A stretch of 64,000 nucleotides of DNA from the NCBI RefSeq assembly GCF_002265265.1, contig NZ_NOIF01000001.1, positions 1-64,000 on the forward strand. Direction: 5' to 3'. Made by a program: the position numbers and the translations under genes. Below are positions 1 to 64,000 of this stretch, piece by piece; the first letter of the stretch is position 1, and the number at the start of each line of letters is the position of its first letter. This DNA comes from Photobacterium sanguinicancri (lineage in GTDB: Bacteria; Pseudomonadota; Gammaproteobacteria; Enterobacterales; Vibrionaceae). The notes under the pieces are model-generated. The model ran no database searches and had not been told where the DNA came from. It was given only the letters and a program-made list of their open reading frames with translations.

Positions 1-19
1 TTAATAGTAAAGCTGAACA

Positions 20-1486
20 TTATGAATGACTTGATGATATTGAAACAATATCTTCTTGATGACTAAAAGCTTTAGCCGTAATCCAGTAAGTTGAGCATGC
101 TAATACCGATGAATAAAGAGGAGCTTCAACCCAGCCAAAATCAAAATACAAGAAGAATATGAGCCCTGTAAGAAAACCTACAACTATTGATGACAGTGCT
201 GCGTAGATATTCGCCGGAATGAAATGCGCTAATAGAGTTGGGGCAACAAGGGCGGCCATTAGGGTACCTGATCCTAAAATAGCCAGCATAGATAGCATAA
301 AAGGTGGTGCATAAATCATGGCGAAAAAGCCTGTAGCACCGAGTAACCACACAGAAGAACGGTTGAGTATGAGTAAGGCTTTATCTGATAAGCGGCAATT
401 AGGCCAAATGGCTTGGCGTAAATCATGTGAAACCGAACCTGCGATGGCATGCAGGACAGAGTTTGCTGTAGATTTCATAGCAAACAAAATAAAGAGTGTG
501 ACAACGGCTGAAACTGATGGTGAAAGGAATTGAGCAAGAAAAACAGGCATTGCTTGATCAGGGTTTTCAAGACCAGGCACTTTTAAGCGAGTGTATAAAC
601 CTGCGAGTGGTACAAGGCTGAGTAAACACGCAATCGGTGTCATGTAAGCGGCGACATGGTGTAGCTTAGTGGTCTTGGCGAGTGCCATAAAACGAACTGA
701 CATATAAGGTAGAGTGGCGCTGTAGATAAAGGCGTAAGGTAAAACCATAAATACGTGCCAAGGGGTTGAGCCGTAAGGCCCTGAGTTGTCGGGCGCTAAC
801 AGGTGCGGGTCTATGGCATTTAACCCTGTGATCAATTCACTGGGTGATAAGTCCGCGAAAATAGTCACCACAATAATCAAAGCCGATACACACATCCCTA
901 TCACCATAAAGGCATCGGTAAATGCAACGGCCGCTAATCCACCAATTGAGGTATAAAGAATGATGATACCGACCATAAGCAGTGAAGCACTCTGATCATC
1001 AATCCCTAACCATTGGCCAGCCAATAAACCAAGCGCTTTTATCTGACCAACTAAAAATACCATTAAGAGTAAAATTGTAATAACAGCCGCAAAAGCCTGT
1101 GTGAAGCGTTTTGCAGATTCAGGTCCTTGATGACTACGTGCAATATATTCTGGAATGGTTAGGCTGCCCACAGATTGTGCTTTCTGGTGAAGAAAGCGTG
1201 CGCAGAACAGTACAGCAAACACCATGGCTGGCGCGAAAAAAAAGTTACCGAGTAATTCGATTGCACCATATTTGTAGGCAACACCGGGCGAGCCCATAAA
1301 GCCCCACCCAGAAAATCCTGTTGCGACAATGGTGGCCGCACCAATGAAAGGGCCTAGGCAGTTGGCGGCTAGTAAAAAGCCGCCCTCACCTTTACGCGTT
1401 TTCATGATGCGGTTACTAAACAGTGCGAGTCCAACCATGATGATCACCGTCACCAAGAGCAGTACCCAATTCAATGAGGTGATCAT
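20..1486 (-). CDS. Sodium:solute symporter (SSS family)
   Basis: The 488-residue product is an integral membrane protein with about 13 hydrophobic segments from residue 5 to near 470, the usual size and layout of the SSS family, which couples Na+ entry to uptake of sugars, amino acids or carboxylates. An early segment with the sequence GWGFMGSPG and the long helix pairs fit the family. The substrate cannot be read from the sequence. The start is supported by AAGGAT seven bases upstream. It is the last gene of a minus-strand operon, 11 bases after the EamA exporter gene. A 50-residue membrane protein at the head of the operon may be its accessory subunit. The family is sure, the substrate unknown. 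Confidence 0.9.
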   Translation of the reverse strand: MITSLNWVLLLVTVIIMVGLALFSNRIMKTRKGEGGFLLAANCLGPFIGAATIVATGFSGWGFMGSPGVAYKYGAIELLGNFFFAPAMVFAVLFCARFLHQKAQSVGSLTIPEYIARSHQGPESAKRFTQAFAAVITILLLMVFLVGQIKALGLLAGQWLGIDDQSASLLMVGIIILYTSIGGLAAVAFTDAFMVIGMCVSALIIVVTIFADLSPSELITGLNAIDPHLLAPDNSGPYGSTPWHVFMVLPYAFIYSATLPYMSVRFMALAKTTKLHHVAAYMTPIACLLSLVPLAGLYTRLKVPGLENPDQAMPVFLAQFLSPSVSAVVTLFILFAMKSTANSVLHAIAGSVSHDLRQAIWPNCRLSDKALLILNRSSVWLLGATGFFAMIYAPPFMLSMLAILGSGTLMAALVAPTLLAHFIPANIYAALSSIVVGFLTGLIFFLYFDFGWVEAPLYSSVLACSTYWITAKAFSHQEDIVSISSSHS

Positions 1487-1497
1487 AGTCGTTATCC

Positions 1498-2433
1498 TTA
1501 ACCGTTAACTGATGCGTTTTTCATGGAAGCACGTTTTTTTGCCATGCTTATGACGATTTCGCCCATACCACCACCGATGACTAAGATGCCACCGACTGTT
1601 TGCAACATGGTGAGTGACTCACCAAACATGGCGATACCAATACCTGCGCCCACGACGGTTTCAAGGTAAGAGACACAGGCTAGTTCAGCGGCTTTCAAGT
1701 GCTTGGCTGCAATGGTGAGTAGCGTAAGGGCACCAAAGCCAATGAAGAAGCCCATTGCGAGTAGCCATACCCAAGAAGAGGCATCCATTTCTGCCAGTGA
1801 TGGCGGATTAACCATGAAGCAAATTGCGATAGCAAGTGCGCCAGAGGTAAAGTTGAAGAAAGAGCGAGAATCAGAACTTACATCGGTGCGGTAGCGGCTA
1901 AAGAATAGGTATAAACCGTAACCAAAACCAGACGCTAACCCGAGCATATCGCCAATGAAGGTCTCTTTAGAGAAAGACAAAGACATGGTTAAACCGCTGG
2001 TTGCATCGTAACTGATGATCCCTATGATAAATAAACACCCAATGAAGACGGCGGTCAGTAAGCCGCCAGTGAGCGCCGATATTTTTTCTTTGAGGAACAC
2101 AGCCGCTAGGATGGTGGAAAAGACTGGACCTGTGTAGATGAGGAAAACTGCGTTAGCGAGTGTAGTGTATTGGGTTGATGATACATACGCCGCTAAACAT
2201 AGCCCCAAGCATGCGCCACTTAAAACAACAGTGGGTGAAAGTTTGGTGGCTTTAATCAGGTGTATTTTGCCTTGATGGTACATGAGGGCAAAAATACAGA
2301 TTGCTCCAACTGTCATTCGCGTAAAAGCGATAACATCGCCGCTGGTGTTGATATTCCTTGCAAAAAGTCCCACACAGCCCATGAGTGCCGCTGAGACGAT
2401 CATGGTTGTGTAGCCCAATGTTTTGGTGTTCAT
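1498..2433 (-). CDS. EamA/DMT-family permease
   Basis: This 311-residue protein has ten hydrophobic segments arranged as two similar halves, the signature of the drug/metabolite transporter (EamA) family of metabolite exporters and importers. The C-terminal half contains the typical stretch ELACVSYLETVVGAGIG followed by a final helix rich in glycine (VGGILVIGGG) and a basic tail. Its ATG overlaps the stop codon of the upstream 50-residue gene in an ATGA arrangement, which suggests translational coupling. The sodium symporter gene follows after 11 bases. Pairing of an EamA exporter with an Na+ symporter suggests handling of one class of small metabolite, but the sequence does not say which. 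Confidence 0.88.
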   Translation of the reverse strand: MNTKTLGYTTMIVSAALMGCVGLFARNINTSGDVIAFTRMTVGAICIFALMYHQGKIHLIKATKLSPTVVLSGACLGLCLAAYVSSTQYTTLANAVFLIYTGPVFSTILAAVFLKEKISALTGGLLTAVFIGCLFIIGIISYDATSGLTMSLSFSKETFIGDMLGLASGFGYGLYLFFSRYRTDVSSDSRSFFNFTSGALAIAICFMVNPPSLAEMDASSWVWLLAMGFFIGFGALTLLTIAAKHLKAAELACVSYLETVVGAGIGIAMFGESLTMLQTVGGILVIGGGMGEIVISMAKKRASMKNASVNG

Positions 2434-2582
2434 GACTTGCTCCTTTGATTAATATCATTAGGCTGGTCGCAAAGCATTCCACCACCGGTGATCTGGTAAT
2501 AGCCATAAATACCAGCTACCACCACACATAGTACAAGATTTGCCACTATAAACGCATCGACTGACCAATATCCTGTTAGCAT
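2430..2582 (-). CDS. Small membrane protein, possible symporter accessory subunit
   Basis: A 50-codon frame reads on the minus strand from an ATG at 2582 to a TGA that shares bases with the start of the EamA gene. AGGGA lies about seven bases before the ATG. The predicted product starts MLTGYWSVDAFIVANLVL, has a single hydrophobic segment (about residues 10-30), then a short polar tail. Tiny proteins of this layout are known next to SSS-family symporters, where databases call them symporter small accessory proteins, and this operon ends with an SSS symporter. The frame, ribosome site and overlap are seen; the role is inferred. Confidence 0.6.
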   Translation of the reverse strand: MLTGYWSVDAFIVANLVLCVVVAGIYGYYQITGGGMLCDQPNDINQRSKS

Positions 2583-2946
2583 TTTCGTTCCCTATTTCAA
2601 GGTCTTATAGCAACACCCACCTGTATACGGGTTTACGTGTTGTGATTGCATTTAATACTGATTGATAGGAGGGGGGATAACTAGCCGAAACCTGCCGTTA
2701 ACTTGCTAATTGCTGCTCGACAGAATAAAAGTGTGAACAAGCAGAGATACGAATTGAGATATGCCTATATGCAATTGTTTTACAGTGGTGATGGTAGTCA
2801 TTATGTAGGAACCATGTTGATGGGGTGTGTCATAAAGGAGTGATAGGGGATCTTTTGCGTAGACTTACATTGCAATAAATGGCATTTATAACAATAACTG
2901 TTCTCATTACTATTCGTGAATAAAATTCCCTCGAAGGATATTCACT
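2583..2946. promoter_or_regulatory. Divergent intergenic region between symporter operon and metal-complex importer
   Basis: The 364-bp AT-rich gap separates two divergent operons and must hold both promoters. The right side carries a Fur-box-like site at 2893-2911, close to the importer start. No gene could be found in it. Confidence 0.6.
2893..2911 (+). promoter_or_regulatory. Candidate Fur box for the FecBCD-type importer
   Basis: The 19-mer AATAACTGTTCTCATTACT matches the Fur consensus (a GATAAT/ATTATC palindrome) at 11 of 19 positions by hand count. It lies about 36 bp upstream of the TTG start of the binding-protein gene, where a repressor would block transcription. The match is moderate. 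Confidence 0.45.
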
Positions 2947-4104
2947 TTGCTCAACATAACTAAAACAATACTTACTATCGCCGTTGGCTCGCTGTTTTCT
3001 GCTTCAACTTTCGCTGCTGATTACCCTATAACCGTTACCGATGTTGCAGGTAGAACCGTCACTTTTGAGCATCAGCCTGAACATATCGCGCTATCCTCTG
3101 CTCGTGTCTTCCCGTTATTAGAAATTATTTACCAGCAAGATGCAGCGAAGCATCTTGTCGCAGCACGTGATGACATGCGCATGTCTGCCCCGAGCATGTA
3201 TGCAAACTATCTTGAGCAGTATCCATCACTGGATACTGTGCCTGTTATTGGCAAAATTAAATCAGGGGAGTTTGATACCGAGCGCTTCATTAATCTGAAA
3301 CCCAAACCGGACCTTTTTATCGTTGATGTTTCTAATATCAAGCTGGCACAAGAGAAAGGCTTACTAGAAAAACTCGAGCACGCTGGTATCAAAACCCTCG
3401 CGATTGATTTTCGTGAAAACCCACTAGAAAATACGGTTAAATCGGTTGAAGTAGTTGCGAATGCGGTTAATCGTGCAGAAAAAGGTCACGATTTTGCCAA
3501 TTATTACAACCAGCATGTTGCCGCAATAAAGCACACATTGACTCAACACCCTGAAGCAACAACCAAGCGTGTTTTCATCGAACGTGCTGCGGGTTATGAA
3601 GCATCGTGTTGCCGTACATTTGCCACAGGCAACATGGGCGCATACATTCCTTTCTTAAAAGCTACCAACATTGCGATCAAGCCGTTGAAAGGCGCGAATA
3701 CTGGGCAAATGTCACCAGAAACCGTGATTACGGCACAGCCTGATGTCTATATCATGCAGACAACAGGCTGGATCAATAAAGATGGTCAACCTACACATGG
3801 GATTCCACTGGGTTATCAGCCAAATGAAAAAGCGATTCAGAAAGCGACACAAGGTTTAATGGATCGCAGTTGGTTGAAAGCGTTAACGGCCTATCAAAAT
3901 AACAATGTGTATTCTATTTACATGCCGTTTTATAACTCGCCATACAACCTGGTTGCCATGGAGTATTTTGCTAAATGGCTGCACCCTGACGTTTTCACGG
4001 CATTAGATCCAGAAAAAACATTTGAAGAGATGAACCTAAAGTTTGGTGACCGCCACGTTAGTGGTCTGTTTGGTCAAAATAACGCAGAGGCAATGACGAA
4101 GTGA
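2947..4104 (+). CDS. Periplasmic binding protein of a metal-complex ABC importer
   Basis: The 385-residue protein has an N-terminal signal peptide (about residues 1-23, ending in TFAA) and then the start typical of FecB/BtuF-type binding proteins, ITVTDVAGRTVTFEHQPEHIAL. It would capture an iron-siderophore, haem, cobalamin or similar complex in the periplasm. At 385 residues it is longer than the usual 300-320, with an extended C-terminal lobe; the segment ASCCRTFATGNMGAYIP has an unusual Cys pair. The start is TTG, chosen because AAGGAT lies seven bases upstream and the signal peptide begins there. It overlaps the permease gene by four bases, so it is the first of a three-gene operon. The ligand is not predictable; the nearby Fur-like site favours iron. 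Confidence 0.85.
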   Translation: MLNITKTILTIAVGSLFSASTFAADYPITVTDVAGRTVTFEHQPEHIALSSARVFPLLEIIYQQDAAKHLVAARDDMRMSAPSMYANYLEQYPSLDTVPVIGKIKSGEFDTERFINLKPKPDLFIVDVSNIKLAQEKGLLEKLEHAGIKTLAIDFRENPLENTVKSVEVVANAVNRAEKGHDFANYYNQHVAAIKHTLTQHPEATTKRVFIERAAGYEASCCRTFATGNMGAYIPFLKATNIAIKPLKGANTGQMSPETVITAQPDVYIMQTTGWINKDGQPTHGIPLGYQPNEKAIQKATQGLMDRSWLKALTAYQNNNVYSIYMPFYNSPYNLVAMEYFAKWLHPDVFTALDPEKTFEEMNLKFGDRHVSGLFGQNNAEAMTK

Positions 4105-5150
4105 ATGCCTTGCAACTTGAGTTAAATGCTCACCTTGCGCGCAATAATAAAAAGAAGGTTGCGTTAGCAGCCTTTTTTATTCTGAGCATAGTGTGCGTGA
4201 TTGCTGATGTATTCATTGGCTCACAGGGACTGGCCTTCACCGAAGTCATTCAAGCTATTTTCGATCCAAGTCATAGTGCGATAGCCAGCAAAATCATTGT
4301 TTGGGATATTCGAATGCCAATGTCGCTGATGGCACCGTTTGTCGGTGGTGCGCTCGCCTTGGCTGGTGCCCAAATGCAGACCACATTGAATAACCCTTTA
4401 GCTGACCCCTATACTTTCGGTGTCTCTGCAGCTGCTGGGTTTGGTGCATCTTTAGTGATCACCAATGTTGTGGCGATTCCTTTTATCCCCGAGCAATACC
4501 AAATCGCTGTCATGGCATTTGTGATGTGCCTTCTGACAACCTTGCTTATCGCTGGCATATCCTCAGCGAAAAGAGTCTCGATTGAAGGCGTGATGCTATT
4601 TGGTGTTGCCGTCATGTTTGCTTACGATAGCCTGTTGACCATGATGCAGTACATTGCCAGTGAGACACAGTTGCAAACCTTAGTCTTTTGGCAAATGGGC
4701 TCGTTAGACCGTGGTAGCTGGGAGAAAATAGGCATATTGGCAATTGTGCTACCGATTGTCTTGGTCATCATGATGAAAGATGCATGGCGTTTATCGAGCC
4801 TAAAAATAGGTACTGAACGTGCAGAAGCCATGGGAATTAATGTTAAGGCGCTACGGATGAAAACCTTATTCTTAGTGTCTGTGATCACGTCGCTCTCTGT
4901 GTCTTTCGTCGGTGCGGTTGGTTTTGTTGGTTTAGTGGCACCGCATATTGCACGGATGGTATTGGGCGAAGATCAGCGCTTCTTCTTACCGGCATCTTTT
5001 CTGGTCGGTGCGGTTTTGTTGGAACTGGCCTCTATTGCCAGTAAATCGATCATGCCGGGGATTATTTTGCCACTGACAGTTGTGATGTCGATTGTGGGTA
5101 TTCCTTTCTTCATCTTTCTGATTATCAAGAAGGGAGGGCGTTTCGGATGA
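4101..5150 (+). CDS. FecCD-family ABC permease
   Basis: This 349-residue membrane protein shows the hallmarks of FecCD/BtuC permeases: the opening IRMPMSLMAPFVGGALALAG, the run GAQMQTTLNNPLADPYTFG, and the conserved cytoplasmic coupling region ending AVGFVGLVAPHIARMVLG. About nine or ten membrane helices can be counted. It would form the homodimeric channel for the complex delivered by the upstream binding protein. It overlaps both neighbours by four bases, so the three genes are translationally coupled. Confidence 0.92.
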   Translation: MNALQLELNAHLARNNKKKVALAAFFILSIVCVIADVFIGSQGLAFTEVIQAIFDPSHSAIASKIIVWDIRMPMSLMAPFVGGALALAGAQMQTTLNNPLADPYTFGVSAAAGFGASLVITNVVAIPFIPEQYQIAVMAFVMCLLTTLLIAGISSAKRVSIEGVMLFGVAVMFAYDSLLTMMQYIASETQLQTLVFWQMGSLDRGSWEKIGILAIVLPIVLVIMMKDAWRLSSLKIGTERAEAMGINVKALRMKTLFLVSVITSLSVSFVGAVGFVGLVAPHIARMVLGEDQRFFLPASFLVGAVLLELASIASKSIMPGIILPLTVVMSIVGIPFFIFLIIKKGGRFG

Positions 5151-5908
5151 GCCTAACGATCAGCCAAGTATCAGTGTCCTTTGGTAGACAAAGTGTCTTA
5201 AATAACCTCACTATCCCGACGATATTAGATGGTGAAATGGTGGCATTAATTGGTAAAAATGGGGCAGGGAAATCGACCCTATTACGTCAAATGACCACCT
5301 TGCTACGTCAGCAGTTACCGCATCAGTCTCAGCAAATTCAGTATTGTGATCGGCCTTTAACCTTGGATGATATTGGCTACTTACCGCAGGATCATCGTAT
5401 CAGTGCCAGTATTACTGTGATTGAGCTATTGATCACCACGCTCAATCTTGACTCGACGTCGTTAATGGCGAAAAAAGACAGTGCACGAAAGGGATTAATT
5501 CTTTTAGAAGAGATGGGGATCCTGCATTTAGCGAATAAAAACTGTGTTGATTTATCGGGTGGTGAAAGCCAAATGGTGGGACTGGCACAAGCGATCATAA
5601 ATCGGCCTAAAGTCTTGTTGCTTGACGAACCGACATCGGCGCTGGATATGCAAAACCAGTTACGCTTGCTTAACTATGTCCAGCACTATGCTAAAACCAG
5701 CAATGCCTGCGTATTAATGGTGATCCACGATTTGAACCTCGCAATTCAATATGCCGATAAAATTGCGGCCTTGCATCGGGGCGAGTTGTTCGCGTTTGAT
5801 AACCCAAGTAACGCTATTACCTCGCAATTGATTTGGGATCTTTTTGATGTTGATTCCCACATCATCACGGTGGATCAGCGACCCGTGGTTGTCATGAAGA
5901 GCCATTAA
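5147..5908 (+). CDS. ABC importer ATPase, FecE/FepC type
   Basis: The 253-residue ATPase has an intact Walker A (GKNGAGKST, about residues 36-44), a signature LSGGESQMVGLAQA, Walker B LLLDEPTSALD and an H-loop His in VIHDLNLAI. It would energise the FecCD permease encoded immediately upstream, overlapping by four bases. The operon ends here and is followed after about 28 bp by a bidirectional terminator. Confidence 0.92.
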   Translation: MSLTISQVSVSFGRQSVLNNLTIPTILDGEMVALIGKNGAGKSTLLRQMTTLLRQQLPHQSQQIQYCDRPLTLDDIGYLPQDHRISASITVIELLITTLNLDSTSLMAKKDSARKGLILLEEMGILHLANKNCVDLSGGESQMVGLAQAIINRPKVLLLDEPTSALDMQNQLRLLNYVQHYAKTSNACVLMVIHDLNLAIQYADKIAALHRGELFAFDNPSNAITSQLIWDLFDVDSHIITVDQRPVVVMKSH

Positions 5909-5935
5909 TCTAGCTTATCCTCAAATGCCATATGC

Positions 5936-5962
5936 AAAGCCCAGCCAACGCTGGGCTTTATT
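5936..5962. terminator. Bidirectional rho-independent terminator
   Basis: AAAGCCCAGC and GCTGGGCTTT form a ten-pair stem with a short CAAC loop and T-rich ends on both strands. It sits between the convergent ATPase and porin genes. Confidence 0.85.
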
Positions 5963-5995
5963 ACTTGTAGTTATGTTGTTCGCGATGACTGAGAT

Positions 5996-7036
5996 TTAGA
6001 AAACAAAATTCAGCATTAGCGTATAGGCTTGTACATCTTTATCTTCTTGTAAGGCTATTGGTGGAATCACAAATTGCCCATCTTTGCCTTGGTCGTAGCG
6101 ATCTTGCGGTAAGTAGACACCTTGCCATTCCGCATTCAGTGATATTTGTGGTGTGACATCGTAACGCACCCCAGCCGTTACACTTTTAGAGTATCGACGG
6201 TCATGGCTTTGGCCGTATGTTATATAAGGCGTAAAGGCGTCATAAGAATAACCTGCAGACACATACCAGTTAGTTTGTAATTTATCGTGTTCGACCTCAG
6301 CCATGAATAGCCACTGATCGAGAGAATATTCCCCACCCAAAGTAAAGATATTCATCTTCTCAGAAGCTGCACCGTTTTGTTCAAACTTGGTGTGCATATA
6401 TGCCGAGTGAATACGGTAATTAAAGCCTGTGAGCTCAGCTGATAGCCCTGCCATATAATCCGTTTCAAATATAAGCTCGAACGTGCCTAGTTTGGTCTTA
6501 TTTTCACGACCAAAGCCATAAAATGGCATTACCGACGCGGTTAGTTCATCGGAGATTGATGTTTCCCAGCGTAAAGAGAAACCATCGTAGAAGGTAAATC
6601 CAAGAATACTGTCATACACCTCCTGCGGTGGACGTGCCCACGTATAGGCTTGGCCGACATAGTAATACTCAGAGGCTAAAAATAGCGGCAAGCGTAACCG
6701 ACCACCGTTGAAGGTGAGGTCATTTATCTCATAGCTTAAATAGGCCCACTCAATTTCAGGGTCTGACCATTTATCTTGTGGGCGCTTTACAACTTGTAAA
6801 GATGCATTGAGTGCTTCCGTTATTGTGTAATCTGCTTGGATACCAAAAATGGTGTCGCAGTCGTAACAAGTATCGTCCGTAATTTCACGGTGAATAAACA
6901 AAGGCGTTGTGTTATTTGACTTGGCAATGGAAGTTGAACCGAAGCCACTAATTGAAAAGTCATCGGTAATATCTATAGCAGCAAATAAAGGTAAGGGTAT
7001 GGCTGCTGCGACAAGAAGGGTATATTTTATGTTCAT
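5996..7036 (-). CDS. Outer-membrane porin-like beta-barrel protein
   Basis: The 346-residue product has a signal peptide (about 1-19, ending LFAA), then alternating short amphipathic strands rich in Tyr and Trp, and ends in a typical outer-membrane closing strand (YTLMLNFVF, C-terminal Phe). A CYDC pair occurs near residue 57. It would form a barrel channel. The start is fixed by AAGGAG eight bases upstream. It follows the small periplasmic binding-like gene with only two bases between, so the two are one operon, divergent from a hybrid sensor kinase. This suggests that the porin and the binding protein serve the pathway the kinase senses. The family is clear only as a porin-type barrel. Confidence 0.78.
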   Translation of the reverse strand: MNIKYTLLVAAAIPLPLFAAIDITDDFSISGFGSTSIAKSNNTTPLFIHREITDDTCYDCDTIFGIQADYTITEALNASLQVVKRPQDKWSDPEIEWAYLSYEINDLTFNGGRLRLPLFLASEYYYVGQAYTWARPPQEVYDSILGFTFYDGFSLRWETSISDELTASVMPFYGFGRENKTKLGTFELIFETDYMAGLSAELTGFNYRIHSAYMHTKFEQNGAASEKMNIFTLGGEYSLDQWLFMAEVEHDKLQTNWYVSAGYSYDAFTPYITYGQSHDRRYSKSVTAGVRYDVTPQISLNAEWQGVYLPQDRYDQGKDGQFVIPPIALQEDKDVQAYTLMLNFVF

Positions 7037-7038
7037 GC

Positions 7039-7521
7039 TTACTCTCCTTGTAAGACAGTGATCAGAATGTTGGCATTCTCAGGGACAGCCGTAATTGGCG
7101 CGTAGGCAATCCCATTAGGGTTTTGATTGAGCCACTCAAGAATGTCCTTAATATCATCGTTATTGAGTTCTGCTGGTGGTTTCCCTTTGCCAGAGAAAGA
7201 CAGTGATGCCCAGTATCCATTCATTTGTGATACTGACTTGCCTAAAAGCATGTCGTAAAACTCTTCTCTATGTATGGAGTTCTCTGGTAGATCAACCAGA
7301 ACGATTTTGATGCTGCCGTTTAGTTTTTTTGTTCTGCCTTTATATAGCATTCTTGCCTTGCTTTTACTGAGCTGAGGAATGTCTTTGTTCATTGAAAAAA
7401 CAGCAAACTCGACATCTTCGCTTGTCTTATTATTGGCAAATGCAGAAAGGGATAACCCAATGGAAAAGCTAGCAATTACGAGCTTCATCACAATAGGTTT
7501 TAGGTTGAGTCCGTTATTCAT
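7039..7521 (-). CDS. Small periplasmic phosphate-binding-protein-like protein
   Basis: The 160-residue protein has a signal peptide (hydrophobic from about residue 11, cleaved near AFA-NN) and a single-lobe PstS-like region: SKSKARMLYKGRTKKLNG, then IHREEFYDMLLGKS and a final NPNGIAYAP. Short phosphate-ABC-substrate-binding-like proteins of this size are common beside sensor kinases in Vibrionaceae and often lack their own permease, which is also the case here. It may bind a ligand and present it to the neighbouring sensor. Residue 12 is a second Met and a possible alternative start; neither has a strong ribosome site. Confidence 0.72.
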   Translation of the reverse strand: MNNGLNLKPIVMKLVIASFSIGLSLSAFANNKTSEDVEFAVFSMNKDIPQLSKSKARMLYKGRTKKLNGSIKIVLVDLPENSIHREEFYDMLLGKSVSQMNGYWASLSFSGKGKPPAELNNDDIKDILEWLNQNPNGIAYAPITAVPENANILITVLQGE

Positions 7522-7634
7522 TAATTATTTACCATTCATCCTGAATTAGTCCTAATATTGATAATAGTTGACGCTTGTGTAACTACAAATAGACATTTTA
7601 AAAAGGTGTTCAGGTTCACGTTCAAGGAGAAGAT

Positions 7635-10304
7635 ATGAGCCTTTTGAATCGGGTTTCGATTAAATCGAGATTGCTCGTTTTAGTCATTTTACCACTTGGT
7701 TTTATGACGATTTTTGCAGGATTAGAGATTCAAAGTCTCTATAAAAACGTTAATACGTTAAACATGCTTAATACGCGTGTCATGTTATTGAGTGAGGCTT
7801 CTTCCTTTTTGTCTGAAGCACATTTGGCAAAAATAAGTATGCAAAATGAGACATTGAGCCCAAATGACAATTCTATGTCGAACATCCTTAATGAAAAGGT
7901 CCAAAAAATACGCTTACTCATTCCAGATGCATTTACAGCACCAGAAGCAAAAAAAGCCAATGTGTTAATGGATGATTTAGCTGATGCTGTTTCGGAGTTT
8001 TCTGAGACGCAACAAGATGATTTACTCGATTGGTCGGCATGGATTGATGAGACCCTTAATGGCGTATTCACCAGTTTAGAAAAGTCACCACTGACAATTA
8101 ATAATAAAAAAGTGGAACAAAACCTTGGTGTTTTATACCAGCTCAACTGGTTATCTTTGTGGTCTCAACAAGAAAATTGGTTTATCCGCCAGTTGCTGCT
8201 AATGCCTGATATAGCCGAAGATATTAAACCTGAGCTCGTTAGTGTTATTCAAAATCAGCAACTTTATATTGATCGTTTTATCTCTATTAATGCCGACCCA
8301 CAGCAAATCGAATTGCTTAAAAAAACATTTTCAGATCCTGCTTTTGCTAATAGCTATATTTTACGGGAAGGCTTACTCGGTGGCGGCGTCTCTCAAGATG
8401 CGATTAGTGTCGGGCTGAAAGCTTTGGATGAACGCTATAACTTGATTCAATTCGTTGTTGGCGAAGTGAGTCAGCAGTTAGTGTCTGAAATTCATACAAC
8501 GATAGCCAGTGCTAAAGTGAAAACGGGTATTTTTACCAGCGCGATTTTACTGACTCTGCTTGTACTAAGTATTCTTGGGGTGAACCTAGCTAAGCGTATT
8601 ATTCAGTATTTAGGGCGCGTGATTAACACGATGTCGAGAATTGAAGAATCGACTGATGTCATGGTGAAGGTCGAAGAAGATGGGCGTGATGAATTCACTG
8701 TTTTTACCAAAAAACTGAATATTCTGATTGATGAGCGATACCATAACCAAGCTAAAATAGTGTTAGCAAAAGAGGAAGCTGAAAATGCCAATGTGGCGAA
8801 AAGTGCTTTTCTTGCCAATATGTCGCATGAAATTCGAACGCCGCTCAACGGCATCATTGGTATGTCATCAATACTGTCAGATACCGACCTTAATCCTTCC
8901 CAGTCTGAATACCTGCAAATTGTAGAAACCTCTTCACAAACCTTACTGTTGTTGATTAACGACATCTTGGATCTGTCTAAAATCGAATCGGGTAATCTGG
9001 TTATCGCACCGACGGAATGTAACGTGCGTGAGGTGGCTTACGATACTATGTCGATTGTGATGGCAAAAGCTTCTGAGCAGAATCTAGCATTGAAAGTCGA
9101 TATTGCCCCTGACGTTGCGGCATTAACCATGATAGATGAACACCGTTTACGTCAAATACTGATGAACTTAATGTCGAATGCCGTGAAGTTTACCTTATCG
9201 GGCTCGGTGACGTTATCGGTCACCCAGCAGATGAAAGACAACGGTCAAGCTGCTATTCGTTTTGCAATTATCGATACAGGCATTGGTATTGCGAAAGACA
9301 AGCAGGACCAAGTTTTTGCACCGTTTACGCAAGAAGATGGTTCGATCACTCGTCAGTTTGGCGGTACGGGCTTAGGGCTGGCGATCTGTCGTCAGCTTGT
9401 AGAGTTAATGGATGGCGACTTAGCGCTAGATTCTGAAAAAGGAAAAGGTAGTACTTTCTACTTCACTATTGATGTCGATATTGTAAAGGCACAAGCGCCG
9501 AAAGTAGCGAGTTTACAAAATGTGAAGACACTGTTAGTGACAAACGAAGTCGGTTACGCTGACGCATTGAAAAAGCAGTGTATAGAGCATGGCTTTTCCG
9601 TGGATGTTGAAACGGTCATGAGCAATGTAGATCGTTCTTCAAATTACTATGATTTGATCCTGTTCTGTCAGGGTTCTCTGATCCGCACTATAGATACCAT
9701 AGCTGAAATTAAAGCGGTGAAATCACCTGCCGCAGTCGTAGTATGTACCAGCCATAGCGACGAGCAGTATGATTTTGGTACTCACATTGATGGTGTGATT
9801 AGTGCGCCATTGTTTGGTCGCCGTTTAGTGAAAGCGACCAGTCAAGCATTGAAAAGAGTGCAAGAGCATCATAAGAAAATTCAAGCTTCACTTGGCGTTG
9901 TTCTTGATGAGGCCGTTAGCGTGAAAGATGTGGTGCTGGTGGTTGAAGATAACCTTGTTAATCAGAAAGTCGCATCACTCTTCTTGAAAAAGGCGGGCTA
10001 CGATTTTGAGTTAGCAAATAATGGTCAAGAGGCCGTCGATGCGATAACGCAAGGTAAGCAGTTTAAGGCCATTTTGATGGACTGCATGATGCCAGTAATG
10101 GATGGTTTCTCCGCAACAGAAGCCATTCGTGCTTGGGAAGGGCAAAACGAAAAATCTCGTTTGCCAATTATTGCGTTAACTGCGAGTGTACTCGACCAAG
10201 ATATTGATAAGTGTTTTGAAGCGGGCATGGATGATTATGTGGCTAAGCCATTCAAGAAAGAAGTCTTGTTAGATAAGCTCGATAAGCTTAACGAAGTAGC
10301 CTAG
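7635..10304 (+). CDS. Hybrid sensor histidine kinase with C-terminal receiver
   Basis: This 889-residue protein has a membrane helix at about residues 12-30, a mainly helical periplasmic region of about 260 residues, a second helix near 292-315, a HAMP-like linker, and a dimerisation domain with [12 protein letters not shown] (His398 as phospho-acceptor). The ATPase domain has [15 protein letters not shown] and GGTGLGL; a degenerate receiver-like segment (about 630-740) precedes a true receiver with Asp816 in [10 protein letters not shown]. The periplasmic part loosely resembles nitrate-sensor (NIT) domains but I am not sure. AAGGAG lies before the ATG. It is divergent from the porin/binding-protein pair, which may supply its signal. 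No output regulator is adjacent, so phosphate probably passes to an HPt protein elsewhere. Confidence 0.9.
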
Positions 10305-10312
10305 TTTGAAGC

Positions 10313-10345
10313 CACCGCAGAGACTATAACTCTGCGGTGTTTTTG
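10313..10345 (+). terminator. Rho-independent terminator of the hybrid kinase gene
   Basis: CACCGCAGAG pairs with CTCTGCGGTG around a seven-base loop, followed by a T tract. It begins nine bases after the stop codon. Confidence 0.88.
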
Positions 10346-10889
10346 TTTGTAAGTTGTGAGCACATGCTTGTAGTTGCCGTATCTCGGGTGTGAAGTGTGG
10401 CTCAGTTAGTTAATCCCCTCAAGGCTTATCGCTGCTTTACTTGAAAGCTGCGATGGGCCTTTGTATATGGCCTACTATTGTTGCGGTGAATTGACACTCT
10501 TATTGTCTTATGTCGGTTGTCTTTCTTTACTGCTGATTAACCGAGAAGCTTGATGGATATTCACTTCGAATAAATTAATCAAACGCGGTATGGAATAGTT
10601 ACGAGGCATTTTTGTTGGATTCGTGACTTATCACCATTAAAGGTTGTGCTAGGGCTCTGTTCATTTTCAATGACTAACTCTAGTCCATTTATAATGGTTC
10701 GTTTCTATTAGATAACTGTGAAAATGAAAGCATCGCTTTACACCGTTATGTGTAAAGCGGTGTTTGTATTTATCCCTGCATTTTATATGCACTGTTATAA
10801 AGACAGTTACTGATATACCTCTTAGCTATTGGTTAACAAGCAAAATACCGTTACAGTGCTTTTAATTAGTCACTCGCAGGAGCATAAGA
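10346..10889. other. Intergenic region with an isolated hairpin
   Basis: No convincing gene was found in these 544 bases. The one structure of note is a perfect ten-pair hairpin at 10734-10759. The promoter for the LysE-family gene presumably lies in the last 100 bases. Confidence 0.4.
10734..10759 (+). terminator. Isolated strong hairpin, terminator-like
   Basis: CGCTTTACAC and GTGTAAAGCG form a ten-pair stem around CGTTAT, followed by GTGTTTGTATTT. The T tract is interrupted. No open frame ends just before it, so it may close a short untranslated transcript or be a remnant. Confidence 0.4.
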
Positions 10890-11510
10890 GTGGAATACGG
10901 TGTGTTGTTGGTGTTTATTCCAACTTTCTTTTTTGTGTCGATAACCCCGGGTATGTGCATGACGTTGGCTTTAGGGCTGGGGATGAGCATTGGTTTTCGT
11001 CGAACGCTGTGGATGATGCTAGGTGAAGTGGTGGGTGTGGCATTAGTCGCAATCAGTGCGGTATTGGGCATAGCTGCAATTATGATCAAAATGCCTTGGC
11101 TGTTCGTGGTGTTCAAAACCATAGGTGCGATGTATCTGGCTTATCTTGGCCTGCAAATGTGGCAGTCTAAGGGCAAGATGGCACTGAGTGATGACAAGTT
11201 GCAGACATCTCAAGCATCGAATTTAGGCTTAGTCGCACAGGGGTTCATTACCGCGATTGCTAATCCGAAAGGGTGGGCATTTATGATCTCATTACTACCT
11301 CCTTTCATTCAGTCAGATCTGGATTTTGCTCCACAGCTTGCGTTGTTGGTGAGCATTATTATGATTTCTGAGTTTGTTTGTATGTCGATTTATGCCAGTG
11401 GTGGCAAGGCATTACGCCGATTGTTGATGAATCAACAAAACGTGAAAACCATGAATCGAATAGCGGGTAGCATGATGTTTGGTGTCGCGATTTGGTTACT
11501 GATGAGCTAA
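10890..11510 (+). CDS. LysE/RhtB-family amino-acid exporter
   Basis: The 206-residue membrane protein opens with the family pattern: a first helix, then TPGMCMTLALGLGMSIGFRRT, and has about six helices with the central AYLGLQMWQS and GFITAIANPKGW motifs. LysE/RhtB proteins export amino acids such as lysine, homoserine or threonine and keep internal levels safe. The start is GTG at 10890, preceded by AGGAG at the right distance. The gene stands alone or is cotranscribed with the VOC gene 50 bp downstream. The substrate is unknown. Confidence 0.9.
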   Translation: MEYGVLLVFIPTFFFVSITPGMCMTLALGLGMSIGFRRTLWMMLGEVVGVALVAISAVLGIAAIMIKMPWLFVVFKTIGAMYLAYLGLQMWQSKGKMALSDDKLQTSQASNLGLVAQGFITAIANPKGWAFMISLLPPFIQSDLDFAPQLALLVSIIMISEFVCMSIYASGGKALRRLLMNQQNVKTMNRIAGSMMFGVAIWLLMS

Positions 11511-11560
11511 GCTCATGAAAAAATTAATAAATAAATATAAAGATCACAAGGAGAGTTGCT

Positions 11561-11938
11561 ATGTTCAGTCATGTGATGGTAGGTACCAATGATATGGAGA
11601 AGTCGAAAGCATTCTATGATGCGACTTTTGCCGAGTTGGGTTACGCACCAGGGATGATGGATGAGAAAGGTCGTTGTTTCTATGTCACTAAGACCGGTGT
11701 TTTTTCAATAACGAAGCCGATTAATGGCGAGTCGGCGACTCACGGCAACGGCAGCACTATTGGCTTTTCAGTGGAAAATGCCGATATGGCTAATGCGTGG
11801 CATGCGGCAGGTATCGCTAACGGTGGCGTGACATGTGAAGAGCCCCCTGGCGAGCGTGAAGGCAGTCTGATGAAGCTGTACATTGCCTACTTACGCGATC
11901 CTGCGGGTAACAAGATTTGTGCGGTTCATCGTATGTAA
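11561..11938 (+). CDS. VOC (glyoxalase/dioxygenase-like) family protein
   Basis: The 125-residue protein is one VOC unit: it opens FSHVMVGTNDMEKSKAFYDATF, has an internal ADMANAWHAAGIANGG helix, and ends with LRDPAGNKICAVHRM, which carries the conserved DP-GN turn. VOC proteins bind a metal and act as lyases, dioxygenases or resistance proteins. Single-unit proteins of this size are usually of unknown substrate. AAGGAGAG precedes the ATG. It ends at a bidirectional terminator shared with the secretion operon. Confidence 0.9.
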   Translation: MFSHVMVGTNDMEKSKAFYDATFAELGYAPGMMDEKGRCFYVTKTGVFSITKPINGESATHGNGSTIGFSVENADMANAWHAAGIANGGVTCEEPPGEREGSLMKLYIAYLRDPAGNKICAVHRM

Positions 11939-11999
11939 TGTATCTGTCATCCATAATATGGCAAAGTAACCTTATTGCGTATGAGCAAAGCTAAAAATG

Positions 12000-12028
12000 A
12001 AAAGACCGCTGAACTTGCGGTCTTTTTT
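12000..12028. terminator. Bidirectional terminator between the VOC gene and the secretion operon
   Basis: AAAAGACCGC and GCGGTCTTTT make a ten-pair stem with a TGAACTT loop, an A tract on one side and a T tract on the other. It is 61 bases after the VOC stop and 32 bases beyond the ABC gene stop. Confidence 0.9.
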
Positions 12029-12059
12029 GTTACAGTGATTTAGTTAGGTATTAAAGAAA

Positions 12060-14201
12060 TTAGCTCTTAATGGTTTGGATTACCTTGTCTGGGAAACCAA
12101 AGTATTTTTGTGAACCATCATTATCGAGTAGCAAGCAGTTACTCGATGCTGCGATGTAAGACTTGTCGTTGGTCGTGAATATGACGGTCGCCTGCGCTAA
12201 CTTTTCCGTAAACAGTTTATTAATGTATTTTACGTACTCTTTTTCGCAACCGACAAACGGTTCATCGATGATGATCACCCCTTGATCACAACAACCCAGC
12301 CCCAGTGCTATCCGCAATAACTGTTGCACACCATTGGGTAGCTGCTCAACATATTCTGAGGTCATGTTGGTCTCAAGCCCTTGCGGTAACCAAGGGTGTA
12401 AATCGAAGAAATCGATAATTTCTTCCATCTGATGCCGCGCGATCACTCCATCATGAATAATGAAGTTAGATTCCAGCGTACCTTCAAAGATATGCAGTTT
12501 AAAAGGAATATAGTTAATTGCTTTACGATAGCGAAAGTTATTGAATTGCTTGATGTTATATCCATCAATTAACACATTTCCTTGATAACGTTCTTCAAGC
12601 CCAGCCAAGATACTCAGTAAGGTTGTTTTCCCTGAACCAGACATGCCAGATATCGATATTTTGTCGCCAGCAGGAATGGATAAAGCAAGGTTAGTGAGCC
12701 CTGTCGGTGAACCTTGATAGCGATGCGTCAGGCCGCTAACCGTAATATTGCCTTTAAATTGACGAATCGGTGGGCTATTTTCAAGCTGAGTACGATCATC
12801 ATTTAATGACATTAACGCATTGATTTGGGCGCTGGCAGCTTTAATCGTTTTGAATTTAGTAATGGCATTGTATATCCCCATAATTGGCCCAAGGGCTTTC
12901 CACACCAAAATAATGATTGCCAGCATCGCACCGGCGTCGGTTTTACCTGCCATCACACCGAGTACCGCGGTCACAATACTGGCGGTGCCTATGGCTTGAA
13001 TGAGTCCTTGTCCCATAGATTGAATTCTACCATTGGTGATCGATACACCTTTGGCATCTTCAAGGCTCTGATTGTGTGCCGCATGAAAGCGAGAGCGGAT
13101 CACCCGCAATAACGGTAAGCCTTGAATGGTACTGATACTACGCAGTAGCTCATTCCATTGGTAAGACACCATCGCATTCGCGCGCGAGCTTTTTGATGTG
13201 GCTTGGTTGTAGATATAGCGTGAGTACACACAAAATAGCAGCATGAGTACGATCCCCGCGAGTACTGTTAGCGCCGCAGATCCTGAGATAATCGTGATAG
13301 CTAAAATGAAGATAATCACAAAAGGCAAATCAAAGTAGCTAAGGGTTGATTCCGCGGTGACTAGCTTACGGAGTTGGTCGATATCTTTTAATCGAGCAAG
13401 CTGGGAAGAGACTCCGGCCGAAGAGGTCATAGAGTAGGGCAGCCAAAGCAACTTGCTGATGACATGTTTTGAGATGTGAGTGGCCAGATCTTTACCTGAT
13501 GTCGCCAATATATTCATCCGAAGTCGTTTAAAACCATACTCGGAAGCGGCTAAGAAAATCGCAAGAGCAGCAAGCCAAAATAACGTGGTTTCAGAGCCAG
13601 ATGTAAGCGCGAAACTGTATACGCCCATAATGAAAAAAGGCTGCATTGCACCAAGAATATTGATGATCAAGCTAAGGAGCATCAAGCTTTTCATTTCATT
13701 GTTATAGCGATAGAAAGCGTACTTAATCCAATTAGATTTATCTTGTGACTCTGGTGGCGGTTCGCGAAAAATCTTTGAATATTCGGAAATTTCGCACACG
13801 GCGCAGGTATCGTCTGTAAGAGTATGTTCAATTAAGACGTTGTTACGATAATCGAACAGCTTAGCTAATCCATTTTCGATGCCAAGGAAGATAGTACAGA
13901 CGTTATTGAACTCGACAAAAGCGGGCACGGAAATACGGCTCAATTCTGTCATCGATGTAAGCTGGCGTGTTTTACACTCGTAATCCAGCCGCGTTAAAGT
14001 ACTCGAAAAACTGTCTATGTCTTTGGCTTGGGGCACAAAGGCATCGGTTAGAATATCTGGTGTACCTTCCCACTGTAGCGTTATTAAGGTGTAGGCGATC
14101 CCTAAAATGGAGGGTGAGTTGTTATAACGTTTTTTAAATTTGGCAGAACCAAAATCGCTCAGCCGTTCTTCGGTATTGCTAAAATCAATCAATACACTCA
14201 T
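12060..14201 (-). CDS. Type I secretion ABC subunit with peptidase-like N-domain and eroded ATPase
   Basis: This 713-residue protein has a C39-peptidase-like N-terminal region (about 1-140) without a recognisable catalytic Cys-His pair, membrane helices (about 170-440), and an ATPase domain (about 485-710). This is the layout of LapB/HlyB-type exporters. Walker A (GMSGSGKTT, about 516-524) and Walker B with its Glu (GVIIIDEPF) are intact, but the signature reads QLPNGVQQ instead of LSGGQ and the H-loop His is replaced in FTTNDKS. It overlaps the previous ABC gene by four bases. The two probably form a heterodimer moving the giant protein encoded divergently. It is the last gene of a six-gene operon. 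Confidence 0.82.
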   Translation of the reverse strand: MSVLIDFSNTEERLSDFGSAKFKKRYNNSPSILGIAYTLITLQWEGTPDILTDAFVPQAKDIDSFSSTLTRLDYECKTRQLTSMTELSRISVPAFVEFNNVCTIFLGIENGLAKLFDYRNNVLIEHTLTDDTCAVCEISEYSKIFREPPPESQDKSNWIKYAFYRYNNEMKSLMLLSLIINILGAMQPFFIMGVYSFALTSGSETTLFWLAALAIFLAASEYGFKRLRMNILATSGKDLATHISKHVISKLLWLPYSMTSSAGVSSQLARLKDIDQLRKLVTAESTLSYFDLPFVIIFILAITIISGSAALTVLAGIVLMLLFCVYSRYIYNQATSKSSRANAMVSYQWNELLRSISTIQGLPLLRVIRSRFHAAHNQSLEDAKGVSITNGRIQSMGQGLIQAIGTASIVTAVLGVMAGKTDAGAMLAIIILVWKALGPIMGIYNAITKFKTIKAASAQINALMSLNDDRTQLENSPPIRQFKGNITVSGLTHRYQGSPTGLTNLALSIPAGDKISISGMSGSGKTTLLSILAGLEERYQGNVLIDGYNIKQFNNFRYRKAINYIPFKLHIFEGTLESNFIIHDGVIARHQMEEIIDFFDLHPWLPQGLETNMTSEYVEQLPNGVQQLLRIALGLGCCDQGVIIIDEPFVGCEKEYVKYINKLFTEKLAQATVIFTTNDKSYIAASSNCLLLDNDGSQKYFGFPDKVIQTIKS

Positions 14202-15901
14202 GCGGCGACCTTCTTATCAAATTTATGTTTAACCAAACGAGTGTCGAGTTGACCGAGCTTGTTGCTGACAATTATACAAATAAAGTTGTTTGATTTTGGG
14301 GCGATACAGGCCAGTAACAATCGGCCAAATTTTTCGTCATACACCATGTCGATATCATCGATCATTAAGACTGACTTATTACTTAGTAGTGCTCGCACGA
14401 TCAGTAGCGCGAATAAAACCTGCCGCGAAAAAGGCAACTGTGATTGGCTAGATATTTGAGTATAAAAGCCATTTTTGAGGCCATTAATTTTGTCTTTAAT
14501 GGCGAGGTTTTCACACAATGCAAAAGCCGCGTTATTGAGGTGAGATTGAAAACACGTCAGGTTGTCGATGATGGAGCCTTCCACCAGTGAGGTATTCTTA
14601 TCGACTTTAATAATGTGATTACGCCATGTGGTGTACTCAATACTTTCAAATGCTTGCTGATTAACCTCAATCTGAAAACAATCGTCGTGTGTGTCACGGG
14701 TTAAACAGCGCAGCAAGTGACTCTTACCACTGCCGCTGGGCCCTGTTAGCAAATGAATGTATCCAGTTGCCAGTGTTAGCTGATTGGGTACATACGCTGT
14801 GTTATTAACTGTGATAGCTGCAATGGGCTGTTTACCCGCAAAAAGCGTATCAGTGTTTGAAGGTGTGAGTGTTTGCTCACGGTTCTGGTTTTGTGCTGAG
14901 CAAGACACTTGTGATGAAATTGGTGCTTGTGGTGAAAGGTGGCTTTGAGGGAGAGTGCGCGCAGATTCTAACGCTAACAATTCCGCAATACGCGTAATGT
15001 TGAGTTGATTAACACGCCAGCGGCTTAGGGTACGCATGACTTGTTGGTAAGGGGCAAAATAACGGTTGGTCAGCAAGATAACTGCCGCCATTACCCCTTG
15101 GCTAATTTCTAGGTTGATAACTGCACGGGCGCACAATACAACCACGATAGCCACGGAGAGCTGCTGAATAAGGTTGAGAGTCAGATTAAAAGACGATTCG
15201 AGGCGTTCATACGCAATACTTTGGGTTTCGCGTTCGCTAATCATCTCGACCATCACACTTTCGACACGATACTCCATAGTACGGCTTTTGATATCGAGCG
15301 GATTAGAGACAATTTCGATGATTTTTGAATTGGTCAGTCCTTCTATATCTGAACGCTGAGATAAGATCTCGACCCTTCTTTTCGCTAAATAACGTGCAGC
15401 AATCAATAAAATGGTCGATGCCAGTATTAAGGCAATCCCTGCCCACATATTGATGAGGAAAATGATCAAGATAGTTATGGCACTGGTACCACCGTTGATC
15501 ATTGCTTTAATCGATTCACCACCAAAGAATTGTTTAATGTCTGGGATCGTAGCGATCCGCTCTAAGTATTCCCCCATTTCCAAGCGATTAAAACGCTCGA
15601 TATTGGCGGAACAAATAGCCATGAAAACGCGGTTGGTTAACTGGCTTTCAAAGCGTTTCATTATCACTGATACCAAATGTTCTTCTTGGCGTTTTAATTG
15701 GTAGTCCAGGAAAATAGCGGTGAGAATAATCCCAAACAACAGCATAAGCGAATGGGTGGATTGATTCGGTAAAATACGGTCAAAAATGATCAGAATAGAG
15801 AACGGCAACACCAGCCCAAGCAGGGTTGTCATTATGGTAGAGAAAACCAAATACAGCTTATCTAGCGGGCTGATTTTTCGTGTAAATAAAGGATTTTTCA
15901 T
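14198..15901 (-). CDS. Type I secretion ABC subunit, second half, degenerate ATPase
   Basis: The 567-residue protein has an ABC exporter membrane domain (about 15-310) and a nucleotide domain (about 355-560). There is no peptidase-like N-domain. Walker A (GPSGSGKSH, about 385-393) is present, but the signature region reads SQLPFSRQVLFA, the Walker B catalytic Glu is Asp (LMIDDIDM) and no H-loop His is visible (IIVSNKL). An interrupted linker rich in Ser and Gln (about 315-350) separates the domains. The start lies 11 bases after the TolC stop. With its partner it would make one asymmetric exporter; on its own it is probably a poor ATPase. Confidence 0.8.
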   Translation of the reverse strand: MKNPLFTRKISPLDKLYLVFSTIMTTLLGLVLPFSILIIFDRILPNQSTHSLMLLFGIILTAIFLDYQLKRQEEHLVSVIMKRFESQLTNRVFMAICSANIERFNRLEMGEYLERIATIPDIKQFFGGESIKAMINGGTSAITILIIFLINMWAGIALILASTILLIAARYLAKRRVEILSQRSDIEGLTNSKIIEIVSNPLDIKSRTMEYRVESVMVEMISERETQSIAYERLESSFNLTLNLIQQLSVAIVVVLCARAVINLEISQGVMAAVILLTNRYFAPYQQVMRTLSRWRVNQLNITRIAELLALESARTLPQSHLSPQAPISSQVSCSAQNQNREQTLTPSNTDTLFAGKQPIAAITVNNTAYVPNQLTLATGYIHLLTGPSGSGKSHLLRCLTRDTHDDCFQIEVNQQAFESIEYTTWRNHIIKVDKNTSLVEGSIIDNLTCFQSHLNNAAFALCENLAIKDKINGLKNGFYTQISSQSQLPFSRQVLFALLIVRALLSNKSVLMIDDIDMVYDEKFGRLLLACIAPKSNNFICIIVSNKLGQLDTRLVKHKFDKKVAA

Positions 15902-15912
15902 GCGTTATTCCT

Positions 15913-17361
15913 TTATTGAGCCAAGAGGTGAAGAGGAATTGGCGAATCGGTTTTGCTGTCACTCGCAGGAGACATTTGTGCTGCAATCTTGCCTATGGTG
16001 TTCATGTTTAAATTGCCAATTAATTCGTTAAGTTGCACTAAGCTGATGATGTAATCGTAACGAGCGTTTTCGTAATCTCTAATGCTACTGAAAAGCTTAC
16101 TCTCGGCGGATAGCAAGTCAGTTATGGTGCGAGTCCCGAGTTTATGTGCTTTCTGAATACCTTTATATGAGGCGTAATTGGCTTGAATGATGGTTGTGAG
16201 GCTGCGTAGCGAAGCTGAGTAATCATTAATGTCGTAAATAAAGGTATCAAATGATTGTTGGCTTTGTTGCTTACTGTCTTGTAGGTCAATTTCAGCGCGT
16301 TCGATATTGACCTTATTTTGTTCATAACGGTAATAGTCTTTGCCACCATTAAAAATGGGCACGTCCAAGGTTAGGGTGTAAACCGCTTCTTCAGTGGTGC
16401 CGTTATTGGGAAACACATTGGCTGACGCATCGTTGGTGTTGTCGTAGGTATAACCCACGCTGCCTTTTAATGACGGTGCAAAGGTTGCCCCTGTTTCCTT
16501 TAATGACTGGCGATTTCTTTTTACCTCTTGTTGGGCAATCAGTAAGTTGTAGCCCGAGGTGTACATGATCTCGTTAAGCTGACGTTGGCGAGTGAGCGAT
16601 ATTTCATTGAATTGAATCGTCGACTGTAAATCGTGGTCAGGGTTTAGCGGTTGTTGAACAATATTTTCAAGCTTAGTTAAGATGACACGCTGTTCTTTTT
16701 TTAAGCTGCGCAGGGTATTTGCATTTTTTTCTTTTTGCGCCATGACTTCATATTTTTCGGTTCCTGCTACATTGCCTAGCTCGACATTACGGGTAATAAA
16801 CGTGAGCCGAGCAGCTGAAGAATCAAATTCAGCTTGGGTGGCACGGATTTGCGCATTGTTCTTCAGATACTCAAAGTAGGTGGTTGAGGCATCACGAATA
16901 ATGGATTGACGGGTTTGTTCTGTACGTAGTGTTTCGGTATCCACACTCACCTGAGTACTGGCTTGCGAATAAAGATCACCAAGGTCAAAAATGGTTTGCG
17001 ATAGCGTCACATTGACGCCGTGATTATTGTAGCGGTTATTGGCATCGCTGCCTGTTTCTTGGTGGGTCGAACTATCGTTCCATCGTGTATTGGCAGACAA
17101 GCCGAGCGACGGTAAAAACTTCCCTCGGTTAATGTCGAGGTTATATTCAGATGATTTAAGGCGTGTTTCAGCACTGCTTAGTGACAGGTTCTGTTTTAAT
17201 GCTGTATCTACGACTTCAAGCAAATTGGCGGCTTGTACGTACGAAGATAGTCCTCCTCCGAATAATGAGAGGCTAACAATGGCGCAGGAAACGGCTGTTG
17301 AGACGCTAACAGATTTTCTTAATGGCCATGTATTTTTTAATAACTTTGATGATTTCATCAT
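15913..17361 (-). CDS. TolC-family outer-membrane channel of the type I system
   Basis: The frame is open up to 17481, but the first 40 codons lie over the end of the upstream gene and look non-native. I place the start at the MM pair at 17361/17358, giving about 482 residues with a signal peptide (basic start, hydrophobic run, cut near YVQA-AN). The rest shows the two long coiled-coil repeats of TolC proteins, with NLLEVVDTALKQNLSL at the start and ENARYDYIISLVQLNELIG at the end. It would span the outer membrane and dock with the HlyD adaptor encoded two genes upstream. No strong ribosome site is seen, so coupling to the upstream gene is likely. Confidence 0.83.
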   Translation of the reverse strand: MMKSSKLLKNTWPLRKSVSVSTAVSCAIVSLSLFGGGLSSYVQAANLLEVVDTALKQNLSLSSAETRLKSSEYNLDINRGKFLPSLGLSANTRWNDSSTHQETGSDANNRYNNHGVNVTLSQTIFDLGDLYSQASTQVSVDTETLRTEQTRQSIIRDASTTYFEYLKNNAQIRATQAEFDSSAARLTFITRNVELGNVAGTEKYEVMAQKEKNANTLRSLKKEQRVILTKLENIVQQPLNPDHDLQSTIQFNEISLTRQRQLNEIMYTSGYNLLIAQQEVKRNRQSLKETGATFAPSLKGSVGYTYDNTNDASANVFPNNGTTEEAVYTLTLDVPIFNGGKDYYRYEQNKVNIERAEIDLQDSKQQSQQSFDTFIYDINDYSASLRSLTTIIQANYASYKGIQKAHKLGTRTITDLLSAESKLFSSIRDYENARYDYIISLVQLNELIGNLNMNTIGKIAAQMSPASDSKTDSPIPLHLLAQ

Positions 17362-19579
17362 TTTTGTACGGCTTACTGATGACATAGTCCATCCCTGCTT
17401 CAATACATGACTTGTGTTCACTCGCACTGGTAAGTGCTGTTGCGCCAATGATGGTGGCGGGTTGCTGAATGTCCATTTCATCTTCCCGTTGGCGTATCAA
17501 TTTGGTGGCTTCAATACCGCCCATGCCAGGCATGATGCAATCCATAAAGACAATGTCTGCACCTTGCTCTTTCATGTACTCAACAGCTTGAGCTCCATCA
17601 CTGACGGTATGAGCGTCATACCCTTGCTTGCTTAATAGTTTCTTCAATAAGAACTGCTGAACACGGTCATCTTCAACAATCAGGAAGGCGTTTCGAGTTT
17701 GCACATCCGCTTCTTCAGCGGCTTGCATGGCTTCGGTTAAATTAGGGATAAGCTCGTATGGGATCAGTGGTGTGTAGAACACGCGATCAACATATTCGTG
17801 GGTGTCTTGAACCGTACTGGATTCGGAAGCCGCTAAGAAGAGTTTGGTTTTCGCGGCTTTTTTCAGGCGAGAATGCAGGGTTTTACAGAAAGACTTAAGT
17901 TGAATGCCCTTGAGTGTATCGGTAATGATGATGGCATCGTATTCACCAATAGTGGGTAATGATTTAAAAATATCATTAGCGGCCCGTACGACAGTCACGC
18001 TTGCCCCATATTGATCGAGCATACGCGACATAATATCGATTTGTAGCGGTGAGTCGGTACAAACCATGACACGTTTATTTTCAAGTAAGCGATCTACACG
18101 ATAGAAACTTTTTGGCGTGATATCGATACCGATATGCAGCTTTTGAAAAGGCGACAAAGGAGAGCTATCGCTATCGGCGGTTGATGATAGTACTGGCGAT
18201 GGCGCTTGAAACCACGAGGACTTAAAGTGATTAACCTTTGTTAGAATAGCTTTTGACCACTCATCGTTAATGCCACTTTTTCCATCAACGGCTTCCCACT
18301 GTGCTTCCTGAATTTCAGTTAGACCAACAGCATTGGTCGGCAAAAAGATAATTTCAAATACCAAGCGCGTTTGTTCGACTTCTTCTGCGGCCTCGGTGCG
18401 AATGTTCAATAGGAGGTATTTATCGCTTTGCGCTGAAATAGCATTAGAAAGCTGAAGGAAAAGTACCCAGAACAAGCTGGTGGCATTGCCCTCGATGACT
18501 TCGGGTAAATTATCGTGCAAACGGCACTCAAAGGTACGTTGAGAGTGTTGCGTTTTAGCCGTGAGGTGGACAATTAATTCAGACATAAATGGCAAGAAAT
18601 TTACGTTGCCCGTTTGTGCTTGATTACCACCTGAAATAAGGCGGTTATAGTTATCGGCTAAATCCGACAGTGTATTGGTGGCGAGGGTAATATCGCGTGC
18701 CATTACTGCGCCATTTTCACCTGCATCTTGGGCGATTAAACGCACACCACCTTGAATGGTATTGGTCATACCGCGAATTTCATAACCGATTAAGGCATAA
18801 AGTTGGCGGTATAAATCGGCATTACGCTTTTGAAATTCTACGTCTTGGTACATAGAGGCCAAGTTGGCAAAAATACGCCGTTCTGTCGGTGTGGTATCCA
18901 GGTTATTGAGTTTTGCTTGAATGCCTTGGGCATCGATATTTTCCAGCTGAGTCGCAAGTTGGCTAATATCGTACTGAGATTGCGTTGTGTGATGCCCTGA
19001 ATATTGAGGACGCTGTTGGCGTATAAGAAAGAGTAAACCTAGCGCCGTGATAATGGATAGCGCAAAGATGAACAGTGCTTGATGAAATAACTGCTGCTGT
19101 TGGGATAGATAGCCAGATTCTACAATAGTGATTAAGTTTTGGTGTGCCAGTTGTAGGGTGGTGTAGCTTGTTAGCAACGATCGTTGTAACTGTGTGGTAT
19201 CGCCAACGGCTGTAAAGCGATCTAGGGTGACCGCTAATTGCGGATACACAACATCACCGACAAGGCTGATCTTTGACTTTTCAGCAGCGGCTAAGTGGGT
19301 AAAGGTTGTAATCTGCTGCTGTAATGCCGAGATTAAATCTGCCATTGGTGCTTGTGTTGGAGAGCATGCTTGTTCTTTACATGCTAAAGATGCGTGCAGT
19401 AATAACTCGGTTTTGTTGATTAAGCTTGCTGATTCAATCAGTAGTGGGGATTGTGTTATTGCGCTATGTTTTGCGTCACTATTATTGATCCAGCGCCAGC
19501 CAATAAAGGCTTGCGATATGACAAAGCCAACCAATAAAGCGATAGAAAAACGCGTGATGTTTTTTTTTGCTATTTTCAC
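17306..19579 (-). CDS. Pseudo-histidine-kinase with C-terminal receiver, in the secretion operon
   Basis: The 757-residue protein has membrane helices at about 10-27 and 168-187 around a helical periplasmic region, then a dimerisation-like helix in which the usual [10 protein letters not shown] reads GYEIRGMTNT: Tyr266 stands where the phospho-acceptor His should be. The following ATPase-like region keeps an N-box-like LQLSNAI but has no DxGxG or GxGLG motifs. A degenerate receiver (about 500-610) is followed by an intact receiver with VEDD and Asp680 in MDCIMPGMGG. It therefore cannot autophosphorylate by the normal route and probably receives phosphate from an HPt protein; one is encoded two genes upstream. 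Its start is six bases after the HlyD stop. Confidence 0.8.
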   Translation of the reverse strand: MKIAKKNITRFSIALLVGFVISQAFIGWRWINNSDAKHSAITQSPLLIESASLINKTELLLHASLACKEQACSPTQAPMADLISALQQQITTFTHLAAAEKSKISLVGDVVYPQLAVTLDRFTAVGDTTQLQRSLLTSYTTLQLAHQNLITIVESGYLSQQQQLFHQALFIFALSIITALGLLFLIRQQRPQYSGHHTTQSQYDISQLATQLENIDAQGIQAKLNNLDTTPTERRIFANLASMYQDVEFQKRNADLYRQLYALIGYEIRGMTNTIQGGVRLIAQDAGENGAVMARDITLATNTLSDLADNYNRLISGGNQAQTGNVNFLPFMSELIVHLTAKTQHSQRTFECRLHDNLPEVIEGNATSLFWVLFLQLSNAISAQSDKYLLLNIRTEAAEEVEQTRLVFEIIFLPTNAVGLTEIQEAQWEAVDGKSGINDEWSKAILTKVNHFKSSWFQAPSPVLSSTADSDSSPLSPFQKLHIGIDITPKSFYRVDRLLENKRVMVCTDSPLQIDIMSRMLDQYGASVTVVRAANDIFKSLPTIGEYDAIIITDTLKGIQLKSFCKTLHSRLKKAAKTKLFLAASESSTVQDTHEYVDRVFYTPLIPYELIPNLTEAMQAAEEADVQTRNAFLIVEDDRVQQFLLKKLLSKQGYDAHTVSDGAQAVEYMKEQGADIVFMDCIMPGMGGIEATKLIRQREDEMDIQQPATIIGATALTSASEHKSCIEAGMDYVISKPYKNDEIIKVIKKYMAIKKIC

Positions 19580-19585
19580 TTGGTA

Positions 19586-20923
19586 TTACCTCTCATCAAA
19601 TGCGTCTTCCATCGCGCTCATTACAGGTTTTAGCGCATAATCAATGACGTAGCGTGAACCTGTTTTGATATCGGCTGTAAATTCCATATACGGTGACAAG
19701 GTGTATGTAGCGCCTGATTTTTCAAGGAAGTTTTGCTGAATCGAAATTTTGGCAATATAGAATTCGTTTTCTTCTTCTTTGTACGAAGATCGGCTAATGG
19801 AGTCGATTGTGCCGGTAACAAAGCCATACTTCGCAAAATTATACGTATCAAACTTTAGCTTCACCTCTTGACCTATTTCGACAAAACCCATGTCTTTTTT
19901 CGGTATTTTGGCTTCACCATGTAAGCTGTTTCGGATAGGGGCAATGTCGGCAATACTTTCGTTAGGCGGGATCACCGCGGATTTAAAGTTGAAATGCACT
20001 TTATCGACTACGCCATCGACGGGCGAATAAACCGTTAGACGATCCACTTTATCGGCATGCTGAGGCAGTTGCGCTTGTTTGAGTGAGCGATCTTTTTCAA
20101 GCTGATTAATTTGCGTTTGGTAGCCCGCATTACGGTTTGCGATAGTATCGTTCAGTTGTTTTTCTAATCTTGTTGACTGAAATTGCTCGCTCATTACCGC
20201 TTCACTGAGGTTTTCTATCTCACGGATCATGTTGGTTTCTTGTACTTGCATGTTCAATACATCGACATACGAGGCCATTTCTTCTTTATATAGCGTTTCT
20301 TTGATGGATAGCTGTTTGCGAATTAAACCCAGTTGTTTACGTGAGCTGTTAATACGCTTTTTCATGGAGCCAATTAAGCGTTGCTTGTGCTTGATATCCA
20401 GCGCGATGAGTTCTTGATTTGAGGTGTTTTTTTGGAACTCTTTTTGCCACGATTCTGTTTGTTGAGTAACGAGTTGTGGGTAAACGGAAAAGCGAGAATA
20501 ATCCGGTTTGGTTTGATTGATCAGCCCTTGGTAGCGGGCGATTTCCATTTCTAATCCGATGATATCAATGGTTGCCGATTGAAATTGTGTTGCACGATCA
20601 ACGGATTTTAAGCGTGCAATAGGCTGCCCTGCATACACATAATCACCTGCTTGGACGAGTAGGGTATCTAAAATACCGCCTTCTAAATGTTGAACACGTT
20701 CGATATCAGAATCGAGTAGCATCTCACCACGCGATGAAACCACAATGTCAATTTGTGCACGTGAAGCTAAGGCAATCAGCAATAACAGAGCAATGAACAA
20801 GAAGAGCAATGATTTATGCACTGTTGTCATTGCGCTTTGAATATAAATTGAATGATCAGTTTCAACACCGTCGTTTTGCTTCGATTCAATCAATGCTTTC
20901 TTTATGTGGTTCTCGATGCCCAT
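19586..20923 (-). CDS. HlyD-family membrane-fusion (adaptor) protein
   Basis: This 445-residue protein has a short cytoplasmic start, one membrane helix (about 37-57), a biotinyl/lipoyl-like half-motif (VQHLEGGILDTLLVQAGDYV), a long coiled coil (about 110-290), the second half-motif (TVYSPVDGVVDKVHF), and a beta-rich C-terminal domain. This is the standard layout of HlyD adaptors, which link the inner-membrane ABC exporter to TolC. It lies 56 bases after the HPt gene and just before the kinase-like gene. Its cargo is most likely the giant repeat protein encoded divergently. Confidence 0.92.
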   Translation of the reverse strand: MGIENHIKKALIESKQNDGVETDHSIYIQSAMTTVHKSLLFLFIALLLLIALASRAQIDIVVSSRGEMLLDSDIERVQHLEGGILDTLLVQAGDYVYAGQPIARLKSVDRATQFQSATIDIIGLEMEIARYQGLINQTKPDYSRFSVYPQLVTQQTESWQKEFQKNTSNQELIALDIKHKQRLIGSMKKRINSSRKQLGLIRKQLSIKETLYKEEMASYVDVLNMQVQETNMIREIENLSEAVMSEQFQSTRLEKQLNDTIANRNAGYQTQINQLEKDRSLKQAQLPQHADKVDRLTVYSPVDGVVDKVHFNFKSAVIPPNESIADIAPIRNSLHGEAKIPKKDMGFVEIGQEVKLKFDTYNFAKYGFVTGTIDSISRSSYKEEENEFYIAKISIQQNFLEKSGATYTLSPYMEFTADIKTGSRYVIDYALKPVMSAMEDAFDER

Positions 20924-20979
20924 CGCAATAGCTCCTTAATTACGCTGAGTGGTATTGGGGCAGTTAAGAGCCAATATCG

Positions 20980-21312
20980 TTAATTCGTCAGGGCGTGGGT
21001 GGCTATTTGCTGGTTTACTTTGACCATTTCATTTAGGACAGCATTGATTAGCTCTGCACTGGGTTTTTCTCCGCGCTTGCACAGGCGTTCAATGGTTTCA
21101 AATTGTTCACTGGCGCTTTCTTCACATAATGTCAGTAACACACCTTTTAGTGAGTGCACGGTATGAAACAGACCGTCAATATCGCTGCTGGCGTATTTAT
21201 CCTTAATCACTTGAATGTCATTACCGTGTTCTTCGTTGTACAGCTCAATGATCATCGACATCATGTCGTCATCGCCATCCATTGCGTCGCTAAAAGCTTC
21301 AAAATTAATCAT
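20980..21312 (-). CDS. HPt (histidine phosphotransfer) protein
   Basis: The 110-residue all-helical protein carries the HPt motif FHTVHSLKGV with His53 as phosphate carrier. It begins with INFEAFSDAMDGDDDMMSMIIELY, which fits the first two helices of a four-helix bundle. It is the first gene of the secretion operon. Its likely partner is the receiver (Asp680) of the kinase-like protein in the same operon. Since that protein lacks a phospho-acceptor His, the HPt would have to be charged by another hybrid kinase; the one at 7635-10304 is a candidate by proximity only. Confidence 0.88.
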   Translation of the reverse strand: MINFEAFSDAMDGDDDMMSMIIELYNEEHGNDIQVIKDKYASSDIDGLFHTVHSLKGVLLTLCEESASEQFETIERLCKRGEKPSAELINAVLNEMVKVNQQIATHALTN

Positions 21313-21620
21313 TGCGTTGTTCCTTTCCTTTTCTTTTACTCAAGCTATTGAGAGATAACAGGGTTTCCTCTACTCATAATGTATGGTCTAGCTTTGGCTA
21401 TATTTCAAGGCAAGTTCTGTGGTTGCATTATCATTTATTGATCAATATCTCATCTCTGTGAGTGTTGTTTTTTTGACAGTAAGTGTGCGTAACTTCTAGC
21501 TTTTGTTATTTATTTGGCTTTTGGTGTTTAGATATTTGCTAAAGCAATAAGGGTGTTCTTAATTTTATAAAGAGAAACTTACTTTGTATGCGAACACTGA
21601 CATGAGCACGGAGGCCAGTG
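21313..21620. promoter_or_regulatory. Divergent promoter region of the secretion operon and its presumed cargo
   Basis: The 308 bp AT-rich gap must carry promoters for the six-gene operon on the minus strand and the giant gene on the plus strand, so one regulator could control both. GGAGG is seen at 21610-21614 before the giant gene. I could not identify a specific operator. Confidence 0.5.
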
Positions 21621-24600
21621 ATGGCAAAGAACAAGCATCAAGACAAGCATGACGCGAAAGACAACACACTCAATGATGCGGTTGAACACAATGCGACGCC
21701 AGATGAAAGCAGCGATGAACACCGTGCTCAGGACAGGCAAAATCAGCAAAGTACCATGGCGTCTACAACGGCAACGGGGGCGGAATCAGCCGATCAAAAT
21801 ACCCAAGCAAACATGGCTTCTGATGATGGAGCTGGTGCCGCTAAACAGAGTGGTCGAAGTGGACAGCGTCGCGCACAAGAGAGCCAGTCAAAAGATGAAG
21901 ACCCAAGCGGGCCGCGCAGTGGTGACAATCAAGGTGAAACGCCAGCGTTAGATAATGGCCGAGATGGTGAAGAGATTGGTGGTGGCGGTGGAGTGGGAGC
22001 GCAGGCTGTTGGAGGTGGTAGTTCACGTGGTGAACGTGCGAAGAGTGATGAATCATCAGCAGAACAAAATCAAGCCTCGCAACAAGGTGCAGATCAACAG
22101 TCGGGGGCGGGAGGTGGCGTAAGTCCTGCCGCTGCAGAATCGAAGGCCGAAGATTTTGATACGGCAACCACCAGTGAAACCTTCCAAGTTGATGTTGCCA
22201 ATGCACAAACCAAAGAGCTTGCCGTTGAAGACGATTTTGATACTGAAACCGTCTCGCAAACCTTCGAAATTCAAGTTGAGAATGTGAATGATGCGGCGGT
22301 GGTGACTGATACCCTCATTGACGGTACAGAAGACACTAGCATTACCTTCACCCAAGAAATGTTGCTTGAAAATGCCACTGACATTGATAGTGATCAGCTG
22401 ACTGCGGTGAATCTGAGTATTGATCCCGCGTTTGGTGACGTCGTTGATAATAAAGATGGCACATTTACTTTCACACCAGCCGATGATTACAACGGTGAGG
22501 TGCCATTTACCCTCGATGTGGATGACAACGATGGCGCAGTGACCCCAGCTGCTGGCAAGGTCGATCTTGCCGCCGTCAATGATGCCGCCACAGTGTCAGA
22601 GACTGTGATTGAGGGTGAAGAAGATAATACGGTTCACTTCACGCAAGCGATGCTGCTGCAAAATGCATCGGATGTCGATAGTACAAATCTGACTGCACTA
22701 AATCTCCAGATTGATGAGCAATACGGTAGCTTAGTTGATAATAAAGATGGCACCTTTACCTTTACGCCAACTGAAGATTACAACGGTGATGTACCTTTCA
22801 CTTTTGATGTTGACGATAACGACGGTGCTGTTACCTCGGCAACGGGCAACGTTAACCTTGCTGCGGTTAATGACGCACCAGTATTGGCTGAAACTTCGTA
22901 TGTAGTGAATGAAGATGGCTCGATTAAAATTACCGAAGCCTCTTTGATCGATAATGCCACAGATGTTGATGGCGATGCGTTATCTGTCGTTAAGATCACC
23001 ACAGATGAAAACGGCCACATAGAGCAAAACGTCGACGGTGATTGGATCTATACGCCTAACCCAGATTATAGCGGTGATGCCAACCTCACCATAGTGATTA
23101 ACGATGGCACCGTTGATGCTGAGTTTACGGCACCAGTGACCATCACCCCTGATGCCGATGAACCTTCGTTAACGGTGTCGTTAACCGATATGACGTTAGT
23201 GGAGTATGGGCAAGGGCATGATAGTGCACTAACAGGCTGGCATACCGACAACGCCAACAATGCGATCGAAATCCACCAAGATTATGTCTACGGTGTGGGG
23301 GATAACCGTGGCGGCGTGATTGAGTTGGAAGCCAATCGTGGTGATGAATCGAATTTATATACGACACTCGATGTTAAAGCGGGTGACGTTGTCACGTTAG
23401 AGTTCGATATGTCTGCTCGCTTGCATTATGAAGGAACAGACTCTCAGGTCGATGTGTACTTTGAAGGGCAGCTTGTTGATACCTTGATTGAAGATGATGC
23501 GGGTTGGCATCACCATAGTTATCAATTTACCGCGACAGAAGATAACCCTCGATTAGAATTTGATTCGCCAGACGACAATAGTTTGGGGGGCTTGTTGGAT
23601 GCGATCAGCATAGAAAAAGTGATCAGCGAAGATCAAGCTGTGCCGATTAACCTCGATGCTTCACTAACCGATACTGACGGCTCTGAATCTTTACAATCAT
23701 TGGTGATCGACGGCTTGCCTGATGGCGCAACGCTAACTGACGGTGTGAATACCTTTACGGCTAGTGAAGATGGTGATAGCACCGATGTGGCTGGGTGGGA
23801 TGTAAGCCAACTGATATTCCAAGGTGCAGAACACTTTAATGGCGATGTTGCATTAACTATTTCTGCTACCTCTGTCGAAAGCAGTACCTTGCAAACGGAT
23901 TCGCCTGAAACGGCAACTACCACGACGACGCTTGATTTTCATGTTACAGCGGTGAACGATCCCGTTGTTATTGATGAAAATAGCCCACTGCAATTCAATA
24001 CCCTCGAAGACAGTGAAATTATCATCACTGAAGCAGCATTACTGGCCAATGCGAGTGATGCTGATGGTGATAACCTAATGGTGACTAACCTTCAGGTTGA
24101 TAATGCCAGCTTCAAAACGGTGATAGACAGCGAAACAGGTGATAAATCTTTCGTTGTTACGCCAAATACTGATGTGAATGGTGATTTGTCGATCAGCTTT
24201 AATGTCAGTGATGACAACGGCAGCGTGGTGTCATCGGATGCGAGTTTGGTCGTTGCCGCGGTGAACGATGCTGCCAAGGTAGATGACCAAGCCTTCACCA
24301 TGAATGAAGATGGCTCGTTAACCTTTACAGATAAGGATTTGTTAGCAGGAGCGACAGACGTTGATGGTGATGATCTAACGGTTGAGTCGGTGAATTATAA
24401 CGGCGCTGATGGTGTCTTTACTGATCATGGCAACGGCAGCTATACCTTTGCCCCTAACGAGAACTTTAACGGTGAGGTGGATTTAAGCTTTGCTGTGAAT
24501 GACGGCACCATTTCTACGCCTGCCAATATCGATATTACCGTCGATGCGGTTAATGATATCCCTGTGGCAGGGATGACGACTTATTCGGTTGATGAAGACG

Positions 24601-27600
24601 GTATTTTAACCTTCAATGACAAACAACTACTAGCCAACAGCAGTGATGTCGAAGGTGGGGTCAGTATCGCTGACGTGAGTTATAGCGGCGAAGATGGCAT
24701 CCTGACAAATCATGGCGATGGCAGTTATTCGTTTGCACCCAATGCCAATTTTGATGGTGACGTTGCGATTGATGTGACCGTCAAAGATGAAGAAGGGGCA
24801 ACGGCGACAACAACGGCGAATGTTGATGTACTGGCGATAAACGACAGCCCCGTAGTCAGCAGCAATGTTGCTTATAGTGTGAATGAAGATGGTTCTATCA
24901 CTTTAAGCCAAGCGCAGCTTTTAATGCATACCACAGATATTGATAGCAGCGAAACCTTAGTGGCAGAGAACCTACAGCTAGAGGCCTTTGGTCAGGTCAC
25001 TGCGAACGAAGATGGATCATTTACGATCGTACCAGCGGAGAACTTTAATGGCGATTTAGATCTAACCTTTGACGTAACCGATGGTGAATACACGGTTTCG
25101 ACAGGCTTAGATCTAACAGTCAACCCAGTCAATGATCCTGTGGTGGCGAAAGATGATGATCGCCTAGATGGCTCAGACCCTATGATCCGCCTAGATGCAG
25201 CCCCTGAGCATGGCTCGGTACAGTATCAAACTGAAGAGGGTGATTGGGCTGATATGGTTGTTGGCATTGAATATCCAGCCGGTACCCAAGTGCAGTTCAC
25301 GCCCAATACCGAAGAAATCCAAGCTGATACCCGCGATATTCGTATTGGTAGCTTTGATAGCAATACCGATACCAACGTTTTTGATGGCAAAGCCAAAGTA
25401 GAAGATTGGGGGACTGTCGATGGTGATACCGCTGTTTATCAAGAAGATGGTGTGACTGTTACCACTCAAGTGAATACAGGTGAATTAGCCGCATGGAATG
25501 GTGCGGGTAGCCATGTGGGTGCTGGAATCGGTAATGAAAGCCGCCAAGGGTTAGATACTAATGAATTGCTGACAGTGACGGTCGAAGGGGAAGATGTAAA
25601 CCAAATTACTTTCCAATTAGATGGTCTTGGTGGCTATTTTGATGAAACCAGTCGTCATGCAACCGAAGTGATGATTAAAGCCTATGATTCTGATGGCAAT
25701 ATCATAGATGCACAAGGGGGCTATCGCGAGTCGGGTGAATACCAAGATGAATACGTATTTACCACAGATGTGCCAGTGCATCACTTTACGCTAGGGACAA
25801 CAGGCAGTAATGGCACCTATGTGGTGCAGAATATGACGGTGTCTCGTACTATGTCTGAAGAGATTCAGATGACGACGATCCAACCCGATGGCAGTGAAGT
25901 GACACATGCCATGAATTTGGATCTGAATTACAGTACCGCAGATCAAACGCTGGATGTGACCGATCAGCTTGTTGAAGTCAAAGAAGGCATTCATTCACGC
26001 GCCATTGAAGTTGAAGAAGATGGCCAGTTGGTGATCGATCCCGCTGATCTCTTACTGAATGATACTGATGTAGATGGTGATACCTTAACAATCGTAGGGG
26101 TTGAAGCGACAGATGATACTCACGGTAAGGTACATCTTGATGAAGATGGTAATGTCGTCTTTACACCAGAACCTGATTACAACGGTCCAGCCTCGTTCAC
26201 CTATACCGTCTCTGATGGTAATGGCTCGACAGATACAGCGACAGTGTCTGTTGACGTCACTCCGGTTGAAGACGAACCTGTTGCACCTAACTTGAGCTTC
26301 AATGTCGATGAAGATCAAGTGCTAGTGATAGACCCTGCTTATATCCTCAAACAAGCCAGCGATGCTGACGGTGACAAACTGACGTTAGAAGATCTGTCAT
26401 TAAAACAGCCGCCTAATGGTCAATTACAGCTTCAGCAAGATGGGATGTACCACCTTATTACGCCGCCTGATTTTAATGGTTTAATTGAGCTAAATTACAC
26501 CGTTTCTGATGGCGATGATAAAACCGAAGGCGCAATGAAGGTGGATGTGCTGCCTGTTAATGATGCGCCATTTAGCAGCGGTAACGCTCACCTAACGACC
26601 CATGAAGATGGTGCTTTTACCTTTAATGCTAACGATATGCTGGATCTGTTTGGTGATATTGACGGCGATGATCTGGTGATCTCGCGCATTATTACAGCCG
26701 AAGGGGAAGACGGTGGGAAGGTTGATGAAAATGAAGATGGCAGTTGGACCTTTACCCCAGCAGAGGATTATTCAGGCACAGCTGAGCTGCAAGTTGAAGT
26801 AAAAGACCCTGATGGTTTAACCACCATGTTAGAGATGCCTGTTTATGTGCGTCCTGTCGCTGACGGCGCGGTGATCACGACGGATCATCAAGGCCCACTT
26901 GTTTTTGACGAAGATTCCTCGGGTTTACTTGGCTTAAATGTTGAGATGATCGACGCGTCGGAACAACTGAGCCACTTAGTCATAACTGGCTTCCCTGTCG
27001 GGTTTGAAGTGTCTGATGGCGTGAATACCATAGTGATTACAGAAGAAAACCAAGTGCTTGATGTCACAACATGGAGCATGGACGACTTATCACTTACTCC
27101 GCCTCAAGACTTTACAGGCAGCTTCTTTATCACAGTATCAGCGACAACGGCCGATTATGGTGAAGAGTCCTCCAGCCAGGTCTCGCAACCAACCGAGTCG
27201 TATGCTGATTTTGATGCCACAGCAGGTGACACCTTGGTGCTATCCATGGCTGATTTACTGGCTATGGCTGAGGGTATAGAAGCGGGTAAAGGAGATGAGG
27301 TTGAGGGCGTTCATTTAATTGATCGCAGCCAGGGCGAGCTGGTGGATAACAATGATGGTACTTGGTCATTTACACCTGCTGAAGGCTTTACGGGGGATGT
27401 CGATTTTGCCTATCAGGTGATAAATGATGGCAATACGATTGATGTGCAAAGCACTATCGCTGTAGCGGAGCAAAAAGAGGCTGAACCAAACAAAGATGAG
27501 GGAGGAAAAGGGCAAGATAATGAATCACCACGGGTAGATAGTATCGCCACAACAGAGCTTGATGTAGGCAATACCTTAACCTTTGATGACCGAGATCTAT

Positions 27601-28694
27601 TGGCGCAACTGTCTGATGCTGATGGCGATACGTTGAGCATAGAGTCTGTGCAGCTAATCTCAGGGCAAGGCATATTAGAAACAAAGGGTGAGGGAGAGTA
27701 CCGTTTCTCGCCAGCTGAGGGGTTTAACGGTGAAGCGCAAATTGCCTTTATCGCCTCTGATGGACAAGAAAGCATTCGCAGCCACTTTAATGTAAATGTC
27801 GCTGAACCTGAATCGTCATTGATGCTCAATGAACATGGAGCGCTTGAGTTAACACCAAGTGATATTTTGATCTCGCTGGGACTTGATGACAGCCTTGATG
27901 TAGCAGCTGTGGATTACCATGGCGAAGCTGGCACCTTAATCGAGGACGGTGAGGGTGGCTGGATGTTCTGGACGGATGAAGAGTTTGATGGGAACCTTGA
28001 ACTTGATGTCACCACCTCCGATGGCGAAAGCAAAACGCAGCACGACTTAACCCTGACGGTGGATGAGTATCGCGATCCTGATGCTGCCCCTGAAGTATCG
28101 TTGTCTACCGAGCCCGAAGCAAAAGATGTCGATACGCAAACGCGGACCGCTGAGGGCGACCAAGCTGAAGGGGGCGCAGAAGATAGCCAGTCAGAAGACG
28201 CCGATCTCAATGCTGCACCAGGTGGTACGGTACGTGTCGATATCCCTGATGAGGTTGCTGATAATCCCGATGTTGATCAGGTTGAAATTAGCAACTTGCC
28301 AGAAGGGGCCACCATATCAAACGGCATTATGAATGATGATGGTTCTTATACCGTGAGCGGCGATTTATCGCGTCCTGTAACCATGACACTTTCCGATGAG
28401 CATGAAGGGACAACGACAATCAACTTTGAAGGCCAGACGGATATTGGCGAGCCTGTTGATGGGGCGACGGGCGAGCTAGTTATCGATGTTGATGATGCGC
28501 ATGCCATGCAGTCTGGTCAGAGAGCACAAGATAACCCACAAGGGATGCAGGACGAGGATAGCCAAGGCGGTGATTGGACGCAGGGTGACAACAGAGATGG
28601 CGGCATAGATCTGATGGATGATAGTTCATCGTATGACAATGATGACCACTCGGCTCAGCAAGATGACCATAGTTTGGTCGACGATAATGTATAG
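21621..28694 (+). CDS. Giant cadherin-like repeat protein, presumed secreted adhesin
   Basis: About 2357 residues from an ATG at 21621, preceded by GGAGG; a GTG one codon earlier is also possible. Residues 1-180 are polar and low-complexity with glycine runs. From about 180 there are some fourteen tandem repeats of roughly 90-100 residues, each opening like VNDAP, with a central DVDGD and closing DGSYTFAPNENFNGE: the cadherin-like tandem-95 type of large bacterial adhesins. Two segments break the pattern, about 516-668 (GQGHDSALTGWHTDN, lectin-like in look) and about 1176-1414. The last 60 residues are very Asp/Gln/Ser-rich. There is no Sec signal, no RTX nonapeptide array and no obvious LapA-type retention module. 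The divergent type I operon makes it the likely cargo. Confidence 0.85.
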   Translation: MAKNKHQDKHDAKDNTLNDAVEHNATPDESSDEHRAQDRQNQQSTMASTTATGAESADQNTQANMASDDGAGAAKQSGRSGQRRAQESQSKDEDPSGPRSGDNQGETPALDNGRDGEEIGGGGGVGAQAVGGGSSRGERAKSDESSAEQNQASQQGADQQSGAGGGVSPAAAESKAEDFDTATTSETFQVDVANAQTKELAVEDDFDTETVSQTFEIQVENVNDAAVVTDTLIDGTEDTSITFTQEMLLENATDIDSDQLTAVNLSIDPAFGDVVDNKDGTFTFTPADDYNGEVPFTLDVDDNDGAVTPAAGKVDLAAVNDAATVSETVIEGEEDNTVHFTQAMLLQNASDVDSTNLTALNLQIDEQYGSLVDNKDGTFTFTPTEDYNGDVPFTFDVDDNDGAVTSATGNVNLAAVNDAPVLAETSYVVNEDGSIKITEASLIDNATDVDGDALSVVKITTDENGHIEQNVDGDWIYTPNPDYSGDANLTIVINDGTVDAEFTAPVTITPDADEPSLTVSLTDMTLVEYGQGHDSALTGWHTDNANNAIEIHQDYVYGVGDNRGGVIELEANRGDESNLYTTLDVKAGDVVTLEFDMSARLHYEGTDSQVDVYFEGQLVDTLIEDDAGWHHHSYQFTATEDNPRLEFDSPDDNSLGGLLDAISIEKVISEDQAVPINLDASLTDTDGSESLQSLVIDGLPDGATLTDGVNTFTASEDGDSTDVAGWDVSQLIFQGAEHFNGDVALTISATSVESSTLQTDSPETATTTTTLDFHVTAVNDPVVIDENSPLQFNTLEDSEIIITEAALLANASDADGDNLMVTNLQVDNASFKTVIDSETGDKSFVVTPNTDVNGDLSISFNVSDDNGSVVSSDASLVVAAVNDAAKVDDQAFTMNEDGSLTFTDKDLLAGATDVDGDDLTVESVNYNGADGVFTDHGNGSYTFAPNENFNGEVDLSFAVNDGTISTPANIDITVDAVNDIPVAGMTTYSVDEDGILTFNDKQLLANSSDVEGGVSIADVSYSGEDGILTNHGDGSYSFAPNANFDGDVAIDVTVKDEEGATATTTANVDVLAINDSPVVSSNVAYSVNEDGSITLSQAQLLMHTTDIDSSETLVAENLQLEAFGQVTANEDGSFTIVPAENFNGDLDLTFDVTDGEYTVSTGLDLTVNPVNDPVVAKDDDRLDGSDPMIRLDAAPEHGSVQYQTEEGDWADMVVGIEYPAGTQVQFTPNTEEIQADTRDIRIGSFDSNTDTNVFDGKAKVEDWGTVDGDTAVYQEDGVTVTTQVNTGELAAWNGAGSHVGAGIGNESRQGLDTNELLTVTVEGEDVNQITFQLDGLGGYFDETSRHATEVMIKAYDSDGNIIDAQGGYRESGEYQDEYVFTTDVPVHHFTLGTTGSNGTYVVQNMTVSRTMSEEIQMTTIQPDGSEVTHAMNLDLNYSTADQTLDVTDQLVEVKEGIHSRAIEVEEDGQLVIDPADLLLNDTDVDGDTLTIVGVEATDDTHGKVHLDEDGNVVFTPEPDYNGPASFTYTVSDGNGSTDTATVSVDVTPVEDEPVAPNLSFNVDEDQVLVIDPAYILKQASDADGDKLTLEDLSLKQPPNGQLQLQQDGMYHLITPPDFNGLIELNYTVSDGDDKTEGAMKVDVLPVNDAPFSSGNAHLTTHEDGAFTFNANDMLDLFGDIDGDDLVISRIITAEGEDGGKVDENEDGSWTFTPAEDYSGTAELQVEVKDPDGLTTMLEMPVYVRPVADGAVITTDHQGPLVFDEDSSGLLGLNVEMIDASEQLSHLVITGFPVGFEVSDGVNTIVITEENQVLDVTTWSMDDLSLTPPQDFTGSFFITVSATTADYGEESSSQVSQPTESYADFDATAGDTLVLSMADLLAMAEGIEAGKGDEVEGVHLIDRSQGELVDNNDGTWSFTPAEGFTGDVDFAYQVINDGNTIDVQSTIAVAEQKEAEPNKDEGGKGQDNESPRVDSIATTELDVGNTLTFDDRDLLAQLSDADGDTLSIESVQLISGQGILETKGEGEYRFSPAEGFNGEAQIAFIASDGQESIRSHFNVNVAEPESSLMLNEHGALELTPSDILISLGLDDSLDVAAVDYHGEAGTLIEDGEGGWMFWTDEEFDGNLELDVTTSDGESKTQHDLTLTVDEYRDPDAAPEVSLSTEPEAKDVDTQTRTAEGDQAEGGAEDSQSEDADLNAAPGGTVRVDIPDEVADNPDVDQVEISNLPEGATISNGIMNDDGSYTVSGDLSRPVTMTLSDEHEGTTTINFEGQTDIGEPVDGATGELVIDVDDAHAMQSGQRAQDNPQGMQDEDSQGGDWTQGDNRDGGIDLMDDSSSYDNDDHSAQQDDHSLVDDNV

Positions 28695-28722
28695 AGACTT
28701 TCTTTAAATAAACAAATAAACG

Positions 28723-28758
28723 AAAAGCGCGCAGAAATTATTCTGCGCGCTTTTTATT
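28723..28758 (+). terminator. Terminator of the giant repeat-protein gene
   Basis: AAAAGCGCGCAG pairs with CTGCGCGCTTTT around an eight-base loop, followed by TATT. It starts 29 bases after the stop codon. The GTGCG that opens the presumed intron fragment follows directly at 28759. Confidence 0.92.
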
Positions 28759-28868
28759 GTGCGCCGAGCATGGTGTTGATCTAGGAGGTGAAAGTCCTCT
28801 ACGGGCTCAGTCGAGCGAGAACCGTTAGCCTATAGCTTTAATTCACGACTATATTTGGACATAAAAAA

Positions 28869-28904
28869 GACCCCCAATAATTGGTTGTCCAACTATTGGG
28901 GGTC
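28869..28904. terminator. Terminator-like inverted repeat inside the intron remnant
   Basis: GACCCCCAATAATT and AACTATTGGGGGTC form a 14-pair arm with one mismatch, flanked by an A tract and ATTTC. It could stop transcription in either direction. Confidence 0.5.
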
Positions 28905-28992
28905 ATTTCAAAATGCTGGGCTTTTTCGTATGTGCTGGGTTTAGAGGTGATTTGCACCAAGTCCACAATACCTAAAGCGTTCAGCTATATTC

Positions 28993-29020
28993 AAAAACGC
29001 TGAAACTACAGCGTTTTTTT
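28993..29020 (+). terminator. Rho-independent terminator-like hairpin
   Basis: AAAAACGCTG and CAGCGTTTTT pair around AAACTA, followed by more Ts. No gene ends just before it, so it may be an imported gene tail within the remnant. Confidence 0.6.
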
Positions 29021-29202
29021 CGTCTAAATTTTGTGATTAGAGATAGATGTGAAGCCTAGGTAAGGCTTTACTAGAGCGAAGCGAAAGCACGTACGGTTAA
29101 CCATAAAACAACGGACTCAATGGGGTGGTGATTTCATGGTGATATGAAAGTTCAAAGTGCGGCTAAGCCATAAGACAATTAAAGGATATTTAACATCGAA
29201 AA

Positions 29203-29427
29203 TTATTGGGTGTAAGTATCAAACCATGATCTATGGACGATATCGGTGGAATATGTGTGCTTCTTGACTACCAGCCCATTAAAGTGGGTAGATAGTGTTT
29301 CGTAACTTGCTTTTGCTTTTAAATGAGTTACGACCGCGATGATTTTGGAATCTTGATAATAAAACAACATGTAAGGGATTTGAACCTCAGCGATATTATG
29401 GAAGTGGTTATTTTGTAAAACAACCAT
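29203..29427 (-). CDS. Small hypothetical protein, doubtful
   Basis: A 74-codon frame on the minus strand lies in an otherwise gene-free stretch. The product has no signal or membrane segment and resembles no family I know; the middle (KIIAVVTHLKAKASYETL) could be a strand and helix. No good ribosome site precedes the ATG, so it may be a fragment or chance frame. Confidence 0.25.
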   Translation of the reverse strand: MVVLQNNHFHNIAEVQIPYMLFYYQDSKIIAVVTHLKAKASYETLSTHFNGLVVKKHTYSTDIVHRSWFDTYTQ

Positions 29428-29537
29428 TTAGTAGTCGCTTACTGTGTGGTAATCTTTGCGCAAACTTTCAAATGAAAGCTGTCATCATTCTCATTAAGGG
29501 CTAGGTGGCAATAGTTGTTATATTTTGGAGTTAACGG

Positions 29538-31721
29538 ATGACAACATTAAGACTGATAGGGCTATTTTCATTTTTCCTTTTGACCGCTTGTGGTGGTGGA
29601 AGTGATTCTTCAGATAGTTCTTCAGATTCACGCCCTGTAATTACTTATTCAAATTATACGATTACCGCAATCGATGGGTATTTACAGAACGCAACAGTTT
29701 GGTTAGATACCCAAAACAGTGGAAAATTCGTTTCATCAAATCCTACAGCAAAAACTGATGATAAAGGCAATGCGATACTCAGTATTTCTAATACGATAGT
29801 CGCTAGAGATTACGCTGTTTTTGTTGAAGCAAAACAATCGGTCACATTCGATAAAGGTCTTGATAGGCTGATAACTAACAGCTTCACCCTCGCGGCCCCT
29901 GCAGGGGAACAAATCGCCACCCCTTTTTCGACTTTGGTTTATCTTAAGATGAAATCAGGACTAACTCAAAACGCAGCTATCGCCGAAGTATCCAATCAGT
30001 TACAGGTATCGGGCAGTAGGCTCTTAACTGATTTTATCGCAGCGAAAGATGAGCGTATGACATTAATTGCTGCTGATTTAGTTCGCCTCGATGTATTTCC
30101 TACCTCTGCACAACAACTGAGCAATGTAGCTTTAGATCCAACAAAATTGAATGAGGACATAACCAAATATGTCGATATTCAAAAGGATATAAATAGTTTT
30201 AAAGGTGTCGCGCGAAATTCTGATGGCACACTTGAGTTAGATACAGATATTGATGGTGTCGCTGATAGTGACGATAGCGATATCGACGGTGATGAAATTC
30301 CTAATGATAAGGATGCTTACCCTTATGAATTTGATCGTCTTACGGCCAAGAGTCCCGGCGAACTGCTGTTATCTCAAGCTATAGATGAAGTTTTATTAGC
30401 CGAACAATGGCATTACTATAAGTTGGAAACACCTGACGACATTTTGCTGAATGTAAGCTTGTCACAACTCACTGGCGACTTAGATCTATACGTTAAGCAA
30501 GATGCGCTTCCAACCAAGTTTGATTACGACTGTCGCTCTAATAAAAGCTATCAAAGTGCGGAAAAGTGTCTGCAAAGGCTTAAACAAGGTCAAACCCATT
30601 ATATTGCTGTTGCCGCGCAAGAAGATTCTAACTACCGCTTACAAGCAGTGTTAGATGAAATTGTTGTCAGTAAAGTAAGCCTGTTGCTACACGGGCTCGC
30701 ATCTAATACCGAGACTTGGGATAAGTTAGTCGATGATGATAGTTTTTATTCAGGCTCATGCCACATACTCAAGAGCCATGACGAGATAGAACCCCAGCCT
30801 CAAGTTAACAGCAACGGCGAGTCTTGTTTTAGGCTCAGCTTTGGTGGTTACGATCGCGATACAAACTTAAGATCAAAAGGGCTTGATGGTAAAACCTGTG
30901 TTTCTGCATTGGGTTGCAGCGGCGATTTTTCTCGTTTCGAACTCTTAGGCAAAGAAGTTGAAACTGCAATAGAACAGATAGTAGATAAACTCGGGAGCGA
31001 TACCGAAATTATCCTGCTAGGGCATAGTCGTGGCGGACTTGCCGCAAGAGCCTATTTACAAAATGCAGCTTCAAAACACAAAGATTATGTGAAGGCATTG
31101 GTAACCACTGGCACGCCACATCAAGGCTCACCGCTAGGGCGCTTCTATCGCTTTATGGAACTTAACTGCTTACCTCAACGCAGCTATGATAACGATGGTG
31201 GCATGTGCGAAGATAACTGGGAAGTCATTAAAATGATGGCAGGAGAAAGATGGTATTTTGGTAAAAACTTAATGGACTTAAGAGCTCCCAGTATTGATTT
31301 TTTGTCACCAGAATCGACTGAAATTACTGACTTGAATAATAATATCTTAGCCCTTGAAAATGTGATAACCGCTCAACTTAGTTATCGCGGCACTCAGTTT
31401 GGCATTTTAGCTGAAAATATAGGTCTCGGTAGCGACTATGATCTTTACAAATATCAGCAATTTCTAGGTGGCGACCACCCTCACCCTAGTACCTTACGTT
31501 ATATCGAGAATGGTGCGTCGCGAGAAAGCCTTATTGGTGATGGTATAGTGCCATCATACAGCCAACAGCTAAGCAATTTACTTGCACCTCATGGGCGTAA
31601 CATAGATTTGTCTTTATCAAAAGACAGCTATAACGTGCTCCATACGGAGCAAACAAGCCAAATTACTGATCTGCATGCTATGTTTGAGTCGGTTCGCAGC
31701 TCAATTGGCTGGAGTGAGTAA
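29538..31721 (+). CDS. Lipoprotein alpha/beta hydrolase (lipase/esterase-like) with PPC domain
   Basis: The 727-residue protein has a lipoprotein signal with lipobox LTAC (Cys18) followed by GGG and a Ser/Asp-rich linker. The middle has an Asp-rich calcium-binding run (DIDGVADSDDSDIDGDEIPN, thrombospondin-3 type) and a pre-peptidase C-terminal-like domain (LTGDLDLYVKQ to about residue 370). The C-terminal catalytic domain starts VSLLLHGLASNTETWD, with nucleophile elbow GHSRGG (Ser497) and GTPHQGSPLG after it, as in PGAP1/lipase class hydrolases. A late His in ITDLHAMF or VLHTEQ and Asp in LIGDGIVPS could complete the triad. It would sit on the cell surface or in the periplasm and cleave an ester. 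The next gene starts five bases on. Confidence 0.82.
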   Translation: MTTLRLIGLFSFFLLTACGGGSDSSDSSSDSRPVITYSNYTITAIDGYLQNATVWLDTQNSGKFVSSNPTAKTDDKGNAILSISNTIVARDYAVFVEAKQSVTFDKGLDRLITNSFTLAAPAGEQIATPFSTLVYLKMKSGLTQNAAIAEVSNQLQVSGSRLLTDFIAAKDERMTLIAADLVRLDVFPTSAQQLSNVALDPTKLNEDITKYVDIQKDINSFKGVARNSDGTLELDTDIDGVADSDDSDIDGDEIPNDKDAYPYEFDRLTAKSPGELLLSQAIDEVLLAEQWHYYKLETPDDILLNVSLSQLTGDLDLYVKQDALPTKFDYDCRSNKSYQSAEKCLQRLKQGQTHYIAVAAQEDSNYRLQAVLDEIVVSKVSLLLHGLASNTETWDKLVDDDSFYSGSCHILKSHDEIEPQPQVNSNGESCFRLSFGGYDRDTNLRSKGLDGKTCVSALGCSGDFSRFELLGKEVETAIEQIVDKLGSDTEIILLGHSRGGLAARAYLQNAASKHKDYVKALVTTGTPHQGSPLGRFYRFMELNCLPQRSYDNDGGMCEDNWEVIKMMAGERWYFGKNLMDLRAPSIDFLSPESTEITDLNNNILALENVITAQLSYRGTQFGILAENIGLGSDYDLYKYQQFLGGDHPHPSTLRYIENGASRESLIGDGIVPSYSQQLSNLLAPHGRNIDLSLSKDSYNVLHTEQTSQITDLHAMFESVRSSIGWSE

Positions 31722-31726
31722 TTAAG

Positions 31727-32773
31727 ATGAAAAAGCAATTAGCCATTGCTTTGACTGGCTGCGCAGTACTCGTCGCAATTTATTTTGCAGCAAGTACTGG
31801 TGGCCAAATACAAAGTAACGTTCAAGCTGACCCAGATAATTCGTTAATAACTGAAGTCGCCAACGATAAAACAGCGCCATTAATACAAGCTGACCCAGAG
31901 GAAATTGAGTTAAATCCAATAAATCCCTCTCCTAAGAAACATATCAAAGATGAGCAACAATCGGCAGTGAAAAGTTATGTGGTCTGGAATGAAATGAAAG
32001 AGCTTCTTGCTAAAGGTGAAGTGAATAATGAGCTTGAAAAGCAATTAATTGAGTCTTTAAGAAAAAAGCCTAATCAGCAGGTTTATGAGGAGTTCAAACA
32101 GTTACTCCAAATAGCAGATAGTAATCTTAATTCTAGAAACCAAGAGTATTTATTGAGCTTGCTTGCGGTCATTAACACTGAAGAGTCTGCTGGTTTGCTT
32201 CTTACTACTCTTGAAAACACAAAGATCACTGATTCCAATGCGATTTACGTAGCAAGGAAGTCACTACAAAAAATTTCGCAATCAGCAAAACATATTAACC
32301 AGTTAGAGGCGAGCTTTATGACGATGTCCAGTGACAACCTATTCTTGCCGAATATAGCGAATGGAATCGCTAAAAATGCAGCAGAGCAAAATTTTGACTT
32401 TTTAGTCGCGCAAGTTGATGCCGCTAACGAGAAGTCTCCGATAGCGATAGCGAGTATGACCAATATTACTAATGAACGATTGGTACCGCAGCTACAACAG
32501 TTAATCAATACCAGAGCTACCGAAAGTGAGTTATCGATTGCCTCTTTGAATACTCTTGCAAATATGGGGCAATACGAAGCTGCAGTCGCATTAATACAAT
32601 GGAGTGCCCAACAGCCCGCGAGCTCAAAAGCATTCGTTGGCGAACTATTTTCTACTGCGAGGCAAAGAAGCCCGTCGGCATTTAGAGCAATAGAGAAGCA
32701 ATTGAACAGGCAGCAATTTACCAGCTCAGAAATAAAGTCGGTTATCGAAGAAGTCTATTTACAAAGAAATTGA
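31727..32773 (+). CDS. Membrane-anchored helical-repeat protein cotranscribed with the hydrolase
   Basis: The 348-residue product has an N-terminal membrane segment (about 5-24), a variable polar linker to about residue 80, and an all-helical remainder that looks like HEAT-type repeats. The gene starts five bases after the hydrolase stop. Membrane anchor, loose linker and helical domain encoded directly behind a lipase is the layout of lipase-specific foldases (Lif), but the Lif motif RxxFDYxLSALGE is absent and I do not assign it to that family. A role in folding, release or anchoring of the hydrolase is an inference from position. Confidence 0.65.
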   Translation: MKKQLAIALTGCAVLVAIYFAASTGGQIQSNVQADPDNSLITEVANDKTAPLIQADPEEIELNPINPSPKKHIKDEQQSAVKSYVVWNEMKELLAKGEVNNELEKQLIESLRKKPNQQVYEEFKQLLQIADSNLNSRNQEYLLSLLAVINTEESAGLLLTTLENTKITDSNAIYVARKSLQKISQSAKHINQLEASFMTMSSDNLFLPNIANGIAKNAAEQNFDFLVAQVDAANEKSPIAIASMTNITNERLVPQLQQLINTRATESELSIASLNTLANMGQYEAAVALIQWSAQQPASSKAFVGELFSTARQRSPSAFRAIEKQLNRQQFTSSEIKSVIEEVYLQRN

Positions 32774-33321
32774 TCCTGAAAAATACTTTGTGAATCTGTT
32801 TTACTTGGAACTGCTCAAATAATTCGCTTGTGTCTGTTCCTTACTATTGGCATATCTTGTCGCTGATAGTGTATTCAGGCGTGAGCACATCGCGCCTTAT
32901 TTTCTATTTTAGCTCAAGGACCTGAGCAGCTGGGAATAATACCCTCCCACTACCGTATTGGAGTGAATTTTCTGGGTAGCTCTTGCATTTTGCTAACGAA
33001 GTTTTCCGATATTTTTCCTAATCCAAAAGCTTGCGTTAGAGATATTTTATCTAACGTGGTATTGCCCCAAAACGTGTTTACACAGGTCATGGTGGAAAGC
33101 TTGCTCTGAACAAACGTTATATTGGCTCGCTATAGATTGAGTTTCTTCGCAACCTGAGTTGCCACGGCGAGGATTTCAGACTCTTGCTGGGAAGAAATAG
33201 ATGACATGTTGTAAAACAAAATACAGTCTTGGGGCTTCTTGTAGTTCCACTTCTCGAATATCGCCGCTTGTGAAGTGGTGGCTCATCTTGCCGGGTGAAC
33301 GCTGTTGGTATGCCTCTTTAA
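32774..33321. other. Gene-poor spacer between hydrolase operon and siderophore locus
   Basis: These 548 bases hold no full-length frame. On the minus strand around 33140-33300 there are short protein-like stretches in two frames that stop after 25-50 codons, perhaps a decayed gene. I could not identify its family. The spacer marks the left border of the siderophore locus. Confidence 0.35.
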
Positions 33322-34215
33322 TCAAGCGTATTGTTTGCTTGATGGAATAATTTCTTTTCTGGCCTCTTTGGGCTTGATATTAAACTCTTTACTAAATGCT
33401 GCGCTAAAGTGACTGACATTACTGTAGCCTAAGATCATAGCTGTTTCAGTAACGTTATTATCTTTTAACAATTGCATTGCTTTATTCATTCGCTCTTTTT
33501 GGAAGTGGGCATAAATACTATCGCCGTACAGGTGCTTAAAACCTTTTTTAAGTTTACATTGATTTAAGCCAACGACATTCGAAATATTAGCAATAGTGGG
33601 GGCGATACTGAGATCTTTAAGTAGATAATTACGAGCGGACTCTAGCTGATATTTTTCTCGGGTAGAAATACCTTGGCTATTCTGTTTTGCCTTGAAAGCG
33701 TCAAGCTGCCAGTGAATAAACTCTAATACTGCTGAGTGTAATAGTAGTTTACAGGTTGGTCTTTCAACTAGTGAAGCAATATGGCTGGCTGTGGATTTCA
33801 GCTTTATACTGTTACAAGAGGGTTTTATAAAAAAATTCACATCGTTTAAATCAATGTTTAGAAAATGGTTTTCAACCAGAGTTCCAAGTAGCGCTGGTGT
33901 GATCATAATATCAAGGTTACAAAATGAAGGTGAATTTATTAAATGAAATGGCTCTCCGCAAGAAAAGCCCATTATCGCATCACCTTCATTTAACTCTATC
34001 AATGTATCTCGTATTCTGGCTTTGAAGCAGCCTTTTAGCAAATAATTTAGGTGTATATATTTATCATCACTTGGAAATGATGCATTAAGGCAATTGCAGT
34101 TAGAATGACAAATAGATACAGCTAATCCTGGCTGGATAATAATGTTCTTCTCCTCACTTTGATATTGCTGTGACATTTGGTCTAGAGGTAATACTGTAAA
34201 ATCATTAGAACACAT
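33322..34215 (-). CDS. AraC-family transcriptional regulator of the siderophore locus
   Basis: The 297-residue protein has a beta-rich N-terminal domain with several Cys residues (CHSNCNCLN near residue 38) and two C-terminal helix-turn-helix units: SIAPTIANISNVVGLNQCKLKKGF, then TETAMILGYSNVSHFSAAF. The second is the typical AraC recognition helix. YbtA and PchR, AraC proteins in related loci, activate receptor and biosynthesis genes when the siderophore is bound; this gene is placed likewise. Candidate target sites are the TCGGG repeats at 39899-39926 and 61811-61840. A Fur-box-like site lies upstream at 34307-34325, so iron probably represses it. The gene is AT-rich compared with the NRPS genes. 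Confidence 0.88.
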   Translation of the reverse strand: MCSNDFTVLPLDQMSQQYQSEEKNIIIQPGLAVSICHSNCNCLNASFPSDDKYIHLNYLLKGCFKARIRDTLIELNEGDAIMGFSCGEPFHLINSPSFCNLDIMITPALLGTLVENHFLNIDLNDVNFFIKPSCNSIKLKSTASHIASLVERPTCKLLLHSAVLEFIHWQLDAFKAKQNSQGISTREKYQLESARNYLLKDLSIAPTIANISNVVGLNQCKLKKGFKHLYGDSIYAHFQKERMNKAMQLLKDNNVTETAMILGYSNVSHFSAAFSKEFNIKPKEARKEIIPSSKQYA

Positions 34216-34306
34216 AACTAAACGCTATCCTTAGTTTATAACTTTCCCATCTATAAAAGAGCGTTACATATGACAATTCTGATACTATCAAAAACAACAA
34301 TATCAT

Positions 34307-34325
34307 GTAAATGATATTTATTCTC
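34307..34325 (-). promoter_or_regulatory. Candidate Fur box of the AraC regulator gene
   Basis: The 19-mer GTAAATGATATTTATTCTC matches the Fur consensus at 14 of 19 positions by hand count. It lies about 92 bp upstream of the regulator start, next to an inverted repeat AATATCAT/ATGATATT. Confidence 0.55.
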
Positions 34326-34388
34326 GTTTGTGGTTGGGATGTGAGGCAAGTAGAGATAATCGAAAATATGAGTGAATAGGGGAACAAA

Positions 34389-34410
34389 TGGACTGAATTT
34401 AATCAGTCCA
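34389..34410. terminator. Terminator-like hairpin after the reductase operon
   Basis: TGGACTGA and TCAGTCCA pair around ATTTAA; on the minus strand it is followed by TTTGTT. It lies 40 bases beyond the stop of the fused reductase gene and would end that operon. Confidence 0.55.
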
Positions 34411-34449
34411 TAGTGAGAGCGAAGAAGCGAAATAACTTAGGGCGTGTTG

Positions 34450-36390
34450 TTAGCAGGTTACTTCGTGTTCTGGTTGATTGTCTATAACATCACTGTTTCT
34501 TTTTACCTTGGCATTTGCTTGGGTCTTAGATGTTACAATTATGGTCGCCTCGCCATTGTCGCCTTGCTGCCAGTTAATGTTGATCTGGGTGTGGCTGAAC
34601 AGATGCATTAATGCTTCATGTTCTATTTCTCTGATAAGGTTAGCTAGTTCTGGACAGCCGCGTTCTGCAAACATTTTGGCATATGCGCAATCAGTGATCC
34701 GACAGGTTAGCTGGTCAGGTTTCTGATCGTCTATAGTAAAGTGCATCACTTCTAGTGCAGCATAGTGGCGCATAAATGTCAGCCAGTAGTCCAATGCCGC
34801 TTGGTTGGGATCGGCAAACGCGCTAAACAGCTGTGGTTCAGGCCATAGATTGCGCATTTCCATCTTTCCTGTTGCCAGGAACATTTGTCGGTAAAGAGGG
34901 GTGGCAGCATCCTGGCCTAGCACATCTCTTGCGCAGGAATAACCGGATGTAAACATACTGATATCTTGGGTAACCCGTTTCCAGATCTGACGTAACGATG
35001 CAGAATGCCGGTTTTGGTAGGCATTGAACTGTTTGTTGTGCCATCGCCAGCGCATCAGAGTTCGAATGACAAATCGGGAAAATGCCAGCGGGCTTTGTTG
35101 TGTTCGCAATGCTTTCCAAATGCCTGATTCAAGTAAGAACTGTTTCTGTAGCGCGATCATTCTTGGGTGCTGCTTTTCTCGGGTGTACCAGTTGGCACCA
35201 TAGTTACTCAGACGATGAACTTGCCCGCATACAGGCTCTACCCAACCAAAATGAATCCCATCCTGATGGAGGGCGGCTAAATCGGCAGGGCGGCATGTAA
35301 TTCCCCGGCTGGCGAGGGTATTTTCTAGGTATTTTCGTACATTACTATCAAGCTGGTCAGTGGCAAAGACGCCATGATGGGTATTAAATTGTCCGGCAAG
35401 CCAGGCATCGGTTGCGGAACAGGCCATTAGGGCGGTCAGATCGTATGATGATATCACCCCGTGGATCAGTAAACCTTGCTCTGGTGAGTTGTCAGGATAA
35501 ACGCATAGGATTGTATCGGGGTCGGCTTTGCCTTTGGTCTTGATATTCTGGCCGCTTTGGTAGAACTTTCTGGCTATAAACTGTTGACCCTTTTGTCCCA
35601 GCGACATGGCTGTCATTAGACGGGCCAATCCTTGGTTCAAGTATTGTATATGGTACCGGGCATCTAAGTATTGGACATTCTCTTTGAGCGGGTGGTCAGG
35701 CTGCGATAAACCTGCACATTCGACCGCTGAATAGGGGAGTAGTGCTTGAGGCTTGGGTTGTTCGGGAAATTGGAAATGGGATTTATCATCTTTCCAGGGG
35801 GTCGGGATCTCGGCCCGCTGACCATCGAGGATCTGTGTTACGGTGTTTTTGAAATTTGACAACATGGCATACGGACTGGTTTCACCGCCACCGTAGGTCG
35901 CTCCCATGTACGCTCGGATAGCATAGCGTCCACTGGACGATGCATTTCGTTCGGCAAGTTTGGCCAGCATCAGGCCGGACAGGCCTGGGGTGAATCCCAT
36001 GCCGGTCAGAATCGTGTTCTGCTGTTGACGTGCTAGGTCGTGAAGCTTGTAGATTTCATCGGCCGCAGACAGGCTGTCATTAATATCGATGCAGTCAATC
36101 CCAGCTTTTAGACAGCACTGGTGTGCGAGTGCTCCAATTTTATCCATTGGGCCGAGGGCAATGATTGCTAGATCAAAGTGTACAAGTGTTTCAATGGTGT
36201 CTTGTCTATTATAGATATCAAGTCGGATCGGTGTGACTTGCAATGATGGATACACTGTATCTTGGCTTAGTGTGCGTGAGGCACTGGCGATTTCCAGCTT
36301 AGGATAGGTGGTACAGAGGTGGAAAATAATTCGGCGTCCGGTTTCGCCAGTCCCGCCCAGAACGATAACTTTCTTTGTGTGTTCGGTCAT
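34450..36390 (-). CDS. Saccharopine-dehydrogenase-like reductase fused to an ATC-hydrolase-like domain
   Basis: The 646-residue protein starts with an NAD(P)-binding fold (VIVLGGTGETGRRI, residues 9-22) of the saccharopine-dehydrogenase-like superfamily, running to about residue 400. The C-terminal third (about 430-630) is a different, mainly helical domain with FMRHYAALEVMHF, CRITDCAYAKMFAERGCPEL and a final beta pair; by eye this resembles L-2-aminothiazoline-4-carboxylate hydrolase, an enzyme that opens a thiazoline ring. In this locus the reductase half would be expected to reduce a thiazoline, the job of YbtU/Irp3 and PchG, which are absent. The gene overlaps the upstream reductase gene by four bases. 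The first domain is confident, the second tentative. Confidence 0.7.
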   Translation of the reverse strand: MTEHTKKVIVLGGTGETGRRIIFHLCTTYPKLEIASASRTLSQDTVYPSLQVTPIRLDIYNRQDTIETLVHFDLAIIALGPMDKIGALAHQCCLKAGIDCIDINDSLSAADEIYKLHDLARQQQNTILTGMGFTPGLSGLMLAKLAERNASSSGRYAIRAYMGATYGGGETSPYAMLSNFKNTVTQILDGQRAEIPTPWKDDKSHFQFPEQPKPQALLPYSAVECAGLSQPDHPLKENVQYLDARYHIQYLNQGLARLMTAMSLGQKGQQFIARKFYQSGQNIKTKGKADPDTILCVYPDNSPEQGLLIHGVISSYDLTALMACSATDAWLAGQFNTHHGVFATDQLDSNVRKYLENTLASRGITCRPADLAALHQDGIHFGWVEPVCGQVHRLSNYGANWYTREKQHPRMIALQKQFLLESGIWKALRTQQSPLAFSRFVIRTLMRWRWHNKQFNAYQNRHSASLRQIWKRVTQDISMFTSGYSCARDVLGQDAATPLYRQMFLATGKMEMRNLWPEPQLFSAFADPNQAALDYWLTFMRHYAALEVMHFTIDDQKPDQLTCRITDCAYAKMFAERGCPELANLIREIEHEALMHLFSHTQININWQQGDNGEATIIVTSKTQANAKVKRNSDVIDNQPEHEVTC

Positions 36391-37541
36391 GATGCTGAAG
36401 CCTCCTGTGGGCTTGGTTGGTGGAATGTCGTGGCTGGATAAGTGATGACGCCGGACTGTGCTAATTCGGTCATAAAGTCAGAATGCTTGATGGCTTCGTG
36501 CAGCATAAATACTCCCGGACCATTGTGACGGCCGTTGATGACGGCTTTGGCTGTGATACCAATGATGGTGCCTGTTGCCTGGTAAGTATCAGAAAGCAGC
36601 AGTTCGCTGGATGTGGTATCGCCGCTCTTGTCATGCACATCAACCTTTATGCCGTAGGTAGGCTGGAGTTTTTGCATATCTTTTTGTGAGGCTTTGACCA
36701 GCCAGCGTGCGCCGCGGGCAATGCCTTTTTCGGTTCTGTATAGGCCAAATATCTTGGCAATGGCACAGATCAGTGCTGCGCGCGGACCAATGTTGGCGCC
36801 ATAGACGTTGACATTACTGATATTGTTCTGGCGGGCAAGGCGTATGATTTCTTCTGAGTAAATCAGCATCGTTGAAGCGGTGCCGATAGGTGCTGGGAAA
36901 CGAACTTTTTTGCTCGCTTTGAAAAAAGATTGGCGCTTGAGCTGATTATTTTCCAAGTAGCAAAAGCCATGATCCTTACCGAAATCACCCAAGCTGCTGA
37001 TGATGTCCCAGGCTGAATTGTACGACCAGTTATCTCGGCCGACATAATAAATATCGATCCCGGTGATGGTATGGTCGCTGGGCAGTGTATTGATCAGGTG
37101 CTGGGGGTAGAGACCTGACAGGCCAGGCAATAAACCGACATTGATGATCAGTGGTACGTGGGTTGGTTGGGTGAACTCATCGGCTTCAAGACTGCTTAAA
37201 AGAGGATCATAACCACCGGCATCAATTAGCGGTGTTTCGACCTTCTTGCAGGTTTGGGCAACAGTATTGCCAATAAGGCCTGACGGACCGACACAGGAAA
37301 TGACCAGATCATGCTGTCGACACGCCTCTTGTAAAGCTTCTACATTCTTGATATCCAGCTTAAGGGCGGTAATCTGTGATGATTCCGAAGTGCTTAACGG
37401 GATAGGTAATCGTTTGGGATGGCGCGATGCGAGGGTAAGTGTTACGTCGGTAAGTGAAAGCAGGTATTGTGCTGCTGCCATACCAACGCGGCCAAATCCG
37501 CCCAGTATCAAAATTTTAGGATTAGGTATGTTTGTGCTCAT
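36387..37541 (-). CDS. Saccharopine-dehydrogenase-like NAD(P)-dependent reductase
   Basis: The 384-residue protein opens with a dinucleotide-binding motif (ILILGGFGRVGMAAAQYL) and continues with VISCVGPSGLIGNTVAQ and LIDAGGYDP, as in saccharopine dehydrogenase-like proteins. It is a shorter paralogue of the N-terminal half of the fused reductase encoded directly downstream with a four-base overlap. In this setting it may reduce an imine or thiazoline of the bound or released siderophore. A heterodimer of the two is possible. It follows the TonB-receptor gene by about 100 bp with a terminator between them. Confidence 0.78.
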   Translation of the reverse strand: MSTNIPNPKILILGGFGRVGMAAAQYLLSLTDVTLTLASRHPKRLPIPLSTSESSQITALKLDIKNVEALQEACRQHDLVISCVGPSGLIGNTVAQTCKKVETPLIDAGGYDPLLSSLEADEFTQPTHVPLIINVGLLPGLSGLYPQHLINTLPSDHTITGIDIYYVGRDNWSYNSAWDIISSLGDFGKDHGFCYLENNQLKRQSFFKASKKVRFPAPIGTASTMLIYSEEIIRLARQNNISNVNVYGANIGPRAALICAIAKIFGLYRTEKGIARGARWLVKASQKDMQKLQPTYGIKVDVHDKSGDTTSSELLLSDTYQATGTIIGITAKAVINGRHNGPGVFMLHEAIKHSDFMTELAQSGVITYPATTFHQPSPQEASAS

Positions 37542-37603
37542 TGTCGTCCATTTAAATCGGTTTACAAATTAGCCGGTAATGTCCAAACCTATTCAGTACC
37601 AAT

Positions 37604-37636
37604 AAAAAGAACCTGCACCTGACAGGTTCTTATTTT
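37604..37636 (-). terminator. Terminator of the TonB-receptor gene
   Basis: AGAACCTG pairs with CAGGTTCT around a seven-base loop; on the minus strand a T-rich run follows. Some read-through into the reductase genes is possible, as no clear promoter was seen for them. Confidence 0.7.
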
Positions 37637-37642
37637 GATTGC

Positions 37643-39814
37643 TTAGTAGTAAGCGTTGAACGTCAGACCAAAGCTTTGTGGATCGCCAGCTTCGACGGTA
37701 TGGCCGGAGCCAAAGTCGAACTCTACGGTGGAGTAGTATTCATCAAGCGCATTCTTCGCCCAGAGGTAGACCTCCCAGTTCGGGCTTTCAACTCCCAGCT
37801 TAACGTTGACTAGTTGGTATGGGTCTTGTTTGAGGGTGTTTAGACTGTTGAAGTAGTACTCGCCAATATGAATCACATCCAAACGGCTGAACAATGATAG
37901 TTGTTCGGTCAGTGGACGTATGTTCTGCAGGGCGAAGTTGGCTGTTAGCTCAGGGGTATTTACCATCTTGTTGCCACTGCAGCTTTGCTGGTTGGTCATA
38001 GCGCAGTTCTCGTAGTCTTTGTACTCGGCATTGGTATAGCTACCGCCAAGTTCCATCAACCAGCCAGGAGCCGGAGTGTAGCGGGTTTCAAACTCAATAC
38101 CCTGACTTAGGCCTCGGCCTGCGTTATCTGTCGTGATTGTATTGGTGCTCTGAACCAGTTGTTGAACCTGCTGATTTTTGATGTCTATGTAGAACAGAGC
38201 CGTACTGAGTTCAAGCGAGTTGTCGAGGAATGATGCCTTGTAGCCCAGCTCGTAGTTGGTGCTGGTTTCTGAATCGTATGTTGGATCGTTCTGGTTTGGA
38301 TACAGGTGGTCAAAACCACCAGCACGATAGCCTTGGCTGATAGTTCCGTAAATCAAGGAACTGTTATCTGGAGTGTAAGAAACGCCCACTTTTGGCAGCC
38401 ATTCGTTAAAGTTCTTGTCACCTTCGATGCTGACATTCGGGCTACTTTGGTTGTTTGCTTGGATATCGGCTTTGCGTTGTTCCATATCAACCCGCAGACC
38501 TGCCGTTAAGGCCAAACGCTCAGTCAGACTATAGTCAACCTGACCGAAGGCTGCGTAACCTGAGTTTTCCTTTTTCACGTTGGTATAGTCGGTGTATGGC
38601 CCTCCCCAGCCAATAGCCGTGTAATCGAGCATGTTAGTGCCCTTGGTTTTGTACTCGGCATAGTAGCCGTAAAGGCCTGCCAGCCACTGTAGATCGCTCT
38701 CGGTGTTAGAAGCCCAGCGAAGTTCTTGTGAGATCTGTTTCTGCTTCTCTTCGGCAATGTTGTGGTAGATATAGTCGGTTCGGCTACTGGCATCTTGGTC
38801 GGCAGAGTTGTAGCTGTCCCAATCGCGCCATCCGGTGATGGAGGTGAAATCAAAATGGCTGAATTCGTTTTTCATAACGAGTGTAATGCCGTAGGCATCG
38901 CGATTATCTTCGCCGTCATAGTTGTGGTCGACTTTGTCGGGGTTGTTTTTGATAAAGGCTGCACTCCCCAGGGCATACGAATCGCCCCGCAATCGCTGGA
39001 AGTCGAAGATGAGGTCAGACTCAAAGGTATAAGTCGGTTCCCAATGGAGTTTTGCGCGTGCAACAATGTCTTCACGGGCACCGTAGTCTTTACCGTTATG
39101 GATGTTGGTCAGGTCGCCATTGTTGTTGGTAAAGGCAAGGCTCAGTCCACCGTATAGCTCGTCTTCGATCAGGGGGGTATTTACACCGATGCTGATCTTA
39201 CGGCGTTCGAGGGTATCGGCGGTGACGGACAGACGGGCGTCAGTGAAATTGTCTGGCTTTGGGGTGATTATGTTGATGATACCTGCCAGGGAGTTACCGC
39301 CGTACAGGGTTCCCTGAGGGCCACGCAGTACTTCGATACGCTCTACGTCAGTCAGATCCAGGTCGAACATACCGTTGTTGGTATAGTTGACCCCATCGAC
39401 ATAAAAGCCCACTGTAGGCTCGGTGAATAAGCCTGGACCGATACCCCGAATAAAGATGTTGTTTTCTCGTGAACCGCCCCATGTGAAAATATGAAGGTTA
39501 GGTACGTGCTGGCTGAGTTCTGTAATGGATCTGATCTCGGCATCTTTCAAATCCGAGTCGGTAATTGCGGAAACACTAGAGCTAACATCCATGATGTCAG
39601 CATTACGTTTTTCAGCAGTTACCGTGATCACCTCTAGCTCTGTAGATTGACTTTCCGTCTTTGCGTTGTCATTGGCCAGTACATTAGGGGTTGTGCTGAT
39701 AGCAGTACAGAGAAGCCCTGTTTTCACTAGTAGCGTGAGTTTGTTGATGTTGTGTATGGGGGTTGGCTTATTTAAGACTGATAGACCCTGACTCCGTGAT
39801 AGTGCGGCTTGCAT
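37643..39814 (-). CDS. TonB-dependent outer-membrane siderophore receptor
   Basis: The 723-residue protein has a long basic signal peptide (about 1-48, ending NVLA), a TonB box (EVITVTAEK), a plug domain (SSSVSAITDSDL to INIITPKP) and a 22-strand-type barrel ending in a C-terminal aromatic (FGLTFNAYY). It would carry the ferric or other metal complex across the outer membrane. Size and position match FyuA-like receptors. The start is supported by AAGGAG and GAGAGG upstream. Upstream lie a strong Fur-box match and paired TCGGG repeats, so iron and the AraC protein both probably regulate it. Confidence 0.92.
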   Translation of the reverse strand: MQAALSRSQGLSVLNKPTPIHNINKLTLLVKTGLLCTAISTTPNVLANDNAKTESQSTELEVITVTAEKRNADIMDVSSSVSAITDSDLKDAEIRSITELSQHVPNLHIFTWGGSRENNIFIRGIGPGLFTEPTVGFYVDGVNYTNNGMFDLDLTDVERIEVLRGPQGTLYGGNSLAGIINIITPKPDNFTDARLSVTADTLERRKISIGVNTPLIEDELYGGLSLAFTNNNGDLTNIHNGKDYGAREDIVARAKLHWEPTYTFESDLIFDFQRLRGDSYALGSAAFIKNNPDKVDHNYDGEDNRDAYGITLVMKNEFSHFDFTSITGWRDWDSYNSADQDASSRTDYIYHNIAEEKQKQISQELRWASNTESDLQWLAGLYGYYAEYKTKGTNMLDYTAIGWGGPYTDYTNVKKENSGYAAFGQVDYSLTERLALTAGLRVDMEQRKADIQANNQSSPNVSIEGDKNFNEWLPKVGVSYTPDNSSLIYGTISQGYRAGGFDHLYPNQNDPTYDSETSTNYELGYKASFLDNSLELSTALFYIDIKNQQVQQLVQSTNTITTDNAGRGLSQGIEFETRYTPAPGWLMELGGSYTNAEYKDYENCAMTNQQSCSGNKMVNTPELTANFALQNIRPLTEQLSLFSRLDVIHIGEYYFNSLNTLKQDPYQLVNVKLGVESPNWEVYLWAKNALDEYYSTVEFDFGSGHTVEAGDPQSFGLTFNAYY

Positions 39815-39848
39815 ACCTCTCTTACTCCTTGAAATAGCAATTTGTGTT

Positions 39849-39867
39849 GTGATTGATAATCATTCGC
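39849..39867 (-). promoter_or_regulatory. Fur box of the TonB-receptor gene
   Basis: The 19-mer GTGATTGATAATCATTCGC matches the Fur consensus at 14 of 19 positions, with the core TGATAATCATT perfect. It lies 35 bp upstream of the start codon. Confidence 0.75.
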
Positions 39868-39898
39868 GCAATTGTCTTGATTGAGAGGATTTGCTGCT

Positions 39899-39926
39899 AC
39901 CCGAAAGAGATATTTCAAACCCGAAA
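39899..39926 (-). promoter_or_regulatory. Paired direct repeats, candidate AraC-protein operator
   Basis: On the strand of the receptor gene, TTTCGGGT occurs twice, exactly 20 bp apart; each copy is preceded by TATCCG or TATCTC. Two-turn spacing of direct repeats is typical of AraC-family operators. A like pair stands at 61811-61840. Confidence 0.6.
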
Positions 39927-39951
39927 CGGATAGATTTGTTACCAAAAGAAA

Positions 39952-39969
39952 CGCCACCGGGAGGTGGCG
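39952..39969 (-). terminator. Terminator of the ECF transporter operon
   Basis: CGCCACC and GGTGGCG pair around a GGGA loop; on the minus strand TTTCTTTT follows. It lies 32 bases past the ATPase stop. Confidence 0.75.
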
Positions 39970-40000
39970 CTTATTAGGGGGATCAAAAAGCGGTTTTTAT

Positions 40001-41512
40001 TCAGGTATTGAGTGCGCTGATCTTCTTAAATGATCGAAGCTCTGCTAGCAATTGCTGACCTTGATCTGCGCTAACATCAAACTGTGATTTCAAGTAGCCA
40101 GACTCAAGTACCAGAACTTGCTGGCTTACTTTGGTAATAAATTCAGGATCATGGCTAATCACAATAACAGTTCTGTTGGAACGACAGGCTGTTAGGATGA
40201 GTTCGGAAAGTGCGGTCATATTTCTCCAATCCAACCCGCTGGTAGGCTCATCCAGTAGCAGTAATTCGCGTTCACTGGCTAAGGCTGTTAATAACGCTAA
40301 ACGTTGCTGTTGGCCTCGAGACATTGCTAGCGGATGTTTATCGGCTAATGCTTCTAGCCCAACCTGATGTAACCATTCCCTCGCTCCCTGCTCGGAAGGC
40401 TCTGGCATACTTAGCTGAATTTCTTCTAACACTGAATCGGCTATCAATTGCTGATGAACGTGTTGGGATACAAAAAAACTATGACGCTGAAGTGCTCGCC
40501 AACGCCATTGTGTTTGATTGTCGTTAAGCACCCCTTTGTCACGATACTGTCCTGCAAGCACCTTCATTAAACTGGATTTACCTGCCCCGTTTGCACCGAT
40601 AATGGTTGTCACTTGCCCCTTAGGGAAAGAGATAGACGGCATATCAAGCCACATCTGTCCATTTCTACCTAATTGAATGGGCGATAACTGATAACTATCT
40701 GCAAACTCGCTTGTCGGTGGGGGCGAGCAGCAAAGATCGGTAAAGTGCGCGGATCGTAACCCCTGCTGTTTTAAGGTGTGACTTGAACAAGAAAAGAATT
40801 GCTCTCCGGTCATCGTGTCCCGGATCTGACCATCGGCAATATGAACCACGCGGTCAACCAAGCCATTCAGGTAATATAAGCGATGCTCGGCGATGAGAAC
40901 CGTCTTACCTTGTGTACTCCATCGCTTAATAGTTGCGCGCAACATGGCGATGCCCTCGGCATCTAAATTGGCAGAGGGTTCATCCAGAACATAAACATCA
41001 GGGTTCAGCATGCTGGCCGATGCACATGCCAGCTTCTGCTGCTGGCCACTAGAGAGCTCAAAGATAGATTGGGGTAATTGATCTTGTAATGAAAATTGCT
41101 CGGTAATATCTGCAATGCGCTGGTTGATTGATGCCACTGGATAACCTTGATTTTCGAGTGAAAAGGCCAGTTCGTCCTCTACTGTTGTGGCAAAGAACTG
41201 GCTCGATGGATTTTGAAATACGCTACCAACTTGCCTTGCCATTAATGCTAAATTGAAATGTTCGAGATCTTTCCCTTGTACTTGAATGCTTCCCTCTACA
41301 TCGGCATCGAAGTAGTGTGGAATTAAACCATTTGCTAGTCGCAGCAACGTACTTTTGCCACAACCTGATGCACCGCAAAACAGAACGACTTCACCTTTGG
41401 CTACTTGTAAGTCAATGTTTTTAAGGCTCCAGCTTGAAGTATCATGATGCTCGTAGCGGACACTGACATTGCGCAAATTTAGCAACTCGGTGTTTGAAGT
41501 AACTGAATTCAT
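40001..41512 (-). CDS. ECF transporter ATPase, two nucleotide domains fused
   Basis: The 503-residue protein has two ABC domains in tandem: the first with GASGCGKST, ELSSGQQQKLACA and VYVLDEPSANLD, the second with GANGAGKSS, SRGQQQRLALLTA and LLLDEPTSGLD. Fused A1-A2 ATPases of this kind serve energy-coupling-factor importers. Its gene is four bases after the T-component gene. Together with the S and T components encoded upstream, it makes a complete inner-membrane importer within the siderophore locus. Confidence 0.92.
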   Translation of the reverse strand: MNSVTSNTELLNLRNVSVRYEHHDTSSWSLKNIDLQVAKGEVVLFCGASGCGKSTLLRLANGLIPHYFDADVEGSIQVQGKDLEHFNLALMARQVGSVFQNPSSQFFATTVEDELAFSLENQGYPVASINQRIADITEQFSLQDQLPQSIFELSSGQQQKLACASASMLNPDVYVLDEPSANLDAEGIAMLRATIKRWSTQGKTVLIAEHRLYYLNGLVDRVVHIADGQIRDTMTGEQFFSCSSHTLKQQGLRSAHFTDLCCSPPPTSEFADSYQLSPIQLGRNGQMWLDMPSISFPKGQVTTIIGANGAGKSSLMKVLAGQYRDKGVLNDNQTQWRWRALQRHSFFVSQHVHQQLIADSVLEEIQLSMPEPSEQGAREWLHQVGLEALADKHPLAMSRGQQQRLALLTALASERELLLLDEPTSGLDWRNMTALSELILTACRSNRTVIVISHDPEFITKVSQQVLVLESGYLKSQFDVSADQGQQLLAELRSFKKISALNT

Positions 41513-41516
41513 AAAC

Positions 41517-42233
41517 CTATCCGAACAATAAAGAGATGAACAACAAACAAAGAGGTAAGGCGACGATTGTCAATACAAGGTAGTCGTGCCAAGAAAATGT
41601 GAGTAATTGACGTTCGCTGCGCGTTACTGAGGTAGATAACCCGCGGCTTAACGCAGCTGCTGATAATTCTTCACCGATGCGAGTGGTGTTGATTAGAAGC
41701 GGCAATAGCCGTAAGCGGACGATATGTTTGAAACGCAAGCCGCGCATTGCCAAGCTTTTTTCAATGGCAATGGCTTCGGAGAAAAAGGTCGGAAAGAAAC
41801 GAAATACAACAGCGAGAGGAATCGTCATTTGTTGCGGCAGACCAAGCTTACGACAAGCAGCTAAGAATTCGCTCACTGTTGTTGTAGAGACGAGATATAA
41901 ACCCGAAAATATAGCGGGAAGAATTCGCGTAAACACTCCGACTAATACCAGCAGCATAGAGTTAGTTAAACCATCGGTTACGGGCACTAATACATAGGCA
42001 ATGTATAGACAGGCACCGTATATTGCACCATAACATCCAGCTAAATAGATACGTCCTTCTAATCCTAGTAGCAACAATGGCATCACTGCTAAAAGATAGG
42101 TAGATGAACGAACCCAGATATTGTTGCCTGCCACTCCACTAACCACAAACAAGCTGATGCTTAGTAACAATAAAATCTTGGTACGTGGATCTAGCGTAAA
42201 TCGCCCTAGCTGCGTATTGCTATCCATAAGCAT
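41517..42233 (-). CDS. ECF transporter T component (EcfT-type)
   Basis: This 238-residue membrane protein has the CbiQ/EcfT layout with a coupling motif near residues 199-205 (AAALSRGL) and the preceding basic region FKHIVRLRLLPLLINTTRIGEEL. It would transmit ATPase movement to the S component. Its start overlaps the stop of the S-component gene by one base (TAATG). Confidence 0.88.
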   Translation of the reverse strand: MLMDSNTQLGRFTLDPRTKILLLLSISLFVVSGVAGNNIWVRSSTYLLAVMPLLLLGLEGRIYLAGCYGAIYGACLYIAYVLVPVTDGLTNSMLLVLVGVFTRILPAIFSGLYLVSTTTVSEFLAACRKLGLPQQMTIPLAVVFRFFPTFFSEAIAIEKSLAMRGLRFKHIVRLRLLPLLINTTRIGEELSAAALSRGLSTSVTRSERQLLTFSWHDYLVLTIVALPLCLLFISLLFG

Positions 42234-42820
42234 TAAACAATACCTGCGCGTTTAAACTGATTTGCACAAGCACGCTTACCAATAATGCTACCAATCGCAC
42301 CACACAAAAGGCATGCTACAAATAAAAATGGCAGTGACCACATTGGTAATAAGGCTTCTAACTGTTGTGCGTAAGAATCACTATAGCCTTGTTTCAACAT
42401 GGCAAAGTATTCTGCGCGACCAACAAAGAAGGGGATAAAGTTTCCAATTACCCAACCGCTAAACAGGGTGTATCCACATAAGCTTAATTTTGGGCTTTTG
42501 TATTGACCACTTGCAAGAATGAGATCTGCGATTAAGCCAAATAACAAGCCAGTGAGGCAAGCCCAATACCCCATGCCTGCGATAAACATTAATACCCCAT
42601 TGATGGAACCTAATAACGTCACCATTCCGAATTTATCTACCCGCGTTAGGAACAGCATAAACGGAATGCCACCTAATAAAGCGGGAATGACAGCAAGCAA
42701 AGGAATAAATACGGGGATAAAGCCTAAAAAACCAATGGTGATCATGATGAAGAAATACAGAACCGAGTAGATTCCGACATTGATAAGATCTTTAGCCGTA
42801 AGGCGAGATTGTTGATTCAT
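42233..42820 (-). CDS. ECF transporter substrate-binding S component, MptD/Trep_Strep-like
   Basis: The 195-residue membrane protein begins LTAKDLINVGIYSVLYFFIMI and has six hydrophobic segments, matching by eye the Trep_Strep/MptD family of ECF S components, whose substrates are mostly unknown. It is the first gene of a three-gene operon with T and A components. Position between the receptor and NRPS genes suggests that it takes up the metal-siderophore, the free siderophore or a precursor. Confidence 0.75.
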   Translation of the reverse strand: MNQQSRLTAKDLINVGIYSVLYFFIMITIGFLGFIPVFIPLLAVIPALLGGIPFMLFLTRVDKFGMVTLLGSINGVLMFIAGMGYWACLTGLLFGLIADLILASGQYKSPKLSLCGYTLFSGWVIGNFIPFFVGRAEYFAMLKQGYSDSYAQQLEALLPMWSLPFLFVACLLCGAIGSIIGKRACANQFKRAGIV

Positions 42821-43034
42821 TTTTTACTCCACATTCTTACCAAGAATTAGTTAGATAAAGGTGCTTAATCAGAAGTACGTCTGATAGGGGGTCGCAGATC
42901 CGCTGCTGGTGATGTCTTCGCTGGTGGAATGTTAAGGTCTTTTGACTGGCTGTTAAGGTCCACCCGCACCTGTTCAAGATGAAATTTCAGCAATTATCTA
43001 AGCAGAGAACAAATGGTACTACCCGCATCAGGCG
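42821..43034 (-). promoter_or_regulatory. ECF operon promoter region with 21-bp-spaced direct repeats
   Basis: TGTTAAGGTC occurs at 42930-42939 and again at 42951-42960, in the same direction and 21 bp apart, enclosed by GGTGGA and TCCACC. A weak Fur-like match (10 of 19) lies at 42980-42998. About 110 bases of leader follow before the start codon; no known riboswitch pattern was recognised in it. Confidence 0.45.
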
Positions 43035-43078
43035 AAAAAGCCCCGAGGTGGTTATTGAGAGGTATTCCCATCGGGGCA
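43035..43078 (-). terminator. Terminator of the siderophore biosynthesis operon
   Basis: GCCCCGA and TCGGGGC pair around a long loop; on the minus strand a run of five Ts follows. It lies about 17 bases past the thioesterase stop. Confidence 0.7.
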
Positions 43079-43094
43079 GTAGGGTGGATGACGA

Positions 43095-43919
43095 TTAAGG
43101 CACTGATAACCAGACGGGTTGCTGATGCTGCTTAAGGTAGCCGAGCATTACTGCAATCATCGCTGGGTATTGCTGGTTGAGATAGAAATGATCACCTGGA
43201 TAGCGTACAAAGCCCATATCCCGAGCAGTGATCTGAGACCAGGTTCTGGCATCGTCTTCGCTGAGTTCACGATCCTGCTCACCAACCATTATGGTGACCG
43301 GGGGATGGATATGATGTATCTCTAGCGATGTGGCGCCATAGGTTTCGATTAACCGGTAATCTCCCCTAAGGCTTGGCAGGATGAGCTCGGTCAGCTCTGG
43401 CATTTGTGTGAGGTAGACCAAATCGGCATTCAGGCGAATAATTTCCTCTAGCAAGGCTTGATCTGAAGCACGGTGTAGCGAAGTAACATTGATGTGTCCC
43501 GGCCCTTCGCTGGCAGATAGAACAAGGTGGCAGGGCAGGCGCTGGTTATTGTTTTGTAAGCTGGCACATAGTTCGTAGGCTACTGCAGCTCCCATGCTGT
43601 GGCCAAACAAAATGTAGGGCATTTTCAGCAGGTGTGGCTGGGCACACAGGCTTTTGCTGAGGGCATCGATCAAGGACGGCATATCTTGCAGACATGTTTC
43701 GTTCACCCGCTCTTCTCGGCCGGGATATTGAATGGCGATCAGTTCTGTATCTGCAGGTATTGCTTCGGCCCACTTGCGAAATTGGCTGGCAGCCCCACCA
43801 GCATGGGGCAGGCAGAAAATTCGCTGACGAACCTGCGGACCGGTTTTGATGGTCTTGAACCATTTGGCATGCAGGGCATTGACTGGGGGGCTCGATTGCA
43901 TTTGCATGGAATGTAACAT
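43095..43919 (-). CDS. Type II thioesterase of the siderophore pathway
   Basis: The 274-residue alpha/beta hydrolase has the type II thioesterase features RIFCLPHAGGAASQFRKW, the nucleophile elbow GHSMGA (Ser108) and a late catalytic His in YPGDHFYL. Such stand-alone enzymes (YbtT, GrsT-like) clear misloaded or stalled acyl groups from carrier domains. Because the NRPS line ends in a reductase domain and not a thioesterase, this enzyme is probably for editing, not product release. It is the last gene of the biosynthesis operon, two bases after the second NRPS gene. Confidence 0.9.
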   Translation of the reverse strand: MLHSMQMQSSPPVNALHAKWFKTIKTGPQVRQRIFCLPHAGGAASQFRKWAEAIPADTELIAIQYPGREERVNETCLQDMPSLIDALSKSLCAQPHLLKMPYILFGHSMGAAVAYELCASLQNNNQRLPCHLVLSASEGPGHINVTSLHRASDQALLEEIIRLNADLVYLTQMPELTELILPSLRGDYRLIETYGATSLEIHHIHPPVTIMVGEQDRELSEDDARTWSQITARDMGFVRYPGDHFYLNQQYPAMIAVMLGYLKQHQQPVWLSVP

Positions 43920-43921
43920 GG

Positions 43922-46900
43922 TTATACCTCGGTCTTAGGGGTTACTGTTGACTGTTTAGCGGCCTGACGAATGGCTTTGCTAAAGTGGTCTACTATGGGG
44001 GTAAAGTAGTCAGGAGTGACTTCAAATGGAACTTCTCCGATAGCGGCCAGGGCGGCTTCCAGGTTGTCGATGCGGTATTGGTGATGGCCACCCTGATCCA
44101 TGCCGTGCTTGAAATAACGGTTGATAAAGCCCCGGCCAAAGCTGTCGGCCAGTTTCTGGTTCCACTGTTTAAACCCTAGTTTTTCGAATTGGCTACCAAG
44201 GCTATTTAGCCATTGATAGATTTGATCGCCGGTATGGCTGTAACGTGAGACCACATGGTAGTTCTTGCCTTCGCTGGTAATCTCCGGCTTGCTCAGTTGT
44301 GCAATATAGCGTGCAACCACATTTACCGGTGTAGTGCTGATCAGGATTTGCGAGTCCGGATAGGCATTGATGCTCAGACAGGTCCGGAAGAACTTTACAA
44401 AGGCATCGTCATTGATAAATGGTGCAGCTTGGGTGTTGTCCCAGGTAATGGCCCCAGAACGGAAGATGTTGACAGGGATCTGGCGTTGGCGAGCCATGTA
44501 GAACAGCTGCTCGGCCATATATTTCGTGTGCTCGTAGGTCAGCTCAGGTTTGTGCCAAGGTTCAAACGAGTTGGTGTCTTCCGGCACAGGCGGCTCATCT
44601 TTGTGGTACGGTAAACGGTAATGCACCCCAATTGTTGACATGTAATGGATAGGCTTGATCTTGTGGGTTGACGCTAGCTCAATTACATTAGCCGAACCTT
44701 TGACGTTGATTGGGTATAGCGAAGATAAGGGGGCAATCAGGCTGATCAGGGCTGCGATATGCAGTACTTTATCAATATTCTGTGTCAGCCATTGGTAGCG
44801 CTTAGGTGCAATACCGAACTGGTCAGTAGTCAGGTCGCCGGGAATAATCTTGATCCGAGTACGATCAAGTTGGAGTGATAAGCCTTTTTCATCGGCCAGT
44901 TGCTGAAGGCGGAAATAGCCGTTTTCTTCATCGCGGCAGCGGATTAGGCAGTATAAGGTGTCATTGGTCTGCTCAAGAACCGACTTGAGGATATAGATGC
45001 CCAGATATCCGGTTGCACCGGTCATAAAGACCTTGGCTGGAGCGCTCTCGGTGTGTTGTGGCAGATAAGGGGTGGCGTGATCGCGGTGTCTGGTTACTTG
45101 TTTAAACAACGCATCAGTGTCGATGGCTTGCCTGAAGCGCTCTTCTTCATCTTCACCTTTCTGCAGGGCCTCCACCATATCTTTAAACATCGGGTTGTTA
45201 AAGATGAGATCGATATTGACCGCAAAGCGTTCCTCCGTCAGGCGGTTAAGTAGGCTTACAGCTGACAGGCTGGATCCTCCAATCATGAAGAAGTCATCAT
45301 TTCGCGATAATCTTTCAATATCGGTCAGTTCACACCAGATTTCGGCTAGTTTCTGCTCTATCCAGTTGTCTTTAGGCGGTTCAAAAGCTGTGTTATCGAT
45401 GATTTGACTGGCAAACATTTTCTTGAGAGTCTTGCGATCAACTTTGTTGTTGGCGGTGAGCGGAATGGCTTCCATTACTTTGCAGGTAGAGGGGATCATG
45501 TAAACCGGTAGCACCTGTTGTAGATCCGATTGGATGATATGTGTCAGCTCGTTATCGGAACCAGCCTGCGTTACGGTGCAATCTGCAGAGGCACTGTTAT
45601 CAGCCAGTACCAGAGCGGTTACCAGTTCTACAGGGTTGGTTCGGGTCAATGCGACCGCTTGCTTGATATATGGTAATTCGTTAAGTGCTGCTTCAACTTC
45701 ACCTAGTTCAATACGGTGGCCGCGGATTTTTACTTGATTATCTTCGCGGCCAAGGATTTCGATCACCCCATCCGGACGGTAACGACAGATATCCCCGGTA
45801 CGGTACAGGCGTTCACCTGTGCGGGGGTGGGTGATAAAGCGCTGTGCGGTGCGGGCGGGGTCATTGGCAAAACCTAAAGCCACGCCCGGCCCGCCCACGA
45901 GCATTTCGCCTGGTGTCCAGTCTGGACAATCCTCGAAACGGCTATTTTGGATATATAGATTGTGATTTCGCAGTGGTGTGCCGTAAGGAATATTGGTGGC
46001 ATGAGGGGGGACCTCCTTGATCGGATTATAGATACAAGTCACGGAGATTTCGGTTGGCCCGCCCAAGCTGTTGAGTGATAGTTCCGGTAGGTGCTGGTGG
46101 ATCACTGACGGTAATGTTACTGGGATCCAGTCGCCGGAGATAAAGGCAATACGCAGGCTACTCAAGTCGCATTCGGTATGGTTCTCGTGCCAGGCCATCA
46201 GCATCTGCATATGGGCCGGAACTGAATTCCACACCGTTACGTTATGCTGCTCGATTGCGGTTGCCCAACTTCCCGGATCGGTACGCCATTGGCTATCCGG
46301 AAGTACTAGGGTTGCCCCCGCAGTAAAGGTGCAGAAGATATCTAGTACTGATAAGTCAAAACTGTAATTGACTAGCGCTAGGGTTCGATCCTCTGCGCTG
46401 AAGGCAAATTGGTCATTGAACCCTGCAATGGTGTTGGCTACCCCTTGATGGCTCAGCATGACCCCTTTGGGTTTTCCTGTGGTGCCTGAGGTATACAGTA
46501 TGTATGCAAGTTGATTGGTTGTGTCGGCTTCCATCCCCTTGATAATCATTGCATGCATGGCCGTGTTTACCTGCTGAGTATCGGGTAACGTGGTTGAATC
46601 GGTTAGCTCTGGATCCATGGCTAGGGCTTCGACCCCTTGGGGCCACGGGTGCTGGTGCTGTTCGGTTGAACAGATCACCCATTTTGCACCGGAATCCTCA
46701 AGAATCGAACGGCAGCGTTGAGCTGGCTGGGTGATATCGATCGGTACATAGGCTCCCTTTGCCAGCAGAACCCCCATAACTGCGGCAATTTGCAATGGAC
46801 TCTTGTCTAGGAACAGTGCTACCGGTTCGCCCGGCTGGCAGTCGACAGCATGAAGTTTATTTGCGATAGCCAGTGCCCATCGAGCCAGTTCCCGGTAACT

Positions 46901-48607
46901 CCATGACTGGTTGCCGCAGAGCAGGGCTGTTTGTGTCGGGGCAGACAGAACTTGTTGGCAAAACGCCTGGTGGAGGTAGCCTTGTGGCAGAGGGGTATTT
47001 TTTTCATTGTTGAGACTATCGCGCTGCGCCAAGGTTTGTGCTGGCAGAGTGACCACATCTGTTTGTTGCCAGTATTCCGGTTGGCTTGACAGGTTTTCTA
47101 GTAGCGTGCGGAAAGAGGCAAAAGCCTGTTCGATGACCTGCGGCATAAAAACACCCAGACGGATATCCCAGTCAATATGCAGCTCGCCGTTGCGCTCGGT
47201 AGCCTGGCAATCCAGCCAGACCTGCGGTGTCTGGGTTATACCGTAATTGAGCTTAGCGTGGTGCATAAAGGCATTTTCCGGCAGCGTGTTTCCGGTGACC
47301 CCGATGGTACTGGTAAAGACAACCGGGATAAGCACGTTGCCCTGTTTCTGACGGGTCATTTCACGCAATACTTCAATGCCGGTGAAATCACTGTGCGCCA
47401 TATCTTGCCAAAGTTGTTGTTGCAGGGCCTGAGTGCGGTCGATAAATCGTTCACCTCGATCATCGTTAACTTCCAGTACATTTACAGCAATGAAGTCGCC
47501 GACTACACGCGGAATGTCCGGATGATCGCTGAGTCGGTTGAGCAAGGTTAGGTTGATACAAAAATCGGCATTGCGCGACCAGCGGCGCAGCACCTCAGCA
47601 AAGGCGTTGAGCACTACGCTGGATGGGGTGATTTTATGTTCGGTTGCCTGCTGACAGAAATGATCCCATTGTGATGTGTCTAGCGACAAGCTCAGGCGCT
47701 GGAAAGTCGGATCACCTGGGGTGGTGGGCGGCGCGGAAGGCAATGTTGCTGTGATCGGAAGCTCCGGAGCCCCCGGTATCGTGGTGATGCGATTTATCCA
47801 ATAGTCTTTATGCTTCTGGTAACGCGCTTGTTCGTCGCCGCTCTTATTGGCGTTCCGGTGCAGTTTGGCCTGGAGGATGTCTCGGAAGGTAACTGCTAGC
47901 GGCGGGTAATCTTTGTTCGGATGATCGTAAAGATCTCCAAGCTCAGCCAGCAGGATTTGGATACTGGCAAAGTCAGCAATCAACAGATCTGTTGAATGGT
48001 GCAATATTGCCTTGTCATTGTGCAGGGTCAAGCGCAGCTCGTACAGCGGCCAGCATTCAGAGTCGTAACAACGAAAGGCCATTTCGTCACGTGAGCGCTT
48101 AACGGCCAGATCGAAGTTCTCCCGGCTTTGTCCGGCAAGATCCTTGATGGCTACCGGCGGTAGGGTTACATTTTTCAATACCCGTTGTTGACCATCGGTA
48201 CTGATGACTGCACGCAACATGTCATGGCGCCGGATCAGCTTGTGCCAGGCGGCTTCTAGTCGAGCATGATCCAGTCGTGGCAGTTCCAGTTCGATATAGC
48301 TGTGGCAGCCAACGCCACCCAGCTCATAGTTACTGCGACGACCGACGATATAGGCTACCTGAAGATCGGTTAACGGGAATGGTTCATAGCGGTTTTCCGG
48401 ATCTGCCGGGATACGCGTTTGATCTTTGGAGGCTGACAGGTGGTCGATAAAGGCCTGCTTTCTGGCCCCGATGGCTTGGCGCATGTCGTCGGTCAGGGCG
48501 CCAACCGGCGCCTTGAAACGAAGCTGTTGCGCGTCAACCCAAAGGTAAATTCCTTTTGCCTGCAGATCGGTAATCATCGTGCTGACGTTCATTGTCATGT
48601 AACTCAT
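43922..48607 (-). CDS. NRPS 2: docking-Cy-A-PCP-reductase (terminal module)
   Basis: The frame is open to 48670, but the ATG at 48607 is the likely start: it overlaps the stop of NRPS 1 as ATGA and has AGGAAGG upstream, giving 1561 residues. The N-terminus (about 5-55, ITDLQAKGIYLWVDAQQLRF) is a TubC-type docking domain. A cyclization domain follows (Asp207, Asp212, Ser215), then an adenylation domain (YTSGTTGKPKG, YRTGDICRY), a carrier domain (FMIGGSSL, Ser1113) and a thioester-reductase domain (TGATGYLG, YEHTKY). Release would be reductive, giving an aldehyde or alcohol. The adenylation pocket reads by eye D-L-L-N-F-S-L-V-T-K, unlike the Cys code of the NRPS 1 modules, so the last residue is uncertain. 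Confidence 0.92.
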   Translation of the reverse strand: MSYMTMNVSTMITDLQAKGIYLWVDAQQLRFKAPVGALTDDMRQAIGARKQAFIDHLSASKDQTRIPADPENRYEPFPLTDLQVAYIVGRRSNYELGGVGCHSYIELELPRLDHARLEAAWHKLIRRHDMLRAVISTDGQQRVLKNVTLPPVAIKDLAGQSRENFDLAVKRSRDEMAFRCYDSECWPLYELRLTLHNDKAILHHSTDLLIADFASIQILLAELGDLYDHPNKDYPPLAVTFRDILQAKLHRNANKSGDEQARYQKHKDYWINRITTIPGAPELPITATLPSAPPTTPGDPTFQRLSLSLDTSQWDHFCQQATEHKITPSSVVLNAFAEVLRRWSRNADFCINLTLLNRLSDHPDIPRVVGDFIAVNVLEVNDDRGERFIDRTQALQQQLWQDMAHSDFTGIEVLREMTRQKQGNVLIPVVFTSTIGVTGNTLPENAFMHHAKLNYGITQTPQVWLDCQATERNGELHIDWDIRLGVFMPQVIEQAFASFRTLLENLSSQPEYWQQTDVVTLPAQTLAQRDSLNNEKNTPLPQGYLHQAFCQQVLSAPTQTALLCGNQSWSYRELARWALAIANKLHAVDCQPGEPVALFLDKSPLQIAAVMGVLLAKGAYVPIDITQPAQRCRSILEDSGAKWVICSTEQHQHPWPQGVEALAMDPELTDSTTLPDTQQVNTAMHAMIIKGMEADTTNQLAYILYTSGTTGKPKGVMLSHQGVANTIAGFNDQFAFSAEDRTLALVNYSFDLSVLDIFCTFTAGATLVLPDSQWRTDPGSWATAIEQHNVTVWNSVPAHMQMLMAWHENHTECDLSSLRIAFISGDWIPVTLPSVIHQHLPELSLNSLGGPTEISVTCIYNPIKEVPPHATNIPYGTPLRNHNLYIQNSRFEDCPDWTPGEMLVGGPGVALGFANDPARTAQRFITHPRTGERLYRTGDICRYRPDGVIEILGREDNQVKIRGHRIELGEVEAALNELPYIKQAVALTRTNPVELVTALVLADNSASADCTVTQAGSDNELTHIIQSDLQQVLPVYMIPSTCKVMEAIPLTANNKVDRKTLKKMFASQIIDNTAFEPPKDNWIEQKLAEIWCELTDIERLSRNDDFFMIGGSSLSAVSLLNRLTEERFAVNIDLIFNNPMFKDMVEALQKGEDEEERFRQAIDTDALFKQVTRHRDHATPYLPQHTESAPAKVFMTGATGYLGIYILKSVLEQTNDTLYCLIRCRDEENGYFRLQQLADEKGLSLQLDRTRIKIIPGDLTTDQFGIAPKRYQWLTQNIDKVLHIAALISLIAPLSSLYPINVKGSANVIELASTHKIKPIHYMSTIGVHYRLPYHKDEPPVPEDTNSFEPWHKPELTYEHTKYMAEQLFYMARQRQIPVNIFRSGAITWDNTQAAPFINDDAFVKFFRTCLSINAYPDSQILISTTPVNVVARYIAQLSKPEITSEGKNYHVVSRYSHTGDQIYQWLNSLGSQFEKLGFKQWNQKLADSFGRGFINRYFKHGMDQGGHHQYRIDNLEAALAAIGEVPFEVTPDYFTPIVDHFSKAIRQAAKQSTVTPKTEV

Positions 48608-51600
48608 AGTGAGCCTTCCTCGAAAATATTTTCTGATGTCTGTGTGTGTTCGGATGACAGTGCTAACCATTGCTCGCGGATCTGCTGGCCTAATGCGGCA
48701 ATATTGGGTGCGGTGAACAGGGTAACCAATGAGATGCTGTCCGGGCTGACACGTTGTTGCTGAAGTTGCTGGACAATCTGAGTTGCACTAAGGCTATCCC
48801 CGCCAATTGTAAAGAAATCATCGTGACGGGAAATATGCTCAAGACGAAGCACCTCACACCAGATTGCGGCAATGTCCTGCTCTAGCCCGTCGGCGGGTGG
48901 CTCAAAGCCAGCCTGCGGGATGTGTTCGACAAGCATTTGTGTTATCTGCTTGCGATCTATCTTGCCGTTGCTACTTAATGGGATATCCGTTACAGCGACC
49001 AAGTTGCTCGGTACCATGTAGTCGGGTAGGAGCTGATGCAGTTCAGCCAGGATGGCGTTTGTGTCTATCATCACCCCCTGTGCCATGACTATGGCTGCGG
49101 CTAGAGTGGCCGGTTGATTAGTTGGGCGGAGGGCGACAGCGACAGCTTTAATGACTGAAGGAAGTGTCATAAGGGCAGTTTCTATCTCACCAAGCTCAAT
49201 GCGGTGGCCTCTGACTTTAACCTGATGATCTAATCGGCCTAGGAATTCGAGGGTGCCATCTGGCCAGTAGCGACCCAGATCCCCGGTTCGGTACCAGCGT
49301 AGCGGTGTTGTGCCGTCACCGTATGTCTCGGTGCTTGCCATAACAAAGTGCGCCTCGGTTAGGGCTTGATCACCGCAGTACCCTCGGGCGACTCCGGCTC
49401 CACCAATCCACAGTTCACCGGCCACCCAGTCAGGGCAGTCCCGGCCATGGGCATCAACGACCCGATAGCATTGGTTGGTCAGCGGATAGCCGTAAGGTAC
49501 GGAATGCCAGTCGGCAGGAAGTAGGTGGCCCGGTTTGAACTGATCGAAAGTGTTTGACCAGATAGCTGCTTCTGTTGCTCCGCCCATGGCGCTCAGCCTG
49601 ACCTCTGGGCCGCTGAGGGCAAATAGGCGGCCGGGCAGATCTAGCCCGATCCAGTCACCGGAGAGCATCACTTGTTCAAACGGTAATGCAGGGTGCTGGC
49701 TGTCACGGGGAGAGTGTTCGGCCACTACCATCAGCATATCGATCAGCACTGGTACGGTATTCCACACTGTAATGTTATGGCGTTCAACCAATTTCAGCCA
49801 GGTGGCAGCATCACGGCGTTGCGTTTCGTTAATCAGTACCATGGCACCGCCGGTGCTAAGCAGGCCGAAGATGTCATACACAGACAGGTCGAAGTCGAGA
49901 GCAGATACCGCCAGTACTCGGCTGTCAGCATGGACACCATAACGGGTATTGATATCGTCAATAGTATTGGCTGTTGCCTGGTGGGCCATTTCGACACCTT
50001 TAGGCTCACCTGTGGAGCCTGAAGTGAAGATGATGTAGGCACTTTGTGCCGGGGAGACTGTGACCGGCTCAGCTAATGACTCTGCCAGCAGTGCGGTGTC
50101 AATGGAGATAGCGTAGATTTCACCGGTAGGGATTAGGTGATTGTGCCCTGCATCGGTCAGTACTCTTCGTATTCCTGCTCGTTGGTGGATTTTTGCTTGG
50201 CGTACCGCTGGCTGGTGGATTCCAATCGGGACATAACATCCACCGGCGGCAAGAATCCCGAACACCGCAGAAATTTGGTGGCAGCCTTTAGGCAAGGTGA
50301 TCCCTACCGGTTCACCGTCTTGCAGTCCATCGCGTCTTAGCGCACTGGCGATACGCAAGGCTTGGTTAGCCAGTTCGCCATAGGTCAGCTGTTTGTCATT
50401 TTCAATCAGTGCAATACGTTGAGGGTGGCGGCGAGCAATGTCAAACATGTCATGGTGTAGCAACCGTGGAGAAAGTGCCTCGGGGGTCGGGGCGTTAACC
50501 TGCTGTCGAACTTGCTGTTGGGTATCGGGTAACAGTGAGGCAAAAGGTGACTGCCATTGGGTAGTCATTTGGCTGACTACCTTGATGAACTGATTGAACA
50601 TGTCATCCAACATTCCGGTCGGAAATAGTTCATCAACACTGTCCCAGGAGATCAGCAACTCCCCTTGCGATTCATACATCTGGTGATCAAGCCATACTTG
50701 CGGGGTCTCAGACAGACCGCCACCTGTCAGTTGCGGGAAATGAACCATGGCGTCGTCGCCCAGCAGATTGTCCGAGATCCCTAAGGTGCTGGTAAAGACA
50801 ACAGGTAGTGCTGCTGCAGTCATATCCATGGTCTTCGCCCGCTCGCGCTGGACCCAGATTGATGACAGTTCACGGTGTTCAAGGGCGTCGGCAACCTCCT
50901 GCTGGAGCTGGCGCGCCACATCGAGCTGGGTCATCGAGCTGCTAGGTGTGTAGCAGACCGGAGCCAGTGAGGTAAAGTCCCCAACAACCTTGTTGATGTC
51001 CGCATGAACTGGCTTGCGGTCGAACAGAGTCAGGTTGACGGTAAGTGCCGCTCCGCCGCTCCATTGGCTCAGTACATCGGCATAGGCGGCTAGGATCAAT
51101 ACCGATGGTGTGATCCCTTGTTGCTGGGCTGATTGGCGCAATAGCTGCCACTGCTGGGTATTAAGCTTGGCTTCCCGACGGCAGAACAGTGGTTTGTTTA
51201 AGGTACGTGGATCTTTGGCCAGCGGTAATGCCGGGGTTAGTGGTAAGCTGTTAAGTTTGTTCTTCCAGTAGGCTTGGGCCTTTTCCAGCGCTGCTGGTTG
51301 AGGCTGGATTTGGTTGATGTAATCGCGGAACGAAATGGCTATTTCAGGCAATGGGGCCCGTGGGTCATGGTAGCGGATTGCCAGTTCTTTGAGTAGCAAC
51401 TTGATGCTGAAACCATCAAGGGTTTGGTAATTAAATATCAGACCGAGGCGGTTACGCTGTTTGCCATAGCGGACAATACGGATAGCAAACAGAGTCTGTT
51501 CTGCAGCTTGGGTTACGTTTTGCCACCACTGGTTAATTTGCGCCTTGGCTTCTGACTGGCTCGCGTAACACTCGGGGGCGAGCTCAATGCGGTATGGCGT

Positions 51601-54600
51601 AACCTGCGGTTGGACAGTTTGGTTCTGGCCGTGTTCATCGACAACTACGCGAAGCATATCATGGCGTTCAACCAGTCCGTTCCAGGCCTGCTCAAGGCGG
51701 GCAATATCCACCATATCACCATCGAGCTCGACTAGGTAGTGGGTGCCGCAGTTAAGCGGCAGGCCTGGTGACTGCCCCATCCAGTAGGCCTGCTGAACCT
51801 CAGTTAACGGGAATGGCTCAAAGCGGTTATCAGGCTCGGCTATTAGGGTTGGCAAGGCTTCATTGGTGTCACTTAGTCTGAGCTCTGCAGCAAACTCGGC
51901 CAATATCGGCTTGGCAAACAACAAGCGAAGTGGTTGCTCGGTATCCAACCCGGCTTGACGTAATGCGGCGACAGCCTGTGTGGCGAGGAGGCTGTCCCCA
52001 CCCAGAGTGAAAAAGTGGCTTTCACGACCGATGCTCTCGATTTGGAGGAGCTGTTGCCAGATAGCTGCTACTGTCTGCTCCGTGGTTGTTTGTAAGGGAG
52101 TCAGTACCGTGCTTTGTTCGGCCAGATGTTTTGTCAGTACGTCCGTGATCTGTTTGCGGTCGACTTTGCCGTTGTGACTTAACGGAATCTCATCAACAGC
52201 AATGAGCAAAGTTGGGATCATGTAATCGGGAACCCGTTGCTGCAGGCCTGTTTTGATTTCTTGTTCATTGAGGCATAGATCCTGCTCGGCGACGACGGCA
52301 GCGGCCAGCACAGCAGGCTGCCCGGCTGGGCGTAAGGTGATAGCCACGGCTCGGCTTATGGCTGGCTGGTTGAGCAGGGCAGTTTCCACCTCACCCAATT
52401 CAATCCGGTGACCGCGGATTTTTACCTGATGGTCCAGGCGGCCGAGGAACTCCAGATTACCATCTGGCCAGTAACGTCCCATATCCCCCGTGCGGTACCA
52501 GCGCTGCTTGCCTGTTGTCCCCGAATGGGTAGTGCAGTCAGTTTGGACAAAGCGTTGAGCTGATAACACGGGATCTCCTCGGTAACCTTCTGCTAGACCG
52601 ATTCCACCGATCCATAGTTCACCCGGTACCCAGTCTGGGCAGTCTTGTCCTTGACTGTCGACAACCCGGTAGCGCTGATTTGCCAGCGGTTTACCGTAAG
52701 GAATCGAGGTCCATTGAGTTGGTAAATCCTGTTCTGGCGAGAATTGGTCAAAAGTATTGGACCAGATCGCAGCCTCCGTAGCCCCGCCCATTGCGGCCAG
52801 CTTGACATCTGGTGCATTGAGGGCAAATAAGCGGCTAGGGATGTCCAGTCCGATCCAGTCACCGGATAACAACACCTGTTCAAAAGGAAGCATTTGTTTG
52901 TGATCTTGGATGGCTTTGCTCTGGGCTTCGATCAGCAGCATATCGAGCAGTACAGGAACAGTATTCCATACCGTTACCTGGTGGCGTTGGATCAGTGCTA
53001 GCCATATTTCGGCATCGCGGCGCTGGTATTCGTCTATTAGCACTATGGCGCCGCCACAACTGAGCAGCCCGAAAATGTCATAGACTGACAGGTCAAAATC
53101 AAGGGCTGAAATAGCCAAACCACGGCTGTCAGCATGAACTTCGTAGCGGGTATTAATATCATCAATGGTATTGGCGGCCGCCTGGTGAGCCATTTCCACG
53201 CCTTTGGGTTCACCCGTTGAGCCAGAGGTGAAGATAATATAAGCGCTTTGCTCCGGTGAGACTGCAACCGGTTCGGAGAGGGGATCCAGATTGTTGGAAT
53301 GGTGGAGATTCAGGCAGGTGACCCCCTCTGCGGCAAAGCTTGAGTGAAGGTTGTGGTCGGTCAATACTATGCGGATTTCGGCAGTTCGATGAATGCGTGA
53401 CTGGCGAGCTTCTGGCTGGTGGATGCCGATGGGAACGTAACAACCGCCAGCCGCAAGAACGCCAAAGACGGCGGCAATTTGCGCAGGACCTTTAGGTAGG
53501 GTAATAGCTACTGGTTCATTGGCTTTCAAACCATGTTGTTGCAAGAGCGCGGCAATTTGCAGAGCTTGGGTAGCTAGCTTGCCATAACTGATCGTCTGTT
53601 CACCGGCTATTAGTGCGATACGCTCTGGTGTTGCCCGGGCAATGTCAAACATTGATTGATGCAATAGGCGAGGTGGGATTGTCTGTTGGGTGTCATTGGC
53701 ATCACTGCGTGCAGTCAGCTGTGCCTGTGGCAATGGTAAGGCCAGAGGTTGTTGCCAGTCTTGTGTTATTAATTGATCGAGCAAGTCCTGATAGGCATCG
53801 AACATGTCATCGATCATACCTACCGGGAACAGGCCTTCGACGGTGTCCCAAGATAAGGTCAGTTCGCCGTTGTACTCATACAACTGATGGTCAAGCCATA
53901 CCTGGGGAGTTTCGGATAGTCCACCAGCAGCAAATTCAGGGAAACCAGTAGGTACTTGCTCGAACAGGCCGTTGCCCAATCCTAAAGTGCTGGTAAATAC
54001 GATGGGGAGTGATGCGGCAGTCATGCTCACTTCACGCGTCCTCTCACGTTGGATCCAGATCGATGAAATGGCTTTGTGTTCAAGAGCCTGAGCGATTTCT
54101 AGCTGGGTTGCCTGGGCCTGTTCCAGCAGGCTGTGGCCTCGTTCCTGATAGAAACCTATCGGAGCCAATGAGGTGAAGTCACCCAGTACTTGGTTGATAT
54201 CCGGATGGACGTCTTTACGATCAAACAAAGTCAGATTGAGGGTGTGATCACGGCCACTGTTCCAGGCTCGGATGATCTGGCTATAGGCAACTAGCAGCAT
54301 TACGGAAGGGGTGATCTGGTGACTGCGTGCCTTGTCTTTGAGTAATTGCCACTTGCTACGGCTCAAGCGGGCATGGCGGCGTCTGACCGTCATATCGGTC
54401 AGTGTATCTGGTTCGTGTGCCAATGGTAGCGAGGCCGCCATTGGCAGGCTTTGTAATTTTTCTGTCCAGTATTTTTCAGCTCTAGCAAGCTCGTCACTGT
54501 GCGGTACGATCTGGTTGACGTAATCGCGGAACGAGAGATCAGGGGCTGGCGGAAGTTGATTCGGCGTGCTGTAGGCCGTGGCCAGTTGTTCAAGCACCAG

Positions 54601-57600
54601 CTTGATGCTGAAGCCATCCAGCGTCAGGTAATCAAAGATAATCCCGATCCTCTGGCGTGGCTTGCCTTGGCGATCGTGATAGTGAACAGCAAAGAGACGA
54701 TGAGCCGGGCCTGCATCCGTAGTGATACCGGCAGCCTGATTTTGGTGGTTTTCAGACAGGGCCTGCCAGTATTGCTTGAGTTGCTGGCGGGCGGCAGTCA
54801 GGCCATCAGTATGTTCGCTGACATCGATGCGGCACTGTTTGATTGGCTGTGGTGCGACAGCTGGCAGGATTTGCTGCATGCCATCAGGGGTGACAATGGC
54901 TCGTAACATTTCATGGCGCTTAACCAGAGCATGCCATGCTTGAGCCAGACGGTCGAGATCCACATTTTCTCCGTCCAGTTCGACCAGATAATGAGTACCG
55001 CAGTTAAGCGGCAACCCTGGGGATTGCCCCATCCAATATGCTTGCTGTATTTCCGTGAACGGGAAGGGCTGATGGCGGTTGGTCAGATCAGGTTGAATCT
55101 GTGGTGTTGGTTCAACAGTTTCGCCTTTGTGCAAAATGGCTGCAAACTCTGCCAGTATAGGATTGGCGAACAGTTGACGCAGAGGATGCTCGGTATCAAA
55201 TCCCTGCTGGCGTAACGCTGAAATGACCTGGGTTGCCAGCAGGCTGTCACCGCCTAGGGTAAAGAAGTTGCTTTCACGGCCAAGTTGCTCTGCAGGCAAC
55301 AACTGTTGCCACACTTTGGCAACTGCGATCTCATTAGTTGTCTGTAGGAGCGTCAAGGTTGCACCCTGCTGATTCAAGTACTCGGAAAGCAGGGCAATGA
55401 TCTGTTTACGATCGATTTTTCCGTTGTTGCTTAGTGGAATAGTTTCAACCTCAACCAATAAGGTAGGCACCATGTAATCGGGTACTAATTGCTGCAGGCC
55501 AGTGGTGATCGCTTTAGTGTCAATGTGATGGCCTGGCTCAGCGACTAATGTGGCAGCCAGTGTTGCAGGCTGATCATCACTGCGCAGGGTGGCAACAACG
55601 GCCCGGCAGATCGCTGGCTGGCTGAGCAGCGCAGTTTCAATTTCGCCTAGCTCAATACGGTGCCCTCGTACTTTGACCTGGTGGTCGAGGCGGCCAAGAA
55701 ACTCAATTTGGCCGTTTGGCCAGTAACATCCCATATCGCCAGTGCGGTACCAGCGCAACTTGTCCTGAACGTTATCTAGAGTGTCGGTTTTAGCGATGAC
55801 AAACCGTTGTTCGGTCAGGGTTTCATCCCCTCGGTAGCCTTCAGCCAACCCGCGACCACCGATCCACAACTCACCCGGAACCCAGTCCGGACAGTCTTGT
55901 CCTTGCGCGTTGACTACCCGGTAGTATTGGTTTGCCAGCGGTGTCCCGTAAGGAATGGATGACCAGGATGCCGGAAGGGTTTGGTCAGGGGGGAACTGGT
56001 CAAATGTGTTGGACCATATAGCCGCTTCTGTTGCACCACCCATGGCTGCCAACCTGATGTTGGGGGAGGTGAGGGCATGTAGGCGAGGTGGCAGATCGAG
56101 TCCGATCCAGTCACCAGATAACATGACCTGCTCAAATGGCAGGACTGGATGTTCTTCGCTGTGTGGATGGTCCTGTGCGATAACCATTAGCATATCCAAC
56201 AGGACAGGAACGGTATTCCAGATGGTGATCTTGTGTTGTTCGATAAGGGAGAGCCAGGCAGTGGCATCACGACGTTGTTCTTCGTCGATCAGTACCATCG
56301 CACCACCGACACTGAGCACACCGAAGATATCGTAGACAGACAGATCGAAGTCCAGTGCTGATACGGCCAGTACCCGGCTGTCGGCATGCACGCTGTAGCG
56401 GGCATTGATGTCATCAATGGTGTTGGATGTGGCTTGGTGTGCCATCTCTACCCCTTTGGGCTCACCGGTCGAGCCTGAAGTGAAAATAATATATGCACTT
56501 TGCGCCGGTGAGACGACTACGGGCTCAGACAAGGGAGGCAGGGCATCGGCTTTGCTGATATCCAGACAAGTGACTGTTTGGGTGGCAACATTGGCCTGAT
56601 GTTCAGTATCACTTAGTACTAGGCTAACCCCTGCCGTGCGGTGAATTTTCGCCTGTCGTGCGTCGGGCTGGTGGATACCGATAGGGACGTAGCAGCCACC
56701 GGCGGCCAAAATCCCCATGACAGCGCATATCTGGCTACATCCTTTCGGTAGGGTGACAGCGACAGGTTCACCTGCTGACAGACCGTGCTGCTGAAGCAGG
56801 CGAGCAATTTGCAGCGCCCGGAGGGCCAGCTCGCCATAGTTCATCTGTTGCTGGCTGTCGATCAGGGCGATCCGGAGCGGATTCCGGTGTGCAATCGCAA
56901 ACATTTCTTGGTGCAGCAAACGAGGGGTAATGTCTTGTTTCGTCTGGTTGGTCAGACGACGCTGAGTCAACTGATCAGCCGGTAACGCAACTGGGTTTGT
57001 TTGGTGCCAGTTCTGCTCATTTTTGGCCAGTGCTTCAAGCAGATCGGTATAGGCTCGGAACATATTGTCGATAAGCTGAGGCGGGAACAGGGTATCAATC
57101 GCATCCCAAGCTAGCAATAGCCCGTCTTCGCCTTCATAAAGCTGGTGATCCAGCCAGACTTGCGGGGTTTGGGAAATCATATAATGGAGTGTTCCCAGTG
57201 TGTGCTGACACTGCTCGGTCAGCAGCGGGGTGCCAAGGTTACAGGCAAAAACCACCGGTGCAGAGACACCTTGTTCACGCCCCTGACGTGCTAGTTCGCG
57301 CTGGATGCTGACTGCCGAATAGCGCGCATGAGCAAGATCGCGATGTAGCTGGCGCTGGAGTTGCTCTGTCTGGGACAGGAAGGATTGTGGAGTGCGGTAG
57401 TTACACTCAAGTAGCATTAGGTTGGTAAAGTCGGCCACTACATCTTCGATGCCTATATGATCAGTTTGGCGGTCAAATAATGGCACGTTAAGAACAAATT
57501 CTGGTTCGGCGCTCCAGCGAGCCAGTACCTGGCCATAGGCACTAGCAAGTACCATCGCCGGGGTGAGTGAAAACTTGGCGGCAATGGCTTTGATCTTCTG

Positions 57601-58647
57601 CCATTTTTCTAGACTGAGTTGGTGGCTACGGCGGCTGAAAACCGGACGGGTGACAGACTTGGGGTCGCAAGCCAGTGGAAGTTGGGGACCGGATGGCAGA
57701 TCAGGCATGCGCTTTTTCCAATAGGCTTTGTCGGCAGCCATGTTGTCCTGGTGGCGTGCTTGCTCGGTCGCGAGGTAATGAGAAAAACGCCATTGGGGAT
57801 CGGCTTTCAGTACTTCTTTGAGGGGGCGATCCGGGTCTTGTTCAAGATCGTTGCCAATTGCATGGTAAGTCGACGCTAGATCACGAAGCAGGATATGTAG
57901 GCTTTGGACATCGGCCACCAATAGGTCAATGTCAAAATGAATACGGGTACTGCCGTTGGCAAACAGAGTCAGGACCAGCCCCATAACCTGGCCGTTTTCA
58001 ATATCTAGTCTGCGGTGTGACAGGGTGTCGCGTATCGCCCGGGCTCGCAGCTTGGCCTGTTGCGGTGTTAGCTGACGCAAATCATGGACGTTGAGTACAG
58101 GAAGCGAGGCACTGTCGGGAATGTACTGTTGACCATTGTCGTTGAACCGAGCTCGTAACATGCTGTGCTGGTTTATCAGAGCGTGCCAGGCCCGCTCAAG
58201 CCGCTTTGGTTCGACAGCTTGACCATCGATCTCCAAATACGCATGACAACCTACACCTCCCAGCTCTTGATCGTCCTGGCGCCCGATCCAATAAGCATAC
58301 TGAACGTCAGTTAGTGCAAAGGGGTCTTCGGAATAATGGATACCCTGGCGGGTCTGTTCAGCCAAGATGTTGATGCTTTCTTCTTGTGGTGCATCTTGCT
58401 GTTGCTCGGGCAGCAGCAGTTCAAGCCAGCGCGATAATACTGGTTGTTCAATTAGTTTTGCAAAGGTAACCCGGGATCCCTGACGACGCCACTGATTGGA
58501 TAGACGCATAATGTGTAATGAGTCAAGGCCGAGTTCAATCAGGTTGGTGTTAGGGTGTTGGGCCACATCGGACCCAATCAAGGCCTGGATAGAGGCGATC
58601 ACGCTCTCGCGGTCGAGGGGTTTCCGGCTACGGGCAGGCTTGTTCAT
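48604..58647 (-). CDS. NRPS 1: ArCP-(Cy-A-PCP)x3, aryl-polythiazoline synthetase
   Basis: The 3347-residue protein begins with an aryl carrier domain (LGLDSLHIM, Ser43), which would receive salicylate. Three repeats of cyclization, adenylation and carrier domains follow. Cyclization motifs DxxxxDxxS lie at 241-249 and 1339-1347; the third reads Asn2406-Asp2411-Ser2414. Carrier serines are 1135, 2219 and 3285. All three adenylation domains carry ALDFDLSVYDIFG and TEAAIW, fitting the cysteine pocket D-L-Y-N-(M/L)-S-M-I-W-K. No epimerase, methyltransferase, PKS or thioesterase domain is present. The start overlaps the stop of the salicylate synthase gene (ATGA). The modules are very alike, so internal duplication is likely. 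Confidence 0.94.
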   Translation of the reverse strand: MNKPARSRKPLDRESVIASIQALIGSDVAQHPNTNLIELGLDSLHIMRLSNQWRRQGSRVTFAKLIEQPVLSRWLELLLPEQQQDAPQEESINILAEQTRQGIHYSEDPFALTDVQYAYWIGRQDDQELGGVGCHAYLEIDGQAVEPKRLERAWHALINQHSMLRARFNDNGQQYIPDSASLPVLNVHDLRQLTPQQAKLRARAIRDTLSHRRLDIENGQVMGLVLTLFANGSTRIHFDIDLLVADVQSLHILLRDLASTYHAIGNDLEQDPDRPLKEVLKADPQWRFSHYLATEQARHQDNMAADKAYWKKRMPDLPSGPQLPLACDPKSVTRPVFSRRSHQLSLEKWQKIKAIAAKFSLTPAMVLASAYGQVLARWSAEPEFVLNVPLFDRQTDHIGIEDVVADFTNLMLLECNYRTPQSFLSQTEQLQRQLHRDLAHARYSAVSIQRELARQGREQGVSAPVVFACNLGTPLLTEQCQHTLGTLHYMISQTPQVWLDHQLYEGEDGLLLAWDAIDTLFPPQLIDNMFRAYTDLLEALAKNEQNWHQTNPVALPADQLTQRRLTNQTKQDITPRLLHQEMFAIAHRNPLRIALIDSQQQMNYGELALRALQIARLLQQHGLSAGEPVAVTLPKGCSQICAVMGILAAGGCYVPIGIHQPDARQAKIHRTAGVSLVLSDTEHQANVATQTVTCLDISKADALPPLSEPVVVSPAQSAYIIFTSGSTGEPKGVEMAHQATSNTIDDINARYSVHADSRVLAVSALDFDLSVYDIFGVLSVGGAMVLIDEEQRRDATAWLSLIEQHKITIWNTVPVLLDMLMVIAQDHPHSEEHPVLPFEQVMLSGDWIGLDLPPRLHALTSPNIRLAAMGGATEAAIWSNTFDQFPPDQTLPASWSSIPYGTPLANQYYRVVNAQGQDCPDWVPGELWIGGRGLAEGYRGDETLTEQRFVIAKTDTLDNVQDKLRWYRTGDMGCYWPNGQIEFLGRLDHQVKVRGHRIELGEIETALLSQPAICRAVVATLRSDDQPATLAATLVAEPGHHIDTKAITTGLQQLVPDYMVPTLLVEVETIPLSNNGKIDRKQIIALLSEYLNQQGATLTLLQTTNEIAVAKVWQQLLPAEQLGRESNFFTLGGDSLLATQVISALRQQGFDTEHPLRQLFANPILAEFAAILHKGETVEPTPQIQPDLTNRHQPFPFTEIQQAYWMGQSPGLPLNCGTHYLVELDGENVDLDRLAQAWHALVKRHEMLRAIVTPDGMQQILPAVAPQPIKQCRIDVSEHTDGLTAARQQLKQYWQALSENHQNQAAGITTDAGPAHRLFAVHYHDRQGKPRQRIGIIFDYLTLDGFSIKLVLEQLATAYSTPNQLPPAPDLSFRDYVNQIVPHSDELARAEKYWTEKLQSLPMAASLPLAHEPDTLTDMTVRRRHARLSRSKWQLLKDKARSHQITPSVMLLVAYSQIIRAWNSGRDHTLNLTLFDRKDVHPDINQVLGDFTSLAPIGFYQERGHSLLEQAQATQLEIAQALEHKAISSIWIQRERTREVSMTAASLPIVFTSTLGLGNGLFEQVPTGFPEFAAGGLSETPQVWLDHQLYEYNGELTLSWDTVEGLFPVGMIDDMFDAYQDLLDQLITQDWQQPLALPLPQAQLTARSDANDTQQTIPPRLLHQSMFDIARATPERIALIAGEQTISYGKLATQALQIAALLQQHGLKANEPVAITLPKGPAQIAAVFGVLAAGGCYVPIGIHQPEARQSRIHRTAEIRIVLTDHNLHSSFAAEGVTCLNLHHSNNLDPLSEPVAVSPEQSAYIIFTSGSTGEPKGVEMAHQAAANTIDDINTRYEVHADSRGLAISALDFDLSVYDIFGLLSCGGAIVLIDEYQRRDAEIWLALIQRHQVTVWNTVPVLLDMLLIEAQSKAIQDHKQMLPFEQVLLSGDWIGLDIPSRLFALNAPDVKLAAMGGATEAAIWSNTFDQFSPEQDLPTQWTSIPYGKPLANQRYRVVDSQGQDCPDWVPGELWIGGIGLAEGYRGDPVLSAQRFVQTDCTTHSGTTGKQRWYRTGDMGRYWPDGNLEFLGRLDHQVKIRGHRIELGEVETALLNQPAISRAVAITLRPAGQPAVLAAAVVAEQDLCLNEQEIKTGLQQRVPDYMIPTLLIAVDEIPLSHNGKVDRKQITDVLTKHLAEQSTVLTPLQTTTEQTVAAIWQQLLQIESIGRESHFFTLGGDSLLATQAVAALRQAGLDTEQPLRLLFAKPILAEFAAELRLSDTNEALPTLIAEPDNRFEPFPLTEVQQAYWMGQSPGLPLNCGTHYLVELDGDMVDIARLEQAWNGLVERHDMLRVVVDEHGQNQTVQPQVTPYRIELAPECYASQSEAKAQINQWWQNVTQAAEQTLFAIRIVRYGKQRNRLGLIFNYQTLDGFSIKLLLKELAIRYHDPRAPLPEIAISFRDYINQIQPQPAALEKAQAYWKNKLNSLPLTPALPLAKDPRTLNKPLFCRREAKLNTQQWQLLRQSAQQQGITPSVLILAAYADVLSQWSGGAALTVNLTLFDRKPVHADINKVVGDFTSLAPVCYTPSSSMTQLDVARQLQQEVADALEHRELSSIWVQRERAKTMDMTAAALPVVFTSTLGISDNLLGDDAMVHFPQLTGGGLSETPQVWLDHQMYESQGELLISWDSVDELFPTGMLDDMFNQFIKVVSQMTTQWQSPFASLLPDTQQQVRQQVNAPTPEALSPRLLHHDMFDIARRHPQRIALIENDKQLTYGELANQALRIASALRRDGLQDGEPVGITLPKGCHQISAVFGILAAGGCYVPIGIHQPAVRQAKIHQRAGIRRVLTDAGHNHLIPTGEIYAISIDTALLAESLAEPVTVSPAQSAYIIFTSGSTGEPKGVEMAHQATANTIDDINTRYGVHADSRVLAVSALDFDLSVYDIFGLLSTGGAMVLINETQRRDAATWLKLVERHNITVWNTVPVLIDMLMVVAEHSPRDSQHPALPFEQVMLSGDWIGLDLPGRLFALSGPEVRLSAMGGATEAAIWSNTFDQFKPGHLLPADWHSVPYGYPLTNQCYRVVDAHGRDCPDWVAGELWIGGAGVARGYCGDQALTEAHFVMASTETYGDGTTPLRWYRTGDLGRYWPDGTLEFLGRLDHQVKVRGHRIELGEIETALMTLPSVIKAVAVALRPTNQPATLAAAIVMAQGVMIDTNAILAELHQLLPDYMVPSNLVAVTDIPLSSNGKIDRKQITQMLVEHIPQAGFEPPADGLEQDIAAIWCEVLRLEHISRHDDFFTIGGDSLSATQIVQQLQQQRVSPDSISLVTLFTAPNIAALGQQIREQWLALSSEHTQTSENIFEEGSL

Positions 58648-60050
58648 TTGTAAGTCTCCAGTTCCTTGTTCTGGTCCGCAGTGGTCTTTGATCTACAGTC
58701 GGTTGCGGTTGCGGTTGCGGTTTTAGCGACAAGGTTGGTCATGATGCAAGTTAGTTTTTCAATGGTTTCTTCTAGCTCTCGATCAGGCTTTGATTGGTCA
58801 ACAATACCGGCACCGGCCTGGAGCCATTGCTGGTTGTGCTGGTTATAGATAGAACGCAGAACCAAGGCGGCGTCCATGGAGCCTTGGCTGTCGGTAATCA
58901 TGATGCATCCGCTGTACAGCCCACGGTTTTGGTGCTCGAGGCGCTGGATAGCTTCGATGGCTGGCTTTTTAGGGATACCAGAGGCGGTAACAGCTGGGAA
59001 CAGGGCCTCAAAAGCATCCCAGCAGTTTTTCCCCTCAGCCAGTTGGCCTTTGACCCGGGATGCTAGGTGCTGGACTGAGCCTCGTCGGCGGATTGCCATA
59101 AATTCGCTCACTGACAGGCTATTTGCATCACAGACCAATTCCAGTTCCTCTATGGCCAGCTTGACCGATATTGCATGCTCGGCAATTTCTTTGGTATCCG
59201 CCAGTAGCTCTGCTTTTAGGCGGGCTTCTTCTGCTTTATTAGCACCGATGGCGCGCGTACCGGCCAGTGGCTGGGTGCTGACCCAGCCACTGGCTCCGAC
59301 TTCCACCACCGTTTCAGGGCTGAAGCCAGCGGCCATAAAGCCGCCCTGGCTATAGATGAAAGAGCGAGCAGGGGTATTATTACGCCGACCGGTCTGGTAG
59401 CTTTCCAGAATATCCACAGGTTGTTTGAGCGGGATCTGGCGTGACATGATGACTTTCTGATATCGATGTTCTTTAATATCTAGCACCGCTTGCTGTACTG
59501 CCTGCCGGTATTGATCTTGTTGGTAAGCGGCAATGTTTTGGTAGGCTAATGTCATTTGATTGAGTGATGGCCGGGACGGATTGGTATCAACCTGTTCGAT
59601 AAGGTGTTGCAGGGCTTCCAGTTTCTGCGGAGTCGTTGCGCGTAGCAGTAGGTGCTGTTGTTCGATGCGGATTTCGCACTGAGGTACAAACAGCTCCAAT
59701 AGGGGTTGGTCGGTCGCAATACGGGTTGACTTGATACCATGGAAAATGTGGGACAGTTCGAACTGGGCACAGCCGTAGAGACGCCAGTCTTTCACGGGTA
59801 ATGCAGCAGTAGCCTCAGCAATGGCATCACTCAGGCGTGGGCGACTAAAACGTTGGTACTGATCTTCAGAGAATAGTGTCACAGTATCGGCTGTTGCCCG
59901 AATCGATGCCAAATTCCCCAGAGCCATGGCCCATTCATGGGGTTGTTCATAGAGGGTGTAGTTGGTGTATAAGCCGCTGCGGGCGATTGCCATCAATAAG
60001 TCTATCGCTGGTGTTTGAATGTAGAGTTTTCGCTCAATGTAACTGATCAT
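58644..60050 (-). CDS. Salicylate synthase (chorismate-using, Irp9/YbtS/MbtI type)
   Basis: The 468-residue protein is a chorismate-binding enzyme of the single-chain salicylate-synthase type. It has the general-base Lys199 in YQKVIMSRQIPL, then PETVVEVG, the substrate loop QPLAGTRAIG, and the end motif LQAGAGIVDQSKPDRELEET. It converts chorismate through isochorismate to salicylate and pyruvate. No isochorismatase, EntA or EntB gene is present, which favours salicylate over dihydroxybenzoate as the starter. Its stop overlaps the start of NRPS 1, and it lies 56 bp after the AMP-ligase gene. Confidence 0.93.
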   Translation of the reverse strand: MISYIERKLYIQTPAIDLLMAIARSGLYTNYTLYEQPHEWAMALGNLASIRATADTVTLFSEDQYQRFSRPRLSDAIAEATAALPVKDWRLYGCAQFELSHIFHGIKSTRIATDQPLLELFVPQCEIRIEQQHLLLRATTPQKLEALQHLIEQVDTNPSRPSLNQMTLAYQNIAAYQQDQYRQAVQQAVLDIKEHRYQKVIMSRQIPLKQPVDILESYQTGRRNNTPARSFIYSQGGFMAAGFSPETVVEVGASGWVSTQPLAGTRAIGANKAEEARLKAELLADTKEIAEHAISVKLAIEELELVCDANSLSVSEFMAIRRRGSVQHLASRVKGQLAEGKNCWDAFEALFPAVTASGIPKKPAIEAIQRLEHQNRGLYSGCIMITDSQGSMDAALVLRSIYNQHNQQWLQAGAGIVDQSKPDRELEETIEKLTCIMTNLVAKTATATATDCRSKTTADQNKELETYK

Positions 60051-60106
60051 GTGGGAACCCTATCGATAATGGATATGTTGGTACAATGTGTGGCTGTTCA
60101 TCCTGG

Positions 60107-61732
60107 TTAGTCGTTTTCAATGGCAAGTTGGCTTAGGGCCTGTTTGTTAACTTTGCTAACCGTAGTTAGTGGCCACATGGCTATGTGTTCAAGCTGGTCG
60201 GGTTGCTTGTAGCGGGGTAGTCCGTGTTGGGTCAGATACTGTTGGACTTGCTGTAGATCGAACGCTGGGTTATCGCTGATAACAAAAGCACAGCTGCGCT
60301 CACCTAGCCGTTCATCCGGAACTGGGATGAGAATGCAGTCAATTACATCTGGATGCTCGACCAGAAGTTCTTCAATCTCGGCAATCGCAATTTTCTCTCC
60401 GGCGCGGTTTATTTGTTCTTTCAGCCGCCCTTCTACTATCAGGTAACCATTGGCAGTCTGGCGTACTAAATCGCCAGACTGGTAGAACCCTTCTTGGGTA
60501 AAGGCTTTTTTGTTGTGTTCTTCGGCCAGATAATAGCCCTTGATGGTGTATGGACCTTTGGTGAGCAGCTCACCAGCTTCTCCTGGGCTGACCGGACTGC
60601 CGTCTGGGGCTAGGATTTGGATTTGATCGGCAGTAGACAGAGGTTTGCCCTGTGTTGTTGCTACGGTTTCGATATCGTCGTCAAGGCGGGTATAACATAG
60701 CAACCCCTCGGCCATGCCAAAAACTTGTTGTAATTGGCATCCAAGGATTGGTGTGATCTGGCGGGCCACTTTTTCTTCTAATCGAGATCCGCCGATTTGT
60801 AATAATTGCAGGCTTGATATATCGGTTTCATCCCATTCTTTGGTTTCCAGCCAGAGCTTGGCTAGCGGTGGAACCAGAGCTGTGATGGTCACTTTCTCTT
60901 GCTCTATTAAGGAAAAAGCCTCATCGTCACCAGCGGTTTTGGCCATCACGACTTTACCGCCGACACTAAGGGTGCCGAGAATACCCGGACAGGCCAACGG
61001 AAAGTTATGGCTGATCGGCAGGGCAGCAAGGTAGACACTTTGCGGACTCATTCTACATACCTTGGCAGATTCTATGGCATTGAAGGCGTAATCGGCATGG
61101 GTGCGTGGGATCAGTTTCGGAGTACCGGTGGTTCCTCCTGAGAGTAGCAGCAAAGCGATGTTGGTTGGACTGGGCTGCGGGGTGTCAGGGTCAAGAGGAG
61201 CTGAGTGGAGAAACTGCTCGAAGGTGAGATGGTTAGCACTTTTACCATCAATAATGACGGTTCGGATGCATGGGTGTTGCTGCGAGATATGATCAGCCAG
61301 CACTTGGTAGTTAAAGCCTAAGAAGTGATCCGGCACTACATAGGCAACCGGTTGGGCCTGTTGACATAGGGCGTTAATGTCTTTTTCCCTATGGGCTGGC
61401 ATGGCCATAATAGGCTTGGCACCAAGGCGAAATAGGGCAAAGCATAGAACAACAAAATGGTTGCTGTTTGGAAGCTGTACAAGCACCGTATCCCCGGCGC
61501 CAATGCCTTGTTGCTGCAACCCAGCGGCAACGTACTCTGCGCTCTCTTTGAGACCCTGGTAGCTTAGGTATTCATCTCCATCAACCAGAGCTGTGTGTTG
61601 ATGATAGTTTCGATCCCAGATTTCAAGCCATTGCCATAACGTCAGGGGGGGCAGTACTCCGTCATCAATATATGACTGTTTAGCATCAGCCAGTGCCGCG
61701 ATGAAGCCAGATTCATTCTTTTCTTTAACCAT
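60107..61732 (-). CDS. Salicyl-AMP ligase (YbtE/EntE type)
   Basis: This 541-residue stand-alone adenylation enzyme has LLLSGGTTGTPKLIPRTH, the typical aryl-acid ligase core, then FGMAEGLLCYTRLDD and YQSGDLVRQTANGYL, and a C-terminal Lys in TVSKVNKQAL. It activates salicylate as the AMP ester and loads it on the aryl carrier domain of NRPS 1. It is the first gene of the five-gene biosynthesis operon. AGAAGG precedes the ATG, and a Fur-box match ends 18 bp upstream of the start. Confidence 0.93.
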   Translation of the reverse strand: MVKEKNESGFIAALADAKQSYIDDGVLPPLTLWQWLEIWDRNYHQHTALVDGDEYLSYQGLKESAEYVAAGLQQQGIGAGDTVLVQLPNSNHFVVLCFALFRLGAKPIMAMPAHREKDINALCQQAQPVAYVVPDHFLGFNYQVLADHISQQHPCIRTVIIDGKSANHLTFEQFLHSAPLDPDTPQPSPTNIALLLLSGGTTGTPKLIPRTHADYAFNAIESAKVCRMSPQSVYLAALPISHNFPLACPGILGTLSVGGKVVMAKTAGDDEAFSLIEQEKVTITALVPPLAKLWLETKEWDETDISSLQLLQIGGSRLEEKVARQITPILGCQLQQVFGMAEGLLCYTRLDDDIETVATTQGKPLSTADQIQILAPDGSPVSPGEAGELLTKGPYTIKGYYLAEEHNKKAFTQEGFYQSGDLVRQTANGYLIVEGRLKEQINRAGEKIAIAEIEELLVEHPDVIDCILIPVPDERLGERSCAFVISDNPAFDLQQVQQYLTQHGLPRYKQPDQLEHIAMWPLTTVSKVNKQALSQLAIEND

Positions 61733-61749
61733 ACCAGCCTTCTTTTATT

Positions 61750-61768
61750 GGTAATGATTTTCATTTCC
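61750..61768. promoter_or_regulatory. Fur box in the divergent siderophore promoter
   Basis: The 19-mer GGTAATGATTTTCATTTCC matches the Fur consensus at 14 of 19 positions by hand count. It lies 18-36 bp upstream of the AMP-ligase start, between the divergent biosynthesis and transporter genes. Confidence 0.7.
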
Positions 61769-61810
61769 GGATTGGCGAGGGTAGAAAAAGTCACGAGGCT
61801 AAGCCACTCC

Positions 61811-61840
61811 TATCGGGATAGAAATGTCCGTATCGGGTTG
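61811..61840 (+). promoter_or_regulatory. Paired TATCGGG direct repeats, candidate AraC-protein operator
   Basis: TATCGGGATA at 61811-61820 and TATCGGGTTG at 61831-61840 are exactly 20 bp apart. Core and spacing match the pair before the TonB-receptor gene. The repeats read toward the transporter gene, but the site could serve both divergent operons. Confidence 0.6.
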
Positions 61841-61968
61841 AGTTATCCTAATTCTTTAATCCATTAATCCGATTGGGGTCGGCGGCTACTGATCTGGGTA
61901 GCTTGTGGCTAGGCGGAAAATTTATTATCTGTCGCATTGTTTCCTGTTGATACGAAGGAATGACGACT

Positions 61969-63786
61969 ATGTCTAATGTGGAAGATGACACCGGCTGGTT
62001 GACCTTATGGCGACTGGTCAAGGTTCAACAGGGGTATCTTTCTGCCTCAATGATATTTGCCTGTTTTGCAGCGTTGCTCGAGGTACTGCCTTTCTGGCTT
62101 ATTTTTCATGCAATGGAAGCTGTGCTCGGATACTACCAGTATGATATTTCTGCCCCTGAACTGGCAGCCTCGCTTTATCACTCGGCGCTATGGATGATGG
62201 TGGCTTTGGTGGCAAAGACGGTGGTGTATGCGCTGGCATATGGACTGAGCCATAAGGCTGCATTTGGCATTTTGACTCATACTCGTCGCCTTCTTGTTAC
62301 TCGCCTTGCCTGGGCGCCGGTACATTGGTTGCAAAAATACCACTCCGGCCAGCTGAAGCTAGCTGTGCTCCAGGACGTCGAGCGGGTAGAGAACTTCGTT
62401 GCTCACCATACAGTTGAAGTGTCGGTGTCGGCCATTGGCCCGGTGGTGGTGACCGGCTATTTGGTTTGGGTGGATTGGCGTCTGGCTCTGGCAAGTTTGC
62501 TGGTTGCGCCGCTGGCGGTATTCAGTTCAATGTTGGTGATGCGAGGAATGGATCAACTCTATGACGAATATCATCAGGCATCGGTGAACCTCAATAACAC
62601 TACGGTAGAGTACCTGCGCAATATGCCGGTAATGAAGCTATTTCAACAAGACCGCAGTCGCTTTAAAGCGATGGTGGACAGTCTTGACCAGTATTACGGC
62701 ATGGTGAGGAAGATTACAAAGGTGACTGTGCCTAGGTGGGCGTTGTTTACCTGCTTGCTGGGGGCAAACCTGTTGGTGATTTTGCCCGCTGCGATGGTGC
62801 TTTATCAGGCAGGTGAAGTGCATTTACTCGATATTCTGATGGCGGTACTGCTTGGCGCCGGAATGCTACGCCCCTTGCTTAAGGTCAGCAATTTCTTCAC
62901 CGAAATTAAAGAGGTGTTGGCCGGGGTTAAACGACTTGCCCCAATCATGGCTGCGCCAACGACCGAGAGTGCATCTCTACCAACGGTGCTGGAGACTCCT
63001 TTGCAAGTGTCATTTAGAGATGTTTCGTTTGGCTACGGTGATCTGCCGGTGCTGAATGGTATAAACCTGACCCTAGCACCGGGGACAACCACAGTACTGA
63101 TGGGGCGATCCGGTGGCGGAAAATCGACACTGGCCCAGTTGCTGGCTGGTTTGCTGGTACCTGATAGCGGAGAAGTGCTGATCAATGGGGTACCAGTCTC
63201 GGCACTGGATAACCAACAGCGTGCGTCATTGATCGCAGTGGCCTCGCAGGATGTGTTTTTGTTCAAAGGAACAATTCGAGACAACTTGCAACTGGCTCGT
63301 GATGGTATTTCCGATCAAGATATACACCAAGCCGTTGCTGTAGCCCAAGCGGAGGATCTGATTCGACGTTTGCCGGAAGGTTACGATACGCAATTGCAGG
63401 AGCTGGGCGTTCGCCTATCTGGAGGTGAAAAACAGCGTATTGCATTGGCTCGGGCGTTGCTTGCCGAAACGCCTATCCTTGTGCTCGATGAGGCTACAGC
63501 TTTTGCCGATAGCCTGACCCAAAAGGCATTCTACCATGCATTGAAAAAGCACTATAAGGAGAAGACGGTATTGGTGATTGCCCATCGTACTTACGGTCTG
63601 GAAAGCGCTGATCTCATCGGCATCGTTGAAGACGGATTTATTCAGTCGAAGGGTGACCATGCTTATCTTCTGAGTGCCAGTGATTATTACCGGCAGATCT
63701 GGCAACTGCAAAATGACAGTGACAATTGGTCTATCGGTGCTGTCAAACGCCAACCTGTTGTAAAGGAGGTGGTCCATGAAGGTTGA
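61969..63786 (+). CDS. YbtP/IrtA-like ABC half transporter
   Basis: The product has an exporter-type membrane domain (about residues 1-320) and a nucleotide domain with GRSGGGKST, LSGGEKQRIALARA, ILVLDEATAFAD and an H-loop His in IAHRTY. I start it at 61969 (605 residues), because the ATG nine bases earlier abuts AAGGA while this one has proper spacing. Paired half transporters in yersiniabactin and mycobactin loci (YbtP/YbtQ, IrtA/IrtB) have the exporter fold yet import the ferric siderophore; others in such loci export it. Direction cannot be told from sequence. It overlaps the next gene by 11 bases. Confidence 0.9.
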   Translation: MSNVEDDTGWLTLWRLVKVQQGYLSASMIFACFAALLEVLPFWLIFHAMEAVLGYYQYDISAPELAASLYHSALWMMVALVAKTVVYALAYGLSHKAAFGILTHTRRLLVTRLAWAPVHWLQKYHSGQLKLAVLQDVERVENFVAHHTVEVSVSAIGPVVVTGYLVWVDWRLALASLLVAPLAVFSSMLVMRGMDQLYDEYHQASVNLNNTTVEYLRNMPVMKLFQQDRSRFKAMVDSLDQYYGMVRKITKVTVPRWALFTCLLGANLLVILPAAMVLYQAGEVHLLDILMAVLLGAGMLRPLLKVSNFFTEIKEVLAGVKRLAPIMAAPTTESASLPTVLETPLQVSFRDVSFGYGDLPVLNGINLTLAPGTTTVLMGRSGGGKSTLAQLLAGLLVPDSGEVLINGVPVSALDNQQRASLIAVASQDVFLFKGTIRDNLQLARDGISDQDIHQAVAVAQAEDLIRRLPEGYDTQLQELGVRLSGGEKQRIALARALLAETPILVLDEATAFADSLTQKAFYHALKKHYKEKTVLVIAHRTYGLESADLIGIVEDGFIQSKGDHAYLLSASDYYRQIWQLQNDSDNWSIGAVKRQPVVKEVVHEG

Positions 63787-64000
63787 TAGTATTTGGAGCG
63801 TTATTCTGCGGGTGATTCAACGTAGTGAGCGGTCACCTTTGCAGTTGTTCAGCGGAATGGTGTGGCGTATTGCCGAGCGTTTGCTGGATGTGCTGCCGAT
63901 GCTGGTCTGTTTCTGGTGGCTGCAGGAGGTATTAATGAAAGGTGGTGCTGGCACTGATTTTGTTACACCTTCGATCGCGATGGTAACGGCGTTACTGGTT
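63776..64000 (+). CDS. Second YbtQ-like ABC half transporter, cut by the window end
   Basis: An ATG at 63776, preceded by AAAGGAGGTGG, opens a frame that runs off the window after 75 codons. The visible part (IWSVILRVIQRSERSPLQLF, then a hydrophobic helix from about residue 36) is the start of an ABC exporter-type membrane domain. It overlaps the preceding half-transporter gene by 11 bases and is its likely heterodimer partner. The rest, including the ATPase domain, lies outside. Confidence 0.8.
   Translation, partial: MKVDSIWSVILRVIQRSERSPLQLFSGMVWRIAERLLDVLPMLVCFWWLQEVLMKGGAGTDFVTPSIAMVTALLV

Follow-up and report, generated by a model that had tools for sequence, protein, structure and literature searches.

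A conserved pseudo-histidine kinase encoded in a type I secretion operon of Vibrionaceae and its possible role in the export of a giant protein

It was found that a type I secretion operon of Photobacterium sanguinicancri encodes, between its HlyD-type and TolC-type proteins, a pseudo-histidine kinase (pHK) with an intact terminal receiver. The operon lies in the window, which here means the whole stretch of 64,000 nucleotides that was analysed (contig NZ_NOIF01000001.1, positions 1 to 64,000). The pseudokinase state, the intact receiver and the strict linkage to the exporter are seen directly in the sequences. pHK is a near-constant companion of this exporter, and this suggests direct communication between a phosphate relay and the machine exporting a giant surface protein.

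As shown in Table 1, the six operon genes lie on the minus strand at the coordinates given in the initial annotation of this DNA. The type I secretion set of HlyD, TolC and ABC transporter is co-encoded here in a conserved gene order; the matches of TolC and of ABC1 to type I models score under the curated cut-offs. The true start of TolC is uncertain and may lie downstream of the listed ORF start. The divergently encoded giant protein is presumed to be the substrate of this exporter. Giant proteins of different genera have an LNDAVE-like N-terminus and a DW..MDDS C-terminus in common, and an RTX-repeat model was not among the matches listed for them. The initial annotation was silent on two features of the table, the pseudo-receiver of pHK and the intact hybrid histidine kinase (hyHK) at 7635-10304.

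Table 1. Features of the secretion locus in the window (pHK regions are given in residues)
Feature	Position	Strand	Remarks
Porin-like gene	5996-7036	-	Relatives alongside hyHK in many Vibrio and Aliivibrio loci
160-aa protein gene	7039-7521	-	Relatives alongside hyHK in many Vibrio and Aliivibrio loci
hyHK, intact hybrid histidine kinase	7635-10304	+	His398, N and G boxes, terminal receiver Asp816
ABC1, ABC transporter	12060-14201	-	713 aa; Walker B VIIIDE; nearest model LssB, score under cut-off
ABC2, shorter ABC transporter	14198-15901	-	567 aa; Walker B VLMIDD, Asp versus Glu in ABC1
TolC-type outer membrane channel	15913-17481	-	ORF as listed overlaps the 3' end of pHK
pHK, pseudo-histidine kinase	17306-19579	-	757 aa; GTG start; terminal receiver intact
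pHK, TM1	about 8-31		
pHK, periplasmic region	about 32-163		
pHK, TM2	about 164-189		
pHK, DHp-like region			Tyr266, codon 18784-18782 (arithmetic from ORF start)
pHK, CA-like region			Without ATP boxes
pHK, first receiver (pseudo-receiver)	about 500-622		
pHK, terminal receiver	630-750		Asp680, codon 17542-17540 (arithmetic from ORF start)
HlyD-type membrane fusion protein	19586-20923	-	TIGR01843, 285.9 bits, over cut-off
HPt protein, operon head	20980-21312	-	His53, codon 21156-21154, motif HSLKG intact
Giant protein	21618-28694	+	Divergent; 2358 aa; 13 cadherin-like/tandem-95 repeats; presumed substrate

The architecture of pHK is that of a hybrid kinase. By Pfam, the terminal receiver alone was recognized (residues 633-747, Response_reg, E 2.7e-27), and neither a HisKA nor a HATPase match was found in pHK at E<=0.01. 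In a profile-profile alignment with the hyHK family (Prob 99.8, E 9.9e-30, 464 columns), Tyr266 lies opposite the catalytic His398 (GYEIRG versus SHEIRT); without the last receiver the alignment is weak (Prob 33, E 4.6e-4) and its register is unchanged. The first receiver is degenerate, having neither the acid pair nor the Lys, while its Asp554 is invariant. The initial annotation had described a kinase-like protein with Tyr266 in place of the phospho-acceptor His, missing G-boxes and a retained Asp680, and this description is borne out by Pfam, by the alignment and by the family counts given below. Judged by its sequence, pHK is a conserved pseudokinase and is not predicted to be an active kinase.

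Is the Tyr a local mutation? The 83 loci collected collapse to 67 non-redundant ones; L061 to L064, which match the receiver only, were left out. Among the 67 family members, window included, 66 carry Tyr at residue 266 and the remaining one Phe, and homologues with an intact His, which would have spoken for a local mutation, were sought and numbered zero. The canonical first Asn of the N-box is missing in all 67, and in 13 sequences whose G1 and G2 regions were inspected, neither DxGxG nor GxGLGL was seen. In the terminal receiver, the acids D637/D638 are kept in 67/67, D680 in 66/66 readable and K736 in 65/65 readable sequences, and position 717 is Thr or Ser in 64 of 66 readable ones. The combination of Tyr266 and D680 across the family is far beyond chance. 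The median pN/pS of pHK is 0.044 (31 pairs among 15 Vibrio loci). A local mutation was rejected: His is absent throughout the family, and even a homologue of 24% identity, from a rearranged system, reads GYEIH. The catalytic loss, as far as these homologues tell, is ancestral and fixed. In a phylum-wide sample the pHK profile found 4 of 398 genomes, all Vibrionaceae and including that of the window, and a search with the divergent core found only the window's own genome among 369 of the class; distant members occur in Shewanella and in one Oleiphilaceae genome. A quick tree, which leaves out four broken ORFs (L048, L054, L056 and L116) and carries long-branch warnings, contains a clade of 39 rows with an SH-aLRT of 97.

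When the six-gene order was sought elsewhere, its exporter part held and its first gene did not. HlyD, pHK, TolC and ABC2 occur together in 83/83 loci; ABC1 is with them in 82, and in the other one the contig ends too early. An intact HPt occupies the slot in only 20 of the 67 non-redundant loci. At thresholds of E<=1e-140 for ABC1 and E<=1e-25 for pHK, both genes are present in 76 of 329 Vibrionaceae genomes, ABC1 alone in one and pHK alone in one (these counts ignore shared ancestry). The genome with ABC1 alone has the rearranged system, in which the 24%-identical, Tyr-bearing homologue adjoins HlyD, and the cluster of the genome with pHK alone has decayed. The pHK family is found in about a quarter of the Vibrionaceae genomes sampled (77/329), and by its gene linkage pHK belongs to this type I system.

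In the window, the operon is headed by an HPt protein with His53, as had been noted at first (Pfam Hpt, E 5.8e-8). The intact slot HPts are those of Photobacterium, Shewanella and other deep branches. A pseudo-HPt fills the slot in 28/67 loci, the His being replaced by Lys (24), Tyr (2), Ser (1) or Asn (1), and the slot is empty in 19/67, of which four are in broken loci, while two other loci (L110 and L059) encode an intact HPt outside the slot. The pseudo-HPt or the missing gene marks one Vibrio/Aliivibrio clade, and in two of the loci with a pseudo slot (L105 and L107) an intact HPt follows ABC1. Given these 28 pseudo-HPts and 19 empty slots among the 67 loci, the operon-head HPt cannot be the phosphate donor in general. 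The pseudo-HPt is under purifying selection (median pN/pS 0.106, 31 pairs). A model of the V. owensii pseudo-HPt aligned with HPt 3myf (VIA-align Z 15.3, rmsd 2.1, 112 aligned), and the first 13 VIA-align rows were HPts; Foldseek gave a weak result (E 0.096 only). The alignment and the VIA-align Z predict that the pseudo-HPt has retained the HPt fold.

A stand-alone HPt of the slot type was found in 28 of 29 pHK genomes, picked for a dead or absent slot HPt, and in 2 of 16 genomes without pHK (G009 narrowly misses at 2.4e-19), by a cut-off of E<=1e-20 that was set after the lists were seen; two of the 29 genomes gave profile rows. Its His is present in 12/12 genomes read, and its gene often lies just past the giant gene. 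In 13 of the 29 genomes it is more than 35 kb from the exporter or unlinked, with six on other contigs of draft assemblies. The pairing of stand-alone HPt and pHK is only statistical, because these 13 genomes have no stand-alone HPt within 35 kb of the exporter. A linked stand-alone HPt usually adjoins a REC-TPR protein. REC-TPR as a specific partner of pHK was rejected, since it occurs in 13/13 genomes, three of which lack pHK; it may instead be REC-TPR, not pHK, that is the true target of the stand-alone HPt, which counts against the explanation preferred below. In the three V. splendidus-type genomes inspected, an RpoS-like sigma factor and REC-TPR are grouped with the intact HPt at the giant gene's far end. 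The conjugative V. coralliilyticus plasmid pSNUTY2 carries pseudo-HPt, HlyD, pHK, TolC, ABC2 and ABC1, followed by REC-TPR and an intact HPt. A lost HPt and a dead relay in the Vibrio clade were rejected, because a stand-alone HPt outside the slot is present in 28/29 such genomes tested and, behind ABC1, on the plasmid. By sequence type, almost all pHK genomes in which HPt was looked for have one kind of it, in the operon or elsewhere.

hyHK is a candidate phosphate source. It lies in the examined flank (about 5-8 kb) of only 26/65 loci, and in a genome of the same species its distance from ABC1 is about 10 kb; a fixed place in the operon was therefore rejected for hyHK. A relative of its sensor region was found in 18/18 genomes with pHK versus 5/11 without, a comparison that ignores shared ancestry and in which some of the 18 matches are only 25-28% identical. 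The 18 annotated genes of the plasmid stretch, an incomplete gene table, include no hybrid kinase.

The best explanation, to which I give a little less than an even chance, is that pHK is a dedicated regulatory partner and that HPt-fed phosphorylation of Asp680 sets the state of the exporter. The ancestor of pHK would be a hybrid histidine kinase whose autokinase activity disappeared, and pHK would retain only the phosphorylatability of the last receiver. A separate hybrid kinase, hyHK for example, would charge the small HPt protein, and HPt~P would phosphorylate Asp680; both the phosphotransfer to pHK and the partners involved in it are inferred. Phosphorylation would then alter the pHK dimer, which, by way of its two membrane helices and periplasmic domain, would determine how the HlyD/ABC/TolC machine assembles, opens or releases its substrate; this machine would export the giant surface protein. 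Direct post-translational gating of the exporter is plausible, and direct control of secretion as the output is the least certain part. Linkage alone would also fit an expression regulator or a secretion sensor, which counts against this explanation. More tentatively, and with clear reserve, pHK could be a phosphate-switched regulatory subunit, a pure phospho-receiver derived from a hybrid kinase and an obligatory partner of a heterodimeric-ABC exporter, so that any host phosphorelay charging the right HPt would open or close the export of a giant surface protein; the module would be mobile together with its HPt, as on pSNUTY2, and the slot HPt of one clade would have turned into a non-phosphorylatable, still selected partner.

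The signal may run in the reverse direction, which I consider unlikely. The periplasmic domain of pHK would see exporter flux or stalled substrate and report to the phosphorelay, and pHK would take or hold HPt phosphate, which would keep giant-gene expression in step with the capacity for export; the nearest precedent is the Bce-type module. Two TM helices, periplasmic residues C67, C72, F93, K101, S105 and G108, conserved in at least 90% of 28 sequences, and the place of pHK inside the exporter operon in every locus agree with such a sensor, as does the sigma factor beside REC-TPR and intact HPt in the V. splendidus-type genomes. Chain 8g3a_D of BceAB-S is also among the Foldseek matches of the pHK model (E 6e-7, TMt 0.32), but this match may stem from common kinase parts only, and a pure sensor would be expected to retain kinase/phosphatase chemistry, whereas pHK has neither the His nor the ATP boxes.

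It is quite improbable that the DHp-like helices of pHK pair with hyHK and inhibit it, in the manner of RetS, with a role in signalling and not at the exporter. The dead core has 7n0e (a histidine kinase) and RetS 6dk7 and 6dk8 as its top three sequence-profile matches in solved structures (E about 0.006), the RetS match being weak and covering about 110 residues. Outside the last receiver, no 25-residue block of pHK is better conserved than the pseudo H-box, and the architecture of pHK is collinear with that of hyHK. However, the linkage of pHK tracks the exporter (76 genomes) more than the kinase (26/65 loci), and the plasmid stretch, whose gene table is incomplete, shows pHK with no hybrid kinase among its annotated genes. 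About as improbable is a scaffold, in which pHK is an exporter assembly factor whose receiver docks HPt or pseudo-HPt and phosphorylation is unneeded: the selected, probably fold-keeping pseudo-HPts suggest that binding without phosphotransfer is probably useful, but the two acids, Asp680 and Lys736 are invariant even in the pseudo-HPt clade, and docking alone does not demand these.

If the phosphate-controlled regulatory partner is the correct reading, how does it compare with known systems? The structure model of pHK has a pTM of 0.46, and its domain arrangement is therefore unreliable; in the VIA-align table its matches are confined to the terminal receiver. Foldseek with the whole model gave as best match ShkA 6qrj (E 1.7e-19, TMt 0.43), a hybrid kinase with two tandem receivers, the first a pseudo-receiver as in pHK. 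Unlike pHK, which is not predicted to be active, ShkA is an active kinase. RetS is a kinase-like protein thought to act via pairing with another kinase, and it is not known inside a type I operon. Bce kinases are active, serve antimicrobial peptide resistance in Gram-positive bacteria and work without a type I exporter.

In BceAB-S, as an excerpt of PMC10314905 describes it, a two-component kinase is in complex with an ABC transporter. In E. coli, O-Island 28 is a chromosomal type I/RTX adhesin cluster under two-component control, and the five genes named in the excerpt of PMC12758282 are for transport and adhesins, with no kinase-like protein, unlike the pHK operon. Among the titles and abstract openings listed from open-access PubMed Central (where more were matched, the first 20 of 36, 20 of 276 and 10 of 438), none told of a type I operon containing a pseudokinase or an HPt, which is a weak negative. 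DivL of Caulobacter has Tyr for the phospho-acceptor His in nearly all homologues, is without kinase/phosphatase activity and, like pHK, puts a kinase chassis to new use (PMC4211667, in excerpt). In cell-fate control, DivL senses a separate receiver protein, DivK~P, and targets the hybrid kinase CckA. pHK, by contrast, contains an intact receiver itself, is devoid of the ATP boxes and is linked to a secretion operon. Where DivL has the layout PAS-DHp-CA, pHK gave no PAS match and combines a TM-periplasmic region with two receivers.

LapD is a catalytically dead membrane receptor that acts post-translationally on a type I-secreted giant adhesin. The initial annotation held that type I operons normally contain only transport genes; this was too strong, as Lap-type systems pair the exporter with the c-di-GMP receptor LapD. 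LapD binds c-di-GMP, while pHK bears a phospho-receiver instead, and GGDEF, EAL and peptidase C93 matches were absent from the 18 window proteins scanned, the whole operon included. In V. fischeri, LapV surface display is controlled by c-di-GMP (PMC12369385, in excerpt). A LapG gene is not in the pHK operon, and LapG-family proteases are encoded elsewhere in 7/7 genomes tested. The preferred explanation is best read as analogous to LapD, but run by phosphate. The kinase, its first receiver and the HPt of one clade form a series of pseudo-enzymes, each having lost catalysis, around a final receiver that is intact. Post-translational control of type I export is known mainly via LapD; if the explanation is true, the pHK family would be a second solution to this control, by phosphotransfer.

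Among 67 non-redundant sequences of the pseudo-histidine kinase (pHK) encoded between HlyD and TolC, 66 carry Tyr at position 266 and one (Oleiphilaceae L055) carries Phe. The set was obtained at 99.5% identity from 83 loci, of which 42 are on genome contigs, 40 come from Vibrionaceae genomes and one is the window. Thus, the replacement of the phospho-acceptor His by Tyr266 beside an intact receiver Asp680, as the initial annotation had it, is family-wide. Glu267 and Arg269 are invariant, while the first Asn of the N-box is missing from all 67. The last receiver has both acids in 67/67, Asp680 in 66/66 and Lys736 in 65/65 readable sequences; 64 of 66 readable ones carry Thr or Ser at position 717. 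The preceding pseudo-receiver retains Asp554 in every sequence and has lost the acid pair and the Lys. Apart from the last receiver, the pseudo H-box (251-275) is the most conserved 25-residue block. The median pN/pS of 0.044 (31 pairs, 15 Vibrio loci) indicates that purifying selection acts strongly on this dead kinase.

The 757-residue pHK has hydrophobic segments at about 8-31 and 164-189 with a presumed periplasmic region between them, followed by a cytoplasmic part made up of a DHp-like region, a CA-like region, the pseudo-receiver and the receiver. Residues conserved in at least 90% of 28 sequences, two cysteines among them, were found in the periplasmic region, which could contact HlyD. 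In a profile-profile comparison, all of this cytoplasmic part is collinear with the intact hybrid kinases near many clusters (464 columns, Prob 99.8, E 9.9e-30), with GYEIR opposite SHEIR, that is, Tyr266 opposite His398. The last receiver contributes most of this score; when it is left out, the register stays unchanged at Prob 33 and E 4.6e-4. The best Foldseek match of the AlphaFold model (mean pLDDT 80, pTM 0.46) is ShkA (6qrj, E 1.7e-19), and the RetS kinase region lies lower in the list (E 6e-7). When the dead-core sequence profile was compared with solved structures, the top matches were 7n0e ("histidine kinase") and RetS 6dk7 and 6dk8, all at E about 0.006.

Coordinates of the features, with the window cluster in its gene order
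Feature	Sequence	Position	Strand	Remark
HPt-type gene before HlyD	window	20980-21312	minus	His53
HlyD	window		minus	
pHK	window	17306-19579	minus	
TolC	window		minus	
ABC2	window	14198-15901	minus	
ABC1	window	12060-14201	minus	
Giant cadherin-like gene	window	21618-28694	plus	2358 aa; divergent from the cluster
Intact hybrid kinase (hyHK)	window	7635-10304		
Two overlapping very large ORFs	window	43922-58647	minus	1582 and 3347 aa
Whole cluster of plasmid pSNUTY2 (L236)	CP020456.1	4139-24042		giant, pseudo-HPt, HlyD, pHK, TolC, ABC2, ABC1, REC-TPR, intact HPt
Rearranged system of genome G036	L138	7794-19899		GNAT-like gene, ABC2, ABC1, HlyD, pHK homologue, giant downstream
Small family after ABC1	L028	17415-17783		
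Small family after ABC1	L052	17419-17769		
Small family, further member	L181	10258-10614		

Is pHK a chance neighbour of the exporter? HlyD, pHK, TolC and ABC2 are co-located in all 83 loci, some with broken ORFs, and ABC1 is present in 82, the contig ending in the other. Among 329 Vibrionaceae genomes, pHK (E<=1e-25) and ABC1 (E<=1e-140) each occur in 77, with 76 in common. From this linkage and co-occurrence, I infer that pHK is a component of the type I secretion system. In G482, which has pHK alone, the cluster is decayed, and pHK is split in G452 (loci L139/L140), so the system is at times lost. The ABC1-only genome, G036, carries another Photobacterium secretion system with its genes rearranged (identities of 29% for ABC2, 39% for ABC1, 35% for HlyD and 24% for the pHK homologue); no TolC was found in the 20 kb read there. 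Its pHK homologue has the H-box FLGYEIHALTSIV, with Tyr at the His site, and retains the receiver Asp. The dead core of this homologue matches 69 of the 329 genomes at E<=1e-12, namely G036 and 68 others in which every match falls on the pHK gene and none on an ordinary kinase; the window pHK scores just E 1.1e-9. In a phylum-wide sample, pHK was found in 4/398 genomes, all Vibrionaceae. Outside this family, the loci obtained are four of Shewanella and one each from an Oleiphilaceae and a Micavibrio MAG. The closest named tree relatives of the pHK of the window, which is Photobacterium DNA, are those of P. profundum, P. frigidiphilum and P. indicum. The cluster is present in P. profundum ATCC BAA-1252 (L019).

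The initial annotation also placed an HPt with a phospho-accepting His at the start of the operon. This stands for the window and in total for 20 of 67 slots before HlyD (Photobacterium, Shewanella, A. sifiae type, genus g222 and Oleiphilaceae), and fails for 28 slots with a His-less homologue (Lys 24, Tyr 2, Ser 1, Asn 1) and 19 in which none was found. In a quick maximum-likelihood tree of 63 pHKs, which gave long-branch warnings, slots without an intact HPt form one clade of Vibrio and A. fischeri (39 rows, 28 pseudo and 11 none, SH-aLRT 97), apart from L100, L101, L110 and L059. Since the deep branches retain the His, it was probably lost once, and there were several gene deletions. Selection persists on the pseudo-HPt (median pN/pS 0.106, 31 pairs). 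The V. owensii pseudo-HPt model (pLDDT 89.5) resembles HPt structures (3myf, Z 15.3, rmsd 2.1, 112 aligned), while Foldseek alone gave a weak match (E 0.096).

In nearly all tested genomes with a dead or missing slot copy, a stand-alone HPt was found elsewhere. A profile of intact HPts, to which two of the genomes (G533 and G573) contributed rows, matches all 29 of them. In 28, a stand-alone frame no longer than 130 aa gives the best match, at E<=1e-20; the exception, G501, has only a short frame at E 2.9e-17. Such a frame occurs in only 2/16 pHK-less genomes (G117 and G383; G009 just misses the cut-off at 2.4e-19), giving a Fisher p of 1.0e-8 with a cut-off picked post hoc and shared ancestry uncorrected. 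Six pHK-bearing genomes whose slot HPt is intact have no stand-alone match below the E cut-off other than this slot gene. The His of the stand-alone HPt is present in 12/12 genomes read, and the gene lies <=35 kb from the exporter in 16/29, with six of the remaining 13 on other contigs.

The best evidence that an intact HPt belongs to the system where the operon copy is dead or missing comes from two natural gene orders. The V. coralliilyticus conjugative plasmid pSNUTY2 carries the whole cluster, annotated just as hemolysin D, response regulator, ABC transporter and hypothetical proteins. By eye, its pseudo-HPt has Arg in place of the His; its pHK has Tyr and an intact receiver, and its intact HPt, with AHTLKG, matches Pfam Hpt at E 3.4e-6. 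The 18 annotated genes of this stretch, whose gene table is incomplete, include no hybrid kinase. In Vibrio sp. SCSIO 43135 (L026), ABC1, the receiver protein REC-TPR, an HPt with its His and a hybrid kinase are consecutive.

In three V. splendidus-type genomes read, whose complete giants have 5453-7365 aa, the intact HPt lies past the end of the giant gene; a small gene and one for an RpoS-like sigma factor are in between, and REC-TPR is on the far side of HPt. In A. fischeri G451, the equivalent flank encodes an EAL protein, an RpoS-like sigma factor and an intact hybrid kinase besides REC-TPR and HPt. By gene order it resembles, and may correspond to, the rpoQ-pdeV / VF_A1016 region in V. 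fischeri ES114. There, LitR quorum sensing is reported to activate both sides and loss of the kinase VF_A1016 to raise biofilm; the adjoining regulator VF_A1017 is described with a DNA-binding domain, which counts against equating the two regions (PMC12369385). The rpoQ locus of A. salmonicida, with four response-regulator genes and 14 other genes close by, is reported to be up at high cell density (PMC6420764).

In L189, L190, L191, L193 and L197 (V. mediterranei-type and two others), the intact HPt is in a separate cluster with a hybrid kinase of about 570 aa and a protein of 179-184 aa, which I take to be H-NOX-like; four of the five have a sigma-factor-like gene by look. A small family (about 104-139 aa) follows ABC1 in many Vibrio loci, and relatives also adjoin the RpoS-like sigma factor and the intact HPt. 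Three members were scanned without a Pfam match above the cut-off.

All 33 hyHK relatives counted in the loci retain SHE[IL]R[TA]PLN and GTGLGL. Of 65 non-redundant loci with sufficient flanking sequence, 26 have such a relative on the far side of ABC1; by slot state, these are 3/20 (intact HPt), 20/26 (pseudo) and 3/19 (none). A relative of the hyHK sensor region occurs in 18/18 pHK-bearing versus 5/11 pHK-less genomes tested (Fisher p 0.001, uncorrected, some matches being just 25-28% identical). The hyHK is a candidate phosphate donor.

Lost catalysis, a retained receiver, an exporter that is always there and an HPt that nearly always is are together best accounted for if a partner of the exporter receives a phosphate input. 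Phosphate would enter pHK, as this partner, through HPt and the last receiver. Of the two possible directions, from signal to exporter is favoured over the reverse, from exporter to signal. That a pseudo-HPt is kept suggests a role for binding alone as well, which could, for example, brake transfer from the intact HPt.

The giants of the examined genera have a common low-complexity N-terminus with an LNDAVE-like start, and DW(T/M)...MDDS at the C-terminus in 11/11 with the end printed (read by eye). These termini may serve as an export signal of an unusual kind; the matches listed for the window giant include no RTX-repeat model. ABC2 has Asp at the Walker B position of the catalytic Glu of ABC1, which would fit a heterodimeric exporter in which one ATP site is weak.

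Each part of the pHK system has a precedent. No description of their combination was found among the literature matches listed. LapD, a catalytically dead receptor, controls an adhesin secreted by a type I system. ShkA has a tandem pseudo-receiver and receiver, as in pHK. DivL is a pseudokinase with Tyr for His and hence a precedent for pHK (PMC4211667). In the Bce system, a kinase is in complex with an ABC transporter (PMC10314905).
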